From NCBI RefSeq assembly GCF_000270285.1, contig NC_015738.1, positions 3,059,672 to 3,123,671 on the forward strand: a stretch of 64,000 bases of DNA. Reading direction: 5' to 3'. Shown here in pieces: positions 1 to 64,000 of this stretch (position 1 is the stretch's first letter; every line of letters starts with the position of its first letter). A program made the position numbers and the translations under genes. Under the pieces are notes generated by a model. The model worked only from the letters and a program-made list of their open reading frames with translations. It ran no database searches and was not told where the DNA came from. Origin of the DNA: Eggerthella sp. YY7918. GTDB lineage: Bacteria > Actinomycetota > Coriobacteriia > Coriobacteriales > Eggerthellaceae.

Positions 1-938
1 GCCTCGCGTACCTCGGGATCATCGAAAGGCGCGGCGGACGCGTTGAGGCAGAAGCGGAAAGAACTCGAATTCTCGATGCCGCCGTTCAAAACGTTGAAGC
101 CGGACTGGCCTTCGAGCGTGGCCGCGTTCGTCGTCGAGATTTGGTGGGCGAAGTCGACCTCGCCGCTCGTGAGCGCCGTGTACCTCGTCTCGGGATCGGT
201 GATGGGGACGATCTCAACCGTGTCGATGGCCGGAGCGCCTCCCCAGTAATCGGCGTTCTTCTCAAGCACGGCTCCAGTGTCGGGAGAGAAGGAAACGAGC
301 TTGAAGGGCCCGCTGCCGATGTCGCCAGAGAAATCGTCGCCGGCGCTGCCCGCCGGGAACACGAAGGTGACGGCGGAAACGACCTCGTCCCAGAAGGTGG
401 CTTGCGGCGAGAGAAGCTGGAGCGTGAACGTGCGCTCGTCCACAACCGAGCTGCCCTCCCAATCGACGTTCGCGTAGAACGACGAGTACATGGGTGAGGT
501 GCCGGCGTACTGGAGGCTGTAGAGCGCATCTTCAGCCGTGACGGTCTCGCCGTCATGATACTTCACACCGTCCTTAAGGGTGACGGTCCAAGCGCTCGCA
601 TCCTCGTTGGGTTCGATGCTTTCGGCAAGCGAGTTCTCCACCACGCCGTTGCGCAGGAGGATAAGCGAGTCGTACACGTTGAGCGCAATCGCCAACGGAA
701 GAAGCGTGCTGAAGGTGGCTGGATCCAACGTGTCCGTCGAGCTGCCCATCATGGCAACCCGCAACGTCTTGGGCGTCTCATCCGACTGAGAAGCGCCCTC
801 GCCGGAATCACTGGTGCCCGACGAGCAGCCAGCAAGCAGCGACCCCGTGCCCATGGCGATGGCGAAGCCTCCCATCAGCTTCACGCAGTCACGGCGAGAA
901 AGAACCCCTTTCCCCAGCATTGTTTCATCTTGTGACAT
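1..938 (-). CDS. ABC transporter solute-binding lipoprotein, peptide/nickel type (SBP_bac_5), 5' part only
   Basis: The reading frame runs off the left edge, so only the N-terminal ~312 residues are present. It begins with ATG at 938 behind a GGAGCGG ribosome site. The N-terminus has a twin-arginine motif (SRRDCVKLM), a hydrophobic stretch and a lipobox (LLAGC), so the protein is probably exported folded through Tat and lipidated on Cys. The mature part matches the extracellular family 5 binding proteins: a TLDPA segment, then LKDGVKYHDGETVTAEDAL, and later GSGPFKL and NADYWGG. Such proteins deliver oligopeptides, dipeptides or nickel to an ABC permease, and the ligand cannot be read here. 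No permease genes are visible because the window ends. An inference from the family only; the binding-protein call itself is strong. Confidence 0.9.
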   Translation of the reverse strand, partial: MSQDETMLGKGVLSRRDCVKLMGGFAIAMGTGSLLAGCSSGTSDSGEGASQSDETPKTLRVAMMGSSTDTLDPATFSTLLPLAIALNVYDSLILLRNGVVENSLAESIEPNEDASAWTVTLKDGVKYHDGETVTAEDALYSLQYAGTSPMYSSFYANVDWEGSSVVDERTFTLQLLSPQATFWDEVVSAVTFVFPAGSAGDDFSGDIGSGPFKLVSFSPDTGAVLEKNADYWGGAPAIDTVEIVPITDPETRYTALTSGEVDFAHQISTTNAATLEGQSGFNVLNGGIENSSSFRFCLNASAAPFDDPEVRE

Positions 939-1027
939 ATCCGCTCCAATCATTTTTTCATATCATCCCGTACATCAGCATCTATTCCTTTATATTTAGA
1001 TAGACACTGTCCAATTAGAACAAGGAC

Positions 1028-1056
1028 ATTATAAAGATAAAAGGTTTCTATGTCTA
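1028..1056 (-). promoter_or_regulatory. Promoter of the solute-binding protein gene
   Basis: On the minus strand a -35 box TAGACA (1051-1056) and a perfect -10 box TATAAT (1028-1033) are separated by 17 bases. The implied leader before the start codon at 938 is about 80 bases and AT-rich. Seen in sequence; activity is inferred. Confidence 0.6.
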
Positions 1057-1470
1057 ACTTTTTTGTTGGTGGCTTTCGATTGAAACCTGCACAACCGTTC
1101 TTTTAAAGCCGTGTTTTACAAATCAGTTTTAGTTTGATTAACAGAAAAACTGGTTTGATACCCGGCTCGGCAATATGTCGTAAGCGAGTAGTAGAGAAGT
1201 GTATTTGAAGCGACGAAGGGGGTCTCCTGATATCCTCAGAATCAAATCGGTCTCTCCAGCCCACTAGCTCCCTGCACGCGCTTTTTTGCTTGCAGGTGGC
1301 AAAGATTTTTTAGCCATGTGGTCAGAAAGGCACGCTTTGCAAATAGCTTGCGATTACGCCCTCTTCTTTTTCTGATGGAGACAGTGAAAAGCATGCATCC
1401 CGGGAGCAATTCGGTTTGAGAGCAAAACAACGCAGGCGCCAAAAGGAGGTTGGCTTGAGGGAGTTCGACC
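1057..1470. other. Intergenic stretch without a recognisable gene
   Basis: About 410 bases of lower-GC DNA between the solute-binding protein promoter and the XRE regulator. Short reading frames on the minus strand (for example 1242-1442) lack a ribosome site and resemble nothing known. A weak stem of TGCA-rich arms lies near 1270-1300. It may hold the regulator's promoter, but none is clear. Confidence 0.4.
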
Positions 1471-2028
1471 TTGAAGACTAAATCCCCCAGGGCTTATTGC
1501 GCTGGCAGCGCCAACCGAGGTAGGTGCCCAGCCGTGAAGGAGGATGCCATTACTCAAAAAGTAACGGAGTGTTGCTATCGACTAAGAGACCGCCTCTTCA
1601 AGAAGACGATGGGGAAAGCTTATGGCACTCCAGCGTCAATCGAACACGATAGCAGCGGGTCAGAAAGAGAGACAGCACCATTTTCTCTGCTTTCTGCGAA
1701 GTACGTCTTGAAGCTTGGCATTTCAAAAAGCGAGTTCTGCAGACGTACTTTGCTGTCGGAGAAAACTTACGAGCGAATCAAATATGGTCAACTTGCAGAT
1801 CGTCCTAAACCAGAAACAGTGATGCAATTTTGCGTAGGCCTCGGACTCTCTTTGGAAGAATCCGAGAATCTTTTCAATGCGGCGGGTTATTACCTTGGAG
1901 GGTGTAAGCTTCATGAGGCATACAGAGAGTTGCTGTCCATGAACGACAGCCTAACCATCTACGAGTGCAACGATGTTTTGCGTCATTTGGAGCTGCCTTT
2001 ATTGGCAAGATGGATAGAGATTTCTTAG
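1471..2028 (+). CDS. XRE-like helix-turn-helix regulator
   Basis: A protein of 185 residues if it begins at the TTG codon 1471 (GGGAG seven bases upstream), or 139 residues from ATG 1609, where the similarity begins. The C-terminal ~115 residues have the pattern of a common small regulator family: a helix-turn-helix core around SKSEFCRRTLLSEKTYERI, then LSLEESENLFNAAGYYL and a final YECNDVLRHLELPLL segment. No partner gene is obvious. Its GC content is clearly lower than the element to its right. The stop codon (2026-2028) overlaps by three bases the stop of the convergent CHAP gene, so the left junction of the conjugative element lies at or just inside this 3' end. The role is inferred as DNA binding; its target is unknown. 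Confidence 0.7.
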   Translation: MKTKSPRAYCAGSANRGRCPAVKEDAITQKVTECCYRLRDRLFKKTMGKAYGTPASIEHDSSGSERETAPFSLLSAKYVLKLGISKSEFCRRTLLSEKTYERIKYGQLADRPKPETVMQFCVGLGLSLEESENLFNAAGYYLGGCKLHEAYRELLSMNDSLTIYECNDVLRHLELPLLARWIEIS

Positions 2029-3602
2029 AAAGAGCACGCCCCATACCCCATAATGAAAGGGCTTCCGACGCCGTAGGCGCTTCTCCTGCACGCATCGTCC
2101 GAATTGCCTTCGATGGTGCGCACGGTGGAGCCGTCGCACGACTCCACGATGCCCACGTGGTCGGAGACGCCGTCTCCGTCCCAGTCGAAGAACACGATGT
2201 CCCCAGGCGCCGGCGCGCTGCCTCCCGGCAGCCAGCGGCCTGCGGCCTTGAACCACTGCACGCCCGTGGGGCAGTAGGAGAACTTGGGCACCGCGCCCGA
2301 ATCGATGTACCCGCACTCGTTCGCACACCAGCTCACGAAGCACGCGCACCATTCCACGCGGCTCTCGAACCCGTACCATGACCAGTACGGCCTGCCGCCC
2401 ACGTTGCCCAGCTGGCTCGAGGCGATCTCCACGATGTCGGCGGCGCCGCCCGCGATCCCGTGGAGTACGGCCCGCCATGCGGCGTCGTGGCGCTCGTCCA
2501 GAAGCTCGCGCAGCGTTTCGAGTTGCCCCGCGTCGAACCCGTAGGCCGACGCCATCTGCTCCGCCGTCTTGGCCGAGAGCGTGACGCGCAGCACCTTGGC
2601 GGGCGGGGCGTCTTCGCCGTCGGAATCGCTCGGCTCGGCTTCCTCTATCTCGGTTTCTATGGAGTTCATGTCCCAGAACACGGCGCGCAGCGCGCCCTGC
2701 CGCGCGGCGTCGAGCGTCAGAACGTCGAGCGGGTTCTCGGCGTCTGCCGCCAGCTTGACCGCGAACACGGCGAGGGTTTCCTTCCACGGGCTCTTGCCGC
2801 CCGAAACCGAAACCTCGTCGCATTCCGCCGACGCCTTGGCCTCCTCCACCTTGGCGGCGTGCTCGGCGTCTATCTCCGCCACCACCTCGCGGAGCGGGGG
2901 GTTGCCGTCGCCTATGTCGCCGCCCATGAGGAAGATGCCGAACGCCGAGGTGGCGACGAACGCCGCGAGGCATGTCACCACGACCACTGCGGCAGCGGAC
3001 GACCCAAGACCGGTGAGCGCCGCAGTTGCCGCCCGCGCCTGGAGCGCGGCCATGCGCGCGAACCGGCCCGCGCTGCTTGCCGCCCGCCGCGCGGCGGCGT
3101 TCGCGCCCTTCGCCGTAGCTTTGCGGGATGCCCGGGCCGCGCGTGCGCGCGACGCCGCCTGCGCCCTCGTGCGCATGGCTTCTCGGGCGCGCGCGTTCGC
3201 CGGCCGGGGCGCCCTCGGCGAAGGGCTCGATGCTTCGCGGCTTGACCCGCAGGATGCCGCGCAACCCCTCGGCGTGCGACGTTCGCCGCGCTCTGCGGAC
3301 GGGAAGGTCGTGCGCGCGCGTTCCTTGGGGACATTGCGCCGCCGGATTGCGCGGGCGACCCGCGCACCGTTCGCTGTGGCCGCGAAGCCCTCGTGCGCCG
3401 TTCGCTCCGATTCGCCGCGCGCCGCCGCCCAGCCGCCTTCGGCTTCATCGCCCCTTCGTTCGCGTGTGTGTGCGGGGTTTGCCGCCTTCGCCGTTTCGCC
3501 GACGCGCAGCGCTGCGGGCCGCGCCGCCTTTTGGAGAAGCGCCGCGCGGTCGAGGGTCTTCACGTTCCTGGCGACGACGCGCTCCTTGATGTCGCTCGGC
3601 AA
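2025..3602 (-). CDS. CHAP-domain peptidoglycan hydrolase of the conjugation apparatus
   Basis: A 525-residue protein starting at TTG 3602 behind AAAGGAGG. The first ~200 residues are an extremely Ala/Arg-rich cytoplasmic region, followed by a membrane segment near residues 205-230, an extracellular linker, and a C-terminal CHAP domain. The expected catalytic Cys lies in EWCACFVSWC (Cys419 or Cys421), the His is in SDHVGIVE (His482), and an EGNS motif follows. In Gram-positive conjugative elements this VirB1/CwlT-like protein opens the wall locally for the type IV channel. It is the last gene of the minus-strand transfer operon, 21 bases after virB4. The Arg/Ala-rich N-terminus is unusual and may contact DNA or the channel; that is a guess. 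Confidence 0.88.
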   Translation of the reverse strand: MPSDIKERVVARNVKTLDRAALLQKAARPAALRVGETAKAANPAHTRERRGDEAEGGWAAARGESERTAHEGFAATANGARVARAIRRRNVPKERARTTFPSAERGERRTPRGCAASCGSSREASSPSPRAPRPANARAREAMRTRAQAASRARAARASRKATAKGANAAARRAASSAGRFARMAALQARAATAALTGLGSSAAAVVVVTCLAAFVATSAFGIFLMGGDIGDGNPPLREVVAEIDAEHAAKVEEAKASAECDEVSVSGGKSPWKETLAVFAVKLAADAENPLDVLTLDAARQGALRAVFWDMNSIETEIEEAEPSDSDGEDAPPAKVLRVTLSAKTAEQMASAYGFDAGQLETLRELLDERHDAAWRAVLHGIAGGAADIVEIASSQLGNVGGRPYWSWYGFESRVEWCACFVSWCANECGYIDSGAVPKFSYCPTGVQWFKAAGRWLPGGSAPAPGDIVFFDWDGDGVSDHVGIVESCDGSTVRTIEGNSDDACRRSAYGVGSPFIMGYGACSF

Positions 3603-3623
3603 GGCGGCCTCCTTTCTGCTTCG

Positions 3624-5933
3624 TCACTCCCCGGGCTTAGTGGTCATGAGGCGGTAGAGCTCGGTGTCCCTCGGGAAGCGGTTGGCGAACGGCACGATGG
3701 CGCCGCCGTAGCGCAGGAGGCCGCAGCCCGCCTCGGCGTTGGTGATGTAGCCCATCTGCTCTCGGCTGATGTTGAGGAGTTCGCCCAGTTTCCCGCGGTC
3801 GGCGGCCGCCTGGTTGAGCATGACGATGAGCTCGGAGTTGGAGAGCATCGTGGAGGCCAAGACCGAATCGAGCAGGTACTCCACGTTCTGCGTGATGGCC
3901 GTGGGGTAGGCGTTGCGCTTGCGGAAGCGGCGCCACGCGCTGTTGAAGAACGCGCCGGAGTACTCGTTCTCGAACACCACGTGGAACTCGTCTATGAAGA
4001 TGTGCGTGCGCCTGCCCGCGCGCCAGTTGTCCGTCACGCGGTTGAGCATCGCGTCGGTGATGACGAGCAGCCCCATGGTCTTGAGCTGGCGGCCCAGGTC
4101 CATGATGTCGTAGACGAGGAGCCTGTTGCGGGTGTCCACGTTGGTTGGGTGCGCGAACGCGTCCAGCGTGCCCGAGGTGAACAGCTCCAGCGAAAGCGCC
4201 AGGTCACGCGCCTGCGGCTCGGGCTGGGCGAGCAGTTTGTCGCGCAGGTGGGCGAGCGTGGGCGCCTCGCCGCCGCGCAGGTAGTCGGCGTACACCGCCG
4301 AGGTGCAGCGGTCCACGACCGACTTGGCCTGCGGCCCCAGTCCCCGGCGGTCGAGCTGCTCGAACAGTGACAGCACGAACTCGCTCTTGTCGGCCACGGG
4401 GTTGCCTCCCTCGCCGTAGCCCTCCACCATGTCCATGGCGTTGATGTGGTGGGGGCTGCCCGCCGCGATGCGCACCACCTCGCCGCCCAGTGCCTCGGCG
4501 AGCGAGGCGTACTCGCGCTCGGGGTCGCATATCACTATGTCGTCGTCGGTCGAGAGCGCAAGCATAGCTATGAGCTCCTTGGTCGAGAAGCTCTTGCCCG
4601 AGCCCGGCACGCCCAGCACGAACGCGTTGGGGTTCAGGAGCCGCGACTTGTCGCACAGGATGAGGTTGCGCGATATGGCGTTCTCGCCGAAGTACATGCC
4701 GCCCTCCTCCATGATCTCCTGCACGCGGAACGGCATGAGCACGGCGAGGCTCTCGGTGGTGAGCGTGCGCATCGCCTCGATGCGACGCACGCCTATGGGC
4801 AGCGCGGTTGACAGCCCGTCGAGCTGCTGGAAGCGCAGGACCGAGAGGCGGCACAGGTGCTTGCGCGCGCACGAGAGCAGCGCCTCGGTGTCGGCGTCGA
4901 GCTCCTCGGGCGTGTCGGCAAAGTGGACGAGCGTCACCGTGGCGAACATCATGCGCTGGTCGCGCGACATGAGGTCGTCCAGGAACTCGCGGCTCTCCTT
5001 GCGCTGCTGCTCCATGTCGTAGGGCACGGCCACGTTATAGTTCATGTTGGCGTTCTGCCGGCGCGTCCAGTTGGTGATGTTCGTCTCCACACCGAGCAGT
5101 CGCCGCTCCACCTCGCGCACCGCCTCGTCAGTGGGCACGGGGACGACGTCTATGGAAAGCGCCATCGCGCGCCTCGCGTCGGTAAGCTCGGCCAGAAAGC
5201 CGTCCTTGATGTAGGACGCGTAGTCGGTCAGGTACAGGGCGCGCGCCCAGCGGCCGCCCACCCGCAGGCGGTCGGCCTCAATGCCCGCGCCCTCGGGCGC
5301 AACGGCGTCCTTGAACGAGTGCCCCCGGCGCATCGAGGCGCGCACGTCGATGGGCAGGTCGTCGGCGCCGCCCCGGTAGAAGCCCCTCAGAAGCCGCAGC
5401 TTGCCCTCTGCGTCGAGCTCCTCGCAGTGCGCCCCGAGGCGCGCGAGGTGCGCGGCCGTCTCCGCCGACGCGCGGTTGAAGTAGGAGCGGGCCTCCTGGA
5501 TGCTTCTCCCTCCCACGGCGATGGTAAGGTATATCTCGCGCACCATGGAATTCGCCCCCGTGGCCTTCTCTATGAGCATGGCGTTGTACTCCTCGCGGTA
5601 GCGGTCGAGCCCGTCGCCCTTGGGCGGTATGAGGATGCGCCGCCCGAGGGCTTCGGCGTCGAGCCTGCGCACCGCCACGGTGACCTTGGCCCGCGCGTCG
5701 GAGTCGAAAGAGTTGAGCAGGTCCGAGTAGCCCAGGAACATGGCCTCCTTATCCTCCTTTGACGCCGCCGCGTAGTTCACGTCGCTCACGCGCCAGGTCT
5801 TCGCGTACTCGCCGTCGTCGGTGAGGCACACGCCGTCGGGCCAGATGCGGCGCACGGGCACGGCGTCCTCGGCGGTTTTCGGCGGGACGAACCGCGTGCC
5901 GCCTTTGCGCCGCCTAGCTGCGAGTGCGGCCAT
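3624..5933 (-). CDS. virB4: VirB4-family conjugation ATPase
   Basis: A 769-residue cytoplasmic ATPase that powers the type IV secretion channel. The C-terminal half has the Walker A motif GVPGSGKS (around residue 444), Walker B HIFIDEF (around 646) and the downstream AITQNVEYLL motif typical of VirB4/TraC/TraE proteins. The N-terminal half (about 60-400) is the variable domain that contacts PrgI and VirB6 partners in related systems. Its start overlaps the prgI stop by 20 bases, which suggests translational coupling. Length and motifs agree with the VirB4 proteins of Tn1549-like elements. No damage is visible. Confidence 0.95.
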   Translation of the reverse strand: MAALAARRRKGGTRFVPPKTAEDAVPVRRIWPDGVCLTDDGEYAKTWRVSDVNYAAASKEDKEAMFLGYSDLLNSFDSDARAKVTVAVRRLDAEALGRRILIPPKGDGLDRYREEYNAMLIEKATGANSMVREIYLTIAVGGRSIQEARSYFNRASAETAAHLARLGAHCEELDAEGKLRLLRGFYRGGADDLPIDVRASMRRGHSFKDAVAPEGAGIEADRLRVGGRWARALYLTDYASYIKDGFLAELTDARRAMALSIDVVPVPTDEAVREVERRLLGVETNITNWTRRQNANMNYNVAVPYDMEQQRKESREFLDDLMSRDQRMMFATVTLVHFADTPEELDADTEALLSCARKHLCRLSVLRFQQLDGLSTALPIGVRRIEAMRTLTTESLAVLMPFRVQEIMEEGGMYFGENAISRNLILCDKSRLLNPNAFVLGVPGSGKSFSTKELIAMLALSTDDDIVICDPEREYASLAEALGGEVVRIAAGSPHHINAMDMVEGYGEGGNPVADKSEFVLSLFEQLDRRGLGPQAKSVVDRCTSAVYADYLRGGEAPTLAHLRDKLLAQPEPQARDLALSLELFTSGTLDAFAHPTNVDTRNRLLVYDIMDLGRQLKTMGLLVITDAMLNRVTDNWRAGRRTHIFIDEFHVVFENEYSGAFFNSAWRRFRKRNAYPTAITQNVEYLLDSVLASTMLSNSELIVMLNQAAADRGKLGELLNISREQMGYITNAEAGCGLLRYGGAIVPFANRFPRDTELYRLMTTKPGE

Positions 5934-6297
5934 GATGCCCTCCTTTCTCGCGGCGGATGCCCTTCGCGCGATGCGGCGTGCAGACGGCCTCGTAGTACAG
6001 GTTCTGCGGGCGCGCGGGCAGTTCCTTGGGGGTCAAAAGCGCGTATTTGGCCCACGCCCACGCCGCGCGTTCGACCGCCATGCCGTGCCAGGTGACGAAC
6101 CCCAGCGCGGCGAACGGGGCCGCTCCCGCGATGCACGCCCAGGAGAGCTCGTCCAGTCTCAGGAAGGGCGACAGCCCGAAGTAGAGCCCCACGGCGGCGA
6201 CGCAGGCGAGCAGCGCGAAGACGCACTGCCGAAGCGACATGCCGAAGAACACCCCCTCGGTATACTCGCGTATCTCTCGGTTGACCTTCACTTCCAC
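5914..6297 (-). CDS. prgI: PrgI-family membrane protein (VirB3-like)
   Basis: A small protein (~127 residues) from GTG 6297, chosen because GAGGAG lies six bases upstream; a second GTG at 6291 is possible. A conserved start VNREIREYTEGVFFGMSLRQ is followed by two hydrophobic segments (roughly residues 25-45 and 50-72) and a basic cytoplasmic tail. PrgI proteins occupy the VirB3 position and sit between the VirB6/TrbL channel and VirB4. Here too it is directly before virB4 and overlaps it. Confidence in the family is high; the exact start is less sure. Confidence 0.88.
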   Translation of the reverse strand: MEVKVNREIREYTEGVFFGMSLRQCVFALLACVAAVGLYFGLSPFLRLDELSWACIAGAAPFAALGFVTWHGMAVERAAWAWAKYALLTPKELPARPQNLYYEAVCTPHRAKGIRREKGGHHGRTRS

Positions 6298-6400
6298 TTC
6301 TTGCTCCTCTCTGCCTGCGCGGCGAAGCGGGCGCGTAAAGCGCCCCGCGCGCGGCGCGGGCAATGTGTTCGTTCGGTTGTTTCGGGAAAGGGGAGGGGCG

Positions 6401-7240
6401 TCAAAGCCCCATCATCTCGCGCACCACGCGGTCGGCCATCTTGACCATGCCCGTGAGCACCAGCATGTTGAAGGCAAGCTCTCCCACGTACGACCACACC
6501 TGCGTGACCACGGGAGCCTCGGCATCCACCACCGGCGGCGCCGATGCGAACAGCGAGAATATGACGCATGCGAGCAGGATGACCGCACCCTCGAGGCACA
6601 CGGCCCCGTAGCTTTTGAGGAACGCCTTGCCGACCGACTGACTCGGCTCGCCCGCGAAGGTGGACAGGGGTATGGGCGCGAGCGCGGTGTACATGTATAT
6701 CTTGAAGAACCTGCCGTACACCGCCAGTATCATGATGAACGAGAGCACCGTGACGAGCAGCCCGCCGAGCAACGTCACCGCCCACAGGGGTATGGCGTCG
6801 AGGAAGCCCACGTCCTCGATGGCCTCCACCATCTCGCCAGGCAGCGCGGCGGGCGCGGCCGACGCAAAGCCCGCAGCATCCATCATGTCGCCGATGAGCC
6901 CCTGCACCACGTCGAGGAACGCCATCATGAGCTCAAGCCCGTAGACGACGGCGGCGTGCGCCAGCACGAACCGCACGAACAGCTTCAACACCACCTCCGG
7001 GCGCTTGGCCTCGGCGAACGAGCCGCAGGTCTTCACGAGGCCCGACAGGAAGAACAGCACGAGGAGCGCGAGCGCCACCGCCTGCACGGCGCCGTGGATG
7101 GAGAGCACCGCGTCCCATATCCCGCCGCCCCGGAAGTCGGCGGGCGACGCCGTGAGCAACCCCACGATCTCGCCCATCTTCTCGTTCCACGTGTCGAGCG
7201 CTCCCTGGAGGTTGCTGACCACCCAGTTGTCCGAATCCAA
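6401..7240 (-). CDS. VirB6/TrbL-like multi-spanning channel protein
   Basis: 279 residues starting at TTG 7240 behind AAAGGAGG. About six hydrophobic segments are spread over the length (around residues 45-70, 85-115, 150-185, 190-205, 215-235, 255-270). Between the first pairs is an acidic loop. The pattern and the position between the pilin-like gene and prgI match the TrbL/VirB6-type proteins of Gram-positive conjugative elements, which form the inner part of the DNA channel. Sequence motifs in this family are weak, so the call rests on topology and gene order. Confidence 0.82.
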   Translation of the reverse strand: MDSDNWVVSNLQGALDTWNEKMGEIVGLLTASPADFRGGGIWDAVLSIHGAVQAVALALLVLFFLSGLVKTCGSFAEAKRPEVVLKLFVRFVLAHAAVVYGLELMMAFLDVVQGLIGDMMDAAGFASAAPAALPGEMVEAIEDVGFLDAIPLWAVTLLGGLLVTVLSFIMILAVYGRFFKIYMYTALAPIPLSTFAGEPSQSVGKAFLKSYGAVCLEGAVILLACVIFSLFASAPPVVDAEAPVVTQVWSYVGELAFNMLVLTGMVKMADRVVREMMGL

Positions 7241-7274
7241 CGGCCCGCCTCCTTTCGGGGCCCGCGCGACGGGC

Positions 7275-7607
7275 CTATCCGACGATGATATCCAAGATTT
7301 CCTTCGCGAACGTGATGACCACGCCGCCCGCCAGGGTCAGGAAGCCGTTGGCGCGCTGGGACGGGTCGTGGCTCTTGAGCGACATGCCCACCTGCACCAC
7401 GCCGAAGCCGAGCAGGATGAGCCCGACGCTCCTGATGAGCCCGAAGATGAACGTGGAGAGGTTGTCCACCGCCGCTATCGGGTCGGTCGCCGCGAACGCG
7501 GCGGGCGGCTCCAGCGCCAAGGCCGAAGCGGCGCAGACGGCGATTGCCGCCATGAGCCGCGCGCGGGCTGCGGGGCGGGCCTTCTTCCCCTCAGTGGTCT
7601 TTCTCAT
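7275..7607 (-). CDS. VirB2/TrbC-like pilin-type small membrane protein
   Basis: 110 residues from ATG 7607 (GGAG nine bases upstream). It has a signal-peptide-like N-terminus ending near AAFA-A, then two hydrophobic helices (about residues 50-70 and 85-105) joined by a short polar loop KSHDPSQRANG. That hairpin topology with a cleavable signal is the VirB2/TrbC arrangement. It sits between virD4 and the TrbL-like gene and overlaps the virD4 stop by 17 bases. Whether it forms a pilus or only part of the channel is unknown in Gram-positive systems. Confidence 0.75.
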   Translation of the reverse strand: MRKTTEGKKARPAARARLMAAIAVCAASALALEPPAAFAATDPIAAVDNLSTFIFGLIRSVGLILLGFGVVQVGMSLKSHDPSQRANGFLTLAGGVVITFAKEILDIIVG

Positions 7608-9411
7608 GCGTTGGTTCTCCTTTCCCGCCCGCCGCCTCCGCCGCGAGCGCTGCCTCGGCCTCCTCCCCGTCGAGCACGACGCAGCCCGCAGGCGCGGCCT
7701 GCGCGCTCGCGGGGGCAACGCCTTCGTAGGGCGCCACGGCGGCGCTTGCCAGCGGGCAGGCGCCGTGCTCGTAGGGCGGCGCGCCGCCCTCGGGGGTGAG
7801 CCGCGCGGCGGGATGCCGCGCTATGTCGAGCTTTAAGTCGATGATGGGGCGCTCGCCGCGCACGAAGAGCAGCGCGCGGGAGTTGTCGAGCATGCGCACC
7901 TCGTCGGGCGTCATGAGCTCGCGCCCCGAGATCTGCTGGTTGGTGGACCAGCTGCCGCCCCTCCCGGTGGTCCTGCCGTGCGTGTCGAGGTCGATGGTCT
8001 CCTTGCCCAGAAGCTCGCTGACGTACTTGTGGGTGGATTGCTCGTTGCCGCCCAGGTACAGGAACTCGTCGCAGTTGCCGACGATGGACTCCCACTGCTT
8101 GTCGAACAGCGCCCGCAGCTGCGCCATGTTCTGGATGATGATCGACGCGGACACCCCGCGCCCGCGCATGGTGGAGAGTATCTTCTCAAAATCATTGGGT
8201 AAGCTCACGTTGGCGAACTCATCCATGAGGAAGTGCACGTGCACGGGCAGCTGCCCGCCGTGTTTTCCGTCCGCGAGCGCGAAAAGCTGCTGGAACAGCT
8301 GCGTGTAGAGGACGGACACCAGGAAGTTGAAACTGGTGTCGTTGTCGGGTATGACTGCGAACAGGGCCACCTTGCGCTCCCCGAGCGACGGCAGGTCGAG
8401 CTCGTCTGTGGCGGTGAGCGACGCCAGGGCGTCGAGGTTGAACTTCTCCAGCCTGGAGGCGAGCGTCACCTGGATGGATTTGAGCGTCTTGGCCGAGCCG
8501 GAGCGGTAGCTGCGGTAGTATTTGAGCGCGATGTGGCCAGGGTCCCTCATCTCCAGCCGGTCGAACAGCTCGTCGAGCACCGAGGCGTAATCGTCGTCGT
8601 CCTCGCGCACCTCGCCGGCGCGCAGCATCTCCATGAGGGTGGCGTAGTTGCGCTCCTCGGGCGGTGCCTCGTGCACGAGGTAAAGCAGAAGCGCCAGGTG
8701 CAGCATCCCGGCGGCCGTGTCCCAGAAAGGATCCTGGCTCTGCGCGCCCTTGGGAGTCGTCGCCTTGAACAGGTTGGTGTTGAGCCGCTGCGCGTCCGCG
8801 TCCGACTCGATGTAGGAAAGCGGGTTGTAGCAGTGGGACCTCTCCATGCGCACGAGGTCGAGCACGCGCACCTCGTAGCCCCTCGATTCGAGCAGCCCGC
8901 CCACGGCGCGCACGATCTCGCCCTTCGGGTCGAGCACCACCATCGATGTGTTGGCCTGGCAGGCGTTGGGCAGGCTGAACCCGCGCGTTTTGCCTGCGCC
9001 CGAGCCGCCCACCACGAGCGTGTTCATCGAGCGCCTGTGGGCGTGGGTGTCGTAGCTCATGCGAAAATTGCGCGTGAGCAGCTTGTCGCCTGCGGGGTCG
9101 CGCCCCCGGTAGCGGTGGCAGATGCGGCGGGCGTCACCCCACCGGGCGCTGCCGTGCTCCTCGCCGGGGCGCAGGTTGCGCCGGGTGAGCAGCCACGCCG
9201 CCGCGCAGGCGGCATACAGGACCAGGAACAGCAGCGCCCATCGCGCGCCGCCCGCCGTGGGCTTCGTCGAAAAGGGATCCGAGAACGCCGCGATGAGCGA
9301 GGCGAGCGACCCCCCGCCGTCCAAGGCGGGGGCGGCGACGAACCCCGCCCACGCCGCCAGCGGCGCGGCGAGCGCGGCGGCTGCCGCCTCGCCAGCCGTC
9401 GGGGGCCTCAT
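7591..9411 (-). CDS. virD4: VirD4/TraG-family type IV coupling protein
   Basis: 606 residues from ATG 9411, preceded by GGAGGGCAG; the start overlaps the previous stop in an ATGA arrangement. Two N-terminal membrane segments (around residues 8-27 and 52-72) precede the ATPase: Walker A VVGGSGAGKT near 135, LDPKGEI after it, and Walker B FLMDEFANV near 398, followed by the SIIIQNMAQL motif. These are the diagnostic features of coupling proteins, which bring the relaxase-DNA complex to the channel. The Ala-rich C-terminal tail of ~80 residues is compositionally biased and probably unstructured. Placement with pcfB fits the PcfC/PcfB pairing known from enterococcal conjugation. Confidence 0.95.
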   Translation of the reverse strand: MRPPTAGEAAAAALAAPLAAWAGFVAAPALDGGGSLASLIAAFSDPFSTKPTAGGARWALLFLVLYAACAAAWLLTRRNLRPGEEHGSARWGDARRICHRYRGRDPAGDKLLTRNFRMSYDTHAHRRSMNTLVVGGSGAGKTRGFSLPNACQANTSMVVLDPKGEIVRAVGGLLESRGYEVRVLDLVRMERSHCYNPLSYIESDADAQRLNTNLFKATTPKGAQSQDPFWDTAAGMLHLALLLYLVHEAPPEERNYATLMEMLRAGEVREDDDDYASVLDELFDRLEMRDPGHIALKYYRSYRSGSAKTLKSIQVTLASRLEKFNLDALASLTATDELDLPSLGERKVALFAVIPDNDTSFNFLVSVLYTQLFQQLFALADGKHGGQLPVHVHFLMDEFANVSLPNDFEKILSTMRGRGVSASIIIQNMAQLRALFDKQWESIVGNCDEFLYLGGNEQSTHKYVSELLGKETIDLDTHGRTTGRGGSWSTNQQISGRELMTPDEVRMLDNSRALLFVRGERPIIDLKLDIARHPAARLTPEGGAPPYEHGACPLASAAVAPYEGVAPASAQAAPAGCVVLDGEEAEAALAAEAAGGKGEPTHEKDH

Positions 9412-10274
9412 CTGCCCTCCGACCTGTCGCGCCGCCTTTCGGGCGGGGCCATGCGCTCCGACACGTCGCGCGCGGCCTTGCCGATCTCGCCCAAGGCGTC
9501 CCTCACCTCGCGCGCGCTCGCTTCCGGTGGCGCGGGCGCGGCGACGGCTCCCGAACATTCGAGTCCCAGGCGGCGGGCGGCTATGCCCGCCGCGAGGTCG
9601 GCCTTCGCGGCGTGCGTCTCCCTGTCGTAGGCATCGAGGCCGAGCGCCATGCTGGCATGCGCCGCCTCGACTATCAGCGCCGAGAGCAGCTGCGGCTCAT
9701 CGAGCCCTCGCTGCACCCGTATGGCCCCCGAGGCGTGATCGTACTCGGCGGGGACGCCGCCGAGGTCGTCAACCGGCTCTATTCTCGTCGGCGAGCGAGC
9801 GACCAGCGCCGCGAGCGCGGCGTGAGGGTCCACTCTGCGCGGCAGGCATGGCCGCGCGGTGGTCTGCGACACGTCGAACACCTTGCGCACGTCGTACAAG
9901 ACGCCGATGCTGCCGTCGTCGCGCACGTACTCCTTGACGGGTTCGATGATGGGGATCGCCTTCTGCCCGCGCCTCACCGACGCTCCCTGCCTGCGCCAAT
10001 GCTCAGCCGTGCCGACGCGCGTCGCGTTCGGTATGCGGTCGGCTATGAGCAGGATGTTCGTGGCGGAATGGTGGGGCAGCTGCGCCGCCACCCGCATGTA
10101 CGTCTCCAGCGCCGCTGGATCCGAATTCGCGCGCAGCGCGGCGGCGTCGGCGCGGTCGAATGCCTCTTGGCGCTCGCTCTGCTTCCGCTCCGCCCACGCT
10201 TGCTTGTCGAACTCGCCTTCCGGCGCGAATTCCCGGCTACTGCGTTCTTCCATCATCCGGTAGATATCTTGCAT
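9408..10274 (-). CDS. ArdC-like single-strand DNA-binding domain protein
   Basis: 288 residues, ATG 10274 behind AGGAAGG. The central part (about residues 55-135) carries the ArdC N-terminal pattern: LPHHSATNILLIADRIPNA, GTAEHWRRQGASVRRGQKAI and a DVRKVFDVSQT segment. ArdC-type domains bind single-stranded DNA and are thought to protect the incoming strand from restriction. The C-terminal zinc-metalloprotease part of full ArdC is absent or unrecognisable; only a single AALIVEAAHASMALG-like helix resembles it. It lies between pcfB and virD4, so it is probably made together with the transfer machinery. Confidence 0.75.
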   Translation of the reverse strand: MQDIYRMMEERSSREFAPEGEFDKQAWAERKQSERQEAFDRADAAALRANSDPAALETYMRVAAQLPHHSATNILLIADRIPNATRVGTAEHWRRQGASVRRGQKAIPIIEPVKEYVRDDGSIGVLYDVRKVFDVSQTTARPCLPRRVDPHAALAALVARSPTRIEPVDDLGGVPAEYDHASGAIRVQRGLDEPQLLSALIVEAAHASMALGLDAYDRETHAAKADLAAGIAARRLGLECSGAVAAPAPPEASAREVRDALGEIGKAARDVSERMAPPERRRDRSEGR

Positions 10275-10277
10275 GCT

Positions 10278-11003
10278 CTACCTTCCTTTCTCCAGGGCGC
10301 GCGCCATGGGCTTGCGAGTCGCATGCGCTTCGCCGCTCATTTCGCGTGCCGCCGATATGGCGCGCATCTCCGCGCGCACGGACAGCCTGCCGCAGCGCTT
10401 GCGCGCTGCCTCACCATCCTTTTCTGAGAGCCGTTTTCTCGCGGATGTAGGCCCTGACGGACGGCTTTCCGCCGGGGCTTGCGCTAAAGGGGAGGCGTCG
10501 CTGTCGCCCGGCGATGCCAGCAAATCATCGAGGAGCGCCGCAGCTTGTTCGGGTGCGCGCGGCGCCTGCGCGGCGTGCGCGCGCCCATCGTGCCGATTCC
10601 CCTCGCGCGGCTCGGGCGCTTCGCGGGCGTCGTCTCTCATGCGGCACAGGCCGAGCCTCTCCGCGATGCGGTTCACCTTGCTCGCGTCCTCGGTCCGCAC
10701 CAGAAGATCGACGGATTCGCCGTCCTTCTGCTTCACGACGGCGTATGCGATGCCGTAGCGTCGGGCCTCCTTCGCGAACCCTTTCAGATCGTCAAAGCGG
10801 ATGGGGAACACGCGCAGCTCACGGCCCGATTTGAGCATCGCCGAAAGCCGCGCCCTGCCCTTGGTTTTCTCGTTGCTCGCCGCGGCCGCCAGCAGCATGG
10901 CGGCCGCGTTCTTCGCGCCGGCGCCCGTGATGCGCAGCGCCACCTCGGTTCCCTCGAGCGTCATCCTCACGATCTGCTCAGCAGCCTCGCTCGATGCGTC
11001 CAT
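10278..11003 (-). CDS. pcfB: PcfB-family (DUF3801) relaxosome accessory protein
   Basis: 241 residues from ATG 11003 (GGAAGG upstream). The first ~125 residues match DUF3801: a conserved start with EQIVRMTLEGTEVALRITG, then LSAMLKSGRELRVFPIR and a segment ending VRTEDASKVNRIAERLGL. PcfB of plasmid pCF10 links the relaxosome to the coupling protein PcfC. The C-terminal half here is low-complexity, rich in Ala, Arg and Glu. It overlaps the relaxase 3' end by 26 bases and is followed by the ArdC-like gene and virD4, so gene order supports the same bridging role. Confidence 0.85.
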   Translation of the reverse strand: MDASSEAAEQIVRMTLEGTEVALRITGAGAKNAAAMLLAAAASNEKTKGRARLSAMLKSGRELRVFPIRFDDLKGFAKEARRYGIAYAVVKQKDGESVDLLVRTEDASKVNRIAERLGLCRMRDDAREAPEPREGNRHDGRAHAAQAPRAPEQAAALLDDLLASPGDSDASPLAQAPAESRPSGPTSARKRLSEKDGEAARKRCGRLSVRAEMRAISAAREMSGEAHATRKPMARALEKGR

Positions 11004-12324
11004 GACCTTCCACCTGCCTTTCCTCTCTGTTCGCTTCGGCGCCCTCGATCTGCGCGATGCGGGCCGGCAGCTCGGCGCTTCTTGCCCGGATGCGCGCGCA
11101 GGCGCGCGCCTCGCGCCTTGCGCCCCGCAGCTCCGACGCTATCTCGGCGATGCGGGGGTTTGGGGGCGCGGGGGATCCCGCCGCCTTGGAGCGCCTCGCC
11201 TCGTTGCGCAGCGCGCGGCGTTCGGCCTGCAGCGCCTCGGACTTGTCGGCCAAGGCTCTTTCGTATGCCGCCAGCTGGGATCGCGTCTCTATCCCCTCGC
11301 GCGCGAGCAGCGCGAGCTCCCCCGATATGGCTTCGAGTTCGCGCAGATCCTCGCGCAGCAGGAAATGCGCCCGCCCGCCTGGCGCCCTCTGCCTCTTCGC
11401 GCCGTTGAGCAGCGCCATGTACCTGCGGTACAGGCTCACGAGCGTGCCCTTCGGCACGGGCGGGCGCTCCTTGGGAGCGGGCCTCGGCCTGCCGAGGGGC
11501 AGGCGCTGGCGGCTGTTGGCGAGGATGCGCGCGCCGATGCCCTCCTGCGAGTACGCGTCCCCGAAATTGCGGCGCAGGCGCACGAAACGCTCCTTGCCGG
11601 GCGGGCGCACCGATATGTCCTTGCCCACCTTCACGTCGTAGCCCATCGCGCGCAGGTTCGCGTGGAACTGGCGCATGCTCGCCGCACGCCCTACGGCCTC
11701 GTCCACGTCGGCCTTCACGAGCGAGCGCCACGTGGGGCGCCCCTCGCGCTCGGCGCGCCATTCGGCGTGGTGGCGCGCGCCGCCGCGCCCGGGGCTCTCC
11801 ACCACCGAAAGACCATGCTCCCGGCACAGTTCGTCGGACGCTTCGCGCATCGCGCGGTAGCAGGCGGCGTCTCGGTGGAAGCGCCTGCCGTCGGCGAAGG
11901 ACACAGAGTTGACCACGAAGTGGTTGTGGAGGTGGGCCTTGTCCAGATGGGTGGCCACCACAACCTCGAAGCGGCCGCCCCACAGCTCTTGGGCGAGGGC
12001 GACGCCCACCTCGTGGGCCGTGGCGGGGTCGGTCTCGCCGGGCGCGAACGCCTGGTATCCGTGGAAGGCCACGATGCCGCCCGTCTTGCCGTATTGGCGC
12101 TTGGTCGCGTTCATCTCTTCCAGCGCCGTGGCGGGCAGGCAGTTGACGCCGGTCACGTACAGCTGCCGCTCAGTCTTGCCGGGGTCGGCGGCGTAGAGGA
12201 TGGCGGCGCCCACGCCCTGGAGCTCCCACTCGTCGGGCGAGCCTTCGGCCTTGTCCGGGTTCCCGGCGTACCCGAGCACGCGCGCCAGGCGCCCTTCGAC
12301 CTTCCAAATCGACGTGACGGCCAC
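10978..12324 (-). CDS. MOBP-family relaxase (mobilization nuclease)
   Basis: 448 residues from GTG 12324, seven bases after an AGGAGG that is part of the end of mobC. The relaxase domain occupies the first ~230 residues. The metal-binding three-histidine motif reads THLDKAHLHNHFVVN (His126, His131, His133, His135). The tyrosine that attacks DNA is probably Tyr19 in VLGYAGN. The rest is helical and highly charged. The enzyme nicks oriT and is led into the recipient attached to the 5' end. The mobC gene is directly upstream and the candidate oriT is before that, the usual order for this class. Confidence 0.93.
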   Translation of the reverse strand: MAVTSIWKVEGRLARVLGYAGNPDKAEGSPDEWELQGVGAAILYAADPGKTERQLYVTGVNCLPATALEEMNATKRQYGKTGGIVAFHGYQAFAPGETDPATAHEVGVALAQELWGGRFEVVVATHLDKAHLHNHFVVNSVSFADGRRFHRDAACYRAMREASDELCREHGLSVVESPGRGGARHHAEWRAEREGRPTWRSLVKADVDEAVGRAASMRQFHANLRAMGYDVKVGKDISVRPPGKERFVRLRRNFGDAYSQEGIGARILANSRQRLPLGRPRPAPKERPPVPKGTLVSLYRRYMALLNGAKRQRAPGGRAHFLLREDLRELEAISGELALLAREGIETRSQLAAYERALADKSEALQAERRALRNEARRSKAAGSPAPPNPRIAEIASELRGARREARACARIRARSAELPARIAQIEGAEANREERQVEGHGRIERGC

Positions 12325-12325
12325 C

Positions 12326-12655
12326 TCATCGCCTCCTTCCCGGCTCTTTGACCGCCGCCACGATCTCGCGGAGCGCGGCTTCGAGCCTTCGCGCCTCGGC
12401 GTCGTAGCGGGCGGCGTCCACGGTGCCGAGGGCGTGGGCCTTGCGCGCGATCTGGTTGAGGTTGTTCCCGATGGCGTGCAGCTCGCGGGTCATCGCCAGG
12501 TAGTCGGGCGGCGGCTTCGGCCTCGGGTCGATGCCCCCTATGAGCGCGCGCAGGTACGCCTCCTGCGACCAGCCCGCCCTGCGCGCCGCCTCTTTGAGCC
12601 GCGCCAGCTCTTCCTCCGTGAGCCTCACCGTGGCCTTGCGCGTGCGCCTTTCCAT
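12326..12655 (-). CDS. mobC: MobC-family relaxosome accessory protein
   Basis: 109 residues from ATG 12655 with GGGAGG ten bases upstream. It has an N-terminal ribbon-helix-helix start (RKATVRLTEEELARLKEAA) and the C-terminal MobC signature MTRELHAIGNNLNQIARKAHALG. MobC proteins bind oriT and help the relaxase open and nick the strand. The stop codon lies just ahead of the relaxase GTG, so the two are translationally coupled. The intergenic DNA upstream has three strong stems, as expected of an oriT. Confidence 0.92.
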   Translation of the reverse strand: MERRTRKATVRLTEEELARLKEAARRAGWSQEAYLRALIGGIDPRPKPPPDYLAMTRELHAIGNNLNQIARKAHALGTVDAARYDAEARRLEAALREIVAAVKEPGRRR

Positions 12656-12665
12656 TCGCCGCCTC

Positions 12666-12782
12666 CCTTCGCGGGGTTGCAGGGGGTGCCCCCTGCGTCT
12701 GCCGAGCGCCAGCGCTCGGCGTTGCTTGCTGGTACGCGACGGTTTTCCGCCGCCTCGGCGGCGGACTTCGCAACCCGCCGAA
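12666..12782. other. Candidate origin of transfer (oriT) with three hairpins
   Basis: The 134-base gap upstream of mobC holds three perfect inverted repeats: arms 12679-12686/12689-12696 (GCAGGGGG), 12701-12709/12712-12720 (GCCGAGCGC) and 12747-12754/12757-12764 (CCGCCGCC). An outer imperfect pair (12671-12680 and 12770-12778) encloses them. Between stems two and three is the unpaired segment GTTGCTTGCTGGTACGCGAC (12721-12740). Position beside mobC and relaxase plus this fold suggest oriT. The nick site cannot be assigned from sequence alone. Confidence 0.55.
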
Positions 12783-12789
12783 AGAAAGA

Positions 12790-13758
12790 TCACCTTCCCC
12801 TGTCGGGCGCTCGGCCTCTGGAGCGGCGGGCCAAGAGGAACTCATTCACGTCCTTACCCTCCGGGGGAGGCTCCATCGACGCCGCCACGCCGCGAGAAGC
12901 GGCTGCGCGCGCGATCTCGCGGGCGGCCCGCCTGCCCGCCTCGTCGTTGTCGAGATGCAAGGCCAACGAGGCGATGTATGGGCGGTCGTCAAGATGCTGC
13001 GCGAGGGCGAGCGGCAGCTTCGGGGCTCCGTTGCGCGCATGGGGGACCGACACCCCGCCGAGGGACAGCATCCCCAAGCTGGCCGTCTGCTTGCCCTCGT
13101 GCTCGAGGATGGTCGCGTAGGAAAGCGCGTCTATGGCGCTCTCGAAAACATGGAGCACGCCGTTGTTTCGGACGCTTTGCAGGGAGAACGCGAAGCGCTT
13201 GTCGGATCTGGGAGCCTCGCCCTTGAAGCCTCCCTCGCACGAGCGCAAGGCCGCGTACCTCGGAACGCCCGTGCGGTCCCTGCCGACGAACACCGCGCAC
13301 GCGACCCCGCCGCGCATGGTGCCGTAGACGTCTCCGGCATCCACGAGGCCCTTCAGCAGGCTGCGCGAGATGCCGCGCGATTCGAGGTACCGCATCGCAT
13401 CGTCGTCGGCGCACCGGCGTGGGAGGCGAAACGCCGGGCGCGGCGCGCTCGCCGGTGGGGCGGCATGCGCGGGCGGGGATGCTCTCGCAACGGCAGGGCG
13501 GTCGGCCCGCAGATGCTCCACGGCGTCGAGGAAGGCCATGTCGCGCACTTTGACGAGGAAGTCGAGCGCGCTCCTGCCGCCGAGATCCCGGCTCCACCAG
13601 AACCACTTGCCGTTGGAGATCTTAAGGCTGTCGTGTTCCTTCGTGCAGTAGACGCCGGGCGAAATGCGCACCAGCTCGTCGGGTTCGCGCTCTTGCAGGT
13701 AAGTAAGCAGGTCAACCCGCTTCACTTCAGCGATGATTTCAGGGTCGACGTATGGCAT
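12790..13758 (-). CDS. TOPRIM primase-like protein (DUF3991/CHC2-type)
   Basis: 322 residues from ATG 13758 with AAGGACG upstream. The first ~100 residues resemble the zinc-finger-like start of conjugative primases (YVDPEIIAEVKRVDLLTYLQ, then KISNGKWFWWSRDLGGRSALDFL). A DUF3991-like middle (around 120-200) follows, and a TOPRIM core: LHVFESAIDALSYATI (metal-binding Glu), then LALHLDNDEAGRRAA with the Asp-x-Asp pair. Such proteins prime complementary-strand synthesis in the recipient. It is separated from mobC by the putative oriT and is divergent from the Abi_2 gene. Catalytic Glu and Asp residues appear intact. Confidence 0.8.
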   Translation of the reverse strand: MPYVDPEIIAEVKRVDLLTYLQEREPDELVRISPGVYCTKEHDSLKISNGKWFWWSRDLGGRSALDFLVKVRDMAFLDAVEHLRADRPAVARASPPAHAAPPASAPRPAFRLPRRCADDDAMRYLESRGISRSLLKGLVDAGDVYGTMRGGVACAVFVGRDRTGVPRYAALRSCEGGFKGEAPRSDKRFAFSLQSVRNNGVLHVFESAIDALSYATILEHEGKQTASLGMLSLGGVSVPHARNGAPKLPLALAQHLDDRPYIASLALHLDNDEAGRRAAREIARAAASRGVAASMEPPPEGKDVNEFLLARRSRGRAPDRGR

Positions 13759-13896
13759 GTTTTCGTCCTTTTCTTGTCTTCGGATTTGCCTGTGGCCGCC
13801 GGAGCGGCGCGGCGTGCCCCCATTCGCCTTCGCTTCGCCATGCCGATTCGAGATGCGCGGAACGCGGCGTGCCCAAGAGACGCTGAAAGGGGTAGA

Positions 13897-14919
13897 ATGG
13901 CGGGCATGGTGAATCCGAGTGAAACATACACTGCATGGAGCATCGGGGAGGGCGCGCACGAGGTGACGGGGCTCAAGCCGATGCTGAACCCGGAGGAGCA
14001 GGTTGCGCTTCTGAAGGCGAAAGGCGTCTCGTTCGAGCGATGCGGCGAGGAGCAAGCCGCGGACGCTTTGGCCCGCCGGGGAACCTTCGTGCACCTCGCG
14101 TCATGCCGCAGGCTGTTCCAGAAGCACGCGTCCGGCGACGACCGGGGGAAGTACGTGAGGCTTGACTTCGCCGACCTGCTGGCTCTCGATGCGCTCGACG
14201 ACGAGCTCCGCAAGGCGTTCCTAGCTGTCTCGCAAGACGTGGAGCGGCTGGCCAAGACCTCCATGGTGACGCGCGCCTCCAGGCTCGACGACGAGGACGG
14301 CTACGGCATAGTCGCCGATTTCATGAGGGCGCAACAGAGGAGATACCGCAGCTACATCGAGCGGGATCTCTCCTCGCGCATGTCCGCCGGCATCGTCGGC
14401 GACGTTTACACCGGGCGCATCATCGGCCATTACCGAGACGCGATGCCCGTATGGGCGTTTTTGGAGGTGGTCACGTTCGGAACGGCGCTGGCCTTCTGCC
14501 TGTTCTGCTCCGAGCGATGGGACGACGCCGTCATGCGGGAGGAGCACTACATCCTCAAGGGCGTGAAGGCCGTGAGGAACTGCTGTTCCCACGGCAGCTG
14601 CATAGTCAACGGGATGGACGGCTCCAACGAGTGCGATTACGCGCTTTCCAGCCTGGTCTACGATTGGCTCGCCGAGAAAGGCGTCGGCAACAGCAAGACG
14701 CGCCGCGCCAAGTTAAGGAACCGTCGTATGCAGCAGCTCCTCGAGACGCTCGTGATGTTCGACCGATTGGGAGGGCCGGCGCTCTGTCCCCGTTCGACGG
14801 CGCTGCTGGAAGGGCTGCGCGCGAGTCTTCTCGGCACGTGCGAGAGCTACGGCGTCCAGAACGGGTTCGTGTCGTACCTGAGGTTTCTGGCGAATCTCAT
14901 TGACAAGGCGCTCGGCTGA
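13897..14919 (+). CDS. Abi_2-family abortive infection protein (HEPN nuclease-like)
   Basis: 340 residues from ATG 13897, preceded by GAAAGGGG. The N-terminus has the Abi_2/AbiD/AbiF pattern KPMLNPEEQVALLKAKGVSF. The HEPN ribonuclease motif is seen as RNCCSH (Arg227 to His232), the Rx4H signature of this fold. Proteins of this family cause phage exclusion or growth arrest, probably by RNA cleavage. It is transcribed opposite to the transfer operon, begins 138 bases from the primase start, and ends with its own terminator, so it is an independently expressed cargo gene. No antitoxin gene is adjacent unless the DUF4238 protein plays that part; there is no evidence for this. Confidence 0.82.
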   Translation: MAGMVNPSETYTAWSIGEGAHEVTGLKPMLNPEEQVALLKAKGVSFERCGEEQAADALARRGTFVHLASCRRLFQKHASGDDRGKYVRLDFADLLALDALDDELRKAFLAVSQDVERLAKTSMVTRASRLDDEDGYGIVADFMRAQQRRYRSYIERDLSSRMSAGIVGDVYTGRIIGHYRDAMPVWAFLEVVTFGTALAFCLFCSERWDDAVMREEHYILKGVKAVRNCCSHGSCIVNGMDGSNECDYALSSLVYDWLAEKGVGNSKTRRAKLRNRRMQQLLETLVMFDRLGGPALCPRSTALLEGLRASLLGTCESYGVQNGFVSYLRFLANLIDKALG

Positions 14920-14963
14920 TGGCACCATAACCTCAGATTCAAAAACCTTCGGGTTTTGTATGG

Positions 14964-14995
14964 GCCAATCCCGCTGGGATTGGCTCTAGTTTTTT
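14964..14995 (+). terminator. Rho-independent terminator after the Abi_2 gene
   Basis: Nine-base stem GCCAATCCC (14964-14972) and GGGATTGGC (976-984 of that block, i.e. 14976-14984) with a three-base loop, followed by a T run at 14990-14995. A shorter stem, AAAAACC/GGTTTT, precedes it at 14941-14956. Confidence 0.8.
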
Positions 14996-15085
14996 GGGCT
15001 TGGTTGGCTCTCACGTCGCTTCAACTGCGTCTTCCGAACCGACGTCCGGCAGATCGCCCTCGTTTGCCCGACGGCGGAGCTCGGT

Positions 15086-16012
15086 TTGGCGGTGACTTCC
15101 ATGAACACAAAAGGGCCGAAAAAGAAGAAGCAGCATTACGTTCCGAAGTTCTACTTGCGTGGGTTTTGCGGGAGCGGCGACACGGTGTTCGCGCTAGATA
15201 AGGAGTCGGGGGGAATATTTACACCCTCGGTTGGCGATTTCTGTGCGGAGAGGTACCTGTACGAATCCCTATCGAACGACCCCAACTGGTACAAGGGGAA
15301 ATTCGTCTATCCGAACTACACTGAGGACGGCCTCTGCGAACTGGAGAGCGCTTTTGCCCCCGTCCTGAAAAGGGTGGCGGCCCTGTGCGTGCCGAACGCC
15401 CCGTTCACGTGCGTCGGCGATGACGACGCGAGAATCATCGCGTCTTTTGTGGCGAATGCGATTGCTCGCCATCCCAGCGTGTTCAAGCCCCTCCGGAATG
15501 AGCTTATGTTGTCGGCTTCGGAAGAAGACCTCTCTCCGTATCGCGACCTTATGAGGGCTCTGGGGCACGAGGGCGCGTTCGAGGGGGTGGCGGCGGAAGG
15601 CGTCACGCGCCGCCTGCTGCTAGATACGGGCGACGGGTCCTACCAAGGGCTCATCGTAGGAGAGCTGCTCGAAATGGAGGGGATCGTCCTGCGCGCGCCC
15701 GGGTGCGCCTCGTTCGCCACCGCGTCTTTCCCCGTCCTCCCCGTTGTTCGGGAAACAGGGGGGCGGGATCGCCTCTCCTCTCTGTACTGCCCTATCAGCC
15801 CGAATGCGGCCGTCATCTACGGCCCCGGCCCCCGTCGGGGGATGGGAGGTTGCGAGCTGCTCGGCGCGCGCGATGTCGTCAGGCTCAACGCCGCCTACTT
15901 CGAGGCGGACTTCGTCCGCTTCGTCGTAGCGAAGGACAGGCGGACCCTGGAAGAGGCCCGCTCTTTCGCCGAGGCTAAACGGCCTTCTCCACCCTCTCGC
16001 CGATCCATTTGA
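15086..16012 (+). CDS. DUF4238 domain protein
   Basis: 308 residues from TTG 15086 (GGAG six bases upstream) or 303 from ATG 15101. The N-terminal half is typical DUF4238: KKKQHYVPKFYLRGFC, then FALDKESGGIFTPSVGDFC and RYLYE. The family occurs widely on mobile elements and in defence islands, but its biochemical activity is not established. It follows the Abi_2 gene on the same strand after a terminator, and runs 38 bases into the 3' end of the convergent cytosine methyltransferase gene. The C-terminal residues RRSI come from that overlap and may be a by-product of insertion. Function: unknown. Confidence 0.75.
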   Translation: MAVTSMNTKGPKKKKQHYVPKFYLRGFCGSGDTVFALDKESGGIFTPSVGDFCAERYLYESLSNDPNWYKGKFVYPNYTEDGLCELESAFAPVLKRVAALCVPNAPFTCVGDDDARIIASFVANAIARHPSVFKPLRNELMLSASEEDLSPYRDLMRALGHEGAFEGVAAEGVTRRLLLDTGDGSYQGLIVGELLEMEGIVLRAPGCASFATASFPVLPVVRETGGRDRLSSLYCPISPNAAVIYGPGPRRGMGGCELLGARDVVRLNAAYFEADFVRFVVAKDRRTLEEARSFAEAKRPSPPSRRSI

Positions 16013-17318
16013 CGACCGGGACGGCCATGGCGTTTCCGAGGGCTTTGTAACGACGGCCGTCCGGAGCCGGCTTGCCGCGGAACTCCACGTTCGTCCAGTT
16101 GTCCGGGAAGCCTTGCAGCCTCTCGCACTCCAACGGCGTGAGCCGCCTGACCGCCGGACCCTGCAGGACGTGGCTCGCCTGCTTGACGCCGGGATGCGCG
16201 GCGAGCGCGCCCACGTGGCTGCCCGACCCGCCGACGAAGCGCACCTCGTCGCGCGTGTTCTGGGCGAACGCCGCGACGGGGCCCACGCACGACGGGGAGC
16301 CGCCCACCTTCAGCGTGCCCGCCAGGTCCACGTCGCACGCCGCGTTGGCCGCGTCCCCCGAAAGGCACGCCATGGGCGGCCCCTTGGCGGCGTTCGCCGT
16401 GAGGCACCCGCACAGGCCGTCGCCCACGTGCGCGTTCGCATGGGTGGACGCGAGGCACAGGGCCTCGCGCGGCGGCCCGCCCGCAGGCAGGGCCACGGCG
16501 TGGCGGTCGGCGGCGGTGAGGGTGTACATGCCTTTCTCGTCGGGGTCGCAGAAGCCCGCGCCATTGCCCCCGTTTTCAGGCTTTCGGCCTATGGAGTTGC
16601 CAACGATGCCGTAGACGGCGGGCGCGTGCCAGTCGGCCGTGAGGGTGGGCGATTGCTCGGCGGCGTGGCCTACCGACCCGCTGGCGGGGGCGGCGGAGTA
16701 CTTGAAGCCTGCCGTTCGAGCGCCTCCTCCAGCTGCGGCGGCAAGGAGCGCCCTCTTCTCCTTGCCCGGCGGATGATCCCAGCGCATGCAGTGGGGCTCA
16801 AATAGTACCTCGCAGGCACGGGCGGCGCTTCCAAGCACTCCGACAAGAAAGACACGCTCGCGTCGCTGGGCCAAGCCGAAGAATTGCGCGTCCAGAATTC
16901 TCCATGCCAGACCGTACCCGACCTCATCCATCGCCCGGAGCAGGCATCGGAAAGCCTCCCCGTTCTCGCTCGAGAGCGCTCCCGGGACGTTCTCCCAGAC
17001 AAAGCATCTCGGCATGACCTCACGTACAGCTCGAATAAATTCGAGCATGAGGCCCGACTCGCCTTTGAGCCCCGTTCTCTTTCCGGCGACGGAAAAGCTC
17101 TGGCACGGGCTTCCGCCGATGACAACGTCGATCTCGCCACGCATCTCCTTCCACTCGACCTTCGATATATCTCCCAGGTTGGGCACGCTCGGGAAGCGAG
17201 TAGCGAGAACCGCGTTGCAGAACGGGTCGATCTCGCTGAAGGCGACCGCCTCCCAGCCGAGCGGCCCCCACGCGCAGCTCGCCGCCTCTATGCCTGAGAA
17301 AAGGCTCACGTACCTCAC
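15975..17318 (-). CDS. DNA (cytosine-5) methyltransferase
   Basis: 447 residues from GTG 17318, overlapping the upstream stop by four bases (GTGA). All the main motifs are seen: I (SLFSGIEAAS), IV with the catalytic Cys (GGSPCQSFS), VI (WENVPGAL), VIII (QRRERVFLVG), IX/X near the end (LTPLECERLQGFPDNWT and GNAMAVPV). The target-recognition region of about 170 residues between VIII and IX is long. No restriction endonuclease gene is adjacent, so this is an orphan methylase, probably shielding the element from host restriction. It closes a run of three methyltransferase genes. Confidence 0.93.
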   Translation of the reverse strand: MRYVSLFSGIEAASCAWGPLGWEAVAFSEIDPFCNAVLATRFPSVPNLGDISKVEWKEMRGEIDVVIGGSPCQSFSVAGKRTGLKGESGLMLEFIRAVREVMPRCFVWENVPGALSSENGEAFRCLLRAMDEVGYGLAWRILDAQFFGLAQRRERVFLVGVLGSAARACEVLFEPHCMRWDHPPGKEKRALLAAAAGGGARTAGFKYSAAPASGSVGHAAEQSPTLTADWHAPAVYGIVGNSIGRKPENGGNGAGFCDPDEKGMYTLTAADRHAVALPAGGPPREALCLASTHANAHVGDGLCGCLTANAAKGPPMACLSGDAANAACDVDLAGTLKVGGSPSCVGPVAAFAQNTRDEVRFVGGSGSHVGALAAHPGVKQASHVLQGPAVRRLTPLECERLQGFPDNWTNVEFRGKPAPDGRRYKALGNAMAVPVVKWIGERVEKAV

Positions 17319-17860
17319 GAAGCCCCCTTCCCGCCGCGCGCTGCGGCGTTGGCTATTGACGACACCTTGCCGGGGGCGGCGCCCTCCCCGAACACGGCGA
17401 CCATGCTCGGAAAGGGCGCGGGGCCCTGAGCGACGCCGGCGAGCTCGAACCTGATGCGGCCGCGAACGAGCCTTATCTCTGCATGGCCGAGGATGTAACG
17501 GAGGAACCACTCGGTGTCCGTGCGCGCCGCCACCAGCAGCGCGACCGTCGTGCGCGGCTTGGCGCCCTCGATTGCCGCCTTGCGCGCCCATGCCCCGACG
17601 CCCCGGCCGTAGGGCGGATTCACCCACACTCTCTCGCCGCCCCAGTCAGCCGCGAGCCCGTCGTCTCGTTTGGTGAGGTGCCTTTCGCATTTGGCGTTGG
17701 CGTCCGAGCTCGCCGCGTCAAGGGTGAAGTGGAACTCGGAATCGAGCGCCGAGAACAGCCACGCGGGGGTCTCCCAGTCGTCGCGCGCCGACGAGAAGGC
17801 CGCCCCGCCGGCGCCGGTGAAGCCGCCTGGCGGCGCTGCTGCCGCGCTTTTCACCGGCAT
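17315..17860 (-). CDS. Phage-type DNA N-6-adenine methyltransferase
   Basis: 181 residues from ATG 17860. The similarity to the small phage Dam family is clear: SARDDWETPAWLFSALDSEF, FTLDAASSDANAKC, and the catalytic motif VNPPYGRG (NPPY). The protein transfers a methyl group to the N6 of adenine. The family lacks its own endonuclease and is common on phages and conjugative elements. It overlaps the neighbouring genes on both sides (10 bases upstream, 4 downstream), so the three methylases form one translationally coupled block. Confidence 0.88.
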   Translation of the reverse strand: MPVKSAAAAPPGGFTGAGGAAFSSARDDWETPAWLFSALDSEFHFTLDAASSDANAKCERHLTKRDDGLAADWGGERVWVNPPYGRGVGAWARKAAIEGAKPRTTVALLVAARTDTEWFLRYILGHAEIRLVRGRIRFELAGVAQGPAPFPSMVAVFGEGAAPGKVSSIANAAARGGKGAS

Positions 17861-18519
17861 AGCCCCGCCGCCTTTCGGATGGGCACCTCGCGCTCGCACA
17901 CGTCAACGATGTGCAGGCACAGCCTCTCGGGGATGCGCCCGCGCTCGCGCGCGTTCGCCAGGCCCTGCGTGCCGGACTTCGACCCGCGCGGCGCCGACTC
18001 GTGGCAGGGCGCCCCGTTGCGGCACGGCGGGCAGAATCGCGGGTCGGAGGCGTTCGTGAATATGTCGGTCGGCTTCATGGCCCTCGCGCCGTATTGGCAG
18101 TAGGTGACGGTGTGGCGGGGGATGACCGCCATCATGTCCTGCTTGCGCAGGCCCGCGCGCGGGTTCTCTATGAAGTAGAGCGCCGGCCTCAGATCGCGGA
18201 TGAGGCGGAGCATCGCCAGATCCACCCGGTCGCATTTGAGCGCGTAGTCGCTCACGGGGTCCAGGTTGCCGGTGTTGGCGTTCTTGCGCCTGTGGCGCGA
18301 TATGCCCGCCATGGAGAACGTGGCGCAGTCCGGCGACGCCCACACCACGTCGGGCCGGCCGAATGCGCGCAGGACGTCCGGCGCTTTCAGGAACTCGATG
18401 TCGGCGTGGAGGTCGGCGGGCAGCGATTCGTCCCACTCCACCGAGAACACCTCGTGGCCCCGCTTTTCGAACGCCTCGCCGATGGAGCGCGTTCCGCTGA
18501 ACAGTTCGAGCACTTTCAT
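17851..18519 (-). CDS. Small C5-methyltransferase-like protein
   Basis: 222 residues from ATG 18519 (AAGGGGGA seven bases upstream). Motif I is MKVLELFSGTRSIGEAF; the catalytic region reads WASPDCATFSMAG, with Asp in place of the second Pro of the usual SPPC; motif VI is YFIENPRAGL. There is no room for a large target-recognition domain. Short proteins like this are common on phages and ICEs, and may be active methylases of unusual specificity or degenerate ones. The tail (RFCPPCRNGAPC) has four Cys that may bind zinc. Gene order supports co-expression with the two following methylase genes. Confidence 0.75.
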   Translation of the reverse strand: MKVLELFSGTRSIGEAFEKRGHEVFSVEWDESLPADLHADIEFLKAPDVLRAFGRPDVVWASPDCATFSMAGISRHRRKNANTGNLDPVSDYALKCDRVDLAMLRLIRDLRPALYFIENPRAGLRKQDMMAVIPRHTVTYCQYGARAMKPTDIFTNASDPRFCPPCRNGAPCHESAPRGSKSGTQGLANARERGRIPERLCLHIVDVCEREVPIRKAAGLCR

Positions 18520-18632
18520 AAACATTCCCCCTTCGCGAAAAGGAATGCCCCGGCGTTGCCGCCAAGGCGCTCCATCGACCGATTCCGGTTTGCCGGCGAT
18601 GAGGCGCATCTCGCGCGGCGCGGTGTGCGCCC

Positions 18633-21600
18633 TCACCGTTCGAACTCCTTTTTCTTTTCGGCACGTTCCGGCTCATGACCGTCGTCGCACAGCTGCTCGG
18701 GGCCGCTTTTTCCCACGTCGAGCAGGGCGTCGAGCTCCGCGAGGCGGGCGGACTTCTCTTTCAGCTCGCCTTCGTGGGGAAAAGGTTTGGTGGCCTCGGT
18801 GCGCGCAGCCTCCATCTGCCTGCGGGCTTCTTCGAGGCGCGCGCGGCACTCGTCAGCCTCCGCGCCCATCTTGGCGATGGCGTTGTCCAGCCTCGTCACG
18901 GCGCCTGCCGCATCACCGCCCAGCTCGCATTTGTGCTCGGCTTCGCCGACGATGCGCATCTCGAACGCCGCGCTCATGCGGTCGAACGTCAACTCCAGGG
19001 AGAACCCCCGGTACGACCCGAGCGGCATGGCCCCCGTCTCGGTCATCTCGCCGCGCGCCGCGAGCACCGCCTCGCCTGCCGCCGCACGCTCCCGGAAGGC
19101 GGTGCCGCGCACTTCCATCGAAAATGCCTCCTTCGTCGGCGGCGGGTTCGCCCTTGCCTTCGCGACATCGGCCTCCAGCGATTCGAGGCGCGCCGACAGC
19201 GACGCCATGCGCTGCGGGTAGTCCTTGGCGGCCTTGTCCTCCAGCGCGTACTTCTGCGCTAGGTGGTCGGCCTTCAGCATCCGCAGGCGGGACACCTCGA
19301 CATCGAGGCCCATGCGCTCCTTGACGAGCGGGTTTCCCGTGGCGAGCGCTTTGAGCTCGGCGTAGGAAAGCGCCGCCTCGTCAACGTCGGCGGCTGTGCG
19401 AACGGGCGACTTCGAGGTCATGACCTGCGCTATGAATCGCTGCTTTCCCTCTACGAGCTGGTAGAGGTACGCGTCGAAGGTGCCTTCGGTGACGTAGCGG
19501 TACGCCTCCACCTCGGCATTCATGTTGCCCTGGCGCTCGATGCGCCCGAGGCGCTGCTGGAGGTCGGCGGGGCGCCACGGGCAGTCGAGGTCGTGGATGG
19601 CGGCGAGCCTGCGCTGCACGTTGGTGCCCGCGCCCATCTTCTGCGTGGACCCCATGAGGATGCGCACGGCTCCGGCGTTCACCTTCCCGAAGAGGGCGAG
19701 CTTCTTCGCCTCGGTGTCGGTGTCGTGGATGAACGCCACCTCGCCCTCGGGCACGCCGCGCGCCACGAGCTTGCGGCGCAGATCGTCGTACACGTTGAAG
19801 GACCCGTCGCCCTTCGGGGTGGAGAGGTCGCAGAACACGAGCTGGGTGAGCCTTTCCTCGGCGCCGTCGCGCCATATGCGCAGCACGTTCTCGCAGCAAG
19901 CGTTCACCTTGCTGCCCTCGAAGTCGGGCAGCGCGGGGTCGGCGAGGCGTTGGTCGAGGGCTATCTTGCGGCCGTCGTTGGTGATGAGGAGCATGTTGTC
20001 CTTCTCGGCGGGCACACTGCCCGCCCTCACCGCCTCGGCGCGCTCGGCGAGCCCCGCCACCAGCTCGCGCTGGACGGGGGAGGGCTGCACCGCCACGTTG
20101 CGCAGATGCACCTTGGGCGTGGGAAGCGCCAGCGTGTCCGCCGTCTGCACGTCGGCGACCTGTTTGAACATGGACATGAGCTCGGGTAGGTTATAGAAGC
20201 GCGAGAAGCGCGTTTTCTGCCGATAGCCCGTGCCTTCGGGGGCCAGCTCCAATGCCGTCACTGTCTCGCCGAACGTGGACGCCCAGCAGTCGAAGTGGGA
20301 AAACCCCAAGCGCTCCAGCTCGCCGTATTGCAGGTAGCGCTGCATGGTGTAGAGCTCCGCCATCGAGTTGGACACCGGCGTGCCCGTGGCGAACACCGTG
20401 CCGCGTCCGCCGGTCTGCTCGTCGAGGATGCGGCACTTCATGAACAGGTCGGAAGACTTCATGGCCTCGCTCTGGGCGATGCCGCTGACGTTTCGCATCT
20501 TGGTGTGGAAGAACAGGTTCTTGTAGTAGTGGGCCTCGTCCACGAAGATCCGGTCGACGCCGAGCTCCTCGAACGTGAGCACGTCGTCCTTGTCGGTTTG
20601 GTCAGCGAACTTGGCGAGTCTCACGTTCAGGCGCTTCTTCGTGATCTCCATCTGCTTCACGCTGAACCGTTCGCCGTGCTGCGCCTTGATCTCGGCTATG
20701 CCGTCGGAGAGCTCGGCGATCTGGCTCTCTATGAACGCTCGCTGACGCTCCACCGATACGGGTATCTTCTCGAACTGGGTGTGCCCCATGATCACGCCGT
20801 CCCAGTCCCCCGAGGCGATGCGGGCGCAGAAGCGCCTGCGGTTGCGCCGCTCGAAGTCGCGCTTGGTGGCCACCAGCAAATTGGCGGCGGGGTAGAGCCT
20901 CAGCCATTCCGACGCCCACTGCCCCGTGAGGTGGTTCGGCACGACGAACAGGGGCTTGGAGCAAAGCCCTATGCGCCGCAATTCCATGGCGGCCGCCGCC
21001 ATGGTGAATGTCTTGCCCGCTCCCACCTCGTGGGCGAGAAGCGCGTTTTTCCCGTAGAGGATGCGGGCGACGGCGTTTCTCTGGTGCGGCCTCAGCTCTA
21101 TCTCGGGGTTCATGCCGGGAAACGCCAGGTGCGAGCCGTCGAACTCGCGCGGGCGGATGGCGTTGAACCGCTCGTTGTAGGCGGCGACCAGCCTCTCCCT
21201 GCGCGCCTGGTCTGAGAACACCCACTCCTTGAAGGCCGCCTTGATGGCCTCCTGCTTGGCGAGCGCCACCGCCGTCTCCTTCTTGTTGAGGACGGGTTTC
21301 TTCTTGCCGTTTTCGTCCTCGACGTAATCGACCACGCGCGCGTCCTTGAGGTTGAGCGTCTCCTCGATGATGTGGTAGGCGCTCATGCGGCGCGTGCCGT
21401 AGGTCGACAGCGCGCGCACGTTCGAGCCGTCGCGGCCCTTGCCCTCGATGCGCCACTGCGCCGTGGCGGCGGAATACCTCACGGCCACCTGTTCGCGGAC
21501 CCAGTAGGACGGGTCGAGCAGGTGGAGCACGAACTCACGCACGTCGTCGGCGGGGATCCACGTCGCTCCGAGGCGCACGCTTATCTCGGCCGCCCCCAAA

Positions 21601-24600
21601 TCGGGCGGCTGGGCGCAGCGCAGCGCCTCGATATTGGGAATGTACGAGGGGTCGGACGCGGCCGTCAGCTCGGCGATGCGCAGCTTCGCCCGCACGTTGC
21701 CGGAGAGGTATTCGTCGGCGGGCTGCCAGACGGGCTGCTCTCCGGTCGCCGTGGGAACGCGGAATATGGCGCCTTTCAGCGCTTCGGCCAGTTCGTTTTC
21801 CCCCATTCCGGTCAACCTCGCCATGTAGGGCAGATCGACCCGTCCGCGTTCAGACAGCGAGGCAGCCAGCGCCGCCTGGGGGTCGTCGGCGTGCGTCACG
21901 GGCGCGTTGGGCCGTATCGTGCGCTTGGAGAACATGTCCGCCTTGCGCTCGAAGTTCCCCTCGCCGTCGAGGATCTCCAATGCGCACAGCAGCGGGTAGG
22001 AGGAATCCTGCTTGAGCGCGGCGGCGTTCGCGCGCGAGTTCAGGATGCCGTGCTTCGCCGCGTAGGCGTCGTAGAGCGCGTTGAGCCTTGCGCGCTCAGC
22101 CTCCACCTCCGCATCGGGCGCGCCGTCCTTTTCGAGCGTTATGAGCCGTCGGGCGCAATCCCGTAGGGGGATCATTCCCCCGATTCGCTCAGCGGCCGCC
22201 TTCGAGGGATTCTGCCGGTGCATGAGGGGACCCATGCGGAAGTAGAGGGCGCCGCCAGATTCGGCGTAGGACCAGTCGCGCACGTCCGGGTCTGCGGGGA
22301 TGGCGTCGCCGGGCTCGCTTTCGGGCGCATCCCATTCGGGGATGCGGGCGGTCATCTTGCCGAGGGCTTCGCGCAGCGCTTCTTCCAAGTCGGTGCCGGG
22401 CTTCGGCCTGCATTCGGAGTCCGCCCGCCCGTAGGCGTTCGTCGTCGCGGCGAGCTCGCCGAGCACCATGTCGGGGTGGGATGCGAAGTAGGAGTTCACG
22501 TCGATGCCCGCCTCGACGCGCTCGGTGTGCGCCCATTCGGGCTCGCAGACCTCGGCGCGCTCGCGCTTCTGGAGGATGACCACGTCCGCCGTGACTTCGG
22601 CATGCGGCGAGAAGGCCGTGTTGGGCAGGCGGACCGCTCCCACGAGCTCGGCGCGCTCGGCGATCCTTCTGCGGGCGGCGGGATTCTTCTTGTCGAGCGT
22701 GCCTTTGGACGTGACGAAAGCCACGATGCCTCCCGGCCTCACCAAGTCGAGCGCCCTCGCGAAGAACCAATCGTGCACGAGCAGCCCCTCGTCCCGATGG
22801 CGGGGATCGTCGACCTGGTAGCTGCCGAAGGGCACGTTTCCCACCGCGACGTCGAACGATTCGTCGTCGAGGTCTGCGTGCTCGAAGCCGCCGTGGATGA
22901 TCTCCGCGGACGGATGGAGGGCGCGGGCGATGCGCGCGGTCAGGCCGTCGAGCTCCACGCCGACGAGGCGGCAGCCCGCAAGCGCCTCCGGCATGGCGGC
23001 GAAGAACGCGCCCGTGCCGCATGACGGCTCCAGCACCCTGCCGCCCGAAAGCCCCATGCCCCGGATGGCCTCCCATATGGGGCGCGCGATCTCCTGCGGG
23101 GTGTAGAACGCCGTGAGCGTGGAGGCGCGCGCCGCCGCGTACTCCCCGTCGGAGAGCAGCTGGCGCAGCCGGGCCTTCTCGTGCGCCCATTTCCCCGATT
23201 CCTCGTCGAACGCGTCGGCGAGGCCGCCCCAGCCCACGTAGCGCGCGAGCGCTTCGCGCTCTGCGGCGTCGGGCGGGCGGCCTTCCCCCTCGACGGCGAC
23301 GAGCGCTTCGATGGCCGCGATGTTGCCGCGCAGCCGCCCGAGCGGGGTGGCGAGCTGTTCGGGATACTCATTTGCCCCATCGTCGAACGAGAAAGCCAGC
23401 TGGCCCCGTTCGGGCGGCTTTGCCTCGGAACGGCGGGAGGCGGGCTTGTCGCCCGCCTCCCTTCGGCTTGTCTTGGTTTTCTCTTGGCCGCGCTGCTTTT
23501 CTAGGCGTACACGACCTTCATCGCCGCCGCTTCGCGGGCCGCTGCCGCCGCCTCGGCCATCTTCGCCGCCCACGCTGCCGGATCCGCCACCTTCGCCGCT
23601 TCGTCCAACCCCCTGCTCTTCGCCACGCGGGCCGCCAGGTCGTCCGCCATCGCCTCCGCGAGGGCTTCCGTCTCGGCCAGGTGCCTCGCCAGCGCCCCCT
23701 GCGCCAGCAGGTCCGCCCGCAGCTCGGGCTTGCTCGATCTCAGGTATTCGTCCCTCATCAGCGCGAACGGCCCCAGGTTCGCCGCCGCTTCCTCTTCCGT
23801 TGCCAGGGTCGGCAGCAGAAGACCACCGCCCTCCCTGTACGCCATCTCCATCGCCTCTCCTTTCATCGGGCTCTTTTGCCGGATTATGGACGGCGGCGGC
23901 CAAGGGCGCAAACGTGCGATGGGATGCTTCCGGGGCTCTTTCCCGCATCGCGGGGGCTATCGTGCGCAGGACGGCTGCGGCGGCGCTTGCCGTGCGGCAG
24001 CCGAGCGCGTTCATCGCCCGGACCGTGCCGAACATCGGCAGGGCGTCCGCCGCGCGCGGCGTGATGAGCGCGCCGCCTTCGATGCCGCAGCGCGACGCCG
24101 CCTCGTAGGCGGCAGATGCCGCCGCGAGCTCCAGAAGCAGATCCCCGGCCTCGGGGGCTTCGAGGCGTTCCAGGCCGCTTCCGCCGCGCGCTTCCCCGAT
24201 GGCCGCGACGGCCGATTCCGCGTTTTCGCGTACGGCGGCGCTCGCCGCCTCGGCGATGGCCTCGATGGTGCCTTTCCTGGCATCAGCCCCGAAGGATTCA
24301 TGGAGGGCGCCGACGATGGCCGCCTCCTGCTCCGGGCCGCCAGCCCAAAGCGGCAGCGGGCGGGCGGCGCGCCCGGGCGCCGTGTCCGACACGTCGAAGT
24401 AGTAGCGCAACCGCCCCGTTCCCGGGGCTCCGAACACGGCGATTCCGACTGATCCGCGCTTCACCCGCCGGCCGAACAGGGCATCCCAGCGCTCCAATTC
24501 CAACACCGCCTTGGCGTCCGGGCGCTGCGCGTGGACGAGCGCCTGCTCCGGGAAGGGCAGCTTGTAGTTGCGGCCCGCCGATTCGAGGAACGCCTTCCAC

Positions 24601-24674
24601 GCCTCGGGGCTTTCGCTCAAAGCGACGAGGGTCGTTCGGTAGAGTTCTTCAATGGTCCGGTACGTGCTCGCCAC
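18633..24674 (-). CDS. Giant N6-methylase/SNF2 helicase of conjugative elements
   Basis: 2013 residues from GTG 24674 (GAGGAGGT upstream). The order of parts: an N-terminal domain (1-100, [18 protein letters not shown]) typical of these proteins; helical region to ~260; a Gly/Arg/Pro-rich linker (~265-400); an N6-adenine methylase-like domain with [12 protein letters not shown] (~550) and GNVPFGSYQ (~614) in place of NPPF; a central region; a SNF2-type helicase with Walker [11 protein letters not shown] (~1217), DEAH (~1379) and motif [15 protein letters not shown] (~1710); and a C-terminal coiled coil. It is found in Tn1549-like ICEs and is probably involved in processing or protecting transferred DNA. 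The linker is overprinted by the tnpV-like gene in another frame. Confidence 0.93.
23501..23851 (-). CDS. tnpV: TnpV-like protein, embedded out of frame in the giant helicase gene
   Basis: 116 residues from ATG 23851, six bases after AAAGGAG. The protein resembles transposon-encoded Tnp[50 protein letters not shown] and a C-terminal [18 protein letters not shown] ending in VVYA. The reading frame is on the same strand as the helicase but shifted, and covers helicase residues ~275-391, exactly its low-complexity linker. The strong ribosome site and the protein-like composition argue that this frame is real and that the linker is the passive one. TnpV's function is unknown in Tn4451 and its relatives. 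Confidence 0.75.
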
Positions 24675-24776
24675 GCGTCACCTCCTCGGAAGCTTCGTAG
24701 GTTCGCTCGCAGGCGTGATTTCCCGCGGGCCCCTTGGTTAGAATCGGCCAAATCCTCCAATAGACGGGAGTTTTTC

Positions 24777-24914
24777 ATGAGGAAGCTGCTCGCCCTGCTC
24801 AGGCTGGTGGCCGCCGTTTTCGCTCTGGCGGCTGCCGCCTACGTTTGCCTCGTCGTTTTCGGCGTTTTCTCGGCTCTCGACAGCGCGACCTCCGGGTATT
24901 CCATCTACCGCTAG
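24777..24914 (+). CDS. 45-residue membrane protein, unknown
   Basis: A short frame on the opposite strand to the transfer operon, ATG 24777 with GGGAG six bases upstream. The product has a basic start (MRKLLALLRL), one long hydrophobic helix and a short polar tail ending SGYSIYR. It lies between the surface-protein gene and the giant helicase gene, so it would need its own promoter; a TAGAAT at 24738-24743 could be a -10 box without a good -35. No family recognised. It may be an anchor or a small toxin-like peptide; neither is supported beyond size and topology. Confidence 0.5.
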   Translation: MRKLLALLRLVAAVFALAAAAYVCLVVFGVFSALDSATSGYSIYR

Positions 24915-24965
24915 CCGGCAGGTGGCGAATGGCCCTCGCGGGCCGCCCGCCCGCCGCGCGCGTTC

Positions 24966-27257
24966 TCATCGGATCTCGGGGATTTCGCGCTCGCCGAGTT
25001 CTTCGGCGTCCTTCTCGCGGCACCGCTTCATAGCGACGGCAAGGCATCCGAAGCCGGCCGCCGCGATGGCGGCCGAGACGGCGGCCAAGGGCGCGAGGTT
25101 CACGCCGGTCTTGTCGAAGGGCTCGCCCCCTTCGACTGCGGGCGCAGGGGTCGCCTCGTCCTCCATGGTCACTGTCTGAACGTCGCCCGTGGCCTCGACC
25201 TCGAATTCAACGTCCTCCGCCAGCTCATAGCCCTCGGGCGCGCTTTCCTCGTGCAAGGTGTACGTTCCCGGCGCGAGCTTCTCTATGCGGTGGGGCTCTT
25301 CGGCGGAAACCCACTCCTCCACCACGGCGCCCTCGGCGTCGAGCACCTGCATGGCCGCCCCGGAAAGCGGCGCGCCCGTTTCCGCGTCCACCTTCTCGGC
25401 ATCGACCTTGGTGAAGTCGTCCTCCATGGTCACCTTCTGGGAAACCTGGCCGGACACCACCTCGAAATCCACGCTGTTTGCGACCAGGTAGCCCTCGGGG
25501 GCGATCTCCTCGCGCAGGGTGTAGGAGCCCTCGTCGAGCACGATCTCGTGCGGCTCTTCCCCGGACACCCATTCGTCCACCACGTTGCCTTCGGCGTCGG
25601 TCACTTGGAGCGTGGCGCCCGGAAGCTCCTCGCCCGTCACGATGTCGGCTTTGGAGATGGAGACGTGCGGCTTGTCCGAGTTCACCAGCGTCCCGAGGTC
25701 GATGGTCGCGCCGTCTCGGTACACGCTCACCTCGAACGCGGGGATGAGTTCCCGGTCGGCGTTCGCCTCGCAGGGCTGCTCTTCCACGATGTAGGCGTCA
25801 TACGGCAGCGCGCCCAAGGCGTCGTCGGGCTCCCCGCCGCCGAACCACACGCCGGACTCCGCCGTGCCGCCGTTGGTGTCGGCGGTGTGGGGGTTCCACG
25901 ACGCGGCGGTGGATGCGCAGCCGTTGGCGTCGGTGACGATGGTGTGGCTTTCTCCAGTGGTGGCGCTGGTGACGAGGAACGGCACGCCGGCCATGCGGCC
26001 TTGGTCGCCCTCGCCGACCTTCACGAGTTTCAAGTCGCCTCGGATGACCTGCTCAGTGAGCTCGTCGGCCACCTCGTGTTCGAAAACGGGCGATTCGCTG
26101 CCCGCCATGTCCGCTGTGACGGTTATCTCGTGGGCCTCGGGGTCGGGCAGGTAGCCGGCGGGCGCTTTCGTCTCCTTGATGGTCACGGTGCCGAGGGGGA
26201 TGCCCTCGAAAGGCAGCTTCGAGTTCTCCACGACGCCCTTCGCGGTCACGTATTCGCCGCCGTGAAGGTAGGTGGCCTCGTACTCCGCGCCGTCGAGAGA
26301 TGCGGCTCCCTGTGGCTCGGGCAGCAAGGTTTCGGCGTCTTTCTTGATGAGCGTGAGATTCACCGTGACGGGGGCGTCTTGCGCGTTCACGTGAACGTTG
26401 CCGCCGGCGACCGTCACGTGGAACTCCTCCTGGGAAAGCGCGTAGCCCGCTGGCGCGCTGATCTCGCGCACGACGTAGTCGCCGTTGGGCAGCTTCTCGG
26501 AGGTCTGCCCGTGGCCGCTCTCGTCGGTGGTGAACTGCGCCACGAGGCTTCCGCCCTGGTAGACGCCGTAGACCGCGCCGGCGAGCGTGTACTCGCCGTT
26601 GCCGGCCGTCACCGACGCATCGGCGCTCGTCTTGTCGAGCGTGACGAAGCCGCCCTCGGACAGCCCCCTGTACACGGCGAAGCTGGCGTAGGTCTTGCCG
26701 TGCCCGCCGTCGATGCCCCACATGTAGTCGAATCGCACGTTGCAGGTGCCGAAGTGTTCGCTCCATGCGTGATAGACCGTTGCGCCTTCGCCCGCGATGG
26801 CGCAGTGCACGGTGGCACCCGACGCGTTGGAGAACACGATGACGTCGCCCGGCTTCACGGTTCCCGCCGCGAACGCGGCGTTGTAGTCATCCGCCGACGA
26901 GCCGCGGAACGTCTCGTGCGCGGCGCAGAACGCCGCGATGGCGTCCGTTCCGCAGTTGCCGGGGCTTCCGCCGGGCCAGCTCAGCCCGTAGACGTTGGCG
27001 ATGACCCAGCCGACGAACCCCGAGCAATCCCAGCCCGAGGTGCCTTTGCCTCCCCAGACGTAGGGCGTGCCCATCAGGTCTTCTATGCCGCCTTTCACTT
27101 CCTCCCAAGTGGCGTCGCTGAGCGAGCCGTCTGCCGCGTATGCCGCTTGGCTGCGCGAAGGAAGCCCCGCGAACACCGCCGCCGCGACGAGGAGGGCCGC
27201 GAGCATGCAGCGGATTATCTTGCCCGCAGCGCGGCCGTTGGTTGCCTGTGCTTTCAT
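24966..27257 (-). CDS. Sortase-anchored surface protein with NlpC/P60 hydrolase and SpaA/Cna-B repeats
   Basis: 763 residues, ATG 27257 behind AAGGAG. It has a signal peptide (1-~42), an NlpC/P60 domain (~50-200) with WDCSGF (Cys78), VHCAIA (His151) and His163, then prealbumin-like SpaA/Cna-B repeats, among them two close copies ending REEIAPEGYL and HEESAPEGYE. The C-terminus has a sorting signal-like EPFDKTG, a hydrophobic helix and a basic start to a longer charged tail. It should be displayed on the wall by the sortase encoded just upstream. The hydrolase could remodel peptidoglycan during mating, and the repeats could act as a stalk or adhesin. The tail of ~20 residues after the helix is longer than usual. 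Confidence 0.88.
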   Translation of the reverse strand: MKAQATNGRAAGKIIRCMLAALLVAAAVFAGLPSRSQAAYAADGSLSDATWEEVKGGIEDLMGTPYVWGGKGTSGWDCSGFVGWVIANVYGLSWPGGSPGNCGTDAIAAFCAAHETFRGSSADDYNAAFAAGTVKPGDVIVFSNASGATVHCAIAGEGATVYHAWSEHFGTCNVRFDYMWGIDGGHGKTYASFAVYRGLSEGGFVTLDKTSADASVTAGNGEYTLAGAVYGVYQGGSLVAQFTTDESGHGQTSEKLPNGDYVVREISAPAGYALSQEEFHVTVAGGNVHVNAQDAPVTVNLTLIKKDAETLLPEPQGAASLDGAEYEATYLHGGEYVTAKGVVENSKLPFEGIPLGTVTIKETKAPAGYLPDPEAHEITVTADMAGSESPVFEHEVADELTEQVIRGDLKLVKVGEGDQGRMAGVPFLVTSATTGESHTIVTDANGCASTAASWNPHTADTNGGTAESGVWFGGGEPDDALGALPYDAYIVEEQPCEANADRELIPAFEVSVYRDGATIDLGTLVNSDKPHVSISKADIVTGEELPGATLQVTDAEGNVVDEWVSGEEPHEIVLDEGSYTLREEIAPEGYLVANSVDFEVVSGQVSQKVTMEDDFTKVDAEKVDAETGAPLSGAAMQVLDAEGAVVEEWVSAEEPHRIEKLAPGTYTLHEESAPEGYELAEDVEFEVEATGDVQTVTMEDEATPAPAVEGGEPFDKTGVNLAPLAAVSAAIAAAGFGCLAVAMKRCREKDAEELGEREIPEIR

Positions 27258-27350
27258 GTTCTTCTCCTTGCGTTGTCGTTTTCTGCGTTTGCGTGCCGGA
27301 CGTTCGGATCGCCCTTACATTCCGTGCTCCCTTCTCTCGCTTTGAGGCCG

Positions 27351-28142
27351 TCAGCTTTCCGCGGGCTGCGCGTACACGAGCGTCCTCTCGTTCGCGTAGG
27401 TCGTGTACGAGCAGGTCACGAACGTGAACAGCTGCGAAGCGTTTTCGTCGTTCGATATGCGCACGTCGCACTCCTCGAAGCGTTGCGCGTACCAGGCGCG
27501 CATCTCGTCGGCGGATGAGAAGTCCGTCCGCTTGGCGTTTTCGCTGCCGTCGATCACGTCCACCGCCGACACGGAAAGCTCCATGGCCCCGTTGGGAGTT
27601 TGCAGCTCGATGGTCGGATGCGAGCGCGCGAACGCCTCGTCCGAGTAGCGCGCGAAGTCAGCGAACATCGCCACGAATCCGCCGCCCATGTTGTGTCCGA
27701 ACACCACCGCGCTCATGCCGCCCACGCCGTCGCACGCCGCGTCCACGTAGGGGCATCCGTAGGGGTTCCACGAGCGGTAGATGTCGTGGCTCAGGTAGTA
27801 ATCGGGGTCGCCGCCCGGCGCCTGCACGACGGCGTAGTCGATGGCGGTGCCATCGACGCTCACCCACGCGACGATCGCGGGGTTCACAACCCGCCAGTAA
27901 TCCCAATCGACCCCTTCGGCATCTGCCGCGGTGGGCGATTCGTTCGAAGCCATTGCGGAAACCGCTGCCGCTGACAGGCTTCCGAACGGCTGCCCCCTGG
28001 GGTTGGGCACCACCGACGCGGCGCTTCCGGCGGTCGATGCCTGGAAGGCGGCCATCGCCCCGCAGAGGGCGAGCAGCAGGATCCCGGCGAGAAGCCAGCC
28101 CGCCGCCCTCCGCCTCGGTCGCTTGTGGTCGGCTTCGCTCAT
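27351..28142 (-). CDS. srtB: Class B sortase
   Basis: 263 residues from ATG 28142 (GGAAGGGGG upstream). One N-terminal membrane helix (~15-35) precedes the catalytic domain. The active-site residues are seen: His150 in VVFGHNMG, Cys244 in FVTCSYTT and Arg253 in ANERTLVYA. The spacing and insertion pattern fit class B. The next gene codes for a surface protein with a sorting-like signal (FDKTG), 93 bases downstream, so the pair very likely works as enzyme and substrate. A strong terminator lies just upstream of the gene, so it must have its own promoter or depend on readthrough. Confidence 0.92.
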   Translation of the reverse strand: MSEADHKRPRRRAAGWLLAGILLLALCGAMAAFQASTAGSAASVVPNPRGQPFGSLSAAAVSAMASNESPTAADAEGVDWDYWRVVNPAIVAWVSVDGTAIDYAVVQAPGGDPDYYLSHDIYRSWNPYGCPYVDAACDGVGGMSAVVFGHNMGGGFVAMFADFARYSDEAFARSHPTIELQTPNGAMELSVSAVDVIDGSENAKRTDFSSADEMRAWYAQRFEECDVRISNDENASQLFTFVTCSYTTYANERTLVYAQPAES

Positions 28143-28157
28143 TGGCTGCCCCCTTCC

Positions 28158-28195
28158 AAAACCGAAGGCGGCCCCGCAGAGCCGCCTTCGGTTTT
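28158..28195 (-). terminator. Strong terminator between parB and sortase genes
   Basis: A 15-base perfect stem (28158-28172 with 28181-28195; arms AAAACCGAAGGCGGC) and an eight-base loop, with A and T tracts at either end so that it could work in both directions. It would end transcription from parA-parB before the sortase gene. Confidence 0.8.
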
Positions 28196-28271
28196 CGTTT
28201 CTCTCCGGTATGAGGTTTTATTTCCGGCAAGGTTGGTTGCCATCCCCTTCTTCGGCTGGTAATCCCCGGAA

Positions 28272-28294
28272 GGGGGTGGGGTGTGGGGAGGGGG
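28272..28294 (+). other. G-quadruplex-forming tract
   Basis: Four G runs (28272-28276, 28278-28281, 28285-28288, 28290-28294) are separated by loops of 1, 3 and 1 bases, a classic strong parallel quadruplex pattern on the plus strand. It lies in the gap between the ends of parB and the terminator. Effect unknown. Confidence 0.55.
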
Positions 28295-28367
28295 AAACCC
28301 GGAAAACGCCCTGGTTGCAACATATGCTGGATCAGGGCGCACGTCCCCCTTGGCCTGTCGGTGGGCC

Positions 28368-29306
28368 TCAGCGCTCGCGGGCGCGCTTCCTCTCGTGGCG
28401 CTCTAAGAGCTCGAGCGCCTTGACTATGCGGGCCTCCACGGCCTCCCTGCTCGTGCCGGGCTTGAAGAAACGCTCTATCTTCTCGCGGGGGATGCGGAAC
28501 TGTTCCACCTGGTTGGGTTTGCGCTCGCCCATGATGGACGCCATGGCTTCTCGCGACAGCGCGCCCTGCTCCGAGAGCCTGCGCATCCTGATCGCCTGGG
28601 CGTGGGACGGCGTGCACGCCTCCATCCCCATGGCGTCGAGCAGGTCGTCCTGCTCCCTTTCGGACAGATAGCTGATCTCCACGGCGGGGCGCATGGCCAT
28701 CGACCCGCCGTCCACCATGTCGAGCAGATCGGGGTTGAGGTGCGTGAGGCGGACGTAGCGCTGTACTTGGCTTTTGCTCTCCCCCGATTGTTCCGCCACA
28801 ATGTCGCGCGAGCGTGCGTTGGCCAACTTGTGCCCCACTGGGGCACAAGTCAAGTCGGAGCGGTACCCCTGCCGGCTCAGAGCGTCGATTTTCATCTTGT
28901 AGGCGAACGCTTTCTCGCTCGGCAACACGTTCTCGCGCTGGATGTTCGCGTCCACCATCGCGATGACCGCCTCGTCGTAGGTCATCTCCCGAACCACGGC
29001 GGGAAGGGCCTCCAGCCCCGCCATCTCGGCGGCGCGCTTGCGCCTGTGGCCGCTCACCATCTCGTAGCGCCCGTTCTCCTTCGGCCTCACGAGCGCGGGC
29101 ACGAGCACGCCGAATCTGGAAACGCTCTCGGCCATGTCGCGCAAGGCGTCGTCATCGACGCGGAAGGGATGGTCCGGGAAGGGATCTATCATGTAGAGGG
29201 GGATGACCCCCACTTTCTCGCAGCCCACCTCGTCGCGCTCGGCCTGCGTGGTGAACAGGTCATCGAGCGACGGCAGGTCGATGGGTATCGCGCTTTCTCT
29301 GGGCAT
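28368..29306 (-). CDS. ParB-family partition protein of the element
   Basis: 312 residues. The ParB/Srx nuclease-like fold shows IDPFPDHPFRVDDDALRDMAESV, the CTP-binding/arginine patch SGHRRKRAAEMAGL, and a helix-turn-helix region around RDIVAEQSGESKSQVQRYVRL. The start overlaps the parA 3' end by 47 bases. It resembles plasmid and ICE ParB proteins more than the chromosomal ParB at 56.5-57.5 kb. It probably helps keep the excised circular form; its binding site is not recognised, and no 16-base chromosomal parS motif occurs in the element. Confidence 0.88.
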   Translation of the reverse strand: MPRESAIPIDLPSLDDLFTTQAERDEVGCEKVGVIPLYMIDPFPDHPFRVDDDALRDMAESVSRFGVLVPALVRPKENGRYEMVSGHRRKRAAEMAGLEALPAVVREMTYDEAVIAMVDANIQRENVLPSEKAFAYKMKIDALSRQGYRSDLTCAPVGHKLANARSRDIVAEQSGESKSQVQRYVRLTHLNPDLLDMVDGGSMAMRPAVEISYLSEREQDDLLDAMGMEACTPSHAQAIRMRRLSEQGALSREAMASIMGERKPNQVEQFRIPREKIERFFKPGTSREAVEARIVKALELLERHERKRARER

Positions 29307-30087
29307 CTTCGAGCACCTCCTCCGCCAGCTTCGCGTAGGCCGCCGCGACGGGGCTTTTCGCGTCGTGTTGGAAGATGCTCTTTCCGTAGGCGCTCGTCTC
29401 CGCAGCCCTCACCGCCAAGGGCACGGTGGCGCCGAACACGCGCAGCGTCTTCCCGTAGCCTTCGCGCAGCGAGGCCTCGATCTGCTTGGCGAGGTTCGTC
29501 CTGCCGTCAACGAGCGTCAGCAGCACGCCCTCGATTTCCAAGTGTGGGTTGATCTGCCGCTTCACGCGCCCTATCGTCTTGACGAGCTGGGTCATGCCCT
29601 TCGCGGGAAGATACTGCGCCTGCACGGGCACGATGACGGAATCGGCGGCGGCCAACGCGTTGACGGCGAGCATGCCGAGGGACGGCATGCAGTCTATGAG
29701 GGCGTAGTCGTAGCCGCGCTTGGCCTCGTCGAGCCATGCTTTGAGCGTTCGCTCGCGGTTCATGGCGGTGACGAGCGCCACCTCTGTGCCCGACAGCTCG
29801 ATGTTCGCGGGCATCAGGTCAACGCCCTCGGGGTGCTTCAATATCCCGGCATCGGGTTCCAGCGGCTCGTCGCGGGCGACCGCCTCCAAATGGGTCGCCA
29901 ACGTGGTTTCCAGCTCGTCGGGATTGCGCCAGCCGAGCGATGCGGTGAGGTCGCCCTGCGGGTCGGCATCTATTAGCAGAACGCGCTTCCCGCTCATGGC
30001 GAGCGCCACGCCGAGGCTTGCGGCGGTGGTCGTCTTGCCCGTGCCGCCTTTCTGATTTGCTATCGCTACGACTTTGCACCTGCTCAT
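29260..30087 (-). CDS. ParA-family partition ATPase of the element
   Basis: 275 residues from ATG 30087 with GGAGACCG upstream. The deviant Walker A motif reads KGGTGKTTT, followed by VLLIDADPQGDLTASLGW and the Walker B-like YDYALIDCMPSLGML. It should polymerise or form gradients on nucleoid DNA and move ParB-bound copies of the element. This is the first gene of the minus-strand element block and marks the right limit of its GC-rich DNA. A promoter is expected in the AT-rich stretch to the right. Confidence 0.92.
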   Translation of the reverse strand: MSRCKVVAIANQKGGTGKTTTAASLGVALAMSGKRVLLIDADPQGDLTASLGWRNPDELETTLATHLEAVARDEPLEPDAGILKHPEGVDLMPANIELSGTEVALVTAMNRERTLKAWLDEAKRGYDYALIDCMPSLGMLAVNALAAADSVIVPVQAQYLPAKGMTQLVKTIGRVKRQINPHLEIEGVLLTLVDGRTNLAKQIEASLREGYGKTLRVFGATVPLAVRAAETSAYGKSIFQHDAKSPVAAAYAKLAEEVLEDAQRKRDTHRPAVAR

Positions 30088-30443
30088 AGGCGGTCTCCAA
30101 TGGTTCGCAGGGCAGGTAGCGACGATGCGGCCACGAAACGAACACAAACGAAGCCCCTGTTGCATGGTCCGGCGGGGTCGAGAATGCGCACGTTCGTCAA
30201 AAGTTCGTCAAAAACGCGCGTTTCTCCTGTTTCCCGAACGGATTGAAAAACAAAGGCGTGTCGAAAAGTACGCCTTTGAACTGGTTTTTTGTGATTGTCT
30301 GTTTTGTGAGTTTCCTGAAAAATCGGGCGTGAAATTGATTGGGAAGCTTGGGCCTTACCACTTGGCGACACCCGCATGTTAACGGATTATAACCTTACAT
30401 TCCCCGTTGTTGGAAGAATATCAGCCAATAATCCATGTATGAA
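30088..30443. other. AT-rich region upstream of the element's parA
   Basis: No gene is seen. GC drops sharply from ~65% to well under 50% here. A tandem repeat GTTCGTCAAAA occurs twice (30192-30202 and 30203-30213), giving two TTGACGAAC units on the minus strand, which could be -35 boxes or ParB/ParA operator iterons. A short inverted match (AAAGGCGTGTCGAAAAGTACGCCTTT, 30250-30277) is a possible hairpin. This may be the right end of the element, but no attachment-site repeat matching the left end was found. Confidence 0.4.
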
Positions 30444-30755
30444 CTAGGCGGCACGCCTCGGGAAGTTCATATACCTCGTCTCCATGTCGAGCCCTGTATT
30501 GGGAACATAGTCTGCGTAAAGATCAAACGTGTAAGCTAGCAAGAAGGCGGCGATGGGTTTGTTTCCGCTCATGACAGGATGCAAAGACGGGCTACTCAAC
30601 GATGCGATTCGCTGAAGCGCATTATTGGACAACAGCGTTACACGGGAAGGCTCAATATGTCGATATGCGCATTGAGCCTTCTCTTTGGGTTTCAAGACAT
30701 CTTCGGCCACACCGAGCGTCAATCGCCGCAAATGCTCGCAGGCACAAATCGACAA
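30444..30755 (-). CDS. Unknown small frame, possibly a gene remnant
   Basis: A 103-residue open frame of moderate GC with no recognisable family and no strong ribosome site. A second minus-strand frame just upstream (30690-30840) also has protein-like composition, so this might be the 3' part of a frameshifted gene. Evidence is weak; it is recorded because it is the only coding candidate between parA and the small membrane proteins. Confidence 0.25.
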   Translation of the reverse strand: MSICACEHLRRLTLGVAEDVLKPKEKAQCAYRHIEPSRVTLLSNNALQRIASLSSPSLHPVMSGNKPIAAFLLAYTFDLYADYVPNTGLDMETRYMNFPRRAA

Positions 30756-30942
30756 GAGTTGCGCACGATCCTACAAGCGAGTAATCCGGCACATAAGGGT
30801 TGCACATTCTTGCGGCTTGCATGCCGTCGGTCGGGCAGTAAAGACCTATCCTAACAGCATCTCGCTCTGAAAGTTGCCAAGCCTTGTGTAAGGACTCTCA
30901 CACCACGAGAAGCACGGAGTTAAGCTGGTAGGCAGAACCAAA

Positions 30943-31062
30943 TTATTTACCTTTTTCTTCTTTTTCCTTCTTCTTTTTCTTGCTCCACCACGTACCAGCT
31001 AACGAGCATCCTCCACCTAAAATAAGCACAACAATCAAAATGTATACCCATAAATTGTCCAT
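30943..31062 (-). CDS. 39-residue membrane peptide with Lys-rich tail
   Basis: ATG 31062 lies six bases after AGAGGAAA. The peptide has one hydrophobic helix (VYILIVVLILGGGCSLAG) followed by TWWSKKKKKEKEEKGK. This single-span peptide with a charged cytoplasmic tail resembles many unannotated small membrane proteins in Gram-positives. No family name applies. It may belong with the two other small membrane proteins and the XRE regulator downstream of it in map order. Confidence 0.55.
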   Translation of the reverse strand: MDNLWVYILIVVLILGGGCSLAGTWWSKKKKKEKEEKGK

Positions 31063-31233
31063 TATGTTTTCCTCTCTCGCAGACTTACGTTACATGCCAT
31101 CCCGAACAAGTAGAGAGTCATCTCAGAATCTTTATTAGTTGAAATTCAGAAGTAGGGCATTAGTGCTTGGAACTAGCGCGATTAGCACTGAACCTGTTGT
31201 AAGCAAACAACTTGATATCGTCGCTTGACTATC

Positions 31234-31368
31234 TTATTGACGGATCCCTTCAAGCTCTTTAACGCGAGCATTAAGCTTAACGAGTGCGCATCCGACGACA
31301 ACGAGAGCGACGATAAAAACCAATGAGAGCGTGAGCAGCAGGACGGGCAGTGCGTTTGCGGTAATCAT
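31234..31368 (-). CDS. 44-residue membrane protein, unknown
   Basis: ATG 31368 has AAAGGAAC upstream; a longer reading from 31419 has no ribosome site. One long hydrophobic helix (ALPVLLLTLSLVFIVALVVV) is followed by a polar tail LVKLNARVKELEGIRQ that could form a short coiled coil. The function is not known. It is on the same strand as the XRE/membrane-protein pair, after a 155-base gap. Confidence 0.55.
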   Translation of the reverse strand: MITANALPVLLLTLSLVFIVALVVVGCALVKLNARVKELEGIRQ

Positions 31369-31523
31369 GATAGTTCCTTTCGTTCGGATTGATTGAGTGC
31401 CACAACGATTAGGAACCACCGCTGTATAACGAGAATAACAGTATTCATTACATAAAGCAAGAAATAGTTTACATATACCTAAACGAGAGGTTCGCCTGCT
31501 GCAATCGACAAAAGGAGCGTACT

Positions 31524-31835
31524 TTACCGGAGCTTCCTCAAGATCAGTATCGAAATGAACACCACCAGCAAGAATGAGTTAAACATGAGACGTATGGCAT
31601 TCGAGAAAAATACCGGGTTTTGCGTAACCGTATAAGTGAATCCCGTGAGGATATTGATAAACACGAAAAGCGAAATAACGCCGATCAGACATGCCGACCC
31701 GAGAATTGCCCTGCCGTGTTCATCGCGCGCCTCCTTAGAGAAAACGTAAACGAAAAAAGCCACAGTGAACAAAACCGTTATCCACCACATGATCTGTGTG
31801 AACGTCATATCGTTCATTAGCTCGGTGAAAGTCAT
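31524..31835 (-). CDS. Three-span membrane protein paired with an XRE regulator
   Basis: 103 residues with three hydrophobic stretches (about 13-32, 45-65 and 78-100). The start overlaps the end of the upstream XRE gene by four bases (ATGA-type), so the two are translated together. Such pairs of a short XRE repressor and a small integral membrane protein are frequent in Firmicutes and Actinobacteria; the membrane protein may control or be controlled by the regulator. No catalytic motif is seen. Confidence 0.65.
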   Translation of the reverse strand: MTFTELMNDMTFTQIMWWITVLFTVAFFVYVFSKEARDEHGRAILGSACLIGVISLFVFINILTGFTYTVTQNPVFFSNAIRLMFNSFLLVVFISILILRKLR

Positions 31836-32056
31836 TGGGCGTTCTCCTTAAAGTCGAACAAATCCTCGATGGTCACGTCGAACACCTGCGCAATGCTGTA
31901 GGCCAAAAGCATCGAAGGGTTGTAGCGGTTCTTTTCCAGCTGCATGATGGTTTGACGCGATACGTTCACGCGATCCGCAAGCTCCTGTTGCGTCATGCGT
32001 TTGGTGGCGCGGTACACATGTATCTTGCTTTCGAACGAATACTTGCTCTTCGCCAT
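31832..32056 (-). CDS. Short XRE-family regulator
   Basis: 74 residues from ATG 32056 (GGAAAGG upstream). It is almost entirely a Cro/C1-type helix-turn-helix: IHVYRATKRMTQQELADRVN, then VSRQTIMQLEKNRYNPSMLL and a final FDVTIEDLFDF. Such minimal regulators usually repress their own operon. The membrane protein gene overlaps its stop. It is probably autoregulated through the AT-rich DNA at 32060-32130, where no clear dyad was found. Confidence 0.85.
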   Translation of the reverse strand: MAKSKYSFESKIHVYRATKRMTQQELADRVNVSRQTIMQLEKNRYNPSMLLAYSIAQVFDVTIEDLFDFKENAQ

Positions 32057-32305
32057 ACCGCGCCTTTCCAAGAAGCAGATTGAAAACTATTCTATGTATT
32101 GTGTCATAAATATTTTGCTTGGGCAATTTGAAGCCTATTGCAGCTTATGAATTGCGGACTGACATGTATGACCTGAATGTTTCGCCGTCGAACAAGTACT
32201 CAATACACCTTGTAAAGCATAAATAGGGGCTCGGGCTTTAAGAGTCTCCGGTATCGGATGTCTCCCATGTTCACGCCGATTCTACGGCATGGTCGCGTGG
32301 ATTGG

Positions 32306-32906
32306 TTAAAAGTAGCGCCCTGCACGTGAGGGCGCTACTTTTTTAAGGGACTCATCGTCGAACTGCTCGGAAAACTGAATGCTATGAGAGCCTTTGTAGG
32401 AGCTCAAGCGTGCTTGCAGCCATATCCATTTTCTCAAACACGTTCCATCCGGATCGCCGCTCTCTGCTTGGGCCACAAGGTGCCTGTATACAATGGAGGC
32501 CTTAGGGACGTACGTTTCGGCGACGTCGTATCCGAAGGAGAGTGCAGCCATGTCGACGAGCTCTGGCAACCTGGATGAGAACGGTCTCGCCGTCCACGGT
32601 CACGCGGTTGAGTCTTTGCAGATCGTCGGCATCGGCTATGAGGAAGCTCCAGCCGTCGCGCCTGCGGGCGACGGGGAGCCCCTTCGGTCCTGGCTCGCCC
32701 TTGTAGGCTTCAGCTGCTTTGTAGTAATAGGAACGGAGCCACAGGCTCTCGCCGTTCACGTTGGCCAAGTCCAGCGTGTAGTTTGTGAGAAGGTTGCCGG
32801 GCTGTGGAACCTTGTCTATCAGGTGGTCGGTGTCGAAGGCGGGGCATGCGGAGGAAGGGGTGTGCGAGTCAGGGCAAATCGAAGAAGGAAGATGTTGTTG
32901 CCCTAA
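32306..32906 (-). pseudogene. Frameshifted gene of unknown family
   Basis: Two adjoining minus-strand frames read as one protein: the upstream frame gives FDTDHLIDKVPQPGNLL, LWLRSYYYKAAEAYKGEPG and RVTVDGETVLIQ; after a one-base shift near 32570 the sequence continues LPELVDMAALSFGYDVAET and CLRKWIWLQARLSS to 32306. The last codons run into a terminator stem. GC is higher than in the neighbouring DNA, so it is likely a leftover of a mobile element. No family was recognised. A sequencing error could also explain the shift. Confidence 0.5.
32308..32342 (-). terminator. Terminator at the end of the frameshifted gene
   Basis: A 13-base perfect stem, AAAAGTAGCGCCC (32308-32320) with GGGCGCTACTTTT (32330-32342), and a nine-base loop. 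Runs of A and T at both ends allow bidirectional use. The pseudogene's stop codon lies inside the stem. Confidence 0.75.
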
Positions 32907-33207
32907 ACGTCCCGAGGTAGCCCCTCGAAGGGGCTTCCCAACCCGGCTTGGCTCAGACAGCCCCACGGCGGGCCGCCGTGCAAATAGTCCATCAGATCGC
33001 GTTCGTCCTCGGAGAGCTCAAACCCGGCAGGCACGAGCGCGTTGTCGATTAAGGAAACGAACCTGAGCAGATCATCCTGGTCGTAGACCACGGCTCGTAG
33101 TCTGACTTGAGTGCGTGCTCGGGAAGGTCCGGGATGCAGGTCGGGATGGCGCGGTTCTGCAGCTTGCTCTCGACGCACTGGGAAAGCGGAATCTTGGTCG
33201 TTTCCAT
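32903..33207 (-). pseudogene. Second frameshifted small gene
   Basis: ATG 33207 follows an ideal AGGAGG eight bases away. The frame starts METTKIPLSQCVESKLQNRA and IPDLPEHALKSDYE, then reads into nonsense; shifting the frame near 33090 gives VVYDQDDLLRFVSLIDNALV, FELSEDERDLMDYLHGG and so on to the stop at 32903. So a protein of ~100 residues has been broken by one small indel. The family is unknown. With the next gene it forms a two-gene remnant, probably from an element related to the ICE on the left. Confidence 0.5.
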
Positions 33208-33590
33208 TTCCTTGACCTCCTGTTCGGTTCGGCCCCGCCCCCTTTGGGCGGGCCTTGTGGCCCGTGCTCCGGCGAGGTTCGCACGGCGCGCAAGGGAGGA
33301 AGCGAAACCCGCCAGGGCTCCGAGTTTCCGGGAGGCAGTGGAAGGGGCGCAACCTTCCCGGAAAGTTTTCGCGGCCCTTGCGCACCGCGTGGTTCCCGGC
33401 CGAGCATGCGGATCCCAAGGCCGCCGGGGGCGGGATGTGCGGAGGAGGTGGAGGAGACGACGGAGGATCACACCCGCTTCATTAGCACGCTTGCAGGAAA
33501 CGTATGCTTTCTCTGAAAGCACTTTGCGGACAAAGACGGCGACCATCACGTCGCCATTTGATGGATTCGATGAATATCGCTATAGAAGGG

Positions 33591-33620
33591 TGTCACAAAA
33601 ATGATATACTTTTTGTGACA
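33591..33620 (+). promoter_or_regulatory. Palindromic operator and -10 box of the abiE operon
   Basis: A perfect inverted repeat with 11-base arms, TGTCACAAAAA (33591-33601) and TTTTTGTGACA (33610-33620), around an eight-base centre. The centre and first base of the right arm contain TATACT (33605-33610), a good -10 box. AbiEi antitoxins are known to repress their own operon by binding inverted repeats at the promoter, and this dyad, 19 bases before the start codon, is the obvious target. Confidence 0.75.
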
Positions 33621-33638
33621 AGAAAGGAGGCTCCAAAC

Positions 33639-34253
33639 GTGTCCGAGCAAAAGACGGTTGTCGAGATAGTGCGCGGTGCAGAGCCGGGCACTCTTTTCGT
33701 AGCAGCTGATTTCGCAGACGCAGGCTCGTCCGCCTCCGTCCGAAAGACGCTCTCCCGCCTGGTTGAGTCGGGAAAGCTCGAGCGTCCTGTGCGGGGACTA
33801 TACCGCAAGCCTCGTCATAGCGCTTTCCTGAATCGGACAGTACCCGCAAGCCCAGACGAGATCGCTGAGGCCCTTGCACGGAAGTTCGAGTGGCAAATCG
33901 CCCCCTATGGAGACACCGCCCTGAACCGACTGGGAATGGATAGTCAGGTGCCCGCCGTCGTGCGCTACGTGAGCGACGGGCCGTATCGCACCTACGAGTA
34001 TGGGCCTTACACCATCGAGTTTCGACACACGGCCAACCGAGACTTGTCACGACTGAGCCCCGTAGCGGCCACAGTCGTCCAGGCGCTGAAAGCTCTTGGC
34101 AAGGACGGTGTAACGCAGGACAAGCTGGACGCCATCGCATCGAAACTCGACGATTCCCAACTGGAAGATTTGGAACAGCAAACACGAAACGCTACCTCAT
34201 GGGTGCGCAACGCCGTGAAGACAATGAGGCGAAGGAGATTGCAGAATGCTTAA
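33639..34253 (+). CDS. abiEi: AbiEi-family antitoxin
   Basis: 204 residues from GTG 33639, nine bases after AAAGGAGG; the frame is open further upstream but without a ribosome site. The N-terminal winged helix is seen in TLFVAADFADAGSSASVRKTLSRLVESGKLERPVRGLY. The C-terminal domain (AYGDTALNRLG-like and TIEFRHTANRDLSRLSP) matches the AbiEi family. The protein is a repressor of the operon and neutralises the AbiEii toxin by causing its modification in known type IV systems. It overlaps the toxin gene by eight bases. Confidence 0.88.
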   Translation: MSEQKTVVEIVRGAEPGTLFVAADFADAGSSASVRKTLSRLVESGKLERPVRGLYRKPRHSAFLNRTVPASPDEIAEALARKFEWQIAPYGDTALNRLGMDSQVPAVVRYVSDGPYRTYEYGPYTIEFRHTANRDLSRLSPVAATVVQALKALGKDGVTQDKLDAIASKLDDSQLEDLEQQTRNATSWVRNAVKTMRRRRLQNA

Positions 34254-35247
34254 ACTTTCCAGACTACCCCAAGAGGAACGTGCCGATGTCTTTGTTGCCG
34301 CAGCCAAAGAAAAAGGAATGCACCCAGCCATTGTCGAGAAGGATTTCTGGGTCTGCTGGACGCTCGATTATCTCTTCGGAGAATCGGGCTTCCGTGACTT
34401 TTTCGCTTTCAAGGGTGGGACCAGCCTGTCGAAGGGCTTCGGTCTCATAGAAAGGTTCTCTGAGGATATCGATCTCATCTTCGATTGGAGGCTTCTTGGT
34501 TATGGAATTGACGAGCCATGGGAAAAGAGGAGCAACACCAAGCAAGACGAATTCGTCGGCAAAATCAACGGCGATGCCGCACGCTTCCTCGAAGACGAAT
34601 TGATGCCGGAGATGCAAGCACATCTTGACTCGCAACACATTGTGGGATGCTCGCTCGCCATAGATGCCGGCGACCCCCAAACGCTTCGGTTTTTCTACCC
34701 GCAGTCCTTTTCTGATAATTCCATCCTGCAGGAAATTAGATTGGAAACAGGTGCGCTCGCGGCGTGGACGCCAACCACTGGGGTGCGCATTTCCCCCTAT
34801 GTTGTCGAGCAATTCCCGGAGGTATTCGAGAGCAAAGCCGTATCCGTTCGCACGGTTTCGCCAGAACGTACTTTCTGGGAAAAGGCGACGATACTCCATA
34901 AAGAGGCTTTTCGTACCAACGGTAGGTTTCCAACGAGGTACTCGCGGCATTATTACGACCTGTTCAAACTGGCTCAGTCGAATGTGAAACAACGAGCGCT
35001 AAATGACACCGGTCTTCTCAAAAGCGTAGTGAATTTTAAGATGACCTTTTGGCGTTCAAATGCCGCGAGATACGATTTGTGCGCGCCGGGAACACTGCGG
35101 TTGATGCCGCCAGAAGAAGCTATCGACCTTATCGAACAGGATTATGCCGCAATGAAGAACATGATCTTCGGTGATACGCCCGATTTCAAGACGATGATGT
35201 CGGGAATCCGCAATCTGGAAGATGAGGTCAACTTTTCTAACATCTAG
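34246..35247 (+). CDS. abiEii: AbiEii/AbiGii-family nucleotidyltransferase toxin
   Basis: 333 residues. The nucleotidyltransferase core is FAFKGGTSLSKGFGLIERFSEDIDLIFD, with GGTSLSK and the Asp-x-Asp pair that bind nucleotide and metal. Later signatures are RTVSPERTFWEKATILHKEA and RYSRHYYDLFKLAQ, as in other AbiEii toxins, which stop growth by modifying tRNA ends. Together with abiEi it is a complete type IV toxin-antitoxin or phage-exclusion module. The 3' end overlaps the convergent sirtuin gene by 11 bases. Confidence 0.9.
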   Translation: MLKLSRLPQEERADVFVAAAKEKGMHPAIVEKDFWVCWTLDYLFGESGFRDFFAFKGGTSLSKGFGLIERFSEDIDLIFDWRLLGYGIDEPWEKRSNTKQDEFVGKINGDAARFLEDELMPEMQAHLDSQHIVGCSLAIDAGDPQTLRFFYPQSFSDNSILQEIRLETGALAAWTPTTGVRISPYVVEQFPEVFESKAVSVRTVSPERTFWEKATILHKEAFRTNGRFPTRYSRHYYDLFKLAQSNVKQRALNDTGLLKSVVNFKMTFWRSNAARYDLCAPGTLRLMPPEEAIDLIEQDYAAMKNMIFGDTPDFKTMMSGIRNLEDEVNFSNI

Positions 35248-36229
35248 GAGGTTTGAAGCTCGTGTATATTTCGCAAGTCGTAATCTCTAATTTCAAAGCA
35301 TAGCGATCTTTTTTGCCGCAAGTACGTAGAAGGAGAAAAGCGTTTGATAGTACCTCGCCTATGTCGGCATCGAGCAGGATGGAACGCTCCTTGATTGCTT
35401 CGGGGGCGCAGGCTTCTCCTTTGTTTATGCAGCAATAGGTTGCGTGCTTGTTGCGTTTTACGGCATTCCAGAATGGGTATTTGATGATAACGGGAGTGTT
35501 CATTCCCACGCCGAGTTCGAGGTAGAGCACGTTTGCGTCCTCATAGGTTCGGCAGAAAGCGTGGTAGCGGGCGTTCGCCTTGTACCATTCCTCGTCTTGT
35601 ACGAAGCGATCGTCAATGCGCAGGTTGGTGGTCAGGGGGCTGCCGCAATGCGGACACCGCGGAATGAGGTCGCTCGGCACGCGCATGCCCTTTTGCCGCT
35701 CCACCATGGCGCGCACAGTCGCTTCGTTATCGTACGTTTCTTGCGTACAGGGGCCGCTGCACTGGAACAGGCCGTAGTCGCCTTGGGTGCAAAACAGCCT
35801 GCTCTCGTCGAAGCCCGCCAGATGAAACTGATGGTCCACATTCGTGGTTATGACGAAGTAGTCCTTGTCTCGCACCAGGTTGAACAGGTCGCGATAGGGC
35901 TTGCCTGGCTTCGCCTCGTAGCGATTGATAAAAATGTGTCGACTCCACCACGCCCAGAACGTCTCAGCATCGGGGAAGGGATAGAAGCCTCCGGAGTACA
36001 TATCAGTGATGCCAAAGCGGTCGCGAAAGTCGGCAAAATTCTTATCGAAGCGCTCACCTGAATAGGTCAGTCCCGCGGCAGTGGACATTCCTGCACCTGC
36101 GCCTATGAGCACGGCATCGGCCTCGCACAGGGCGCGGTGCAGACGATCTCTGCCTGCGGCCGTCTCGACTTCGCCGCCTTTGGCGCACACAAGTTGGCCT
36201 CCGGGAATGTTAGTCGAAAAGAAGTTCAT
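35237..36229 (-). CDS. SirTM: macrodomain-linked sirtuin (protein ADP-ribosyltransferase type)
   Basis: 330 residues from ATG 36229. Sirtuin NAD-binding motifs: LIGAGAGMSTAAGLTYSG, TTNVDHQFHLAGF. Where classical sirtuins have the catalytic His, this one has QGDYGLFQC, the Gln-type change known in class M sirtuins that ADP-ribosylate proteins. Zinc ligands are CSGPC and CPHCGS. The pairing with a zinc-type macrodomain is the known hallmark of this group, but the usual lipoyl carrier (GcvH-L) and ligase genes are absent. The last ~30 residues (beyond LSNAFLLLRTC) are unlike the family and read into the convergent abiEii gene, so the C-terminus may have been altered by insertion of that operon. 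Confidence 0.88.
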   Translation of the reverse strand: MNFFSTNIPGGQLVCAKGGEVETAAGRDRLHRALCEADAVLIGAGAGMSTAAGLTYSGERFDKNFADFRDRFGITDMYSGGFYPFPDAETFWAWWSRHIFINRYEAKPGKPYRDLFNLVRDKDYFVITTNVDHQFHLAGFDESRLFCTQGDYGLFQCSGPCTQETYDNEATVRAMVERQKGMRVPSDLIPRCPHCGSPLTTNLRIDDRFVQDEEWYKANARYHAFCRTYEDANVLYLELGVGMNTPVIIKYPFWNAVKRNKHATYCCINKGEACAPEAIKERSILLDADIGEVLSNAFLLLRTCGKKDRYALKLEITTCEIYTSFKPPRC

Positions 36230-37007
36230 AGTAGATTCTTTCGTCCTTCTCGCTGAACACGTTGAACACGATATGCATATGAGAGTGGTGGGAATCCAGC
36301 CACGTGCGCACGGCGTCAACGGCGATGGGTGCAGCTTTTGCTTGCGGAAACCCGAACACTCCGGTACTGATGCAGCAAAACGCGAGGGAGGTGCAGCCAA
36401 GACTTTCCGCGGCGTTCAGGCAGTTGGTATAGCTCTGTGCCAGAAGCTCTTCATCGCGCCTGGTCGGATGCCCGTTCGCGATGGGGCCCACCGTGTGAAT
36501 CACGAAGCGCGCGGGCAGGTTGTAGGCGGGCGTCACCTTGGCACGCCCCGTCGGTTCCTCGTACCCCTGCTCACGCATGAGCCGCGCGCATTCCGCGCGC
36601 AGCTGCACGCCCGCAAACGTGTGGATGGCATTGTCGATGCAGTAATGCCCGGGCACCCAGCACCCCAGCATCTGGCTGTTGGCGGCGTTCACAATGGCGT
36701 CGACCGCAAGCGTGGTGATGTCTCCCCGCCAGAGCGACAGGCGACTGTCCAGCGGAACGCGCGGCAGCGCGGCGGCGTCGGTGATGCCGGCATCTTCTAT
36801 CAGCCCCTGCAACACGCGATCTTGCGTGGCGAGGAACTCCTCGGAAGTCGGAAGGGGCTCGCGCGTGTTCACGAGATCGCGAAACTGCCGAAACAGCGCC
36901 TCTGCCCCAGTGGCGCTCTCTACGCCTGCAAGCTGAGGGGCGCCTTCGCCATAGCGCTCTTCAACAAGCGCACGCACGAGAAATACCAGGTCATCAGTCC
37001 TACCCAT
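36210..37007 (-). CDS. Zinc-dependent macrodomain ADP-ribosylhydrolase
   Basis: 265 residues. An N-terminal helical part (1-90) precedes the macrodomain: LWRGDITTLAVDAIVNAANS, LGCWVPGHYCIDNAIHTFAG, with Cys/His/Cys that bind zinc in this subgroup, then ARFVIHTVGPIANG and CISTGVFGFPQAKAA. Enzymes of this type remove ADP-ribose added by the partner SirTM. The gene is the first of the pair and overlaps the sirtuin start by 20 bases. A -10-like TATACT lies on the minus strand near 37127-37132, without a good -35. Confidence 0.92.
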   Translation of the reverse strand: MGRTDDLVFLVRALVEERYGEGAPQLAGVESATGAEALFRQFRDLVNTREPLPTSEEFLATQDRVLQGLIEDAGITDAAALPRVPLDSRLSLWRGDITTLAVDAIVNAANSQMLGCWVPGHYCIDNAIHTFAGVQLRAECARLMREQGYEEPTGRAKVTPAYNLPARFVIHTVGPIANGHPTRRDEELLAQSYTNCLNAAESLGCTSLAFCCISTGVFGFPQAKAAPIAVDAVRTWLDSHHSHMHIVFNVFSEKDERIYYELLFD

Positions 37008-37245
37008 CGTCTTCCTTCTTTCCCTTGAGCGCCGAAGACACGGGGTCAGATTCGAATATGCGAGCCTCCCCGCTTCGCACGCCGCGACTCATCGGCCCCG
37101 CGCCTTTCTTCCGAGTTTGCCCTAGTATACCTTCCTTCTCCACGCGCGTTTGCGCCCCCTCGTACCCTGGCATTCTACGGGGCATTTATTGCGTGGGAGC
37201 GGCGGGGCGACCTAGGGCTCTCCCCTTCCCGCTCCCAACAATAAA

Positions 37246-37311
37246 GCCTACCAGGTCAACCGTAGCCGTCGGCATGGGCAGAGCCCTTGCCCTACGATCA
37301 ACCTGGTAGGC
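37246..37311. repeat. Imperfect inverted repeat in the gap before the macrodomain operon
   Basis: Arms GCCTACCAGGT (37246-37256) and ACCTGGTAGGC (37301-37311) are perfectly complementary, and inner CGTAG/CTACG (37261-37265 and 37292-37296) extend the pairing. The 66-base structure stands between the ends of the MerR gene region and the macrodomain promoter region. The gap 37008-37376 otherwise holds no gene. Confidence 0.55.
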
Positions 37312-37376
37312 GAAAGGTTTCACAAGCGCCTTCGCGCGAAACGAAGCGCTATTTCCTGCAGCCCGTTCGAAATTCG

Positions 37377-38186
37377 CTACTTCTTCTCGATGGGAATTTG
37401 GATCTCGGTGAGCCAGTCGGACTCGGTAGTGCCGTTCCAGATGCCTTCGATGTAGCTTTCGCGGGCCAAGTCGACCACGCGATAGCCGTTCTGCTCCACC
37501 CATTCCATAGCAAATGCGTAAGCGCGCGGCAAGTCGGCGTACGGGCCGCGATGCATGACAGACACGACGGTAACCGCGGGAATCTCCTCGAACACAATGC
37601 CGTCGGTTTCCACGCCGAATTCTTCCACGGCCTGGGAATATTTCATCGTGATGTCACGCTCTTTATACTCACCGTCAAGGTACGTGACGAAGCAGTATTC
37701 GGGCGTCGCGCATTTGAGATTAGGATTCGCGGCCTTCACGGCGCGGCCGAGCGCGGGAATAACCTCGAAGTATGCGGAATAGTCGGGAACGGTCATTGTC
37801 TTGGAGTACACGATACAGCTGGGAACGTCTTTGATGGTTGCTTGATAGTCCATATAAAACCCCTTTCCGTCGTTTGAAAGCATGAATGTGATGCGCGCGA
37901 GGCGCTCTTGTGCGGTTGCGAGTTCCCGAGCGACTTCCTCGCGACGCCGCGTAAGAATAGGCTCAGGGTCGGCGCCGCCCACAATGGCGGCCACCTCGTC
38001 GAGCGCAAGCCCCGCCTGACGCAACGCCTGAATGCGATGCAGCTCGGCCAGCTGGCGCGTCGTGTACAGCCGATACCCCGTGGCCGCATCCACGGCCTCC
38101 GGACGCAGAAGCCTAATGTGATCGTAGTGGTGCAGCGTCTTCACGGTGGTCTTGCCCATTTTTGAGAACTCTCCAATGTAGAACAC
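37377..38186 (-). CDS. MerR-family regulator with GyrI/BmrR-like effector domain
   Basis: 269 residues from GTG 38186, eight bases after AGGAGG; two upstream ATG codons are less likely because the promoter overlaps them. The N-terminal MerR helix-turn-helix reads FYIGEFSKMGKTTVKTLHHYDHIRLL, followed by YRLYTTRQLAELHRIQALRQ. A coiled coil (~75-110) leads to a GyrI-like domain (~125-269: ending EIQIPIEK) that binds hydrophobic drugs in BmrR relatives. It lies after an ABC exporter in the same direction and has its own MerR-type promoter. Likely a multidrug-responsive activator of itself and possibly the exporter. Confidence 0.9.
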   Translation of the reverse strand: MFYIGEFSKMGKTTVKTLHHYDHIRLLRPEAVDAATGYRLYTTRQLAELHRIQALRQAGLALDEVAAIVGGADPEPILTRRREEVARELATAQERLARITFMLSNDGKGFYMDYQATIKDVPSCIVYSKTMTVPDYSAYFEVIPALGRAVKAANPNLKCATPEYCFVTYLDGEYKERDITMKYSQAVEEFGVETDGIVFEEIPAVTVVSVMHRGPYADLPRAYAFAMEWVEQNGYRVVDLARESYIEGIWNGTTESDWLTEIQIPIEKK

Positions 38187-38210
38187 GTCGTTCACCTCCT
38201 TCCGCATCCC

Positions 38211-38241
38211 ATTCAACCCCCTCCTGCAACCGGAGGGTCAA
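38211..38241 (-). promoter_or_regulatory. MerR-type promoter/operator
   Basis: On the minus strand TTGACC (38236-38241) and TTGAAT (38211-38216) are 19 bases apart, the long spacing that MerR proteins correct by untwisting. The spacer contains a GC-rich dyad (CCCTCC and GGAGGG arms around GGTTGCA). Transcription would start just inside the upstream ATG, leaving the GTG at 38186 as the functional start. Confidence 0.65.
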
Positions 38242-38281
38242 GGGGTTTTCTAAATAACTTCGCGAACGTTATTATCGCCGT

Positions 38282-39022
38282 TTATTCCCACTTGAAGAAC
38301 CGCATGGCAATCACCGTGCACACGACTGCCCAGGCGGCCATTACGATCACGGGCACGATGGCCTGGTCAATGGGCAGACCCAGTGACGTGGCTTTCAGCA
38401 GCTTCACGCCCTGAGTGAGCGGAAGGAAGTCTGCCACGCGTTGCACCGCTTGGGGCAGCACTTCGTAGGGCAGCGTGGTTCCCGATAGCAGCAGCATGGG
38501 GAAGTACAGCACGCTGGTGAGAATGCCGGCCGTTTTCTCGTTGGGTGCTAGACCGCCCACCATCATGCCGAGCGCCAAGATGGCCGCCAACACCAACACG
38601 TAGGAACCGATGAACGCTGGCCACGACCCCGTGAATTGGTAGCCGAAAAACAGCGCGGCCACGCCGAACACGAGCACTACCGCCACCAGGGCATACACGC
38701 TGTAGATGGCCACTTGCACCGCGAGGATCATGCGAGCGCTCACCGGCGTGACGAAGTAGCGCTTGAGGATTTTTCGGTAGCGGTAGTTCGACACCACCAG
38801 CGGCAGACCCATCGCGCCGCCCGCGCAGATGGCGATGGCCGACACCGCACCCACCGACTGCGCCACAAACGTGTAGTCCGCGCCCTCGACGGGCTGGCCT
38901 CCGAACACCATGCCGATGATCAGCATTACCACCACGGGCATGATCACGGCGAAGATGGGCATGTTCATGTCGCGCAGCGACAGGCGAAACTCAACTCCGA
39001 ACAGGGTACTAAAGGCTTTCAT
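38282..39022 (-). CDS. ABC-2 type exporter permease
   Basis: 246 residues from ATG 39022, overlapping the ATPase stop by 14 bases. Six hydrophobic segments are seen, with the ABC-2 signature near the C-terminus (SVLYFPMLLLSGTTLPYEVLP). The short N-terminus and 6-span layout match drug/antibiotic exporter permeases (DrrB/NodJ-like). It works with the ATPase encoded next to it, and the substrate is unknown; flanking MerR genes suggest a toxic small molecule. Confidence 0.9.
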   Translation of the reverse strand: MKAFSTLFGVEFRLSLRDMNMPIFAVIMPVVVMLIIGMVFGGQPVEGADYTFVAQSVGAVSAIAICAGGAMGLPLVVSNYRYRKILKRYFVTPVSARMILAVQVAIYSVYALVAVVLVFGVAALFFGYQFTGSWPAFIGSYVLVLAAILALGMMVGGLAPNEKTAGILTSVLYFPMLLLSGTTLPYEVLPQAVQRVADFLPLTQGVKLLKATSLGLPIDQAIVPVIVMAAWAVVCTVIAMRFFKWE

Positions 39023-39755
39023 GACTGGCTCCTTCCGCGTTTTCTGCGATCTCGGCATAAGCGAGGTACGCGTCCTCAAACGTTTTAGCTGATTGGGCGG
39101 CCACGGCCTCAGCCACCGTGCCCGAGAACACGATGCGGCACTTCCGCATAATGGCAATGCGGTCGCAGAGCGCCTCCACCTCGTCCATGAAGTGACTGGT
39201 CAGAACTATGGTCATGCCCTTCGCGCGCATCTCGGCCAGCAGATCCCACACATCGCGGCGCGCCTTCACGTCCAAACCGGTGGTGAGCTCGTCGAGAAAC
39301 ACCACCTCGGGGCGCGGAATGAGCGCCAGTACGACAAACAGACGCTGGCGCTGCCCGCCGGAAAGCGACTCCACGGCCTGCGTACGCACGTCGGTCAGCC
39401 CGAAGCGGGCGAGCAGCTGCGCGGGGTCGTCGGCCTCGCGGTAGAGCGCGCGCGTCTCGCGGCACAGTTCGTCGACGGTGATTTTGTCCTGGTAGCGCGC
39501 CTCTTGGAACTGCACGCCTACCCGCTCAAACAACTCCTTGCGCTGGGTACGCGGATCCATCCCCAGGATGGTGGCACTGCCTGCGTCGGGCGTGCGCACC
39601 CCCAGCAGACACTCAAGCGTCGTGGTCTTCCCCGTGCCGTTCGCGCCAAGCAGGCCGAACGTCTCGCCGCGCGCTACGTCGAAACTCACACCCGCCACGG
39701 CCGGCTCGTCCCCATACGATTTTCTCAGTTCGCGCACGCTAACAACGTTGTTCAT
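39009..39755 (-). CDS. ABC exporter ATP-binding protein
   Basis: 248 residues from ATG 39755 (GAAAGGAG upstream). Walker A GANGTGKTT, Q-loop VQFQEARYQ, signature LSGGQRQRL, Walker B VVFLDELTTGLD (Glu in place) and switch LTSHFMDE are all intact. It belongs to the drug-export subfamily, in which one ATPase gene is followed by an ABC-2 permease. The operon starts 70 bases downstream of the double-MerR gene. Confidence 0.93.
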   Translation of the reverse strand: MNNVVSVRELRKSYGDEPAVAGVSFDVARGETFGLLGANGTGKTTTLECLLGVRTPDAGSATILGMDPRTQRKELFERVGVQFQEARYQDKITVDELCRETRALYREADDPAQLLARFGLTDVRTQAVESLSGGQRQRLFVVLALIPRPEVVFLDELTTGLDVKARRDVWDLLAEMRAKGMTIVLTSHFMDEVEALCDRIAIMRKCRIVFSGTVAEAVAAQSAKTFEDAYLAYAEIAENAEGASHESL

Positions 39756-39824
39756 GCGCCTCTCCTTTCTTTCGGTCGCGGGCCATACTAGGAGAGGCAC
39801 AAACTCTGGTGGCAAAGTGGAGGG

Positions 39825-40592
39825 TTAGGTTGTGGGAATTTCTTTCATGCGCTGCAGAAGGTCGATCATTTCGAACGCGTTGCGTTCGGCCGCGTCGAGG
39901 GACGTGAGCAGCTGATCGCAGACTGACAGGATGTCGTCGTCGGGATCGGGGCTGTCCAGCACCCGCTCGATATCGGTGGCGGCGTCGCGGTCAAGCGCCT
40001 CAAGCAGGCGCAGGATGGAGGCGAGCGAATAGTTCGCCGCACGCAAGGCACGGATGATGGCAAGGCGGTTGATATCGGCGGCCGCGTAGACGCGATAGCC
40101 ATTCCGCTTGCGCCTGACCTGCAACAACCCATTCATTTCCCAGTTGCGCAACGCGTCGATGGTGGTGTCCAGGTAGTCGGCCGTCTGTTTGCGCGTGAGC
40201 ATGAGAGGTTCACCGGGCGCGTCGGTCTCGCCCACATGTGCGAGCAACTTGCGCACCTGGCGCAGCGCCTCTTCGGCAGCGGCTCGTTCGCGACGTAAGT
40301 GCGCTATGCGCTGATCAACCAGTGCAAGCGCCTGGTCATACGATTGCCGCGCCATGGTGTCAATGATGACGAGCACTTCCCGACGCAGCCCATTCTGCAC
40401 CAATTCCACGTTGAGCGCCGCTCGCACAAACTGCACCTGCAACACGTGCAGTTCCGTGAACACCCGATACCCATTCGCACGCCGCGCCGGCGCCGTAATG
40501 AAACCAATGCGCTCATACAGCCGCACCGTATTAGGATGCACCCCCGCAATCCGCGCAATCTGTGACGTAGTATAAGTAGACAAACGCTTCAT
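39825..40592 (-). CDS. Tandem MerR-family regulator
   Basis: 255 residues. Two MerR-like DNA-binding units are visible: one at residues ~5-70 (YTTSQIARIAGVHPNTVRLY, RANGYRVFTELHVLQ) and one at ~135-195 (LTRKQTADYLDTTIDALRNW, KRNGYRVYAAADINRL), joined by a helical linker of ~60 residues. Double-headed MerR proteins occur next to ABC exporters in Gram-positives. It is the first gene of the exporter cluster and presumably controls it. The second domain could bind DNA or a partner. Confidence 0.85.
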   Translation of the reverse strand: MKRLSTYTTSQIARIAGVHPNTVRLYERIGFITAPARRANGYRVFTELHVLQVQFVRAALNVELVQNGLRREVLVIIDTMARQSYDQALALVDQRIAHLRRERAAAEEALRQVRKLLAHVGETDAPGEPLMLTRKQTADYLDTTIDALRNWEMNGLLQVRRKRNGYRVYAAADINRLAIIRALRAANYSLASILRLLEALDRDAATDIERVLDSPDPDDDILSVCDQLLTSLDAAERNAFEMIDLLQRMKEIPTT

Positions 40593-40746
40593 GCAGGCAG
40601 TATACCCTGAGGCCAGCTTGTTCTCATAAAACTACGAAGCGATACAGTACGCCACATACAAAGGAACACTTTTCACGCCATTTTCGAAGCCAAAGTTTTT
40701 AGAAGAAAGACGCATTACGAACGACGATAGTGTTTTGAATAGTTCG

Positions 40747-40774
40747 GAAATTTCGTTATGTGTAACGAAATTTC
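40747..40774. repeat. Perfect 12-base inverted repeat
   Basis: Arms GAAATTTCGTTA (40747-40758) and TAACGAAATTTC (40763-40774) with a TGTG centre. It has no T-run of a terminator beyond the arms, so it looks more like an operator dyad, for which no regulator gene is nearby. It is beside the sirtuin fragment in an otherwise gene-free gap (40593-41036). Confidence 0.55.
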
Positions 40775-40873
40775 AACTTAGAGGAAGAGGAGGAGCTGCT
40801 TTTCTGTAACAACACTGATGAGTTTAGAGCAGGACGTCGCACCGATGGCATCCTTCTTTGCACCTGCTGGTGG

Positions 40874-41012
40874 TCGCGGAAGTCAGCGAAATTCTTATCG
40901 AATCGCTCACCTGAATAGGTTAGCCCCGCTGCGGTGGACATTCCTGCACATGCTCCTATGAGCACGGCATCGACCTCGCGCTGGACGCGGCGCAGGCGCT
41001 CTTTTGCACCTC
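40874..41012 (-). pseudogene. Duplicated fragment of the SirTM gene
   Basis: About 140 bases closely match the 5' part of the SirTM gene at about 36017-36155, by eye close to 85-90% identical. In translation it keeps VDAVLIGACAGMSTAAGLTY and then SGERFDKNFADFRD, with one Gly-to-Cys change in the NAD-binding loop. The homology ends abruptly on both sides, and the rest of the frame is unrelated. So it is a truncated, non-functional copy left from a duplication or from a lost second SirTM operon. Confidence 0.75.
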
Positions 41013-41036
41013 CATAGAAGTTTTGACCAATCTCCC

Positions 41037-42317
41037 TTATACCACTTGGTGACGACGGAAGCTGATCGCAGCGAGGGGTAAGCAAAGGACAGTCACACAG
41101 GCCCACACAAGCGATGCGGCAATAACAGGTTCAAACACCACGGGTCCTGCAGCATAAGAAAGGTACTGGCTGACAAGAAAGCCGGGACTCATCGAATTGA
41201 TAGGGAACAACGACAACACTCGCAGCATGAAGCCACTGGTAGCAGAACCCACAAGACCGGTAATAAGCAGCAAGCAAACAGTGATGGCGAAAATGGCAAT
41301 CTGTGAGCGCATGCGCGCCGACAACAACAACGTAAGACCTGCAAACCCAAGCATGATCAAATATCCCAAACCGACCGCAATCCATACCGCCTGAGATGCG
41401 GTCACATTGTAGGGCGATGTGGGAACAAGCACTTGGATAGGCAACTCGGCACCTCCTGCCCCAAAGCACATAAGGGGTATACCCACCACCACACCCGCGC
41501 TCAAAAGAAAGTAGATTGTAGCAAAGCCCACAGCAGCAATCACCTTAGCTACTACCAAACGTCCCCGTCCATGACGGGTTGCCAGCAGCACCGCGTCGGT
41601 GCGAGCTGCATATTCCCCCGTAAACACAGGAGTCAGCGCAATACAGATGGCCACCATCGCAAACGTAAGAAAACCTACACAGTTGAGGATATCATCCCAC
41701 CCACCTGCATAGCCGTAGGAAAACGGCGTAGCTATTTCATCGATCTTGGCCTGCCAAAAATCGTATTCGATTTGCGTAAGCGAAACTGAAGTGTATCCCT
41801 CAAGGCACGCGTCAAGCTGTCCTGAGCCCTGCGCGTTCAAAGCCTCGTAAAACGAAGCAGGGTCGACATCATTCACGACCATACCAGCAGCCGTCTGATA
41901 GGGCGATGTCTCCCTTGTGGACCAAGGCGAAAGCAGGAACCGATAGTAGGGATGAGAGAGCATCGCCCGATCAGCAGCAGATGCACGCTCTTCTAGAAGT
42001 TCAGAAGCGGACTCCCTCGACAGATTCACCAACTCCTCAGGGGTTACCGACGCAAAAGCCACCTCGTTGTAATGTGCCATGTCCCCGGCGATACGTTCAG
42101 GAGTAAGAGTGCCTGCATGGGGCTCAATCTGGCTGCGCTCATATTCGATAGCAGCCAATCCGGTGTAGTCCTCATTGGCCTCTGCGTTGTGCGCGACCAT
42201 CTGCAAAATGTTGGCACACATAACAAAACAGATCAGCGCAAAGATGACCAAACAAGAAACGAGCGTTGACTTTCGGGTGATAATTTTCTTCAGCTCGAAA
42301 CAAACAAGGCTTCCCAT
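41037..42317 (-). CDS. ABC transporter permease (ABC-2 type, long form)
   Basis: 426 residues from ATG 42317 (GAAGGGAT upstream). One N-terminal hydrophobic helix (ELKKIITRKSTLVSCLVIFAL), a large external region (~45-225), then five or six membrane segments at ~235-420. This layout is that of permeases for lantibiotic- or antimicrobial-peptide-type ABC exporters. It follows the ATPase gene in the sigma-factor operon, after 55 bases. No motif defines the substrate. Confidence 0.82.
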   Translation of the reverse strand: MGSLVCFELKKIITRKSTLVSCLVIFALICFVMCANILQMVAHNAEANEDYTGLAAIEYERSQIEPHAGTLTPERIAGDMAHYNEVAFASVTPEELVNLSRESASELLEERASAADRAMLSHPYYRFLLSPWSTRETSPYQTAAGMVVNDVDPASFYEALNAQGSGQLDACLEGYTSVSLTQIEYDFWQAKIDEIATPFSYGYAGGWDDILNCVGFLTFAMVAICIALTPVFTGEYAARTDAVLLATRHGRGRLVVAKVIAAVGFATIYFLLSAGVVVGIPLMCFGAGGAELPIQVLVPTSPYNVTASQAVWIAVGLGYLIMLGFAGLTLLLSARMRSQIAIFAITVCLLLITGLVGSATSGFMLRVLSLFPINSMSPGFLVSQYLSYAAGPVVFEPVIAASLVWACVTVLCLPLAAISFRRHQVV

Positions 42318-42372
42318 GGAAAATCCCTTCTTATGAAAAGAGGTAAAAGGTAATGGAAATCTACACACAGAA

Positions 42373-43242
42373 CTATTGGCCATCGCGGAACATGTAGAGA
42401 TACACATCTTCTAGGGTGGGCGCAAGCGGTGCGGCATTCAGCGTGGGACGCTCGTCGGCAATAATGCGCAGCGCGGTGCGACCGTCAGCCGTATAATGAG
42501 CGTTTGCCACAGTGAAGCGCTCTTCCAAATCAGCAGCCTCTCGCTCCGCCGCTACACATTCCCACACCCGCCCCTCCATAGAATGCACGATGGATTCCGG
42601 CTTGCCCTCCATAATGAAGGCACCCGCACGCATAACGATAATATGATCGGCGATATGCTCTACGTCAGACACGATATGGGTAGACAGCACCACGATTTTA
42701 TCTTGAGCAAAACTGGCAATAAGGTTGCGGAAACGCACACGCTCTTTAGGATCAAGACCAGCCGTGGGTTCATCGAGCACCAAGATCTTCGGCTCGTTCA
42801 ACATCGCTTGAGCTATGCCAAGACGCTGCTTCATACCGCCCGAAAACGTTTTTATCTTGCGCCTTGCCTCGCCAATCAGGCTAACAGCATCCAGCAGCTC
42901 CAAGCTGCGCCGGCGAGCTGAAGAACGAGAGATGCCCTTCAAGCTGGCCATATATTCCATGAAATCGAGCGCGGTGAACTCAGGATAATAGCCGAAGTCC
43001 TGTGGCAGGTAGCCCAACTGCGCACGGTAGTCGCTGCCAAGACTGCAAATGTCGCGACCATCAAGCAGAATGTGTCCAGAAGTAGGGCGCAGCACATCGC
43101 AAAGCATGCGCATGAGTGTTGTTTTACCAGCACCATTCGCACCGAGCAGCCCGTAAACCCCCGGCACAAACGTTGCCGATACGCGATCTACGGCAATCTT
43201 TGCGTCGAATTGGCGGGTTAGTCGATCAATGGCAAGCTCCAT
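42373..43242 (-). CDS. ABC transporter ATP-binding protein
   Basis: 289 residues. All motifs are present: Walker A GANGAGKTT, Q-loop LPQDFGYYPEF, signature FSGGMKQRL, Walker B ILVLDEPTAGLD and switch LSTHIVSD. The C-terminal ~70 residues beyond the core are typical of the BcrA/lantibiotic-immunity group. It serves the permease encoded downstream. Part of the sigma factor-membrane protein-ATPase-permease operon. Confidence 0.93.
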   Translation of the reverse strand: MELAIDRLTRQFDAKIAVDRVSATFVPGVYGLLGANGAGKTTLMRMLCDVLRPTSGHILLDGRDICSLGSDYRAQLGYLPQDFGYYPEFTALDFMEYMASLKGISRSSARRRSLELLDAVSLIGEARRKIKTFSGGMKQRLGIAQAMLNEPKILVLDEPTAGLDPKERVRFRNLIASFAQDKIVVLSTHIVSDVEHIADHIIVMRAGAFIMEGKPESIVHSMEGRVWECVAAEREAADLEERFTVANAHYTADGRTALRIIADERPTLNAAPLAPTLEDVYLYMFRDGQ

Positions 43243-43268
43243 GAGGCCTCCTTAGCGTAGAGGTTGGT

Positions 43269-44093
43269 TTATCGGGAAAAGGTCCAGTTAGGGCAGAGTA
43301 CATCCAACCCCTGAGCGGCAGCACGCATCAGAAGGTAGGCTTCGCGTATCGTCCATACGGCTGCAACAAAAGAGGCAAGTGCCCACATAAGTATCGATAT
43401 GCTTCCGTAGAGCGTAGGAACAACCCCCGTGAAGGCACAGGAAAACATCATGACGAAGAGGGTCCAACCAGCTGCAGCCGGCAGAATGTTTACCGATGTC
43501 GCGCGACGGGCGATAGCAAGACAGCCTGATGTACTCAAAAAGAAAGGGAAACACAGGTGTATCATGTTTTCTACGAAGGGGAGATGTGCGAGCAACGGCA
43601 TGCAGAGAGCCGCACAACCCAGCACGAGAGCATCTGAGCAGCCCAGCGCAATAAGGCGCGCAGTGACCACACTGGTGCAGTCGAAACGACAGGCATATTC
43701 CAATTCGGCAGTACCAAAGGATTTGCTCGACAAGATCCCCGGTAAGCCAACAAGCACCGTAGCAGCACCAATGAAACTCGATCCTGCGGCCGCAGCGGGC
43801 GCCGATGCGGAGAATAACCCAAGCATGAAGGCAAACGTGATAAGCATACCCTGGGCCACCCATGTCCACCAGGGAATAAATCGAGCTTGGGCAGCCACAA
43901 AGCCCGCAAAGCTCAAAGTTGTATCAGACGCAATGCTGGCATTTTCGGCGCAGTGCGCCTCCTTCACCATAAGAGCTGCGAGCATGCTCTTACATTCTTC
44001 ATCTTGAGCATCTGCGACGCGCGTTCGTGCGTAATGATTCTGCAAACGCTGCTCAAGCGAACGACTCGAAACAGAGCATTTCTGATCACACAT
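43269..44093 (-). CDS. Six-span membrane protein, probable partner of the sigma factor or exporter
   Basis: 274 residues, with a cytoplasmic N-terminal ~65 residues and about six hydrophobic segments thereafter. It overlaps the sigma-factor gene by eight bases. A membrane protein directly after an ECF sigma factor is often the anti-sigma factor; the cytoplasmic N-terminus would bind sigma. However, no zinc-binding His-x3-Cys-x2-Cys motif is seen (CDQKCSV at the start is only suggestive), and the many spans also fit a second permease. Function undecided. Confidence 0.6.
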   Translation of the reverse strand: MCDQKCSVSSRSLEQRLQNHYARTRVADAQDEECKSMLAALMVKEAHCAENASIASDTTLSFAGFVAAQARFIPWWTWVAQGMLITFAFMLGLFSASAPAAAAGSSFIGAATVLVGLPGILSSKSFGTAELEYACRFDCTSVVTARLIALGCSDALVLGCAALCMPLLAHLPFVENMIHLCFPFFLSTSGCLAIARRATSVNILPAAAGWTLFVMMFSCAFTGVVPTLYGSISILMWALASFVAAVWTIREAYLLMRAAAQGLDVLCPNWTFSR

Positions 44094-44670
44094 CGAAAGA
44101 CTCCTTTCCGGATGGTGAAACAGGGCCGGGAATAGCGGCAGGATTGCCGGCGTCTTTTACCGGTTCGTCAAGATCAAGTTCGTGCTTCAGCAAATCGAGG
44201 GCACGCCGTAATCGTCGATGTACGGAAAATCGACTGACGCCCAAAACCTGTGCTATCTCAGCAACCGAGAGTCCTTGGTCAAAGCGCAATTCGATAACCT
44301 CGCGCGCTTGGGCGTCAAGCGCATCCAAGGCCCAGGAAAGTTCCGTATCAGCAAAAGCATCGTGCGAATCGGGAATGTCGCAGTCGCCAAGGTCAGCAGA
44401 AAGCGAGGCTACCGGTATTCGAGTGCGAGCACGAGACGCATCGATGCACAGATTCCGCGCGATGGCAAGCAAATACGCCAGCGGCGTGCCTTTTTCGCGA
44501 TAAGCATGCGCCCGCGCGAACCGCAGAAAAACCTCTTGAGCTACATCATCCCCCTCTATTCCGGAAGGAACATGACGGCGACAGTATGCGAGCACGTCGT
44601 CGTAGCACATCTCAACGATGCGCTGCGCCGTGGCCTCGTCAAGAGTTTTCTGCTCCTGCACCAACGTCAT
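44086..44670 (-). CDS. ECF-type sigma-70 family factor
   Basis: 194 residues. Region 2 is seen as CYDDVLAYCRRHV and DDVAQEVFLRFARA followed by AYLLAIARNLCIDASR; region 4 as LDAQAREVIELRFDQGLSVAEIAQVLGVSRFSVHRRLRRAL. ATG 44670 directly follows GAAGGG with no spacing, so the TTG or GTG a few codons later may be used instead. It heads an operon with a membrane protein and an ABC exporter, the usual form of an envelope-stress or antimicrobial-response unit. The tail of ~25 residues is disordered. Confidence 0.88.
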   Translation of the reverse strand: MTLVQEQKTLDEATAQRIVEMCYDDVLAYCRRHVPSGIEGDDVAQEVFLRFARAHAYREKGTPLAYLLAIARNLCIDASRARTRIPVASLSADLGDCDIPDSHDAFADTELSWALDALDAQAREVIELRFDQGLSVAEIAQVLGVSRFSVHRRLRRALDLLKHELDLDEPVKDAGNPAAIPGPVSPSGKESFDV

Positions 44671-44822
44671 CCCTTCATCTCTTCATAGGTTTGCCTTCAC
44701 CCTTATTAACGGATGAAATTGGCATTTGTGCGGCAAGCCGCGAAAAATTGTCGGAATGGCATGAACTCTGCTGAAGCAATGAACTCCCATTGAACCCGAC
44801 TTCCCCGTAAGCCGCGCCACAA

Positions 44823-44850
44823 AAAACGCTCCCGGGTTCGGGAGCGTTTT
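44823..44850. terminator. Bidirectional terminator
   Basis: A perfect 12-base stem, AAAACGCTCCCG (44823-44834) and CGGGAGCGTTTT (44839-44850), with a GGTT loop and flanking A/T runs. It lies just past the stop of the DUF5679 gene and ends that transcript. Confidence 0.85.
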
Positions 44851-44877
44851 GCGATACGGATTTTTTTGCAAACGTTA

Positions 44878-45027
44878 TTACTTGGTTGCACCAATGCGGC
44901 AGATCGTCGTGCCACAGTCGGGGCACTTGCCCTTCGTGATGGGCTTACCATTCTTCGTCGTGCCCTCGACGGGATCCTTCATGATCTTCTTGGCCTTGCA
45001 CTTTACGCAATACGCTTCAATTGCCAT
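44878..45027 (-). CDS. DUF5679 zinc-ribbon protein
   Basis: 49 residues from ATG 45027 (AGAGAGG upstream). It matches the small actinobacterial DUF5679 family: MAIEAYCVKCKAKKIM, a Gly/Thr/Lys-rich loop, then KCPDCGTTICRIG. Cys7/Cys10 and Cys35/Cys38 form a zinc ribbon. The function is unknown; the basic surface suggests contact with RNA, DNA or ribosomes. It is a single gene with its own terminator. Confidence 0.88.
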   Translation of the reverse strand: MAIEAYCVKCKAKKIMKDPVEGTTKNGKPITKGKCPDCGTTICRIGATK

Positions 45028-45158
45028 GGCTAAAAAACACCTCTCTATTCCTTATTGAGCAAACGCTCGTTTCTCACTCCCCGCTCACCCTTAAGAAGGG
45101 AACATTGCATCAAGTATACTTCACTTGCCCGCAAGGCCTTCATGTCCTCTGCGAGCGG

Positions 45159-48100
45159 CTAGATATTCTTCAACAACTCCATAACGAAATCGGCGTTACG
45201 ATGCAGCGTCTCGTCGTCAATATTTTCCATCATGTCGTTGGCCTGGGCATAAAAAGCTGGTTTGTCGCCATCCATGCCGACCAGATGCAATGCCTGGAAT
45301 CCTCTTCTCATGGCCGCCGTCGAAGCGCTATCTTCCCAGCACATTTCGGCTGTACCCACACTCAATCCGGTCGCTTGAGACGCTTTCTTCACATAGCGAG
45401 CCATGCGGGAAGAAGCCTTCATCGAACGGTATTTTCCCTCACGTTCGACCATGCACAAATCGCCCGCGCCAAGACCTTCGATCTCAACAACAATCGACCC
45501 GCGCAAATCCTGCTGATGTTCATTCAAAAATGCCTGCATGCCGGCATTTTTCGTCAACTCCGACCCAAGCGCCACAAACCAAACTTCGGTGTTGATATCC
45601 GGATTGTGGAACTGATAGATCGACTGGATCTCTTCCTTCAAACCATCATCCTGGGCGACATCAATATCTTCAAAACCGTCTTCGCCGTTTTCCTCAACCT
45701 GCACGGCTCGACGCAGAGAGAATGCGCCGCCGTGCCAGCGGCGTCCCGACTTCTCATCGAAATCGAATTCGCTTGAATCGTCGGCACTGGAGAAAGAGTC
45801 CTCTTCGAATCCTTCGTCTTCTGACCGGAAGCTTTCCCATCCTCCGCGCTCGGCGCCGACAGTGCGTGCGTCAAACGTCTCGTCCACTTCAAGCCACTCT
45901 TGGGGCGTCGGTTCATCTTCCACTTTTTTCTTCCGGCGGAAGCGGTCGAACAAACGATGCGCCCGCGAGCGCGGCATATCAACATAGCCCGGTCCGGCAA
46001 ATGCCCCCGTTTCCGTTATATGCTCTTCGTATGCCGAGTCGTCAGCATCGTCAACATAAATATCGTCGGGATCGACGTTCTCAAGAAGCTCGTCTCCCAC
46101 CGGAGCGAACGCTCCCGTAGCTCCCGCCGGGGCAAACGAGCCAGCCGCACTCACATTCGATGGACCGTCAGCGTTATCCGAACGGCGAATGGCACCTGAA
46201 AGAGACGGCAGCATGGTGCGGAGGGCAGCTTTCTTTGCAATACTATCCCCCGTCGCTTCGCCCTGATCGGCTGCTCCCTTCGCAGGATCCGCCGCAGCGT
46301 CGGGTGTATCTACACTGATGGAGGGCAACATGGTGAGCAGGCTCTTAGCCGCACTCTTGCCCGAGTCTTCGGCCGCCTCTGCAAGGGGAGCGCGTTGCTT
46401 AGGCAGCTCGCCAATGGGTGCGGGACTTGCCGCGCTCACTCCGATGTCGGGCAGCTCTATCGGGCGGCGCTTGGATGATTGAGCATTCGCAGGCGAAGTC
46501 TGTCCCGGAACCTCATTCTGCGTCTGAGGGTAAATGCGCCCGCTCGCGTCAATAGGAACGCCCGTCACATCAACACGGCGATCAATTCTTGGCTCTTCAT
46601 CCTGAAGAAGAGCTCTCGACTCTTCCTGAACCTTACGAGGATCAAGGAACGACGGCAGGGGCATGTCGCTTGTGGGAAGTTCATCCAAATTGAGCGCGCT
46701 AACATCAATCGGCGGCATGGCGGTGGTCGACGAGGGGTCTTGCTGGGCCATTCCCTCTTGGATGCTGGAGGTATCGATTGCCGCTGTGGCTTGCGATGCA
46801 GAATTATCGCGAGAAGTCCATTGCGGCGCTTGCGGCGCCTTGACCTCTCGAATTTCGTCTTGGCCCGCTCCCAAGCTCTGCTCAAGCTTCTGCTCCACAA
46901 TCTCATTTGCGGACGCAAAATGCCCGGCACTCTCGCTTACGGCAGCGTCAAGCGCCGACGCGTACCGGGAGCGCTGAACGGGCGTGTTGTCTGTGCGCGG
47001 CTTCTTCGCCTTTTCTTGAGCCTTCTTAAACCACTCAGGCACACCGTCCGACGCAGCGTTCGACACCGCACCAGAGGGAACTGGCGTTGGCACGGGCCAT
47101 GCCGACGCTGTCGCAGGTTCGGCTCCTTCACCGTTTTCGTCCGGCTGAACGGTTGCTTCGGCATTTTGAAGAGCAGCTTGCACGGTATCGGGAGGAATGG
47201 TGGTAAGCGCCTCGCGCGTTTCGCCCAACTGTTCGCGATATGCCTCATCGGTTGGGGGCGCCAGTGGCGGCTCTTTTACCTGCACGAGATTTTGCGAAAG
47301 ATCAGAGGTGTACGTGCTGCTCACCGGTTTACCGGAAAGCGCTGCTACGGCAGCCTTTGCCGCGGCAAGGCGTTCTTCGGGCGTTTGAGGGGCCAGCTCG
47401 GGTGGTTTCATATTGGCCGCTTCGTAGACAAGCTGCGCGCCCTCGGGCACAAGCCCTTCGCTACGCGCCGCCTCTTCGCCATGGATGTTTGCCGTTTGAG
47501 CGGCGAGCTCGTCAGCACTCACGCGACCGCGACCCACTCGACGGGCAACTTCAAGCAGTACAGCAACTCCGGACGCATTGCAATTGGCAGCTTCGTTGTA
47601 CGCCGCAATCTTGTGAAGAAGTGCGACGATAAGAAGCAAAGCCACCGGGATAAGAGCAATAACAACAAGAGCATTCAACACAATGGCAACGGTGCCTTCT
47701 GCATTAAGAAACAGGACGTTTCGGATGACAAGAAGAATCGGAAGCAGCACCATGCCGCCAAGCGTTGCCCATTGCGCAGCAGGAAGCACTTTCAACAAGG
47801 GGTTCGAAAGTTCGGAGCGTACTTTTCCGCTATCGTAGCGCGCAACAAGAATCACCTTGCGACGACGCGTGCCCCCGGTTTCCGCAGAGAACCCCGGTTC
47901 ATACTTTGCAACAACGTTTTGACTCACTCCCCTTGAGAAAACCCGCGAAAGTACCGGCTTATCAAAAGCCTCCAATGCAAACAAGATGGCGGTGACGGCA
48001 GTCACCACAATGGAAGCAACGCCCAGCACAGGCAAAAAGAGAGCGGCTGCCGAAATGACCAAAGCGCACACGCAACAAATGACTCGCGCTGCATCGCTAC

Positions 48101-48260
48101 TTTGAGCTCCTCCGAAGTCCTCAATAACCGCCGAAAGCCCGGCTTCTTTTTGTATTTGTTCGGTGATGTAAAGCGCCGCTTGCTGTTCTTCTTCGGTCCC
48201 CGCTGGGCGCGGGCCGATGTCTTGCGAAAGATACGCGACGTGATCTAATAGTTCCGGCAT
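45159..48260 (-). CDS. M28-peptidase-like membrane protein, probably inactive, with large disordered insert
   Basis: 1033 residues from ATG 48260. The first ~245 residues resemble the start of M28 aminopeptidases (LSQDIGPRPAGTEEEQQAAL) but contain four membrane segments (~57-97 and ~165-216). Residues ~250-870 are low-complexity and acidic or Pro/Ala-rich. The last ~150 residues return to the M28 fold (EVWFVALGSELTKNAGM to FYAQANDMMENIDDETL). The metal ligands are mostly lost: the usual HYDS is RYDS (141), NDNASG is NCNASG, the second Glu of the AEE motif is Leu, and the last His is missing. It is probably a scaffold rather than an enzyme. The next gene upstream also encodes a membrane protein with a disordered region. 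Confidence 0.75.
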   Translation of the reverse strand: MPELLDHVAYLSQDIGPRPAGTEEEQQAALYITEQIQKEAGLSAVIEDFGGAQSSDAARVICCVCALVISAAALFLPVLGVASIVVTAVTAILFALEAFDKPVLSRVFSRGVSQNVVAKYEPGFSAETGGTRRRKVILVARYDSGKVRSELSNPLLKVLPAAQWATLGGMVLLPILLVIRNVLFLNAEGTVAIVLNALVVIALIPVALLLIVALLHKIAAYNEAANCNASGVAVLLEVARRVGRGRVSADELAAQTANIHGEEAARSEGLVPEGAQLVYEAANMKPPELAPQTPEERLAAAKAAVAALSGKPVSSTYTSDLSQNLVQVKEPPLAPPTDEAYREQLGETREALTTIPPDTVQAALQNAEATVQPDENGEGAEPATASAWPVPTPVPSGAVSNAASDGVPEWFKKAQEKAKKPRTDNTPVQRSRYASALDAAVSESAGHFASANEIVEQKLEQSLGAGQDEIREVKAPQAPQWTSRDNSASQATAAIDTSSIQEGMAQQDPSSTTAMPPIDVSALNLDELPTSDMPLPSFLDPRKVQEESRALLQDEEPRIDRRVDVTGVPIDASGRIYPQTQNEVPGQTSPANAQSSKRRPIELPDIGVSAASPAPIGELPKQRAPLAEAAEDSGKSAAKSLLTMLPSISVDTPDAAADPAKGAADQGEATGDSIAKKAALRTMLPSLSGAIRRSDNADGPSNVSAAGSFAPAGATGAFAPVGDELLENVDPDDIYVDDADDSAYEEHITETGAFAGPGYVDMPRSRAHRLFDRFRRKKKVEDEPTPQEWLEVDETFDARTVGAERGGWESFRSEDEGFEEDSFSSADDSSEFDFDEKSGRRWHGGAFSLRRAVQVEENGEDGFEDIDVAQDDGLKEEIQSIYQFHNPDINTEVWFVALGSELTKNAGMQAFLNEHQQDLRGSIVVEIEGLGAGDLCMVEREGKYRSMKASSRMARYVKKASQATGLSVGTAEMCWEDSASTAAMRRGFQALHLVGMDGDKPAFYAQANDMMENIDDETLHRNADFVMELLKNI

Positions 48261-48316
48261 ACGCTTTGCCTTTCGTTCCCTGGAGATGATGCAAGGCACA
48301 TATCGCCAAGTATACG

Positions 48317-49702
48317 CTATTTGCTCTCCGTACCCAAATAATCACGAAGAAAAGCGTCTGCCGCCCCAGCCTGTGAACGTGCTGTTGAATAGGCCTTCTG
48401 CAAATCGACAGTCGCTTCCTCGTAGGCTTCGAACACCGTGCTCGAAGGATCGCTCGGAAGCGCCTTTGCAAGCGTTGCCGCTTCGGCGTCCGCAATGTTG
48501 TACGCCTCGTTTTGTGCGGCCGCTTCTTCCTTATTCCGAGCCAAGAAAGCATCGTCTGAAGCGAGGGCAAAACCAAGCGCCTCAATTCTTTTGTCGACAT
48601 ACGCTACGAGCGCCGAAACGTCAATGACGTCGTACGTCTCTTGCGCCGAGTGGAACCCATCGCGAGCCGTCTCAAGCAACGTGCGAGCCTCGGTTGTTTT
48701 CTCTTTTGACGCAGTAACGTTTTCTTCTGTGGTCTCGGTCACGAGCTCGGCCGCCTCGCGGACCTTTTCATCCGCGCTCAGTACGGCGCTCCATGCCTCG
48801 TCTATCTGCTTGGCGGCTTCTTCAACACCGTCGGCCGCCTGCATGAGCGCCGTTCCCGTTTCAAGCATCGAACGGCGAGCGGAAATAGCAGCAACCGCCT
48901 GGTTGGCTGCCTCTTTATCCTTTGAGTCGCGCAGCTCCGAAGATGCGATGCGCGCTTTTTCATCCGCGCTATCAAGCTCGACTGTGGCATCGGAAAGCTG
49001 GTCGCGAACACGAGCGCGCTTTTCCTCGGCACCATCGTCAAAAGGATGTTCGACAGCGTCATCCAGCGTCAAAAGCGTTTCATCGACCTTGGCCAGCATC
49101 GCAAGCGATTCATCAAGTCGCGACACATTGGTCTGGTACTTTTCGTGATCTTGGTATAGATACACGCCACCCGCCCCTATCAAAGCAAGCGAAATGGCTG
49201 CAATAACCGCTATTGCAACTATCTTGCTGAGCTTGCGGCGTGCTTTACGGCGGGCAATTTCTTCCTCTGGTGAGCGCTGTACTTTCGGAGCAGCTAGCGA
49301 AGAGGCCGCCGAGGGCATCGCATCGGGTTTTGCAGAAGTCGCCGCACTCGATGACGATTCCGACGAAGAACCTATGGCCCCTATACGCACCCCGGGAACA
49401 TCCGAACCACGTTTGGAAGACGAAAACGGAAGGGCGACATCGTCGTCAACCGCCACAAAATCACCGCCCGGTAGGTGCAGCCCTTCGGGTTTTGTGGGCG
49501 TTGCAACCGGCTTCTTTCTTTTCCCGGGCAAGGTAAACAATGCGATGCGGCCGAACGGACCGTGCTCAGAAGGACTTGCTTCGTCACCGTCAAGCGCGTT
49601 TTTGGCCGCGTCAAGAACACTGAACGATATCTCGTTCGACGTTCCCACCGTATGCCGCTTAATATGCGCCGCGCGGGTGATTTTTTCGTCTAGCTTGCCC
49701 AT
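48317..49702 (-). CDS. Single-span membrane protein with extracellular coiled coil
   Basis: 461 residues. A cytoplasmic disordered N-terminus (1-~155) rich in Ser, Pro and Ala is followed by a basic stretch (EEEIARRKARRKLSK), one membrane helix (~163-185) and about 270 residues of charged heptad-like helices (SADEKARIASSELRD and so on). The family is not recognised. It stands between the DinG-like gene and the M28-like gene, 57 bases from the latter on the same strand. A structural or cell-envelope role is likely, based on layout only. Confidence 0.65.
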   Translation of the reverse strand: MGKLDEKITRAAHIKRHTVGTSNEISFSVLDAAKNALDGDEASPSEHGPFGRIALFTLPGKRKKPVATPTKPEGLHLPGGDFVAVDDDVALPFSSSKRGSDVPGVRIGAIGSSSESSSSAATSAKPDAMPSAASSLAAPKVQRSPEEEIARRKARRKLSKIVAIAVIAAISLALIGAGGVYLYQDHEKYQTNVSRLDESLAMLAKVDETLLTLDDAVEHPFDDGAEEKRARVRDQLSDATVELDSADEKARIASSELRDSKDKEAANQAVAAISARRSMLETGTALMQAADGVEEAAKQIDEAWSAVLSADEKVREAAELVTETTEENVTASKEKTTEARTLLETARDGFHSAQETYDVIDVSALVAYVDKRIEALGFALASDDAFLARNKEEAAAQNEAYNIADAEAATLAKALPSDPSSTVFEAYEEATVDLQKAYSTARSQAGAADAFLRDYLGTESK

Positions 49703-49723
49703 ACCGTACTCTAAACCGCGTTC

Positions 49724-52700
49724 TTACCGGGTACTTTCGCGCTCAAGCTCTGCCGCGATGGCAGATGCCGGCATCACCTTAATAGTGCGACTTGGCAACG
49801 AGTTCAGGAACATCTTTCCGTAGCTTTTCGACAGAAGCCTCCGATCGGCCAAGATGAGCACGCCCCTGTCGTCGGCTTTTCTGATAAGGCGCCCGGCGGC
49901 TTGTTTTGTTTCCAACACGGCAGCCGGCAGAACGTAGCGCCTCCACGCCTGGTCGTCGCGCACGGCTCTTTCGCACGAAAGCGGATCGGTTGGTTTCGAA
50001 AACGGCAGCTTAGGGATGACGACACCCTTGAGCGTCGATCCGGGGGCATCGAACCCTTCCCAAAAACTTTTGAGCGCAAACAGCGAAAGGTGCTCATCGG
50101 CCAGAAAATCATCGCGGAGACCCTTCACTGACACGCCCCACTTCTGGCATACCAAGCGCAGATCGTCTTCTTTAAGGCGGGGCTGCACTTCGTCGAAGCA
50201 ACGCTCCATTTCTCGGCGATTCGTGAATAGCGTCAGCATCGAACCGCGCTGAGCACGGTGAACATCAACGAGAAGCTTTTGCAGCGCCGACAGGTAGCTT
50301 GCCTCGTTCGGCTCGGGCATATCGCTTGCAACGTATATCGTCATCTGAGAATCAAAGTCGTAACTCGAATCGAGCTTACAGGTCCGGCAACGAGAAAACT
50401 CCGACGAATTCAATCCGAGAGCCGTTTCAAACGCGTCGAACTTCTCGTCGACTGCAAGGGTAGCCGAAGCAAACACCGTTGAATGCGTACGAGCAAACAG
50501 CGTCTCGTTCATCGCTTCGCCAACATTAATGAGTAATGCCTCCAGCCGTTCTGCGACACGATCTTTCTTTCGGCTGAGGGTCGCTGCGTAAACATAGGTT
50601 TCGGGAGCCTGTATCAAAATGGTTTCTGCCGCATTAATCTGGTCTTTTAGCTCCATAGCGACCGAAGCAATCTCACGCTGCACTTCAGCGGCGCCTTCAA
50701 CATCTTCCAGATAGGCAACCAGATTCTGGCACGCCATAACCAACTTCTCTGCTTCTTGGATCAGTATGCGACCAAGAGAAACGATGCTCGAAAACGTTGC
50801 ACTCGCCCGTATGTCGTCGTTAATCCAAAGTTCGACGATTTCATAGCCTTTGTTGCCCTTCTTCTGATCGAAGAACAGCAAGTCCTTTAAATGGTCGGCA
50901 AATTCACGCGCCGCGCTCGCATAGAGACCGCCGGCTGCACGTGCCTTGGCGGTGAGAGCATAAAAGAGCGTCCCGCCATCTTCTTTATCAGGAGCAACGA
51001 CGCGCCGTTCGGCCTTTATGAACACGTTGCGACCAGACTCTTCCGGATCGACCCGCTGAACAAGACGTGCGATGTCGTCCGCCGCCAAAGAAATGGAAAA
51101 AGCGCGACGCGCTTCAGCCTCGGCTCCGTGAGCCTCGTCGAGCGTCCAGTAGCGAATGGGTGGAAGAAGACCCCCGTCGGCAACAAGGTCGCAGAACAGC
51201 AGGCTGTGGTTGGTAACAACGATATCCGATGCTTCCGCCTTGCGGCGCGAGCCATGAACAAGGCACTGAACCCCATAATAGGGGCACTTCCTGCGCAGGC
51301 ATTCTTGGCTCGTTATGGTCACGGCGCGGCGCGGAAGTACGCGATAGTCAATCTTAAGGCTGTCCATGTCGTCGTATTCGGTTTGCTCGATGAACGACAA
51401 CAGCGCGGCGAGCGCAGGCGCCTGGGACTGTTCCTTTCCCGCGACAGATCTCATATGCGCGCCCTCTGCCACGAGGTGGTCGATGCGCCGTAGACAGGGG
51501 TAGTGCGAAAAGCCCTTGAGCGGGGCAAAAGTAAGCCGTGGAAGTGTTGGATCAGAGGCCGCCAGAGCTTCGGCCAACGCGGGAAGCTCATGATAAACAA
51601 GCTGGTCAAGCAAGGTATTTGTCTTTGTTGCAACACCAACCGCAATATTGTTTGCCAAAGCGGTCAGGGCCGACGGCACAAGATAGGCCATGGACTTTCC
51701 CACACCTGTGCCCGCTTCGACCATAAGGTTTTCTGAGCTCGCGAAGGCGTTTCGCACCTCTACGGCCATATCCACCTGTTCGGCACGTGGCTCGAAATCT
51801 CCGTACAATGTTGCGACCAGGCCCGATTTCGAGAACGCGTCTCTGATAACTTCTTCGCTAGGGAAAACCAAGTCACGTTGAGGGTCTGCCGCAATATCGT
51901 CAGCGTCGATTTTTGTGCGTCTCTCCGTTTGACCCAGTCGTTCGCGCCGAAGGGAGCGCATCGAAAAATGTGCGTCGACACGAGAAGTCGTTGGGAACTG
52001 AGGGTTATCTGCCGCGGCTGGCTGTTCTGCCCGTTCGAGAGTGTTGTGCGCATCCGCATTGGCAGACAGTGCTTCTTGGGCAAAGTATTCGAACACCACC
52101 TGAGTCGACCATTGCTCTGGCGTAGCCATTCGCGCTATTTCGCGAACGAGCGCCGAGGGCATAGCAGCAACGCCAGCCAAAAGAATACGGAGAACGATGC
52201 AGGTGGCAGCCACATCCGCGTCTGCTCGGTGGGTGGAAAGTGGACCGCCAAAAGCGCGCACAAGATCGAGCAGACGATGAGATTTCATCCGAGGCAACGC
52301 AATGCGTGCCAGATCGAGCGAATCGATCCACACGTTTTCAAGCAGCGGATACCCGCTGGGATGTCGAGTCGTGAACGTGCGGTCGAACTCCACATTGTGG
52401 GCGACGATCTTGGCATCGCCCACAAAGGCCACAAGCGCAGCAAGCGCTTCCGATGCCGAGGGCGCGTCAGCCACGTCTTCGTCGTGAATATCGGTTAAGT
52501 GCGCCACTTCTTCCGGAATAGGCTTGCCCGGGTTGACGAAGGTGACAAACCACTCAACAACCTTACCGCACTCCATGCGTGCGGCAGCAATTTGTGTCAG
52601 TTCGTCGTGATGAAACGAAAAACCCGTCGTTTCTGTATCCAGCACAACAAGGTTGCGATCAAGCTCGCCGAAATCCGAGGCAGCAGCAATCGCCGGTAGC

Positions 52701-52789
52701 GATGCATACCTCTCTCTGATAGCTGTGGGAGTCCCGTCGCTTATGAAACTTTGCAGGGCATCGTGCTCATGCTCGTTTTGTTTATCCAT
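49724..52789 (-). CDS. dinG: DnaQ-type exonuclease fused to DinG-family helicase
   Basis: About 1021 residues from ATG 52789 (a TTG at 52825 would add 12). The N-terminal exonuclease has the three Exo motifs: VVLDTETTGFSFH, VAHNVEFDRTF and HRADADVAAT. The helicase has Walker A EAGTGVGKSMAYLVP, DEAH in YWTLDEAHGAEAE and a C-terminal FWEGFDAPGSTLKGVVI block. Several Cys (YPCLRRI, QECLRRKCPYYGVQC) are placed like the iron-sulfur cluster of DinG/XPD enzymes. Such fusions unwind and trim DNA during repair of replication problems. Single gene, divergent from the next one. Confidence 0.93.
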   Translation of the reverse strand: MDKQNEHEHDALQSFISDGTPTAIRERYASLPAIAAASDFGELDRNLVVLDTETTGFSFHHDELTQIAAARMECGKVVEWFVTFVNPGKPIPEEVAHLTDIHDEDVADAPSASEALAALVAFVGDAKIVAHNVEFDRTFTTRHPSGYPLLENVWIDSLDLARIALPRMKSHRLLDLVRAFGGPLSTHRADADVAATCIVLRILLAGVAAMPSALVREIARMATPEQWSTQVVFEYFAQEALSANADAHNTLERAEQPAAADNPQFPTTSRVDAHFSMRSLRRERLGQTERRTKIDADDIAADPQRDLVFPSEEVIRDAFSKSGLVATLYGDFEPRAEQVDMAVEVRNAFASSENLMVEAGTGVGKSMAYLVPSALTALANNIAVGVATKTNTLLDQLVYHELPALAEALAASDPTLPRLTFAPLKGFSHYPCLRRIDHLVAEGAHMRSVAGKEQSQAPALAALLSFIEQTEYDDMDSLKIDYRVLPRRAVTITSQECLRRKCPYYGVQCLVHGSRRKAEASDIVVTNHSLLFCDLVADGGLLPPIRYWTLDEAHGAEAEARRAFSISLAADDIARLVQRVDPEESGRNVFIKAERRVVAPDKEDGGTLFYALTAKARAAGGLYASAAREFADHLKDLLFFDQKKGNKGYEIVELWINDDIRASATFSSIVSLGRILIQEAEKLVMACQNLVAYLEDVEGAAEVQREIASVAMELKDQINAAETILIQAPETYVYAATLSRKKDRVAERLEALLINVGEAMNETLFARTHSTVFASATLAVDEKFDAFETALGLNSSEFSRCRTCKLDSSYDFDSQMTIYVASDMPEPNEASYLSALQKLLVDVHRAQRGSMLTLFTNRREMERCFDEVQPRLKEDDLRLVCQKWGVSVKGLRDDFLADEHLSLFALKSFWEGFDAPGSTLKGVVIPKLPFSKPTDPLSCERAVRDDQAWRRYVLPAAVLETKQAAGRLIRKADDRGVLILADRRLLSKSYGKMFLNSLPSRTIKVMPASAIAAELERESTR

Positions 52790-52899
52790 ACTGCTCAGCC
52801 TATCATCTATCATAGGTTCATACAAACCCTAAACACGGTGAAAACATGTAGGGTGCGCAAGGCCAAGACGACAAAAACGCGTACGTGAAGGAAACCTTT

Positions 52900-53544
52900 A
52901 TGCTGACAGAACGATACTTTGGCACGTATGCTCGGTTTGAAACCATCTCGAAGAGAGAGGCTGCTCCGCTGCTTGGCGCCGACAACCTGGTCGGCGATGA
53001 ATTCTCTATCGACTTTCAGATAGAAGACGGAACTTCTATTGCCTGGTTAAAGAATAGATTTGGTGCGGTTATCGGTCGCTTAGATTCGACTCTTTCTCGC
53101 CAACTCAAGATTCTTGATGCCCGTGGATGGCGTTTGCAAGCATACTTGTCGTTTGTCGCCTTTACTGACGAGCCTAAACCTGGACATTATTGGGGCGAAG
53201 TAGCTATCATATGCTATGAACCTCAATACGAACATACGTTCTCTTTATTTTCTACTCAGGCTGCTTCGAAGCTTGCCGCAGGAGTACGCCCTGACATAAC
53301 TTTGGGAGAACAAGGCGTTGATCAGGTCATTTCTAGCGAAGGTTCTTGGTTCCCCAAGCAGAGGGTCCCCTTCCCTGCCCAATCTGAGGGTACTGTCATC
53401 ATAAAAAGCCACCGAGGCCTCACAGAAAAACTTATTGAACAAAGCCGAAAGGGAAACAAAGGCTGCTATGTAGCAAGCTGGGTGTTTTTGCTTCTTTTGA
53501 TTGCCTTATTGATATTTGGGTTGAAAGCATGCGGCGTCTTTTAG
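52900..53544 (+). CDS. Unknown protein with C-terminal membrane anchor
   Basis: 214 residues from ATG 52900 (GAAGGAAA upstream; GTG 52885 is possible). The N-terminal ~170 residues look like a globular, mixed alpha/beta domain with SIAWLKNRFGAVIGRLDSTL and RGWRLQAYLSFVAFTDEP. The end is a hydrophobic helix (WVFLLLLIALLIFGL) with a short tail, so it is a tail-anchored protein facing the cytoplasm. No family recognised. GC is lower than in its neighbours on the left, as for the rest of the origin region. Confidence 0.65.
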   Translation: MLTERYFGTYARFETISKREAAPLLGADNLVGDEFSIDFQIEDGTSIAWLKNRFGAVIGRLDSTLSRQLKILDARGWRLQAYLSFVAFTDEPKPGHYWGEVAIICYEPQYEHTFSLFSTQAASKLAAGVRPDITLGEQGVDQVISSEGSWFPKQRVPFPAQSEGTVIIKSHRGLTEKLIEQSRKGNKGCYVASWVFLLLLIALLIFGLKACGVF

Positions 53545-53629
53545 CAAAGCGCTTAGAAAACTTCAACTGGCAATGCACTGCTTCCGCTAAAGCATACCTT
53601 TATATCAAGATTCTCGCTATGCTTAAGAA

Positions 53630-53645
53630 TGTTTCACGTGAAACA
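53630..53645. repeat. parS: parS site 1
   Basis: Perfect 16-base palindrome TGTTTCACGTGAAACA, the conserved ParB/Spo0J-binding site. All other parS entries below refer to this sequence. Confidence 0.95.
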
Positions 53646-53833
53646 TTCTTTGTGCAGCGAACATGATCAGTGCTGCATGTAGCCGCCATGAAGACTGTGC
53701 ACCCACGTCTCGTTTCGCTTACGCCGATTCAGCGCACACTGCTTGTGCGCCAACCAAACGCTTCTCAACGTATTAAGTTTCATCAAATATTTTTGAGCTA
53801 AGATGCTTGAACAATCATTGGACAGAGCAAAGA

Positions 53834-53849
53834 TGTTTCACGTGAAACA
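53834..53849. repeat. parS: parS site 2
   Basis: Perfect 16-base match, in the gene-free stretch left of ddl. Confidence 0.95.
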
Positions 53850-54020
53850 TTTACCCGCATCGTACTACATATTCCATCAACCAACGCTTATTTCGCCCAA
53901 TGTGCACCGCCTAGTAGGCGCCGAACATCTCACGATAATGCTTGCGCCCACGCACGCAAGACTCCACCAGCATCCCATGCGTCACTACATCGCACGCGCT
54001 TTCAGTGTACAGCAACAAAG

Positions 54021-54036
54021 TGTTTCACGTGAAACA
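54021..54036. repeat. parS: parS site 3
   Basis: Perfect 16-base match, in the gene-free stretch left of ddl. Confidence 0.95.
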
Positions 54037-54130
54037 TTCTCAGCAAAGAACTGTGTATTCAGGCTACAGTTTAAACCCAGCTATAACCAACATCTGCATC
54101 CTGCGCTTGTACAGTACCGTAGGCGCAAAA

Positions 54131-54146
54131 TGTTTCACGTGAAACA
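54131..54146. repeat. parS: parS site 4
   Basis: Perfect 16-base match, in the gene-free stretch left of ddl. Confidence 0.95.
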
Positions 54147-54244
54147 TTTGTTCTGCGAAACATGCCGAAACAATTATATCCCGGCCGCCACCAATGTCTC
54201 ACTCTATGGCCACGTGCGCACCACTAACACTCGCTAACGCAAAG

Positions 54245-54260
54245 TGTTTCACGTGAAACA
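54245..54260. repeat. parS: parS site 5, extended palindrome after ddl
   Basis: Perfect match; the palindrome continues six bases on each side (54239-54266), so the site can also fold as a hairpin just after the ddl stop codon. Confidence 0.95.
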
Positions 54261-54274
54261 CTTTGCTAACGCGA

Positions 54275-55213
54275 TTAGCTAAGTGCCATCTTGATAAGGC
54301 GTGTGCAAAGCTCTGGAAATGAAATTCCTGCAGCACGAGCGGCATCAGGAAGCAAGGAAGTCCCCGTCATGCCCGGTATGGTGTTGGTTTCAAGAATCCA
54401 ACACGAGCCATCATCTTCTAAAATCAGATCCGAGCGAGAAACGCCTCGACAGGATAGCGCCCGATGAGCGCACACCGCGAGATCCTGAACGCGTTCTGTC
54501 ATCTTTTCGCTCAACGGCGCCGGACAAATATGCTTAGACCCGCCAGGAGCGTATTTCGATTCATAGTCATAAAAATCATTGGAAGGTACTATTTCAATGA
54601 CAGGAAGGGCCTCTAACACATCGTCGCCCAGTACAGCAACAGTAAGCTCCGTCCCTTTTATGAAACGTTCGACGACCACTTCATTATCAATCTCAAGTGC
54701 TTTGCTAATAGCTTCTTCGACGTCGTGCGGCCCTTCAACAATAAACACCCCTAAAGCGCTACCTTCAGTAGCCGGCTTCACAACGCAGCGTTCACCCAAC
54801 GCAGCAACAATATTATCCCCGTCGATCATATCACCAGCAATCACGGTGACCGACGGCGGTGTCGGCAAGTTCGCCCGTTCATAGAACAACTTAGCCTTCA
54901 CCTTATCCATAGCCAGCGCACTCGACCATACTCCCGAACCAATATACGGAATGCCAACTACCTCAAGAAACCCTTGTACGGTTCCATCTTCGCCACATTT
55001 ACCGTGCAAGCAGAGAAACGCAACGTCGAATGGCTCATCGATTAAACGCTTCAAATCTTCCTTATTTGCTGGATCAAGCATACATACCTCGAAACCAGCT
55101 TCTTTAAGAGCAGCCTGTGCGCCTTCTCCAGATGCTAAAGATACTTCACGTTCGCCACTTGTGCCTCCCGCAAGCAACGCCACACGATACTCATGAGGAT
55201 CGAAGACCGACAT
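54275..55213 (-). CDS. ddl: D-alanine--D-alanine ligase
   Basis: 312 residues from ATG 55213 (GAGGGACG upstream). The frame is open upstream into a parS site but has no ribosome site there. ATP-grasp signatures: LLAGGTSGEREVSLASGEGA, FLCLHGKCGEDGTVQGFLE, YIGSGVWSSALAMDK and the C-terminal ETNTIPGMTGTSLLP that binds magnesium and D-Ala. It makes the D-Ala-D-Ala dipeptide for peptidoglycan. Single gene, divergent from rlmN across a parS site. Confidence 0.95.
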   Translation of the reverse strand: MSVFDPHEYRVALLAGGTSGEREVSLASGEGAQAALKEAGFEVCMLDPANKEDLKRLIDEPFDVAFLCLHGKCGEDGTVQGFLEVVGIPYIGSGVWSSALAMDKVKAKLFYERANLPTPPSVTVIAGDMIDGDNIVAALGERCVVKPATEGSALGVFIVEGPHDVEEAISKALEIDNEVVVERFIKGTELTVAVLGDDVLEALPVIEIVPSNDFYDYESKYAPGGSKHICPAPLSEKMTERVQDLAVCAHRALSCRGVSRSDLILEDDGSCWILETNTIPGMTGTSLLPDAARAAGISFPELCTRLIKMALS

Positions 55214-55299
55214 ACGTCCCTCTTTCACTTCGCTACGATATGACGTGAGAAGTATAGCAAACCCCGCAAGCGATAAGACCGCCTCATCAAAGAAAGAAT

Positions 55300-55315
55300 G
55301 TTTCACGTGAAACAC
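55300..55315. repeat. parS: parS site 6
   Basis: Perfect match between the divergent ddl and rlmN genes, 15 bases before the rlmN start, so it overlaps the promoter area. Confidence 0.95.
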
Positions 55316-55329
55316 GGTATAATGGGGCC

Positions 55330-56364
55330 ATGGAAGAGAAACCTATCAAATCATACTCCGTAACCGCCTTGGGCACCTTAATGAAGGAGCTCAATCAGCC
55401 TACTTTTCGTGCGAAACAGTTAGCGGAATGGCTGTATGCACGTCATGCTTGCAGTTATGATGAAATGACAAATTTGCCAGCCTCCCTTCGTTCTACTCTC
55501 AACCAGCGTTTTCCGCTTTTTGCGCCTAAAATTATTGAGCGCAGTATATCTCAGGATGGCACGCGAAAATATCTCATTCGCTTTGGAGATGGGGTACTTG
55601 TCGAAACGGTCGGGATCCCTTCGCGCGACAATCAGCGTCTAACTGTTTGTTTTTCAACTCAAGCGGGATGTCCAATGGCTTGTGCATTTTGCGCAACAGG
55701 AAAAGAGGGTTTCGTCAGAAATCTTACTCCAGGGGAGATAGTGGACCAAGTTCTTGTTGTCCAAGAAGATTTTGGTACGCGAGTAAGCAACGTTGTGGGC
55801 ATGGGACAAGGAGAGCCTTTTCTCAACTATGACAATACACTAGCGGCTTTACATATTTTGAACGATGAAAATCTTGTGGGAATCGGTTCCCGACGGATGA
55901 GTGTATCCACATGCGGTATTATCCCCGGAATAGAACGTTTTGCTGGAGAACCTGAGCAATTCACTTTAGCGATCTCCATTCATTCTGCAGTGCAACATGT
56001 GCGCGATGCTCTCATGCCGAACGTTGCTCGCTATTCGATTCCTGATCTTAAAAGGGCGCTGAAACATTACGTTCAAAAAACTAATCGTCGCGTGACTTTG
56101 GAATACCTCATGATACGCGATGTGAATGATTCCGAAGAGGATCTAGCTGCGTTCAAAGACTTTTGCTCAGGCTTACTTTGTCACGTTAATCTTATTGCAA
56201 TGAATAACATAGACGACTCTCCGTTGCAGCCGAGCGACAAACGGACCATTGAACAATGGATATCCGCTTTACAAGCTCAAAACATTGAAACAACTTTACG
56301 GGATTCTCGTGGGTCTGATATCGCAGGTGCCTGCGGCCAATTAAAGAATACGTTTCTTTCCTAA
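55330..56364 (+). CDS. rlmN: RlmN: 23S rRNA (adenine-2503-C2) / tRNA methyltransferase
   Basis: 344 residues. The radical-SAM cysteine motif is CAFCATGKEG preceded by AGCPMA, the SAM-binding region is VVGMGQGEPFLNY, and the C-terminal catalytic Cys is in AGACGQL. The N-terminal domain (FRAKQLAEWLYAR) is also typical. The enzyme methylates A2503 of 23S rRNA and A37 of some tRNAs and aids translation fidelity. It is the only plus-strand gene between ddl and parB. GC is moderate, as in the surrounding origin segment. Confidence 0.96.
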   Translation: MEEKPIKSYSVTALGTLMKELNQPTFRAKQLAEWLYARHACSYDEMTNLPASLRSTLNQRFPLFAPKIIERSISQDGTRKYLIRFGDGVLVETVGIPSRDNQRLTVCFSTQAGCPMACAFCATGKEGFVRNLTPGEIVDQVLVVQEDFGTRVSNVVGMGQGEPFLNYDNTLAALHILNDENLVGIGSRRMSVSTCGIIPGIERFAGEPEQFTLAISIHSAVQHVRDALMPNVARYSIPDLKRALKHYVQKTNRRVTLEYLMIRDVNDSEEDLAAFKDFCSGLLCHVNLIAMNNIDDSPLQPSDKRTIEQWISALQAQNIETTLRDSRGSDIAGACGQLKNTFLS

Positions 56365-56376
56365 GCCTATTCAAAA

Positions 56377-56392
56377 TGTTTCACGTGAAACA
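56377..56392. repeat. parS: parS site 7
   Basis: Perfect match, 13 bases after rlmN. Confidence 0.95.
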
Positions 56393-56417
56393 TCTTCCTC
56401 GAAAATTCGCCATTAAG

Positions 56418-56433
56418 TGTTTCACGTGAAACA
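56418..56433. repeat. parS: parS site 8
   Basis: Perfect match, 41 bases from site 7 (start to start) in the rlmN-parB gap. Confidence 0.95.
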
Positions 56434-56473
56434 CTTGTGCAACCCTATAAAGCAAGAAATATGAGCTCCAAAC

Positions 56474-56497
56474 AAAAAGGCCGCCGAAGCGACCTTT
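56474..56497 (-). terminator. Terminator of the parA-parB operon
   Basis: On the minus strand, a nine-pair stem with a UUCG tetraloop (arms 56476-56484 and 56489-56497, one G-U pair) is followed by a U run (56474-56478 read in reverse). Confidence 0.85.
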
Positions 56498-56505
56498 AAG
56501 CTAAA

Positions 56506-56521
56506 TGTTTCACGTGAAACA
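56506..56521. repeat. parS: parS site 9
   Basis: Perfect match directly abutting the parB stop codon. Confidence 0.95.
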
Positions 56522-57550
56522 TTACGATGCAGCTGCAATGAGCTCTTCAAACAAGCGCTCGAGATCCTCTTCATCTTTAAACTCGATTTCGATCTTATTC
56601 TTTCCCTGAGAAGACTTTACCTTAACGTTTGTGTTTAAGACATCTCTCAAAGCCTTGGCGACTGTCTTATAAGTTTTTGGAAGTGGTTCTTTAGGAGGAC
56701 GGTTTTCATCTCGCTTATTGGAAAACAGGCGCGCTATGGCTTCGGCCTCTCTCACGGTCAGCTTTTCTTGTACCAATTTGTTTGCAAGCTTCTGCCGGCC
56801 TTCCTTGGAAGGAATCGAAAGAATCGCACGCGCATGCCCTGCAGTAATTTTCTCCTCAAAGAGAAGCTGCTGAGCTTCTTCCGGCAATTCTAGGAGCCTT
56901 AACGCGTTAGCAACTGTCGACCGCCCTTTTGACATAGCTTGCGCAACCTCAGATTGAGTAAGATTGCGCCTTTCCATCATACGACGATATCCATACGCCT
57001 CTTCAATGGGATTCAAATCAGCACGTTGCACATTCTCAACAAGAGCGAGTTCGAGTGCAAGATCGTCATCCGCCTCTTTAATCCTAACCGGCACCGTTTT
57101 TAACCCTACGAGTTTACAGGCTTGCCAACGTCTTTCTCCGGCTATGATCTGGTATTTTTTCACACCGATGGGGCGAACAAGGATAGGCTGCAGCAACCCA
57201 TCCTTCTGAATAGAAGCTGCCAGCTCTTCAAGTGCTTCTCTTTTGAAATTTGTTCGAGGCTGGTCCGGATTTGGACTTACTGACTCAATAGGAACCTCGT
57301 CAGTATAACGTTGAACCACGCTCTTTATAGTAACCTGGCTCTCTCCGTCAATGATTTCCTCTTCAATAGAATCGTTTTCAGGCGCTTTTACTTCATCTTT
57401 GCTAGTTTTTGCAGGTACAGGCGCTGGTTCCTGGCTCGACTCATGCTCGACAAGGATGCGTTGAGAAGGTACTTCCAAAGGAGTCGCCTCCTCGCCCCCA
57501 AGGAGCGAGTTTAAGCCGCGTCCCAAACCACTTTTTCCAGACTTAGCCAC
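56522..57550 (-). CDS. parB: Chromosome partition protein ParB
   Basis: 342 residues. Start MAKSGKSGLGRGLNSLLGG is typical of chromosomal ParB; the CTPase patch is IIAGERRWQACKLVGL; the helix-turn-helix is LTQSEVAQAMSKGRSTVANALRLL; and the C-terminal dimer domain follows a charged linker. It loads as a CTP-dependent clamp at parS sites, of which 17 lie within 4 kb on either side. It overlaps the parA gene by eight bases. Confidence 0.96.
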   Translation of the reverse strand: MAKSGKSGLGRGLNSLLGGEEATPLEVPSQRILVEHESSQEPAPVPAKTSKDEVKAPENDSIEEEIIDGESQVTIKSVVQRYTDEVPIESVSPNPDQPRTNFKREALEELAASIQKDGLLQPILVRPIGVKKYQIIAGERRWQACKLVGLKTVPVRIKEADDDLALELALVENVQRADLNPIEEAYGYRRMMERRNLTQSEVAQAMSKGRSTVANALRLLELPEEAQQLLFEEKITAGHARAILSIPSKEGRQKLANKLVQEKLTVREAEAIARLFSNKRDENRPPKEPLPKTYKTVAKALRDVLNTNVKVKSSQGKNKIEIEFKDEEDLERLFEELIAAAS

Positions 57551-58514
57551 GTGTTATCACTTCCTTTGCCAGGTCAATATACGTTATTGCGCCTTTTCCT
57601 GATGGATCATACTGGGTTATCGGCTGACCGAAGCTTGGAGCTTCGGAAAGCTTAACCGTACGAGGAATCATTGTCTTAAAAACCGTTTTACCAAAATAAC
57701 CACGTACTTCTTCGACAACCTGACGTGAAAGCGTAGTTCTTCCATCGTACATGGTCAACAATACGCCAAAGATATCCAAAGAAGGATTTAGGCGGGTTTT
57801 GACACGTTTCATTGAATCAAGAAGTTTTGTCACACCTTCAAGCGCATAGAATTCGCACTGAATAGGAATGAGCAACTTATCAGCCGCTACCAGGGCATTT
57901 ACCGTAAGGAGCCCAAGCGAAGGGGGACAATCAATAAATACATAATCGTATTTCCCACGGAGTGATCCCACAGCATCCTTTAAGCGATTCTCACGTGCCA
58001 TTTCAGAAACCAGCTCGACCTCAGCACCTGCAAGATTAATAGTAGCGGGAACAAGGTCAAGGCCTTCGCATACATCAGGGATGATTACCTCTTCAATGGG
58101 AACTTCGTTGAGAAGAACATCATAGACACAGTTTTGGACTTGGCTTTTTTCTATTCCAAGTCCGCTTGAAGAATTACCTTGCGGGTCTAAGTCCACAAGC
58201 AAAACCTGTTTTCCTTGCTCACCGAGAGCAGCAGAAAGATTAATTGCTGTTGTAGATTTTCCCACACCGCCTTTTTGATTAATAATGGCGATAACCTTTG
58301 TTTGACCAATGACGTGTTTAACAGGAGCTTTATCTCTGAATGATTTTATAGGCGTTGAAGGGCGCTCTTGGTCTCTTCGAGGAGTTACCACACGCTCAAG
58401 CACTTCAACATGCTCAATATCAATCTCATCCTCGTGCTCTTGGTCAACCATTATGTCTGGTTTGACAGTCTCGGGTCCTTTTTTGTCTCGTTTGAGACTA
58501 TCTAATAGTCCCAC
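57543..58514 (-). CDS. parA: Chromosome partition ATPase ParA (Soj)
   Basis: 323 residues from GTG 58514, six bases after AAGGAGA. Motifs: deviant Walker A NQKGGVGKST, VLLVDLDPQGNSSSGLG and FIDCPPSLGLLTVNALV. An N-terminal extension of ~95 charged residues (EHEDEIDIEHVEVLERVV) precedes the ATPase core; such extensions occur in some actinobacterial ParA proteins and may tether partners. It moves ParB-bound origins. Three parS sites lie just upstream. Confidence 0.95.
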   Translation of the reverse strand: MGLLDSLKRDKKGPETVKPDIMVDQEHEDEIDIEHVEVLERVVTPRRDQERPSTPIKSFRDKAPVKHVIGQTKVIAIINQKGGVGKSTTAINLSAALGEQGKQVLLVDLDPQGNSSSGLGIEKSQVQNCVYDVLLNEVPIEEVIIPDVCEGLDLVPATINLAGAEVELVSEMARENRLKDAVGSLRGKYDYVFIDCPPSLGLLTVNALVAADKLLIPIQCEFYALEGVTKLLDSMKRVKTRLNPSLDIFGVLLTMYDGRTTLSRQVVEEVRGYFGKTVFKTMIPRTVKLSEAPSFGQPITQYDPSGKGAITYIDLAKEVITRG

Positions 58515-58571
58515 AGGGGTCTCCTTTCTCAACTGTACACACAGTATACCTTGTTTTATTGGCGGGTGAAA

Positions 58572-58587
58572 TGTTTCACGTGAAACA
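58572..58587. repeat. parS: parS site 10
   Basis: Perfect match in the region upstream of parA. Confidence 0.95.
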
Positions 58588-58617
58588 CTCTCTACGGAAC
58601 ATCGACAGTAAGCAAAA

Positions 58618-58633
58618 TGTTTCACGTGAAACA
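58618..58633. repeat. parS: parS site 11
   Basis: Perfect match, 46 bases from site 10. Confidence 0.95.
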
Positions 58634-58664
58634 TTTTCTGCTTGAAAAGCGCTAGGTTTTCGCT

Positions 58665-58680
58665 AGTTTCACGTGAAACA
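58665..58680. repeat. parS: parS site 12 (variant)
   Basis: AGTTTCACGTGAAACA, one mismatch at the first base; 47 bases from site 11, so sites 10-12 are evenly spaced. Confidence 0.8.
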
Positions 58681-58771
58681 TCCGCAAGGTTTTCGCTTGA
58701 TTTCTGCTAGATATGTGCCATATCTGTGCAAGGTTCGACCTGTACAATAAAGAACAAGGAAAGGACCTACT

Positions 58772-59182
58772 ATGCCAACTACTAGAAGAAAAATTCTAGC
58801 TCAACGAGCTGAAGATATGCGTCGGAACATGACTCCTGCTGAAAGACGACTCTGGTTTTCATTCTTAAGAGAGTACCCTGTTTCTTTTGTCGCTCAAAAA
58901 GTTATTGGAAACTATATTGTTGACTTCTATTGTCGAAAAGCGCGACTTAGTATCGAATTGGATGGAGATTCTCATATCCTTCAAGTTGATTATGACCAAA
59001 CGCGAACATCGTTTTTGGAAATGCTTGAGATTAAAGAGCTCCGGTTCACAAACAATGATATCTATGAGAACCTTGAAGGGGTTTGCGAAGCTATTGATAA
59101 GGAAGTTAACCTCCGAAGAAACGATATTAGTAATGAATCTAACTCTTTTCTGTTATTAAAGAAAAAGATGGGGCAGTTGTAA
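58772..59182 (+). CDS. DUF559 domain protein (endonuclease-like)
   Basis: 136 residues from ATG 58772 (AAAGGAC upstream). It has the DUF559 pattern: a charged start AQRAEDMRRNMTPAERRLWF, YIVDFYCRKARLSIELDGD and a following DQTRTSFLEMLEIKELRF. The family belongs to the restriction-endonuclease-like fold related to Vsr; the Asp and Glu of YIVDFYC and IELDGDSH are the likely metal ligands. The cellular role is not known. It is an isolated plus-strand gene inside the minus-strand origin cluster, with low GC, so it may be a recent arrival. Confidence 0.85.
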   Translation: MPTTRRKILAQRAEDMRRNMTPAERRLWFSFLREYPVSFVAQKVIGNYIVDFYCRKARLSIELDGDSHILQVDYDQTRTSFLEMLEIKELRFTNNDIYENLEGVCEAIDKEVNLRRNDISNESNSFLLLKKKMGQL

Positions 59183-59208
59183 CCAGTTGTAACCTGTTCA
59201 ACGCAAAA

Positions 59209-59224
59209 TGTTTCACGTGAAACA
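59209..59224. repeat. parS: parS site 13
   Basis: Perfect match just after the rsmG end. Confidence 0.95.
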
Positions 59225-59225
59225 T

Positions 59226-59866
59226 TTAGAGAGGCCGCTTGAGTGCCATCCCTGCTTTCCGAGGGAGTTTTATTGCAGGCTTTTTAGACTTTTCAAAACA
59301 AATAATTCTTCTTACATGATCAGAAAGCGTCGTTGTTCTGTCAGAAATAAGCGTCATTCCAAGTTGTGACTGTAAATCCAAGGCATGTTGAAATTCTTCA
59401 TCATCGACATGAGCTTTATAACAAATAAGCCTTCCTCCTAACATTAAAAGGGGAGAGGCGTATTCCATTAATATTGAAAGTTTCGCAAGCGCTCGTGCAG
59501 TAACAACTGCAAAACCCTCAGGATATTCTCTGGCAAGATCTTCAATACGGCCTGTATACGTATCAACAGCATTGAGCTCTAACTCAGCAAAATTTTATCA
59601 AGAATAGCTGTTTTCTTACCTACCGAGTCTACAAGGAGCGTTTTACGCCCCGTTTCAATAGCTAAAGGTATCCCTGGATACCCTGCACCTGTACCAAGAT
59701 CTGCATACCAACCTGAAGGTGCCTCGTTCATCTCTTCAAGTCCTATAAGAGAATCAGACACATGAAGAAGCATCCCTTCTTCCCAAGATGCTATTCGAGT
59801 AATGTTAGTTGTCTTATTCGCTTCGATTACCAGCTCGAGATGTCTCTTTAACAAAGAATCATGCAT
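59226..59866 (-). pseudogene. rsmG: rsmG (16S rRNA G527 methyltransferase) with a frameshift
   Basis: ATG 59866 has AAAGGGGG upstream. The first frame reads correctly through ADLGTGAGYPGIPLAIE (SAM-binding) and ILDKI, then stops at 59579. One base inserted in the A4T4 stretch near 59594 would restore AELELNAVDTYTGRIEDLA and FAVVTARALAKLSI down to 59226. So the gene is complete apart from a one-base loss in a homopolymer. RsmG methylates G527 of 16S rRNA (m7G), and its loss gives low-level streptomycin resistance. It may be a true mutation or a sequencing error. Confidence 0.85.
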
Positions 59867-59903
59867 TTTAACCCCCTTTAACCAGTTGTAGTATAAGGGA
59901 AAA

Positions 59904-59919
59904 TGTTTCACGTGAAACA
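59904..59919. repeat. parS: parS site 14
   Basis: Perfect match upstream of rsmG; the reading frame continues through it (MFHVKH) but the true start is at 59866. Confidence 0.95.
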
Positions 59920-59936
59920 TTCAGAGGCCACAAAAT

Positions 59937-59952
59937 TGTTTCACGTGAAACA
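59937..59952. repeat. parS: parS site 15
   Basis: Perfect match, 33 bases from site 14, the closest pair in the array. Confidence 0.95.
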
Positions 59953-60052
59953 TTTGAAAAGAGAAACAAAGTAAAAATAGTAAAACTAACTGTGTATAAT
60001 GCCTGACAGTTTTAGTTGCCCTATAGATAAAAACAGTCGAGCCAACAACCAA

Positions 60053-60068
60053 TGTTTCACGTGAAACA
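60053..60068. repeat. parS: parS site 16
   Basis: Perfect match, just downstream of the jag terminator. Confidence 0.95.
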
Positions 60069-60076
60069 ATTGAAAC

Positions 60077-60104
60077 AAAAAAGCCCGTACTGAATAGTAC
60101 GGGC
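60077..60104 (-). terminator. Terminator of the rpmH-jag operon
   Basis: Stem GCCCGTACT (60083-60091)/AGTACGGGC (60096-60104), four-base loop, and a T run on the minus strand (60077-60082 read in reverse). Confidence 0.9.
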
Positions 60105-60129
60105 ATCAACAGCGTAAGATAAGCAAAAG

Positions 60130-60654
60130 TTATACTGGGAGAATAACGACGTGGCGCGCACTTCCTTCACCCTCAGAAGCAGTTTCAACACGTTCATCAT
60201 CACGAAGCGCAATATGAACAATGCGACGTTCATAGGGAGTCATAGGCCGTAACTTAATGCTCCGTTGCTGGTTCGCTGCCCTATTTGCTGAAGAGCGTGC
60301 AATTGACTCCAATTTCTCACGCTGACGGCTTTTATACCCTTCAACATCAATGACAACAGGATAACGAAACCCAATAGTGCGAACAGTGATAGCAGACACA
60401 ATAAACTGAAGAGCATCCAGCGTTTTCCCATGCCGACCAATTAAAACTGCTAAATCATTGCCAGTTATATCGAGAATAAGCTCGCCCTCATCTCCTTCAT
60501 ATTCGTCAATCGTAACTTCTCCGACGTCAAAATACTTAAGGATGTCCTGAAGCGCTCCTATAGCTGTGTCAGCAATTCGATCAAGCTCTTCATCGCTTAG
60601 GTCAACAGAATTGGGTTCATCCTCAACAGACTTTTCTACCTGTTCTTCAGCCAT
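60130..60654 (-). CDS. jag: Jag/KhpB-family RNA-binding protein (KH-R3H)
   Basis: 174 residues. A KH domain is seen as LILDITGNDLAVLIGRHGKTLDALQ and an R3H domain as RSSANRAANQQRSIKLRPMTPYERRIVHIAL. The N-terminal Jag_N domain of longer homologues is missing; the acidic first 35 residues stand in its place. The protein binds RNA and is linked to cell envelope and division control. It is the last gene of the rpmH operon. Confidence 0.93.
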   Translation of the reverse strand: MAEEQVEKSVEDEPNSVDLSDEELDRIADTAIGALQDILKYFDVGEVTIDEYEGDEGELILDITGNDLAVLIGRHGKTLDALQFIVSAITVRTIGFRYPVVIDVEGYKSRQREKLESIARSSANRAANQQRSIKLRPMTPYERRIVHIALRDDERVETASEGEGSARHVVILPV

Positions 60655-60686
60655 ATTAGACTCCTTCTATCAATAACGAAGCCTAA

Positions 60687-60702
60687 TGTTTCACGTGAAA
60701 CA
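60687..60702. repeat. parS: parS site 17, extended palindrome
   Basis: Perfect match between yidC and jag. The palindrome extends eight bases on each side (60679-60710), giving a 32-base perfect dyad that can form a hairpin. Confidence 0.95.
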
Positions 60703-60725
60703 TTAGGCTTGTTGGAACCGCGCTA

Positions 60726-61511
60726 TTAGTGCTTCTTTTGATCGCCCTTCTTTGTAGGACGGGGCTTTTTAACCTTACGCGTTACGTCGACCTCAATCGG
60801 CTTCACTTCAATTGTCTCAGCCTGCTCCGCATCTCTCCGCTTCATGATACGCATAGATATCTGTTGCTGAGCAATACCAATAAGTGAAGAAGCGCCCCAG
60901 AACAAAAGTACACCTGCAGGGGAACCCCAACTAATCCAAAGCATAAACAAGCTCATAACAGCAGACATAATAAGCGTCTGGTTACGCTGAGGATTATCTT
61001 TATTACCCATTTGTTGAAGAACCATGGGCAAGAACGTCGCGCCAGCAAAGATAATCATCAAAATCAAATAGGGAACAAATGTTCCAAAACCCTGGGCAAA
61101 AGCCTCAGAGGGACGCATGACGAGACTTGGTACTAAATTATAGAACTCGTACGTGGTTCCCTGCGTACGCGAGCCCATCTCACTCAAAACTTGGAACAGT
61201 GCAATAAAGATAGGCATTTGCAACAGCATTGGCAAACAACCAGCGAGAGGATTAAACTTCACCTCAGCGTACAGTTTTTGCATTTCCTCTTGCAAGCGCG
61301 GCGGATCGTCAGCATATTTACGCTGAATCTCTTGAATAAGAGGTTGCACTTTTTGCATACCATACGTCGACTTGGTTTGCTTGTGCATTAAAGGAGAAAT
61401 CAGGATACGGAATATTACCGTTACGATAATAATTGCCAGACCCCAGTCGCCACAGAAGCCGTAGAAGAACTGGATAACGTCGAATATCCAATCCTTAAAT
61501 ACATCCCACAT
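60726..61511 (-). CDS. yidC: Membrane protein insertase YidC
   Basis: 261 residues, ATG 61511. Five membrane segments and the conserved blocks FRILISPLMHKQTKSTYGMQ, NPLAGCLPMLLQMPIFIALF and WGSPAGVLLFWGASSLIGI identify it. The Arg in the first membrane groove (FRILISP) is kept. The basic C-terminal tail (KKPRPTKKGDQKKH) binds the ribosome in relatives. There is no lipobox. It follows yidD by 50 bases in the rpmH operon. Confidence 0.96.
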   Translation of the reverse strand: MWDVFKDWIFDVIQFFYGFCGDWGLAIIIVTVIFRILISPLMHKQTKSTYGMQKVQPLIQEIQRKYADDPPRLQEEMQKLYAEVKFNPLAGCLPMLLQMPIFIALFQVLSEMGSRTQGTTYEFYNLVPSLVMRPSEAFAQGFGTFVPYLILMIIFAGATFLPMVLQQMGNKDNPQRNQTLIMSAVMSLFMLWISWGSPAGVLLFWGASSLIGIAQQQISMRIMKRRDAEQAETIEVKPIEVDVTRKVKKPRPTKKGDQKKH

Positions 61512-61561
61512 GAATTAATTCCTTCCTCTATACCAAAAAGCCCCGCTCAACAACCCTCTCA

Positions 61562-61795
61562 CTACGGAACAGGATCGTATCCGTGCGGACCTCCCGGACG
61601 ACAACGCAGCACCCGCTTAGCCGTTAGTTTAAAACCTCGGCAAAAACCATAACGTCGAAACGCAATGAGACCGTATTCTGAACACGTGGGAACAAATCTG
61701 CAGCACGATGGAAATAAGGGCGATATGGCCGCTTGATAGAAGGTAATCAGAAACATCGCGATATTACACGGCAAACGCTTCATGAAAGCCATCAT
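61562..61795 (-). CDS. yidD: YidD membrane protein insertion efficiency factor
   Basis: 77 residues from ATG 61795 (the stop of rnpA and AAGG lie just upstream). Conserved block: FYQAAISPLFPSCCRFVPTC, then SEYGLIAFRRYG and RVLRCRPGGPHGYDPVP. It helps YidC-dependent insertion. Set between rnpA and yidC, as in most bacteria. Confidence 0.95.
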   Translation of the reverse strand: MMAFMKRLPCNIAMFLITFYQAAISPLFPSCCRFVPTCSEYGLIAFRRYGFCRGFKLTAKRVLRCRPGGPHGYDPVP

Positions 61796-61807
61796 GTCAT
61801 TTAAACC

Positions 61808-62134
61808 TTATCGAATCTCGGCACGCTTCAGTGTCTTATCACATGCAGTAAGCACTTTACTATAAGAGCTTTCCATAATACCTGACTTCGCGAGAAATAT
61901 CACATCGTATGATTGCCAAGGCCCTTCAAGCTCACGACAAAGCGCTCTCATACGACGTTTCGCAGTATTGCGCCACACTGCATTTCCTAATTTCTTACCC
62001 GCAATAAAAGCAACACGACCATGAAGGCCGTGCTGCTTCTGAGGTACTACTATAAATGTAAGATAAGGCGTGTTTAAACGTCTTCCACGAGAGAAGAGAT
62101 CGGAGATCTCCTGAGAGGACTTAATAGTCTCCAA
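61808..62134 (-). CDS. rnpA: Ribonuclease P protein component
   Basis: 108 residues starting with TTG 62134, needed to keep the conserved start KSSQEISDLFSRGRRL in frame; the nearby ATG 62138 is in another frame. The RNA-binding signature GKKLGNAVWRNTAKRRMRAL is clear. It joins the RNase P RNA to mature tRNA 5' ends. It follows rpmH by 15 bases. The TTG start after a weak ribosome site suggests coupling to rpmH. Confidence 0.95.
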   Translation of the reverse strand: METIKSSQEISDLFSRGRRLNTPYLTFIVVPQKQHGLHGRVAFIAGKKLGNAVWRNTAKRRMRALCRELEGPWQSYDVIFLAKSGIMESSYSKVLTACDKTLKRAEIR

Positions 62135-62149
62135 TCATACACTCGCTTA

Positions 62150-62284
62150 TTACACGCAAAGGCGCTTGCGGCCCTTTGCACGACGTGCAGCCAAGACCTT
62201 ACGGCCACCTTTTGTAGACATACGAGCGCGAAAACCGTGGCACTTAGCCCGCTTTCGAGTGTTAGGTTGATACGTGCGCTTCAT
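62150..62284 (-). CDS. rpmH: Ribosomal protein L34
   Basis: 44 residues: [20 protein letters not shown] and the usual [20 protein letters not shown]. The C-terminus ends RLCV instead of the common LSA or LTA. AAAGGGAA lies upstream of ATG 62284. First gene of the minus-strand operon and the usual marker next to the chromosome origin. Confidence 0.97.
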
Positions 62285-62319
62285 TTCATTCCCTTTCGTG
62301 TTTACAGAGCAACCCAGAG

Positions 62320-62347
62320 ATTATAACGTACTCAACGAAGCAATCAA
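62320..62347 (-). promoter_or_regulatory. Promoter of the rpmH operon
   Basis: On the minus strand TTGATT (62342-62347) and a perfect TATAAT (62320-62325), 16 bases apart; the leader before rpmH is about 30 bases. Confidence 0.75.
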
Positions 62348-62469
62348 GGAAAACTCACAACACAAGTGAGAAAATATGTACAAAACAAAAGAGAAGATTA
62401 GTTTTATAGAATTTCACAGTCAGATGTTAGATTTTCAAAATCACGTTCAAATACCACCGTATGAGCCCC

Positions 62470-62900
62470 TGGCGAAAACGTTTTCCACTTTTTCGAAGAA
62501 AGTGATTGTGGAAAATGTTGAAAACTTAAATTCCATTCATGACGCTCTGTGGAAATATGAAACGAATGCTGTTTGTCAAGATGCTTTTTAGAAATCGTTG
62601 ATAAGGCTCCTATCAGGTATAAGTGGTTTAAAAAATGATTTAGTCGCTCCTGAACTGGGCATATAATAACGTACCCTGACTAAAAATTTTTAAAATGAAC
62701 TGAAGATGACGGGGAAATATCAGTTCAGCACCAAAATATACGGTTTAACGTGTTGCAACCATTACGTCTGTTCGCTTTATAAAAAAGCGGCTCACTATTA
62801 ACACTTGCAAGAAGTTTTTCACAGAAGGCTTCATCTTTTTTCAGACCGAAAAAGTCGTTTTCCACTTTTTCTGAATAGAAAGTGGAAAACTTTGAAAACA
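62470..62900. other. oriC: oriC-like region with DnaA-box clusters
   Basis: Within the AT-rich gap between rpmH and the next gene are DnaA-box-like motifs: TTTTCCACT at 62481 (+), TTTTCCACA at 62507-62515 (-), ATTTCCACA at 62548-62556 (-), TTTTCCACT at 62858 (+) and 62881-62889 (-). A 16-base direct repeat CGTTTTCCACTTTTTC occurs at 62479 and 62856. The second copy forms a perfect 12-base inverted repeat with 62879-62890. The position next to rpmH, parAB and parS fits a replication origin; dnaA itself should lie just beyond the window. Confidence 0.7.
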
Positions 62901-63058
62901 CCTTATGAAATTAATAGTTCAAATTCATTCAAGAATGAAAAAATTTATTCAGGCTATGTAATTGCCCAGGTGGATAGATTACACTCTTAAAAAACGCTAC
63001 AATAGCCTTTGAAAAACGCTGAAAACTATGAATAACTAATCTGAAAAACGGAACATAA

Positions 63059-63886
63059 ATGAATGATCAGATTGAAAGAGCAGGTAGTGAAGGCCAACCC
63101 ACGAATTCCAAAGAGGGTTATTTCGATTATACCCATGTAAAAACTGTTGCAAGAATAGCTCTTTATGATGATCTTCGAAGTGCACCAAGAATCACCGAGA
63201 TTCTTCCCGCAACCACAGCAGAATATATTGAAAACCTTGCTTCTAAAGTATATGAGCAAGCCCACAGTGCGGGGGGGACGATCCCTTATACCGTCATACG
63301 GGAAGTAACAGAAAATTTCATACATGCCCAGTTTGCTGAAATTATCGTGTCGATCCTCGATCAAGGAAACACCATTCGTTTCGCTGACCAAGGGCCGGGA
63401 ATCGTCCAAAAGGAGAAAGCTCAGTTACCTGGATTCACTTCTGCTGTAGAACCGATGAAAAAATACATCAGGGGTGTCGGCTCAGGCCTACCGATTGTGA
63501 AGGAATACCTTGATATTTCTCATGGGGAAATAACTATTGAAGACAATCTTGGAACAGGCGCGGTGGTTACCATCAGCCTTAATCCTTCTACTCCACCATA
63601 CAAGGGAGCAAGCCAAAACAATCATACACCTTCGGTAGATCACCAAGCTGAATGGCGTGCGTCCTTAACGCCACCTCTTACACAGCGTGAGCGCGACTTC
63701 CTTCTCATTTTCTTGAGCGAGGGAGCTCTAGGAGTAACGGATTTATCCCGCCTTACCGGGACTGCTCTTTCAAGCACCCATGTCACTCTTTCAAAATTAG
63801 AACAAGCAGGACTTATAGAAAAGACCGACAATCAGAAAAAGAGAATTCTCACGAACATGGGTTACCAGGTGGCGAATTCCTTATAA
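63059..63886 (+). CDS. Histidine-kinase-like ATPase fused to a MarR-type winged helix
   Basis: 275 residues from ATG 63059, with only a weak ribosome site. An N-terminal ATPase domain (~35-180) has the N box REVTENFIHAQFAEI, G1 DQGPGI and G2 GVGSGLPIVKEYL, ending LGTGAVVTISL. There is no phospho-accepting His domain. The C-terminal ~70 residues form a winged helix (TQRERDFLLIFLSEGALGVTDLSRL, TLSKLEQAGLIEKTDN). So an ATP-binding switch is joined directly to a DNA-binding part. It is the first plus-strand gene to the right of the origin-like region. A control of replication or of nearby genes is possible but unproven. Confidence 0.75.
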   Translation: MNDQIERAGSEGQPTNSKEGYFDYTHVKTVARIALYDDLRSAPRITEILPATTAEYIENLASKVYEQAHSAGGTIPYTVIREVTENFIHAQFAEIIVSILDQGNTIRFADQGPGIVQKEKAQLPGFTSAVEPMKKYIRGVGSGLPIVKEYLDISHGEITIEDNLGTGAVVTISLNPSTPPYKGASQNNHTPSVDHQAEWRASLTPPLTQRERDFLLIFLSEGALGVTDLSRLTGTALSSTHVTLSKLEQAGLIEKTDNQKKRILTNMGYQVANSL

Positions 63887-64000
63887 TCCCACTACATTAC
63901 GTTATATGTTTTATTATAATCAGCCAAAAGGATATGATGTTTACCAAGACGTCTCGGCATTAACGTGCGGTAACTCATGTAAACCCATTGAGGAAGTATC

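Follow-up and report, generated by a model that had tools for sequence, protein, structure and literature searches.

Sequence evidence for a tnpV gene nested in a second reading frame of a methylase-helicase gene in Eggerthella sp. YY7918 and in several groups of Bacillota

Can one stretch of bacterial DNA serve a very large helicase and a small protein of the TnpV family at the same time? The question is raised by a 64,000 nt sequence of Eggerthella sp. YY7918 (NC_015738.1, forward strand, positions 3,059,672-3,123,671), referred to here as the window, in which an ORF of 116 residues lies wholly within a gene of 2013 codons on the same strand (Table 1). Its ATG is found at position 23851, at an offset of 823 nt within the outer ORF, which places it in the +1 frame. 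Both frames are open along the entire inner gene.

The inner protein matches the TnpV family (PF14198) with an E value of 1.3e-19 and a score of 70.7 bits against a Pfam cut-off of 27, covering positions 2-110 of the 111 in the profile. NCBIfam contained no match to it, and neither the NCBIfam nor the PHROG search yielded a function for TnpV. A profile search of TnpV against solved structures returned a best match of E 0.15 and none below E 0.1. The GC content of the inner gene by codon position (0.744/0.513/0.88) is near that of the whole outer gene (0.693/0.493/0.856), and its start context reads AAAGGAGAGG-CG-ATG. A preliminary description of this DNA had proposed a tnpV-like gene in a shifted frame with a ribosome site of its own; the family match, the +1 frame and the Shine-Dalgarno site ahead of the ATG confirm, as far as sequence can, that the inner ORF is a tnpV gene nested in a methylase-helicase gene. 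Moreover, a second TnpV gene in the same genome (79570-79914), whose product is 57% identical to that of the window, is nested in the same relative frame. A tblastn search of plasmids with the TnpV of the window gave no match, whereas TnpV was detected when fetched plasmid loci were searched with profiles; a search with a single sequence therefore misses the inner gene.

Table 1. Positions in the window of the outer gene, its regions and the gene nested within it.
Feature	Positions	Strand	Basis
Outer gene, N6-methylase / SNF2-like helicase, 2013 aa, GTG start	18633..24674	-	PF02384 E 3.9e-11; PF04851 E 4e-9; PF00176 E 2.3e-7
Outer N-terminal domain, residues 1-270, ArdC-like at family level	23865..24674	-	Conserved in alignment A1
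Outer linker, G/R/E/D-rich, residues about 275-391, read from tnpV DNA	23501..23851	-	Open; sequence not conserved beyond third frame
N6-methylase domain, outer residues 511-706	22557..23144	-	Pfam
Helicase ATP-binding region (ResIII), outer residues 1191-1386	20517..21104	-	Pfam
Helicase_C region, outer residues 1644-1716	19527..19745	-	E 1.6e-4, 22.4 bits, just below Pfam cut-off of 23.5
Nested tnpV gene, 116 aa	23501..23851	-	PF14198 match; PHROG 24764 (function not assigned) E 5.6e-12
Shine-Dalgarno site AAAGGAGAGG of nested tnpV, within helicase frame	23854..23863	-	Sequence

The assignment of the outer N-terminal domain is made at the level of the family: the ArdcN profile PF08401 matches one of seven members (E 4.6e-4), and this member is not the domain of the window, for which there was no Pfam match. 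A profile search of the domain against solved structures gave no match under E 1. The profile of the aligned domains (A1) also matches ORFs of approximately 300 aa in Actinomycetota. Downstream of the domain, GC3 of the outer frame drops to 0.48-0.60 over residues 251-400, and outer residues of about 265-400, judged by eye in slices of 50 residues, make up the part rich in G, R and E. Among the 60 rows listed, two streptococcal plasmid copies are 63.6% and 62.6% identical to the helicase core of the window.

Conjugation genes share the stretch with the helicase (PF02534 and PF12696 at 7591-9558, a TraG P-loop at 3624-5933), as do a SpaA-like gene (24966-27257) and a ParB gene (28368-29306). 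By their predicted products, namely a coupling protein, a TraG-like ATPase, a SpaA-like protein and ParB, the neighbours of the helicase are those of a conjugative element, which the preliminary description placed among Tn1549-like elements. The stretch that holds this helicase, with its ArdC-like domain, also contains a separate ArdC-like ORF (9408-10274, minus strand, PF08401 E 1.2e-4). A gene for a C-5 cytosine DNA methylase lies near the helicase (15975-17627, minus strand), and dcm-annotated genes lie upstream of the helicase in four other loci (L195, L196, L197 and L198). Further along, two adjoining genes (35237-37007, minus strand) encode what we take to be relatives of a SIR2-family and a macrodomain protein, and the product of 34246-35247 (plus strand) presumably resembles an AbiEii-type nucleotidyltransferase.

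How widely the nesting occurs was assessed in loci fetched by the outer N-terminal domain alone, using queries whose end coincides with the tnpV start or lies no more than 17 bases from it. Ninety-seven loci were obtained in this way: six plasmid records with the domain of the window as the query, and 80 loci from genome_contigs and 11 from viral_contigs with A1, an alignment built from the six plasmid records. The genome_contigs loci are the best 80 of 520 relatives and include a 99% match (L014) on the chromosome of Adlercreutzia hattorii 8CFCBH1. The tnpV gene is nested in 85 of the 97 loci, that is, it lies in the +1 frame and the outer frame is open through and beyond it. Among the 12 uncounted loci, four run into the contig end (L019, L048, L099 and L104), and in the first three of these the beginning of tnpV is visible in the +1 frame up to that end. 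In four others (L051, L058, L077 and L097) a stop closes the outer frame shortly ahead of the overlap, and the contig end lies within about 240 bases; two (L056 and L072) have a single stop in the N-terminal part and an intact overlap; and L100, which gave no tnpV match, has an outer frame that stops at 236 residues. Also uncounted is a locus of Sporofaciens musculi (L084, 4001-5400), in which an insertion that carries a seemingly free-type TnpV cuts the nested tnpV early. Whether the loci truncated near the overlap share a single insertion site was judged by eye, and the idea was rejected.

Because the best 80 loci are those nearest to the query, a draw of 196 Clostridia genomes, spread evenly around a known carrier (G105), was added. 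A1 found matches in 55 of these genomes (G105 included), 100 in total, of which the 62 strongest, minus two short ones (G243:C74 and G205:C28), were examined; the 38 weaker matches had E values above 3e-18. Nesting was observed in 57 of these 60 loci, which may include near-copies, and in 52 of 55 once the five loci from G105, all of them nested, are set aside. The nested loci include two (L286 and L287) in which tnpV or the helicase is interrupted. The three that are not nested comprise one with a single outer stop within the overlap (L213), one that reaches the contig end (L285) and one that has no tnpV (L269). In L269 the N-terminal domain is in one open frame with what follows, and neither tnpV nor the G/R-rich linker is present.

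Eleven plasmid helicases were chosen for variety from 60 listed of 2010 helicase-core records. Seven are nested, those of Streptococcus agalactiae, S. suis, Anaerococcus, Virgibacillus, Selenomonas, Enterococcus wangshanyuanii and Listeria seeligeri, the weakest TnpV match being that of S. agalactiae (E 2.3e-5). An Aerococcus plasmid has the N-terminal domain and tnpV in their usual relation, with the helicase body in another frame; in this record, from Aerococcus tenax (L198, 2427-3656), either the frame changes after tnpV or the sequence contains an error there. The plasmid helicases of Sulfuricystis, Vallitalea and Lactococcus showed no match to the N-terminal domain or to tnpV. A draw of 198 Actinomycetota genomes gave 22 loci, of which two, both from the genome of the window, are nested; the other 20 are mostly ORFs of 260-600 aa without tnpV. 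Among kin of the window, TnpV was found in 3 of 99 other genomes, nested in one (L003) and not in the others (L004 and L006), and such a sparse distribution fits the expectation for a mobile element. The loci behind all these counts are related to each other and are not independent. Nevertheless, the arrangement occurs in helicases of several Bacillota groups besides the element of the window. The preliminary description had asked whether the linker of such helicases is always overprinted: it is so in most loci of the N-terminal, Clostridia and plasmid sets but not in all, L269 having neither linker nor tnpV. The contrary case that it named, homologous elements without a conserved inner frame, was not what we found.

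Substitutions were then compared by frame in pairs pooled into four bins of rising distance. The inner frame gave pN/pS values of 0.19, 0.24, 0.37 and 0.47, the third frame 0.99, 0.96, 1.09 and 1.08, and the outer frame in the overlap apparent values of 1.52, 1.59, 1.38 and 1.29. The outer N-terminal domain gave 0.13-0.40. The inner frame is under purifying selection. Amino acid identity of the outer linker in the same bins (0.851, 0.685, 0.507 and 0.360) does not exceed that of the third frame (0.856, 0.699, 0.523 and 0.370). A conserved sequence in the outer linker was therefore rejected, and the helicase appears to need an open stretch at this position and not a particular sequence. Comparison of the window itself with two loci (L015 and L016) gave identities of 0.57 for the inner, 0.43-0.44 for the outer and 0.46-0.47 for the third frame. 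Inner pN/pS in these comparisons is about 0.6-0.7, which points to weaker constraint in the branch of the window. At four-fold sites, the inner gene changes at 0.49-0.79 times the rate seen in the flank. This low divergence was entertained as a sign of additional outer constraint, but it mostly vanishes against free-standing tnpV genes: at matched inner identity, nested genes show 0.79-1.06 times the four-fold changes of free ones, and constraint on the outer sequence itself is thus weak or absent. The earlier suggestion that the linker drifts while the inner protein is conserved is borne out by the rates in both frames, and substitutions do not favour the outer frame.

These rates bear on whether the inner ORF is a gene at all or a shadow cast by the outer one. 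A shadow is conceivable insofar as the inner gene is known from sequence alone, but it would leave the strength of the PF14198 match, the low inner pN/pS, the conserved Shine-Dalgarno site and ATG and the existence of free-standing homologues without explanation, and we consider it extremely improbable.

The preliminary description had also stated that both frames stay open, and this was found to hold in the window and in homologous loci alike. Pooling gave 139 distinct nested loci, which form 88 clusters at an inner identity below 80% and 30 at one below 50%. They have no outer-frame stops, against 1905 in the third frame, although openness is part of the nested definition in this set, as in the comparison with free genes, and the zero is partly by construction. 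In a set of 86 nested loci the corresponding counts are 0 and 1149. Less biased are the sets selected by the N-terminal domain, in which one locus (L213) has an outer stop in the overlap and four have one just before it. As the nested class is defined by openness, the best control is provided by free-standing tnpV: 62 distinct free genes contain 283 stops in the matching frame and two of them are open, with GC bins in agreement. Moreover, when the inner proteins of 80 distinct loci are recoded with synonymous codons taken from their own helicase, 492 outer stops are expected and 1.4 loci should be open; with the codons of each gene shuffled, the expectation is 222 outer stops and 7.6 open loci. 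The inner genes across which the outer frame is open range in GC content from 41% to 72%. In the overlap, the outer frame is selected for the avoidance of stops.

Initiation signals were examined in the 86 nested loci. AGGAG or GGAGG precedes the best inner ATG in 81 of them, against 113 of 4528 (2.5%) other out-of-frame ATGs of the same genes, a comparison that somewhat favours inner starts as the best of several candidate ATGs was used per locus. The spacing from GGAG to ATG is 8 nt in 70 of the 86 loci and 5 nt in the window. In the pooled set, an ATG with a strict Shine-Dalgarno motif was found in 102 of 139 loci, divergent matches often stopping short of the start. The motif is likewise present within 40 nt before the start of the outer N-terminal match (82/84). 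By contrast, only 6 of 86 loci have an outer-frame start with a strict Shine-Dalgarno motif close to the stop codon of tnpV, and a separate start of the helicase is therefore not the rule. RNA folding around the inner start showed nothing unusual (z -0.57).

Two other readings of the locus were weighed. The first holds that there are three consecutive genes, an ArdC-like gene, tnpV and a methylase-helicase gene, that chance or base composition leaves the outer frame open, and that no fused protein is made. Two records are indeed annotated with TnpV plus a helicase of later start. However, composition predicts very few open loci over this range of GC, the free tnpV genes are riddled with stops in the matching frame, helicase starts near the tnpV stop are scarce, and L269 joins the N-terminal domain to the downstream part in one frame without tnpV. 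We therefore regard three separate genes as very unlikely. The second reading would make TnpV a product of frameshifting, in which a +1 slip in the N-terminal domain gives an ArdC-TnpV fusion, perhaps besides free TnpV. The constancy of the +1 relation would suit it, but the inner gene has an ATG and a Shine-Dalgarno site of its own, and inner-frame stops one codon (L011) and 13 codons (L009) before the inner ATG leave little room for a slip in those two loci. A frameshift origin is in our judgement highly unlikely.

Next, we consider the history of the pair. A tree was built from 154 TnpV rows. A single fork (95/93) contains 90 of its 92 nested rows, together with nine free rows, and the labels nested and free require 7 changes on the tree against 48.5 in shuffles; many of its forks are poorly supported, its root is arbitrary, and nested L003 and L012 sit on long branches outside the fork. 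Of 94 tnpV loci classed, 63 are free-standing. A match to one recombinase ORF, which we take to be a large serine recombinase, is found no further than 1.5 kb from 13 of these 63 genes, against none of 30 nested genes. Six of the 63 stand beside a helicase fragment; in these loci (L113, L117, L136, L140, L143 and L148) no more than 1.5 kb separates the free tnpV from fragments of the helicase core, a layout suggestive of mobilizable elements having inserted in the helicase gene. For the nested genes, a recent landing of a tnpV-bearing mobilizable element in the helicase gene might be proposed. Passages of PMC9815147 describe the insertion of TnpV-carrying elements into snf2 genes, and the interrupted locus of Sporofaciens musculi resembles such a case, but the nested copy keeps its place and frame in two phyla and nearly all nested rows share one fork of the tree with few free ones. 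We give a recent landing next to no credence.

As the TnpV family has many free-standing members, the outer linker may be a younger reading of this DNA than the inner gene. It is possible, though we would put it at somewhat less than an even chance, that tnpV is the older partner and that an upstream ArdC-like gene and a downstream methylase-helicase gene were joined through it in another frame to give the giant helicase. Consistent with such a reversal of the usual overprinting, the linker has no sequence constraint of its own, both tnpV and ArdC-like ORFs also occur alone, and three helicases (L199, L201 and L202) have neither a detected N-terminal domain nor tnpV. Moreover, L269, the only complete N-terminal locus without tnpV in the Clostridia draw, is also without the linker, although it may equally well represent a loss. 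The tree is unrooted and so does not fix the order of events. L269 is in either case a natural test of the role of the linker. If the joining did take place, a whole foreign gene became the linker of a protein, the join has been held across bacterial phyla, and TnpV and the helicase share a message as a result.

Taken together, homology, place, frame, openness, selection by frame, initiation signals and breadth lead us to conclude, with high confidence, that this is a true nested pair on one strand, in which a single message would give TnpV by internal initiation and the helicase by read-through of a linker encoded by tnpV DNA. A ribosome initiating at the helicase GTG would read through the overlap and yield one long protein, and a second one, initiating at the internal Shine-Dalgarno site with its ATG, would yield the 116-residue TnpV from the +1 frame; both proteins would thus be made from the shared DNA. 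Selection acts on the sequence of TnpV and, in the helicase frame, chiefly requires the absence of stops. For the helicase, the overlap would serve as a long charged tether, probably disordered, between the ArdC-like N-terminal domain and the methylase-helicase body, and the shared message would tie the production of TnpV in time to that of the helicase. TnpV itself may be an accessory in DNA transactions of the element; for its relative in Tn4451, a role in excision was postulated on the basis of homology with lambda Xis (passages of PMC3158075).

Such a pair bears on annotation. Public annotation lists TnpV at this position in Monoglobus, Cohnella and Selenomonas, with the helicase given a later start or absent from the (incomplete) table; the record of Ruminococcus albus pRUMAL02 gives the outer gene from the N-terminus on and omits the divergent inner gene. 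These single records suggest that annotation can trim the start of the helicase or miss one of the two genes. The pair also comes with comparative evidence, from the 88 clusters of inner genes under 80% identity in Bacillota and Actinomycetota, and amounts to a natural experiment in which one stretch encodes two proteins, one of them needing little beyond openness, with the free tnpV genes as built-in controls. We found no account of tnpV nested in a helicase gene in the portions retrieved of open-licence PMC full text, a corpus that excludes most subscription papers and all bioRxiv preprints.

Lastly, the pair can be set against known systems. The TnpV of the window belongs to the same family (PF14198) as that of Tn4451- and Tn6104-type elements; there, in the accounts available, it is an ORF of its own, whereas here it is nested in another gene. 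The helicase is by description of the same kind as the SNF2/COG4646 methylase-helicase of Tn5252- and Tn1549-family ICEs, for which excerpts of PMC7168690 describe mobilizable elements inserted in the gene, as opposed to a gene nested within it. The N-terminal domain family weakly matches ArdC antirestriction proteins (PF08401), but unlike ArdC it is tethered here to a methylase-helicase by an overprinted linker. Coding overlaps are called rare except in viruses in the abstract of PMC5696523, and few long ones are described as established in bacteria in the abstracts of PMC9927249 and PMC6294744. As with overprinted viral genes and the few long overlaps of E. coli described in such sources, two proteins are proposed for one stretch of DNA. 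The present pair differs in that free-standing relatives of its inner gene exist and in that it has been maintained on mobile elements across bacterial phyla.
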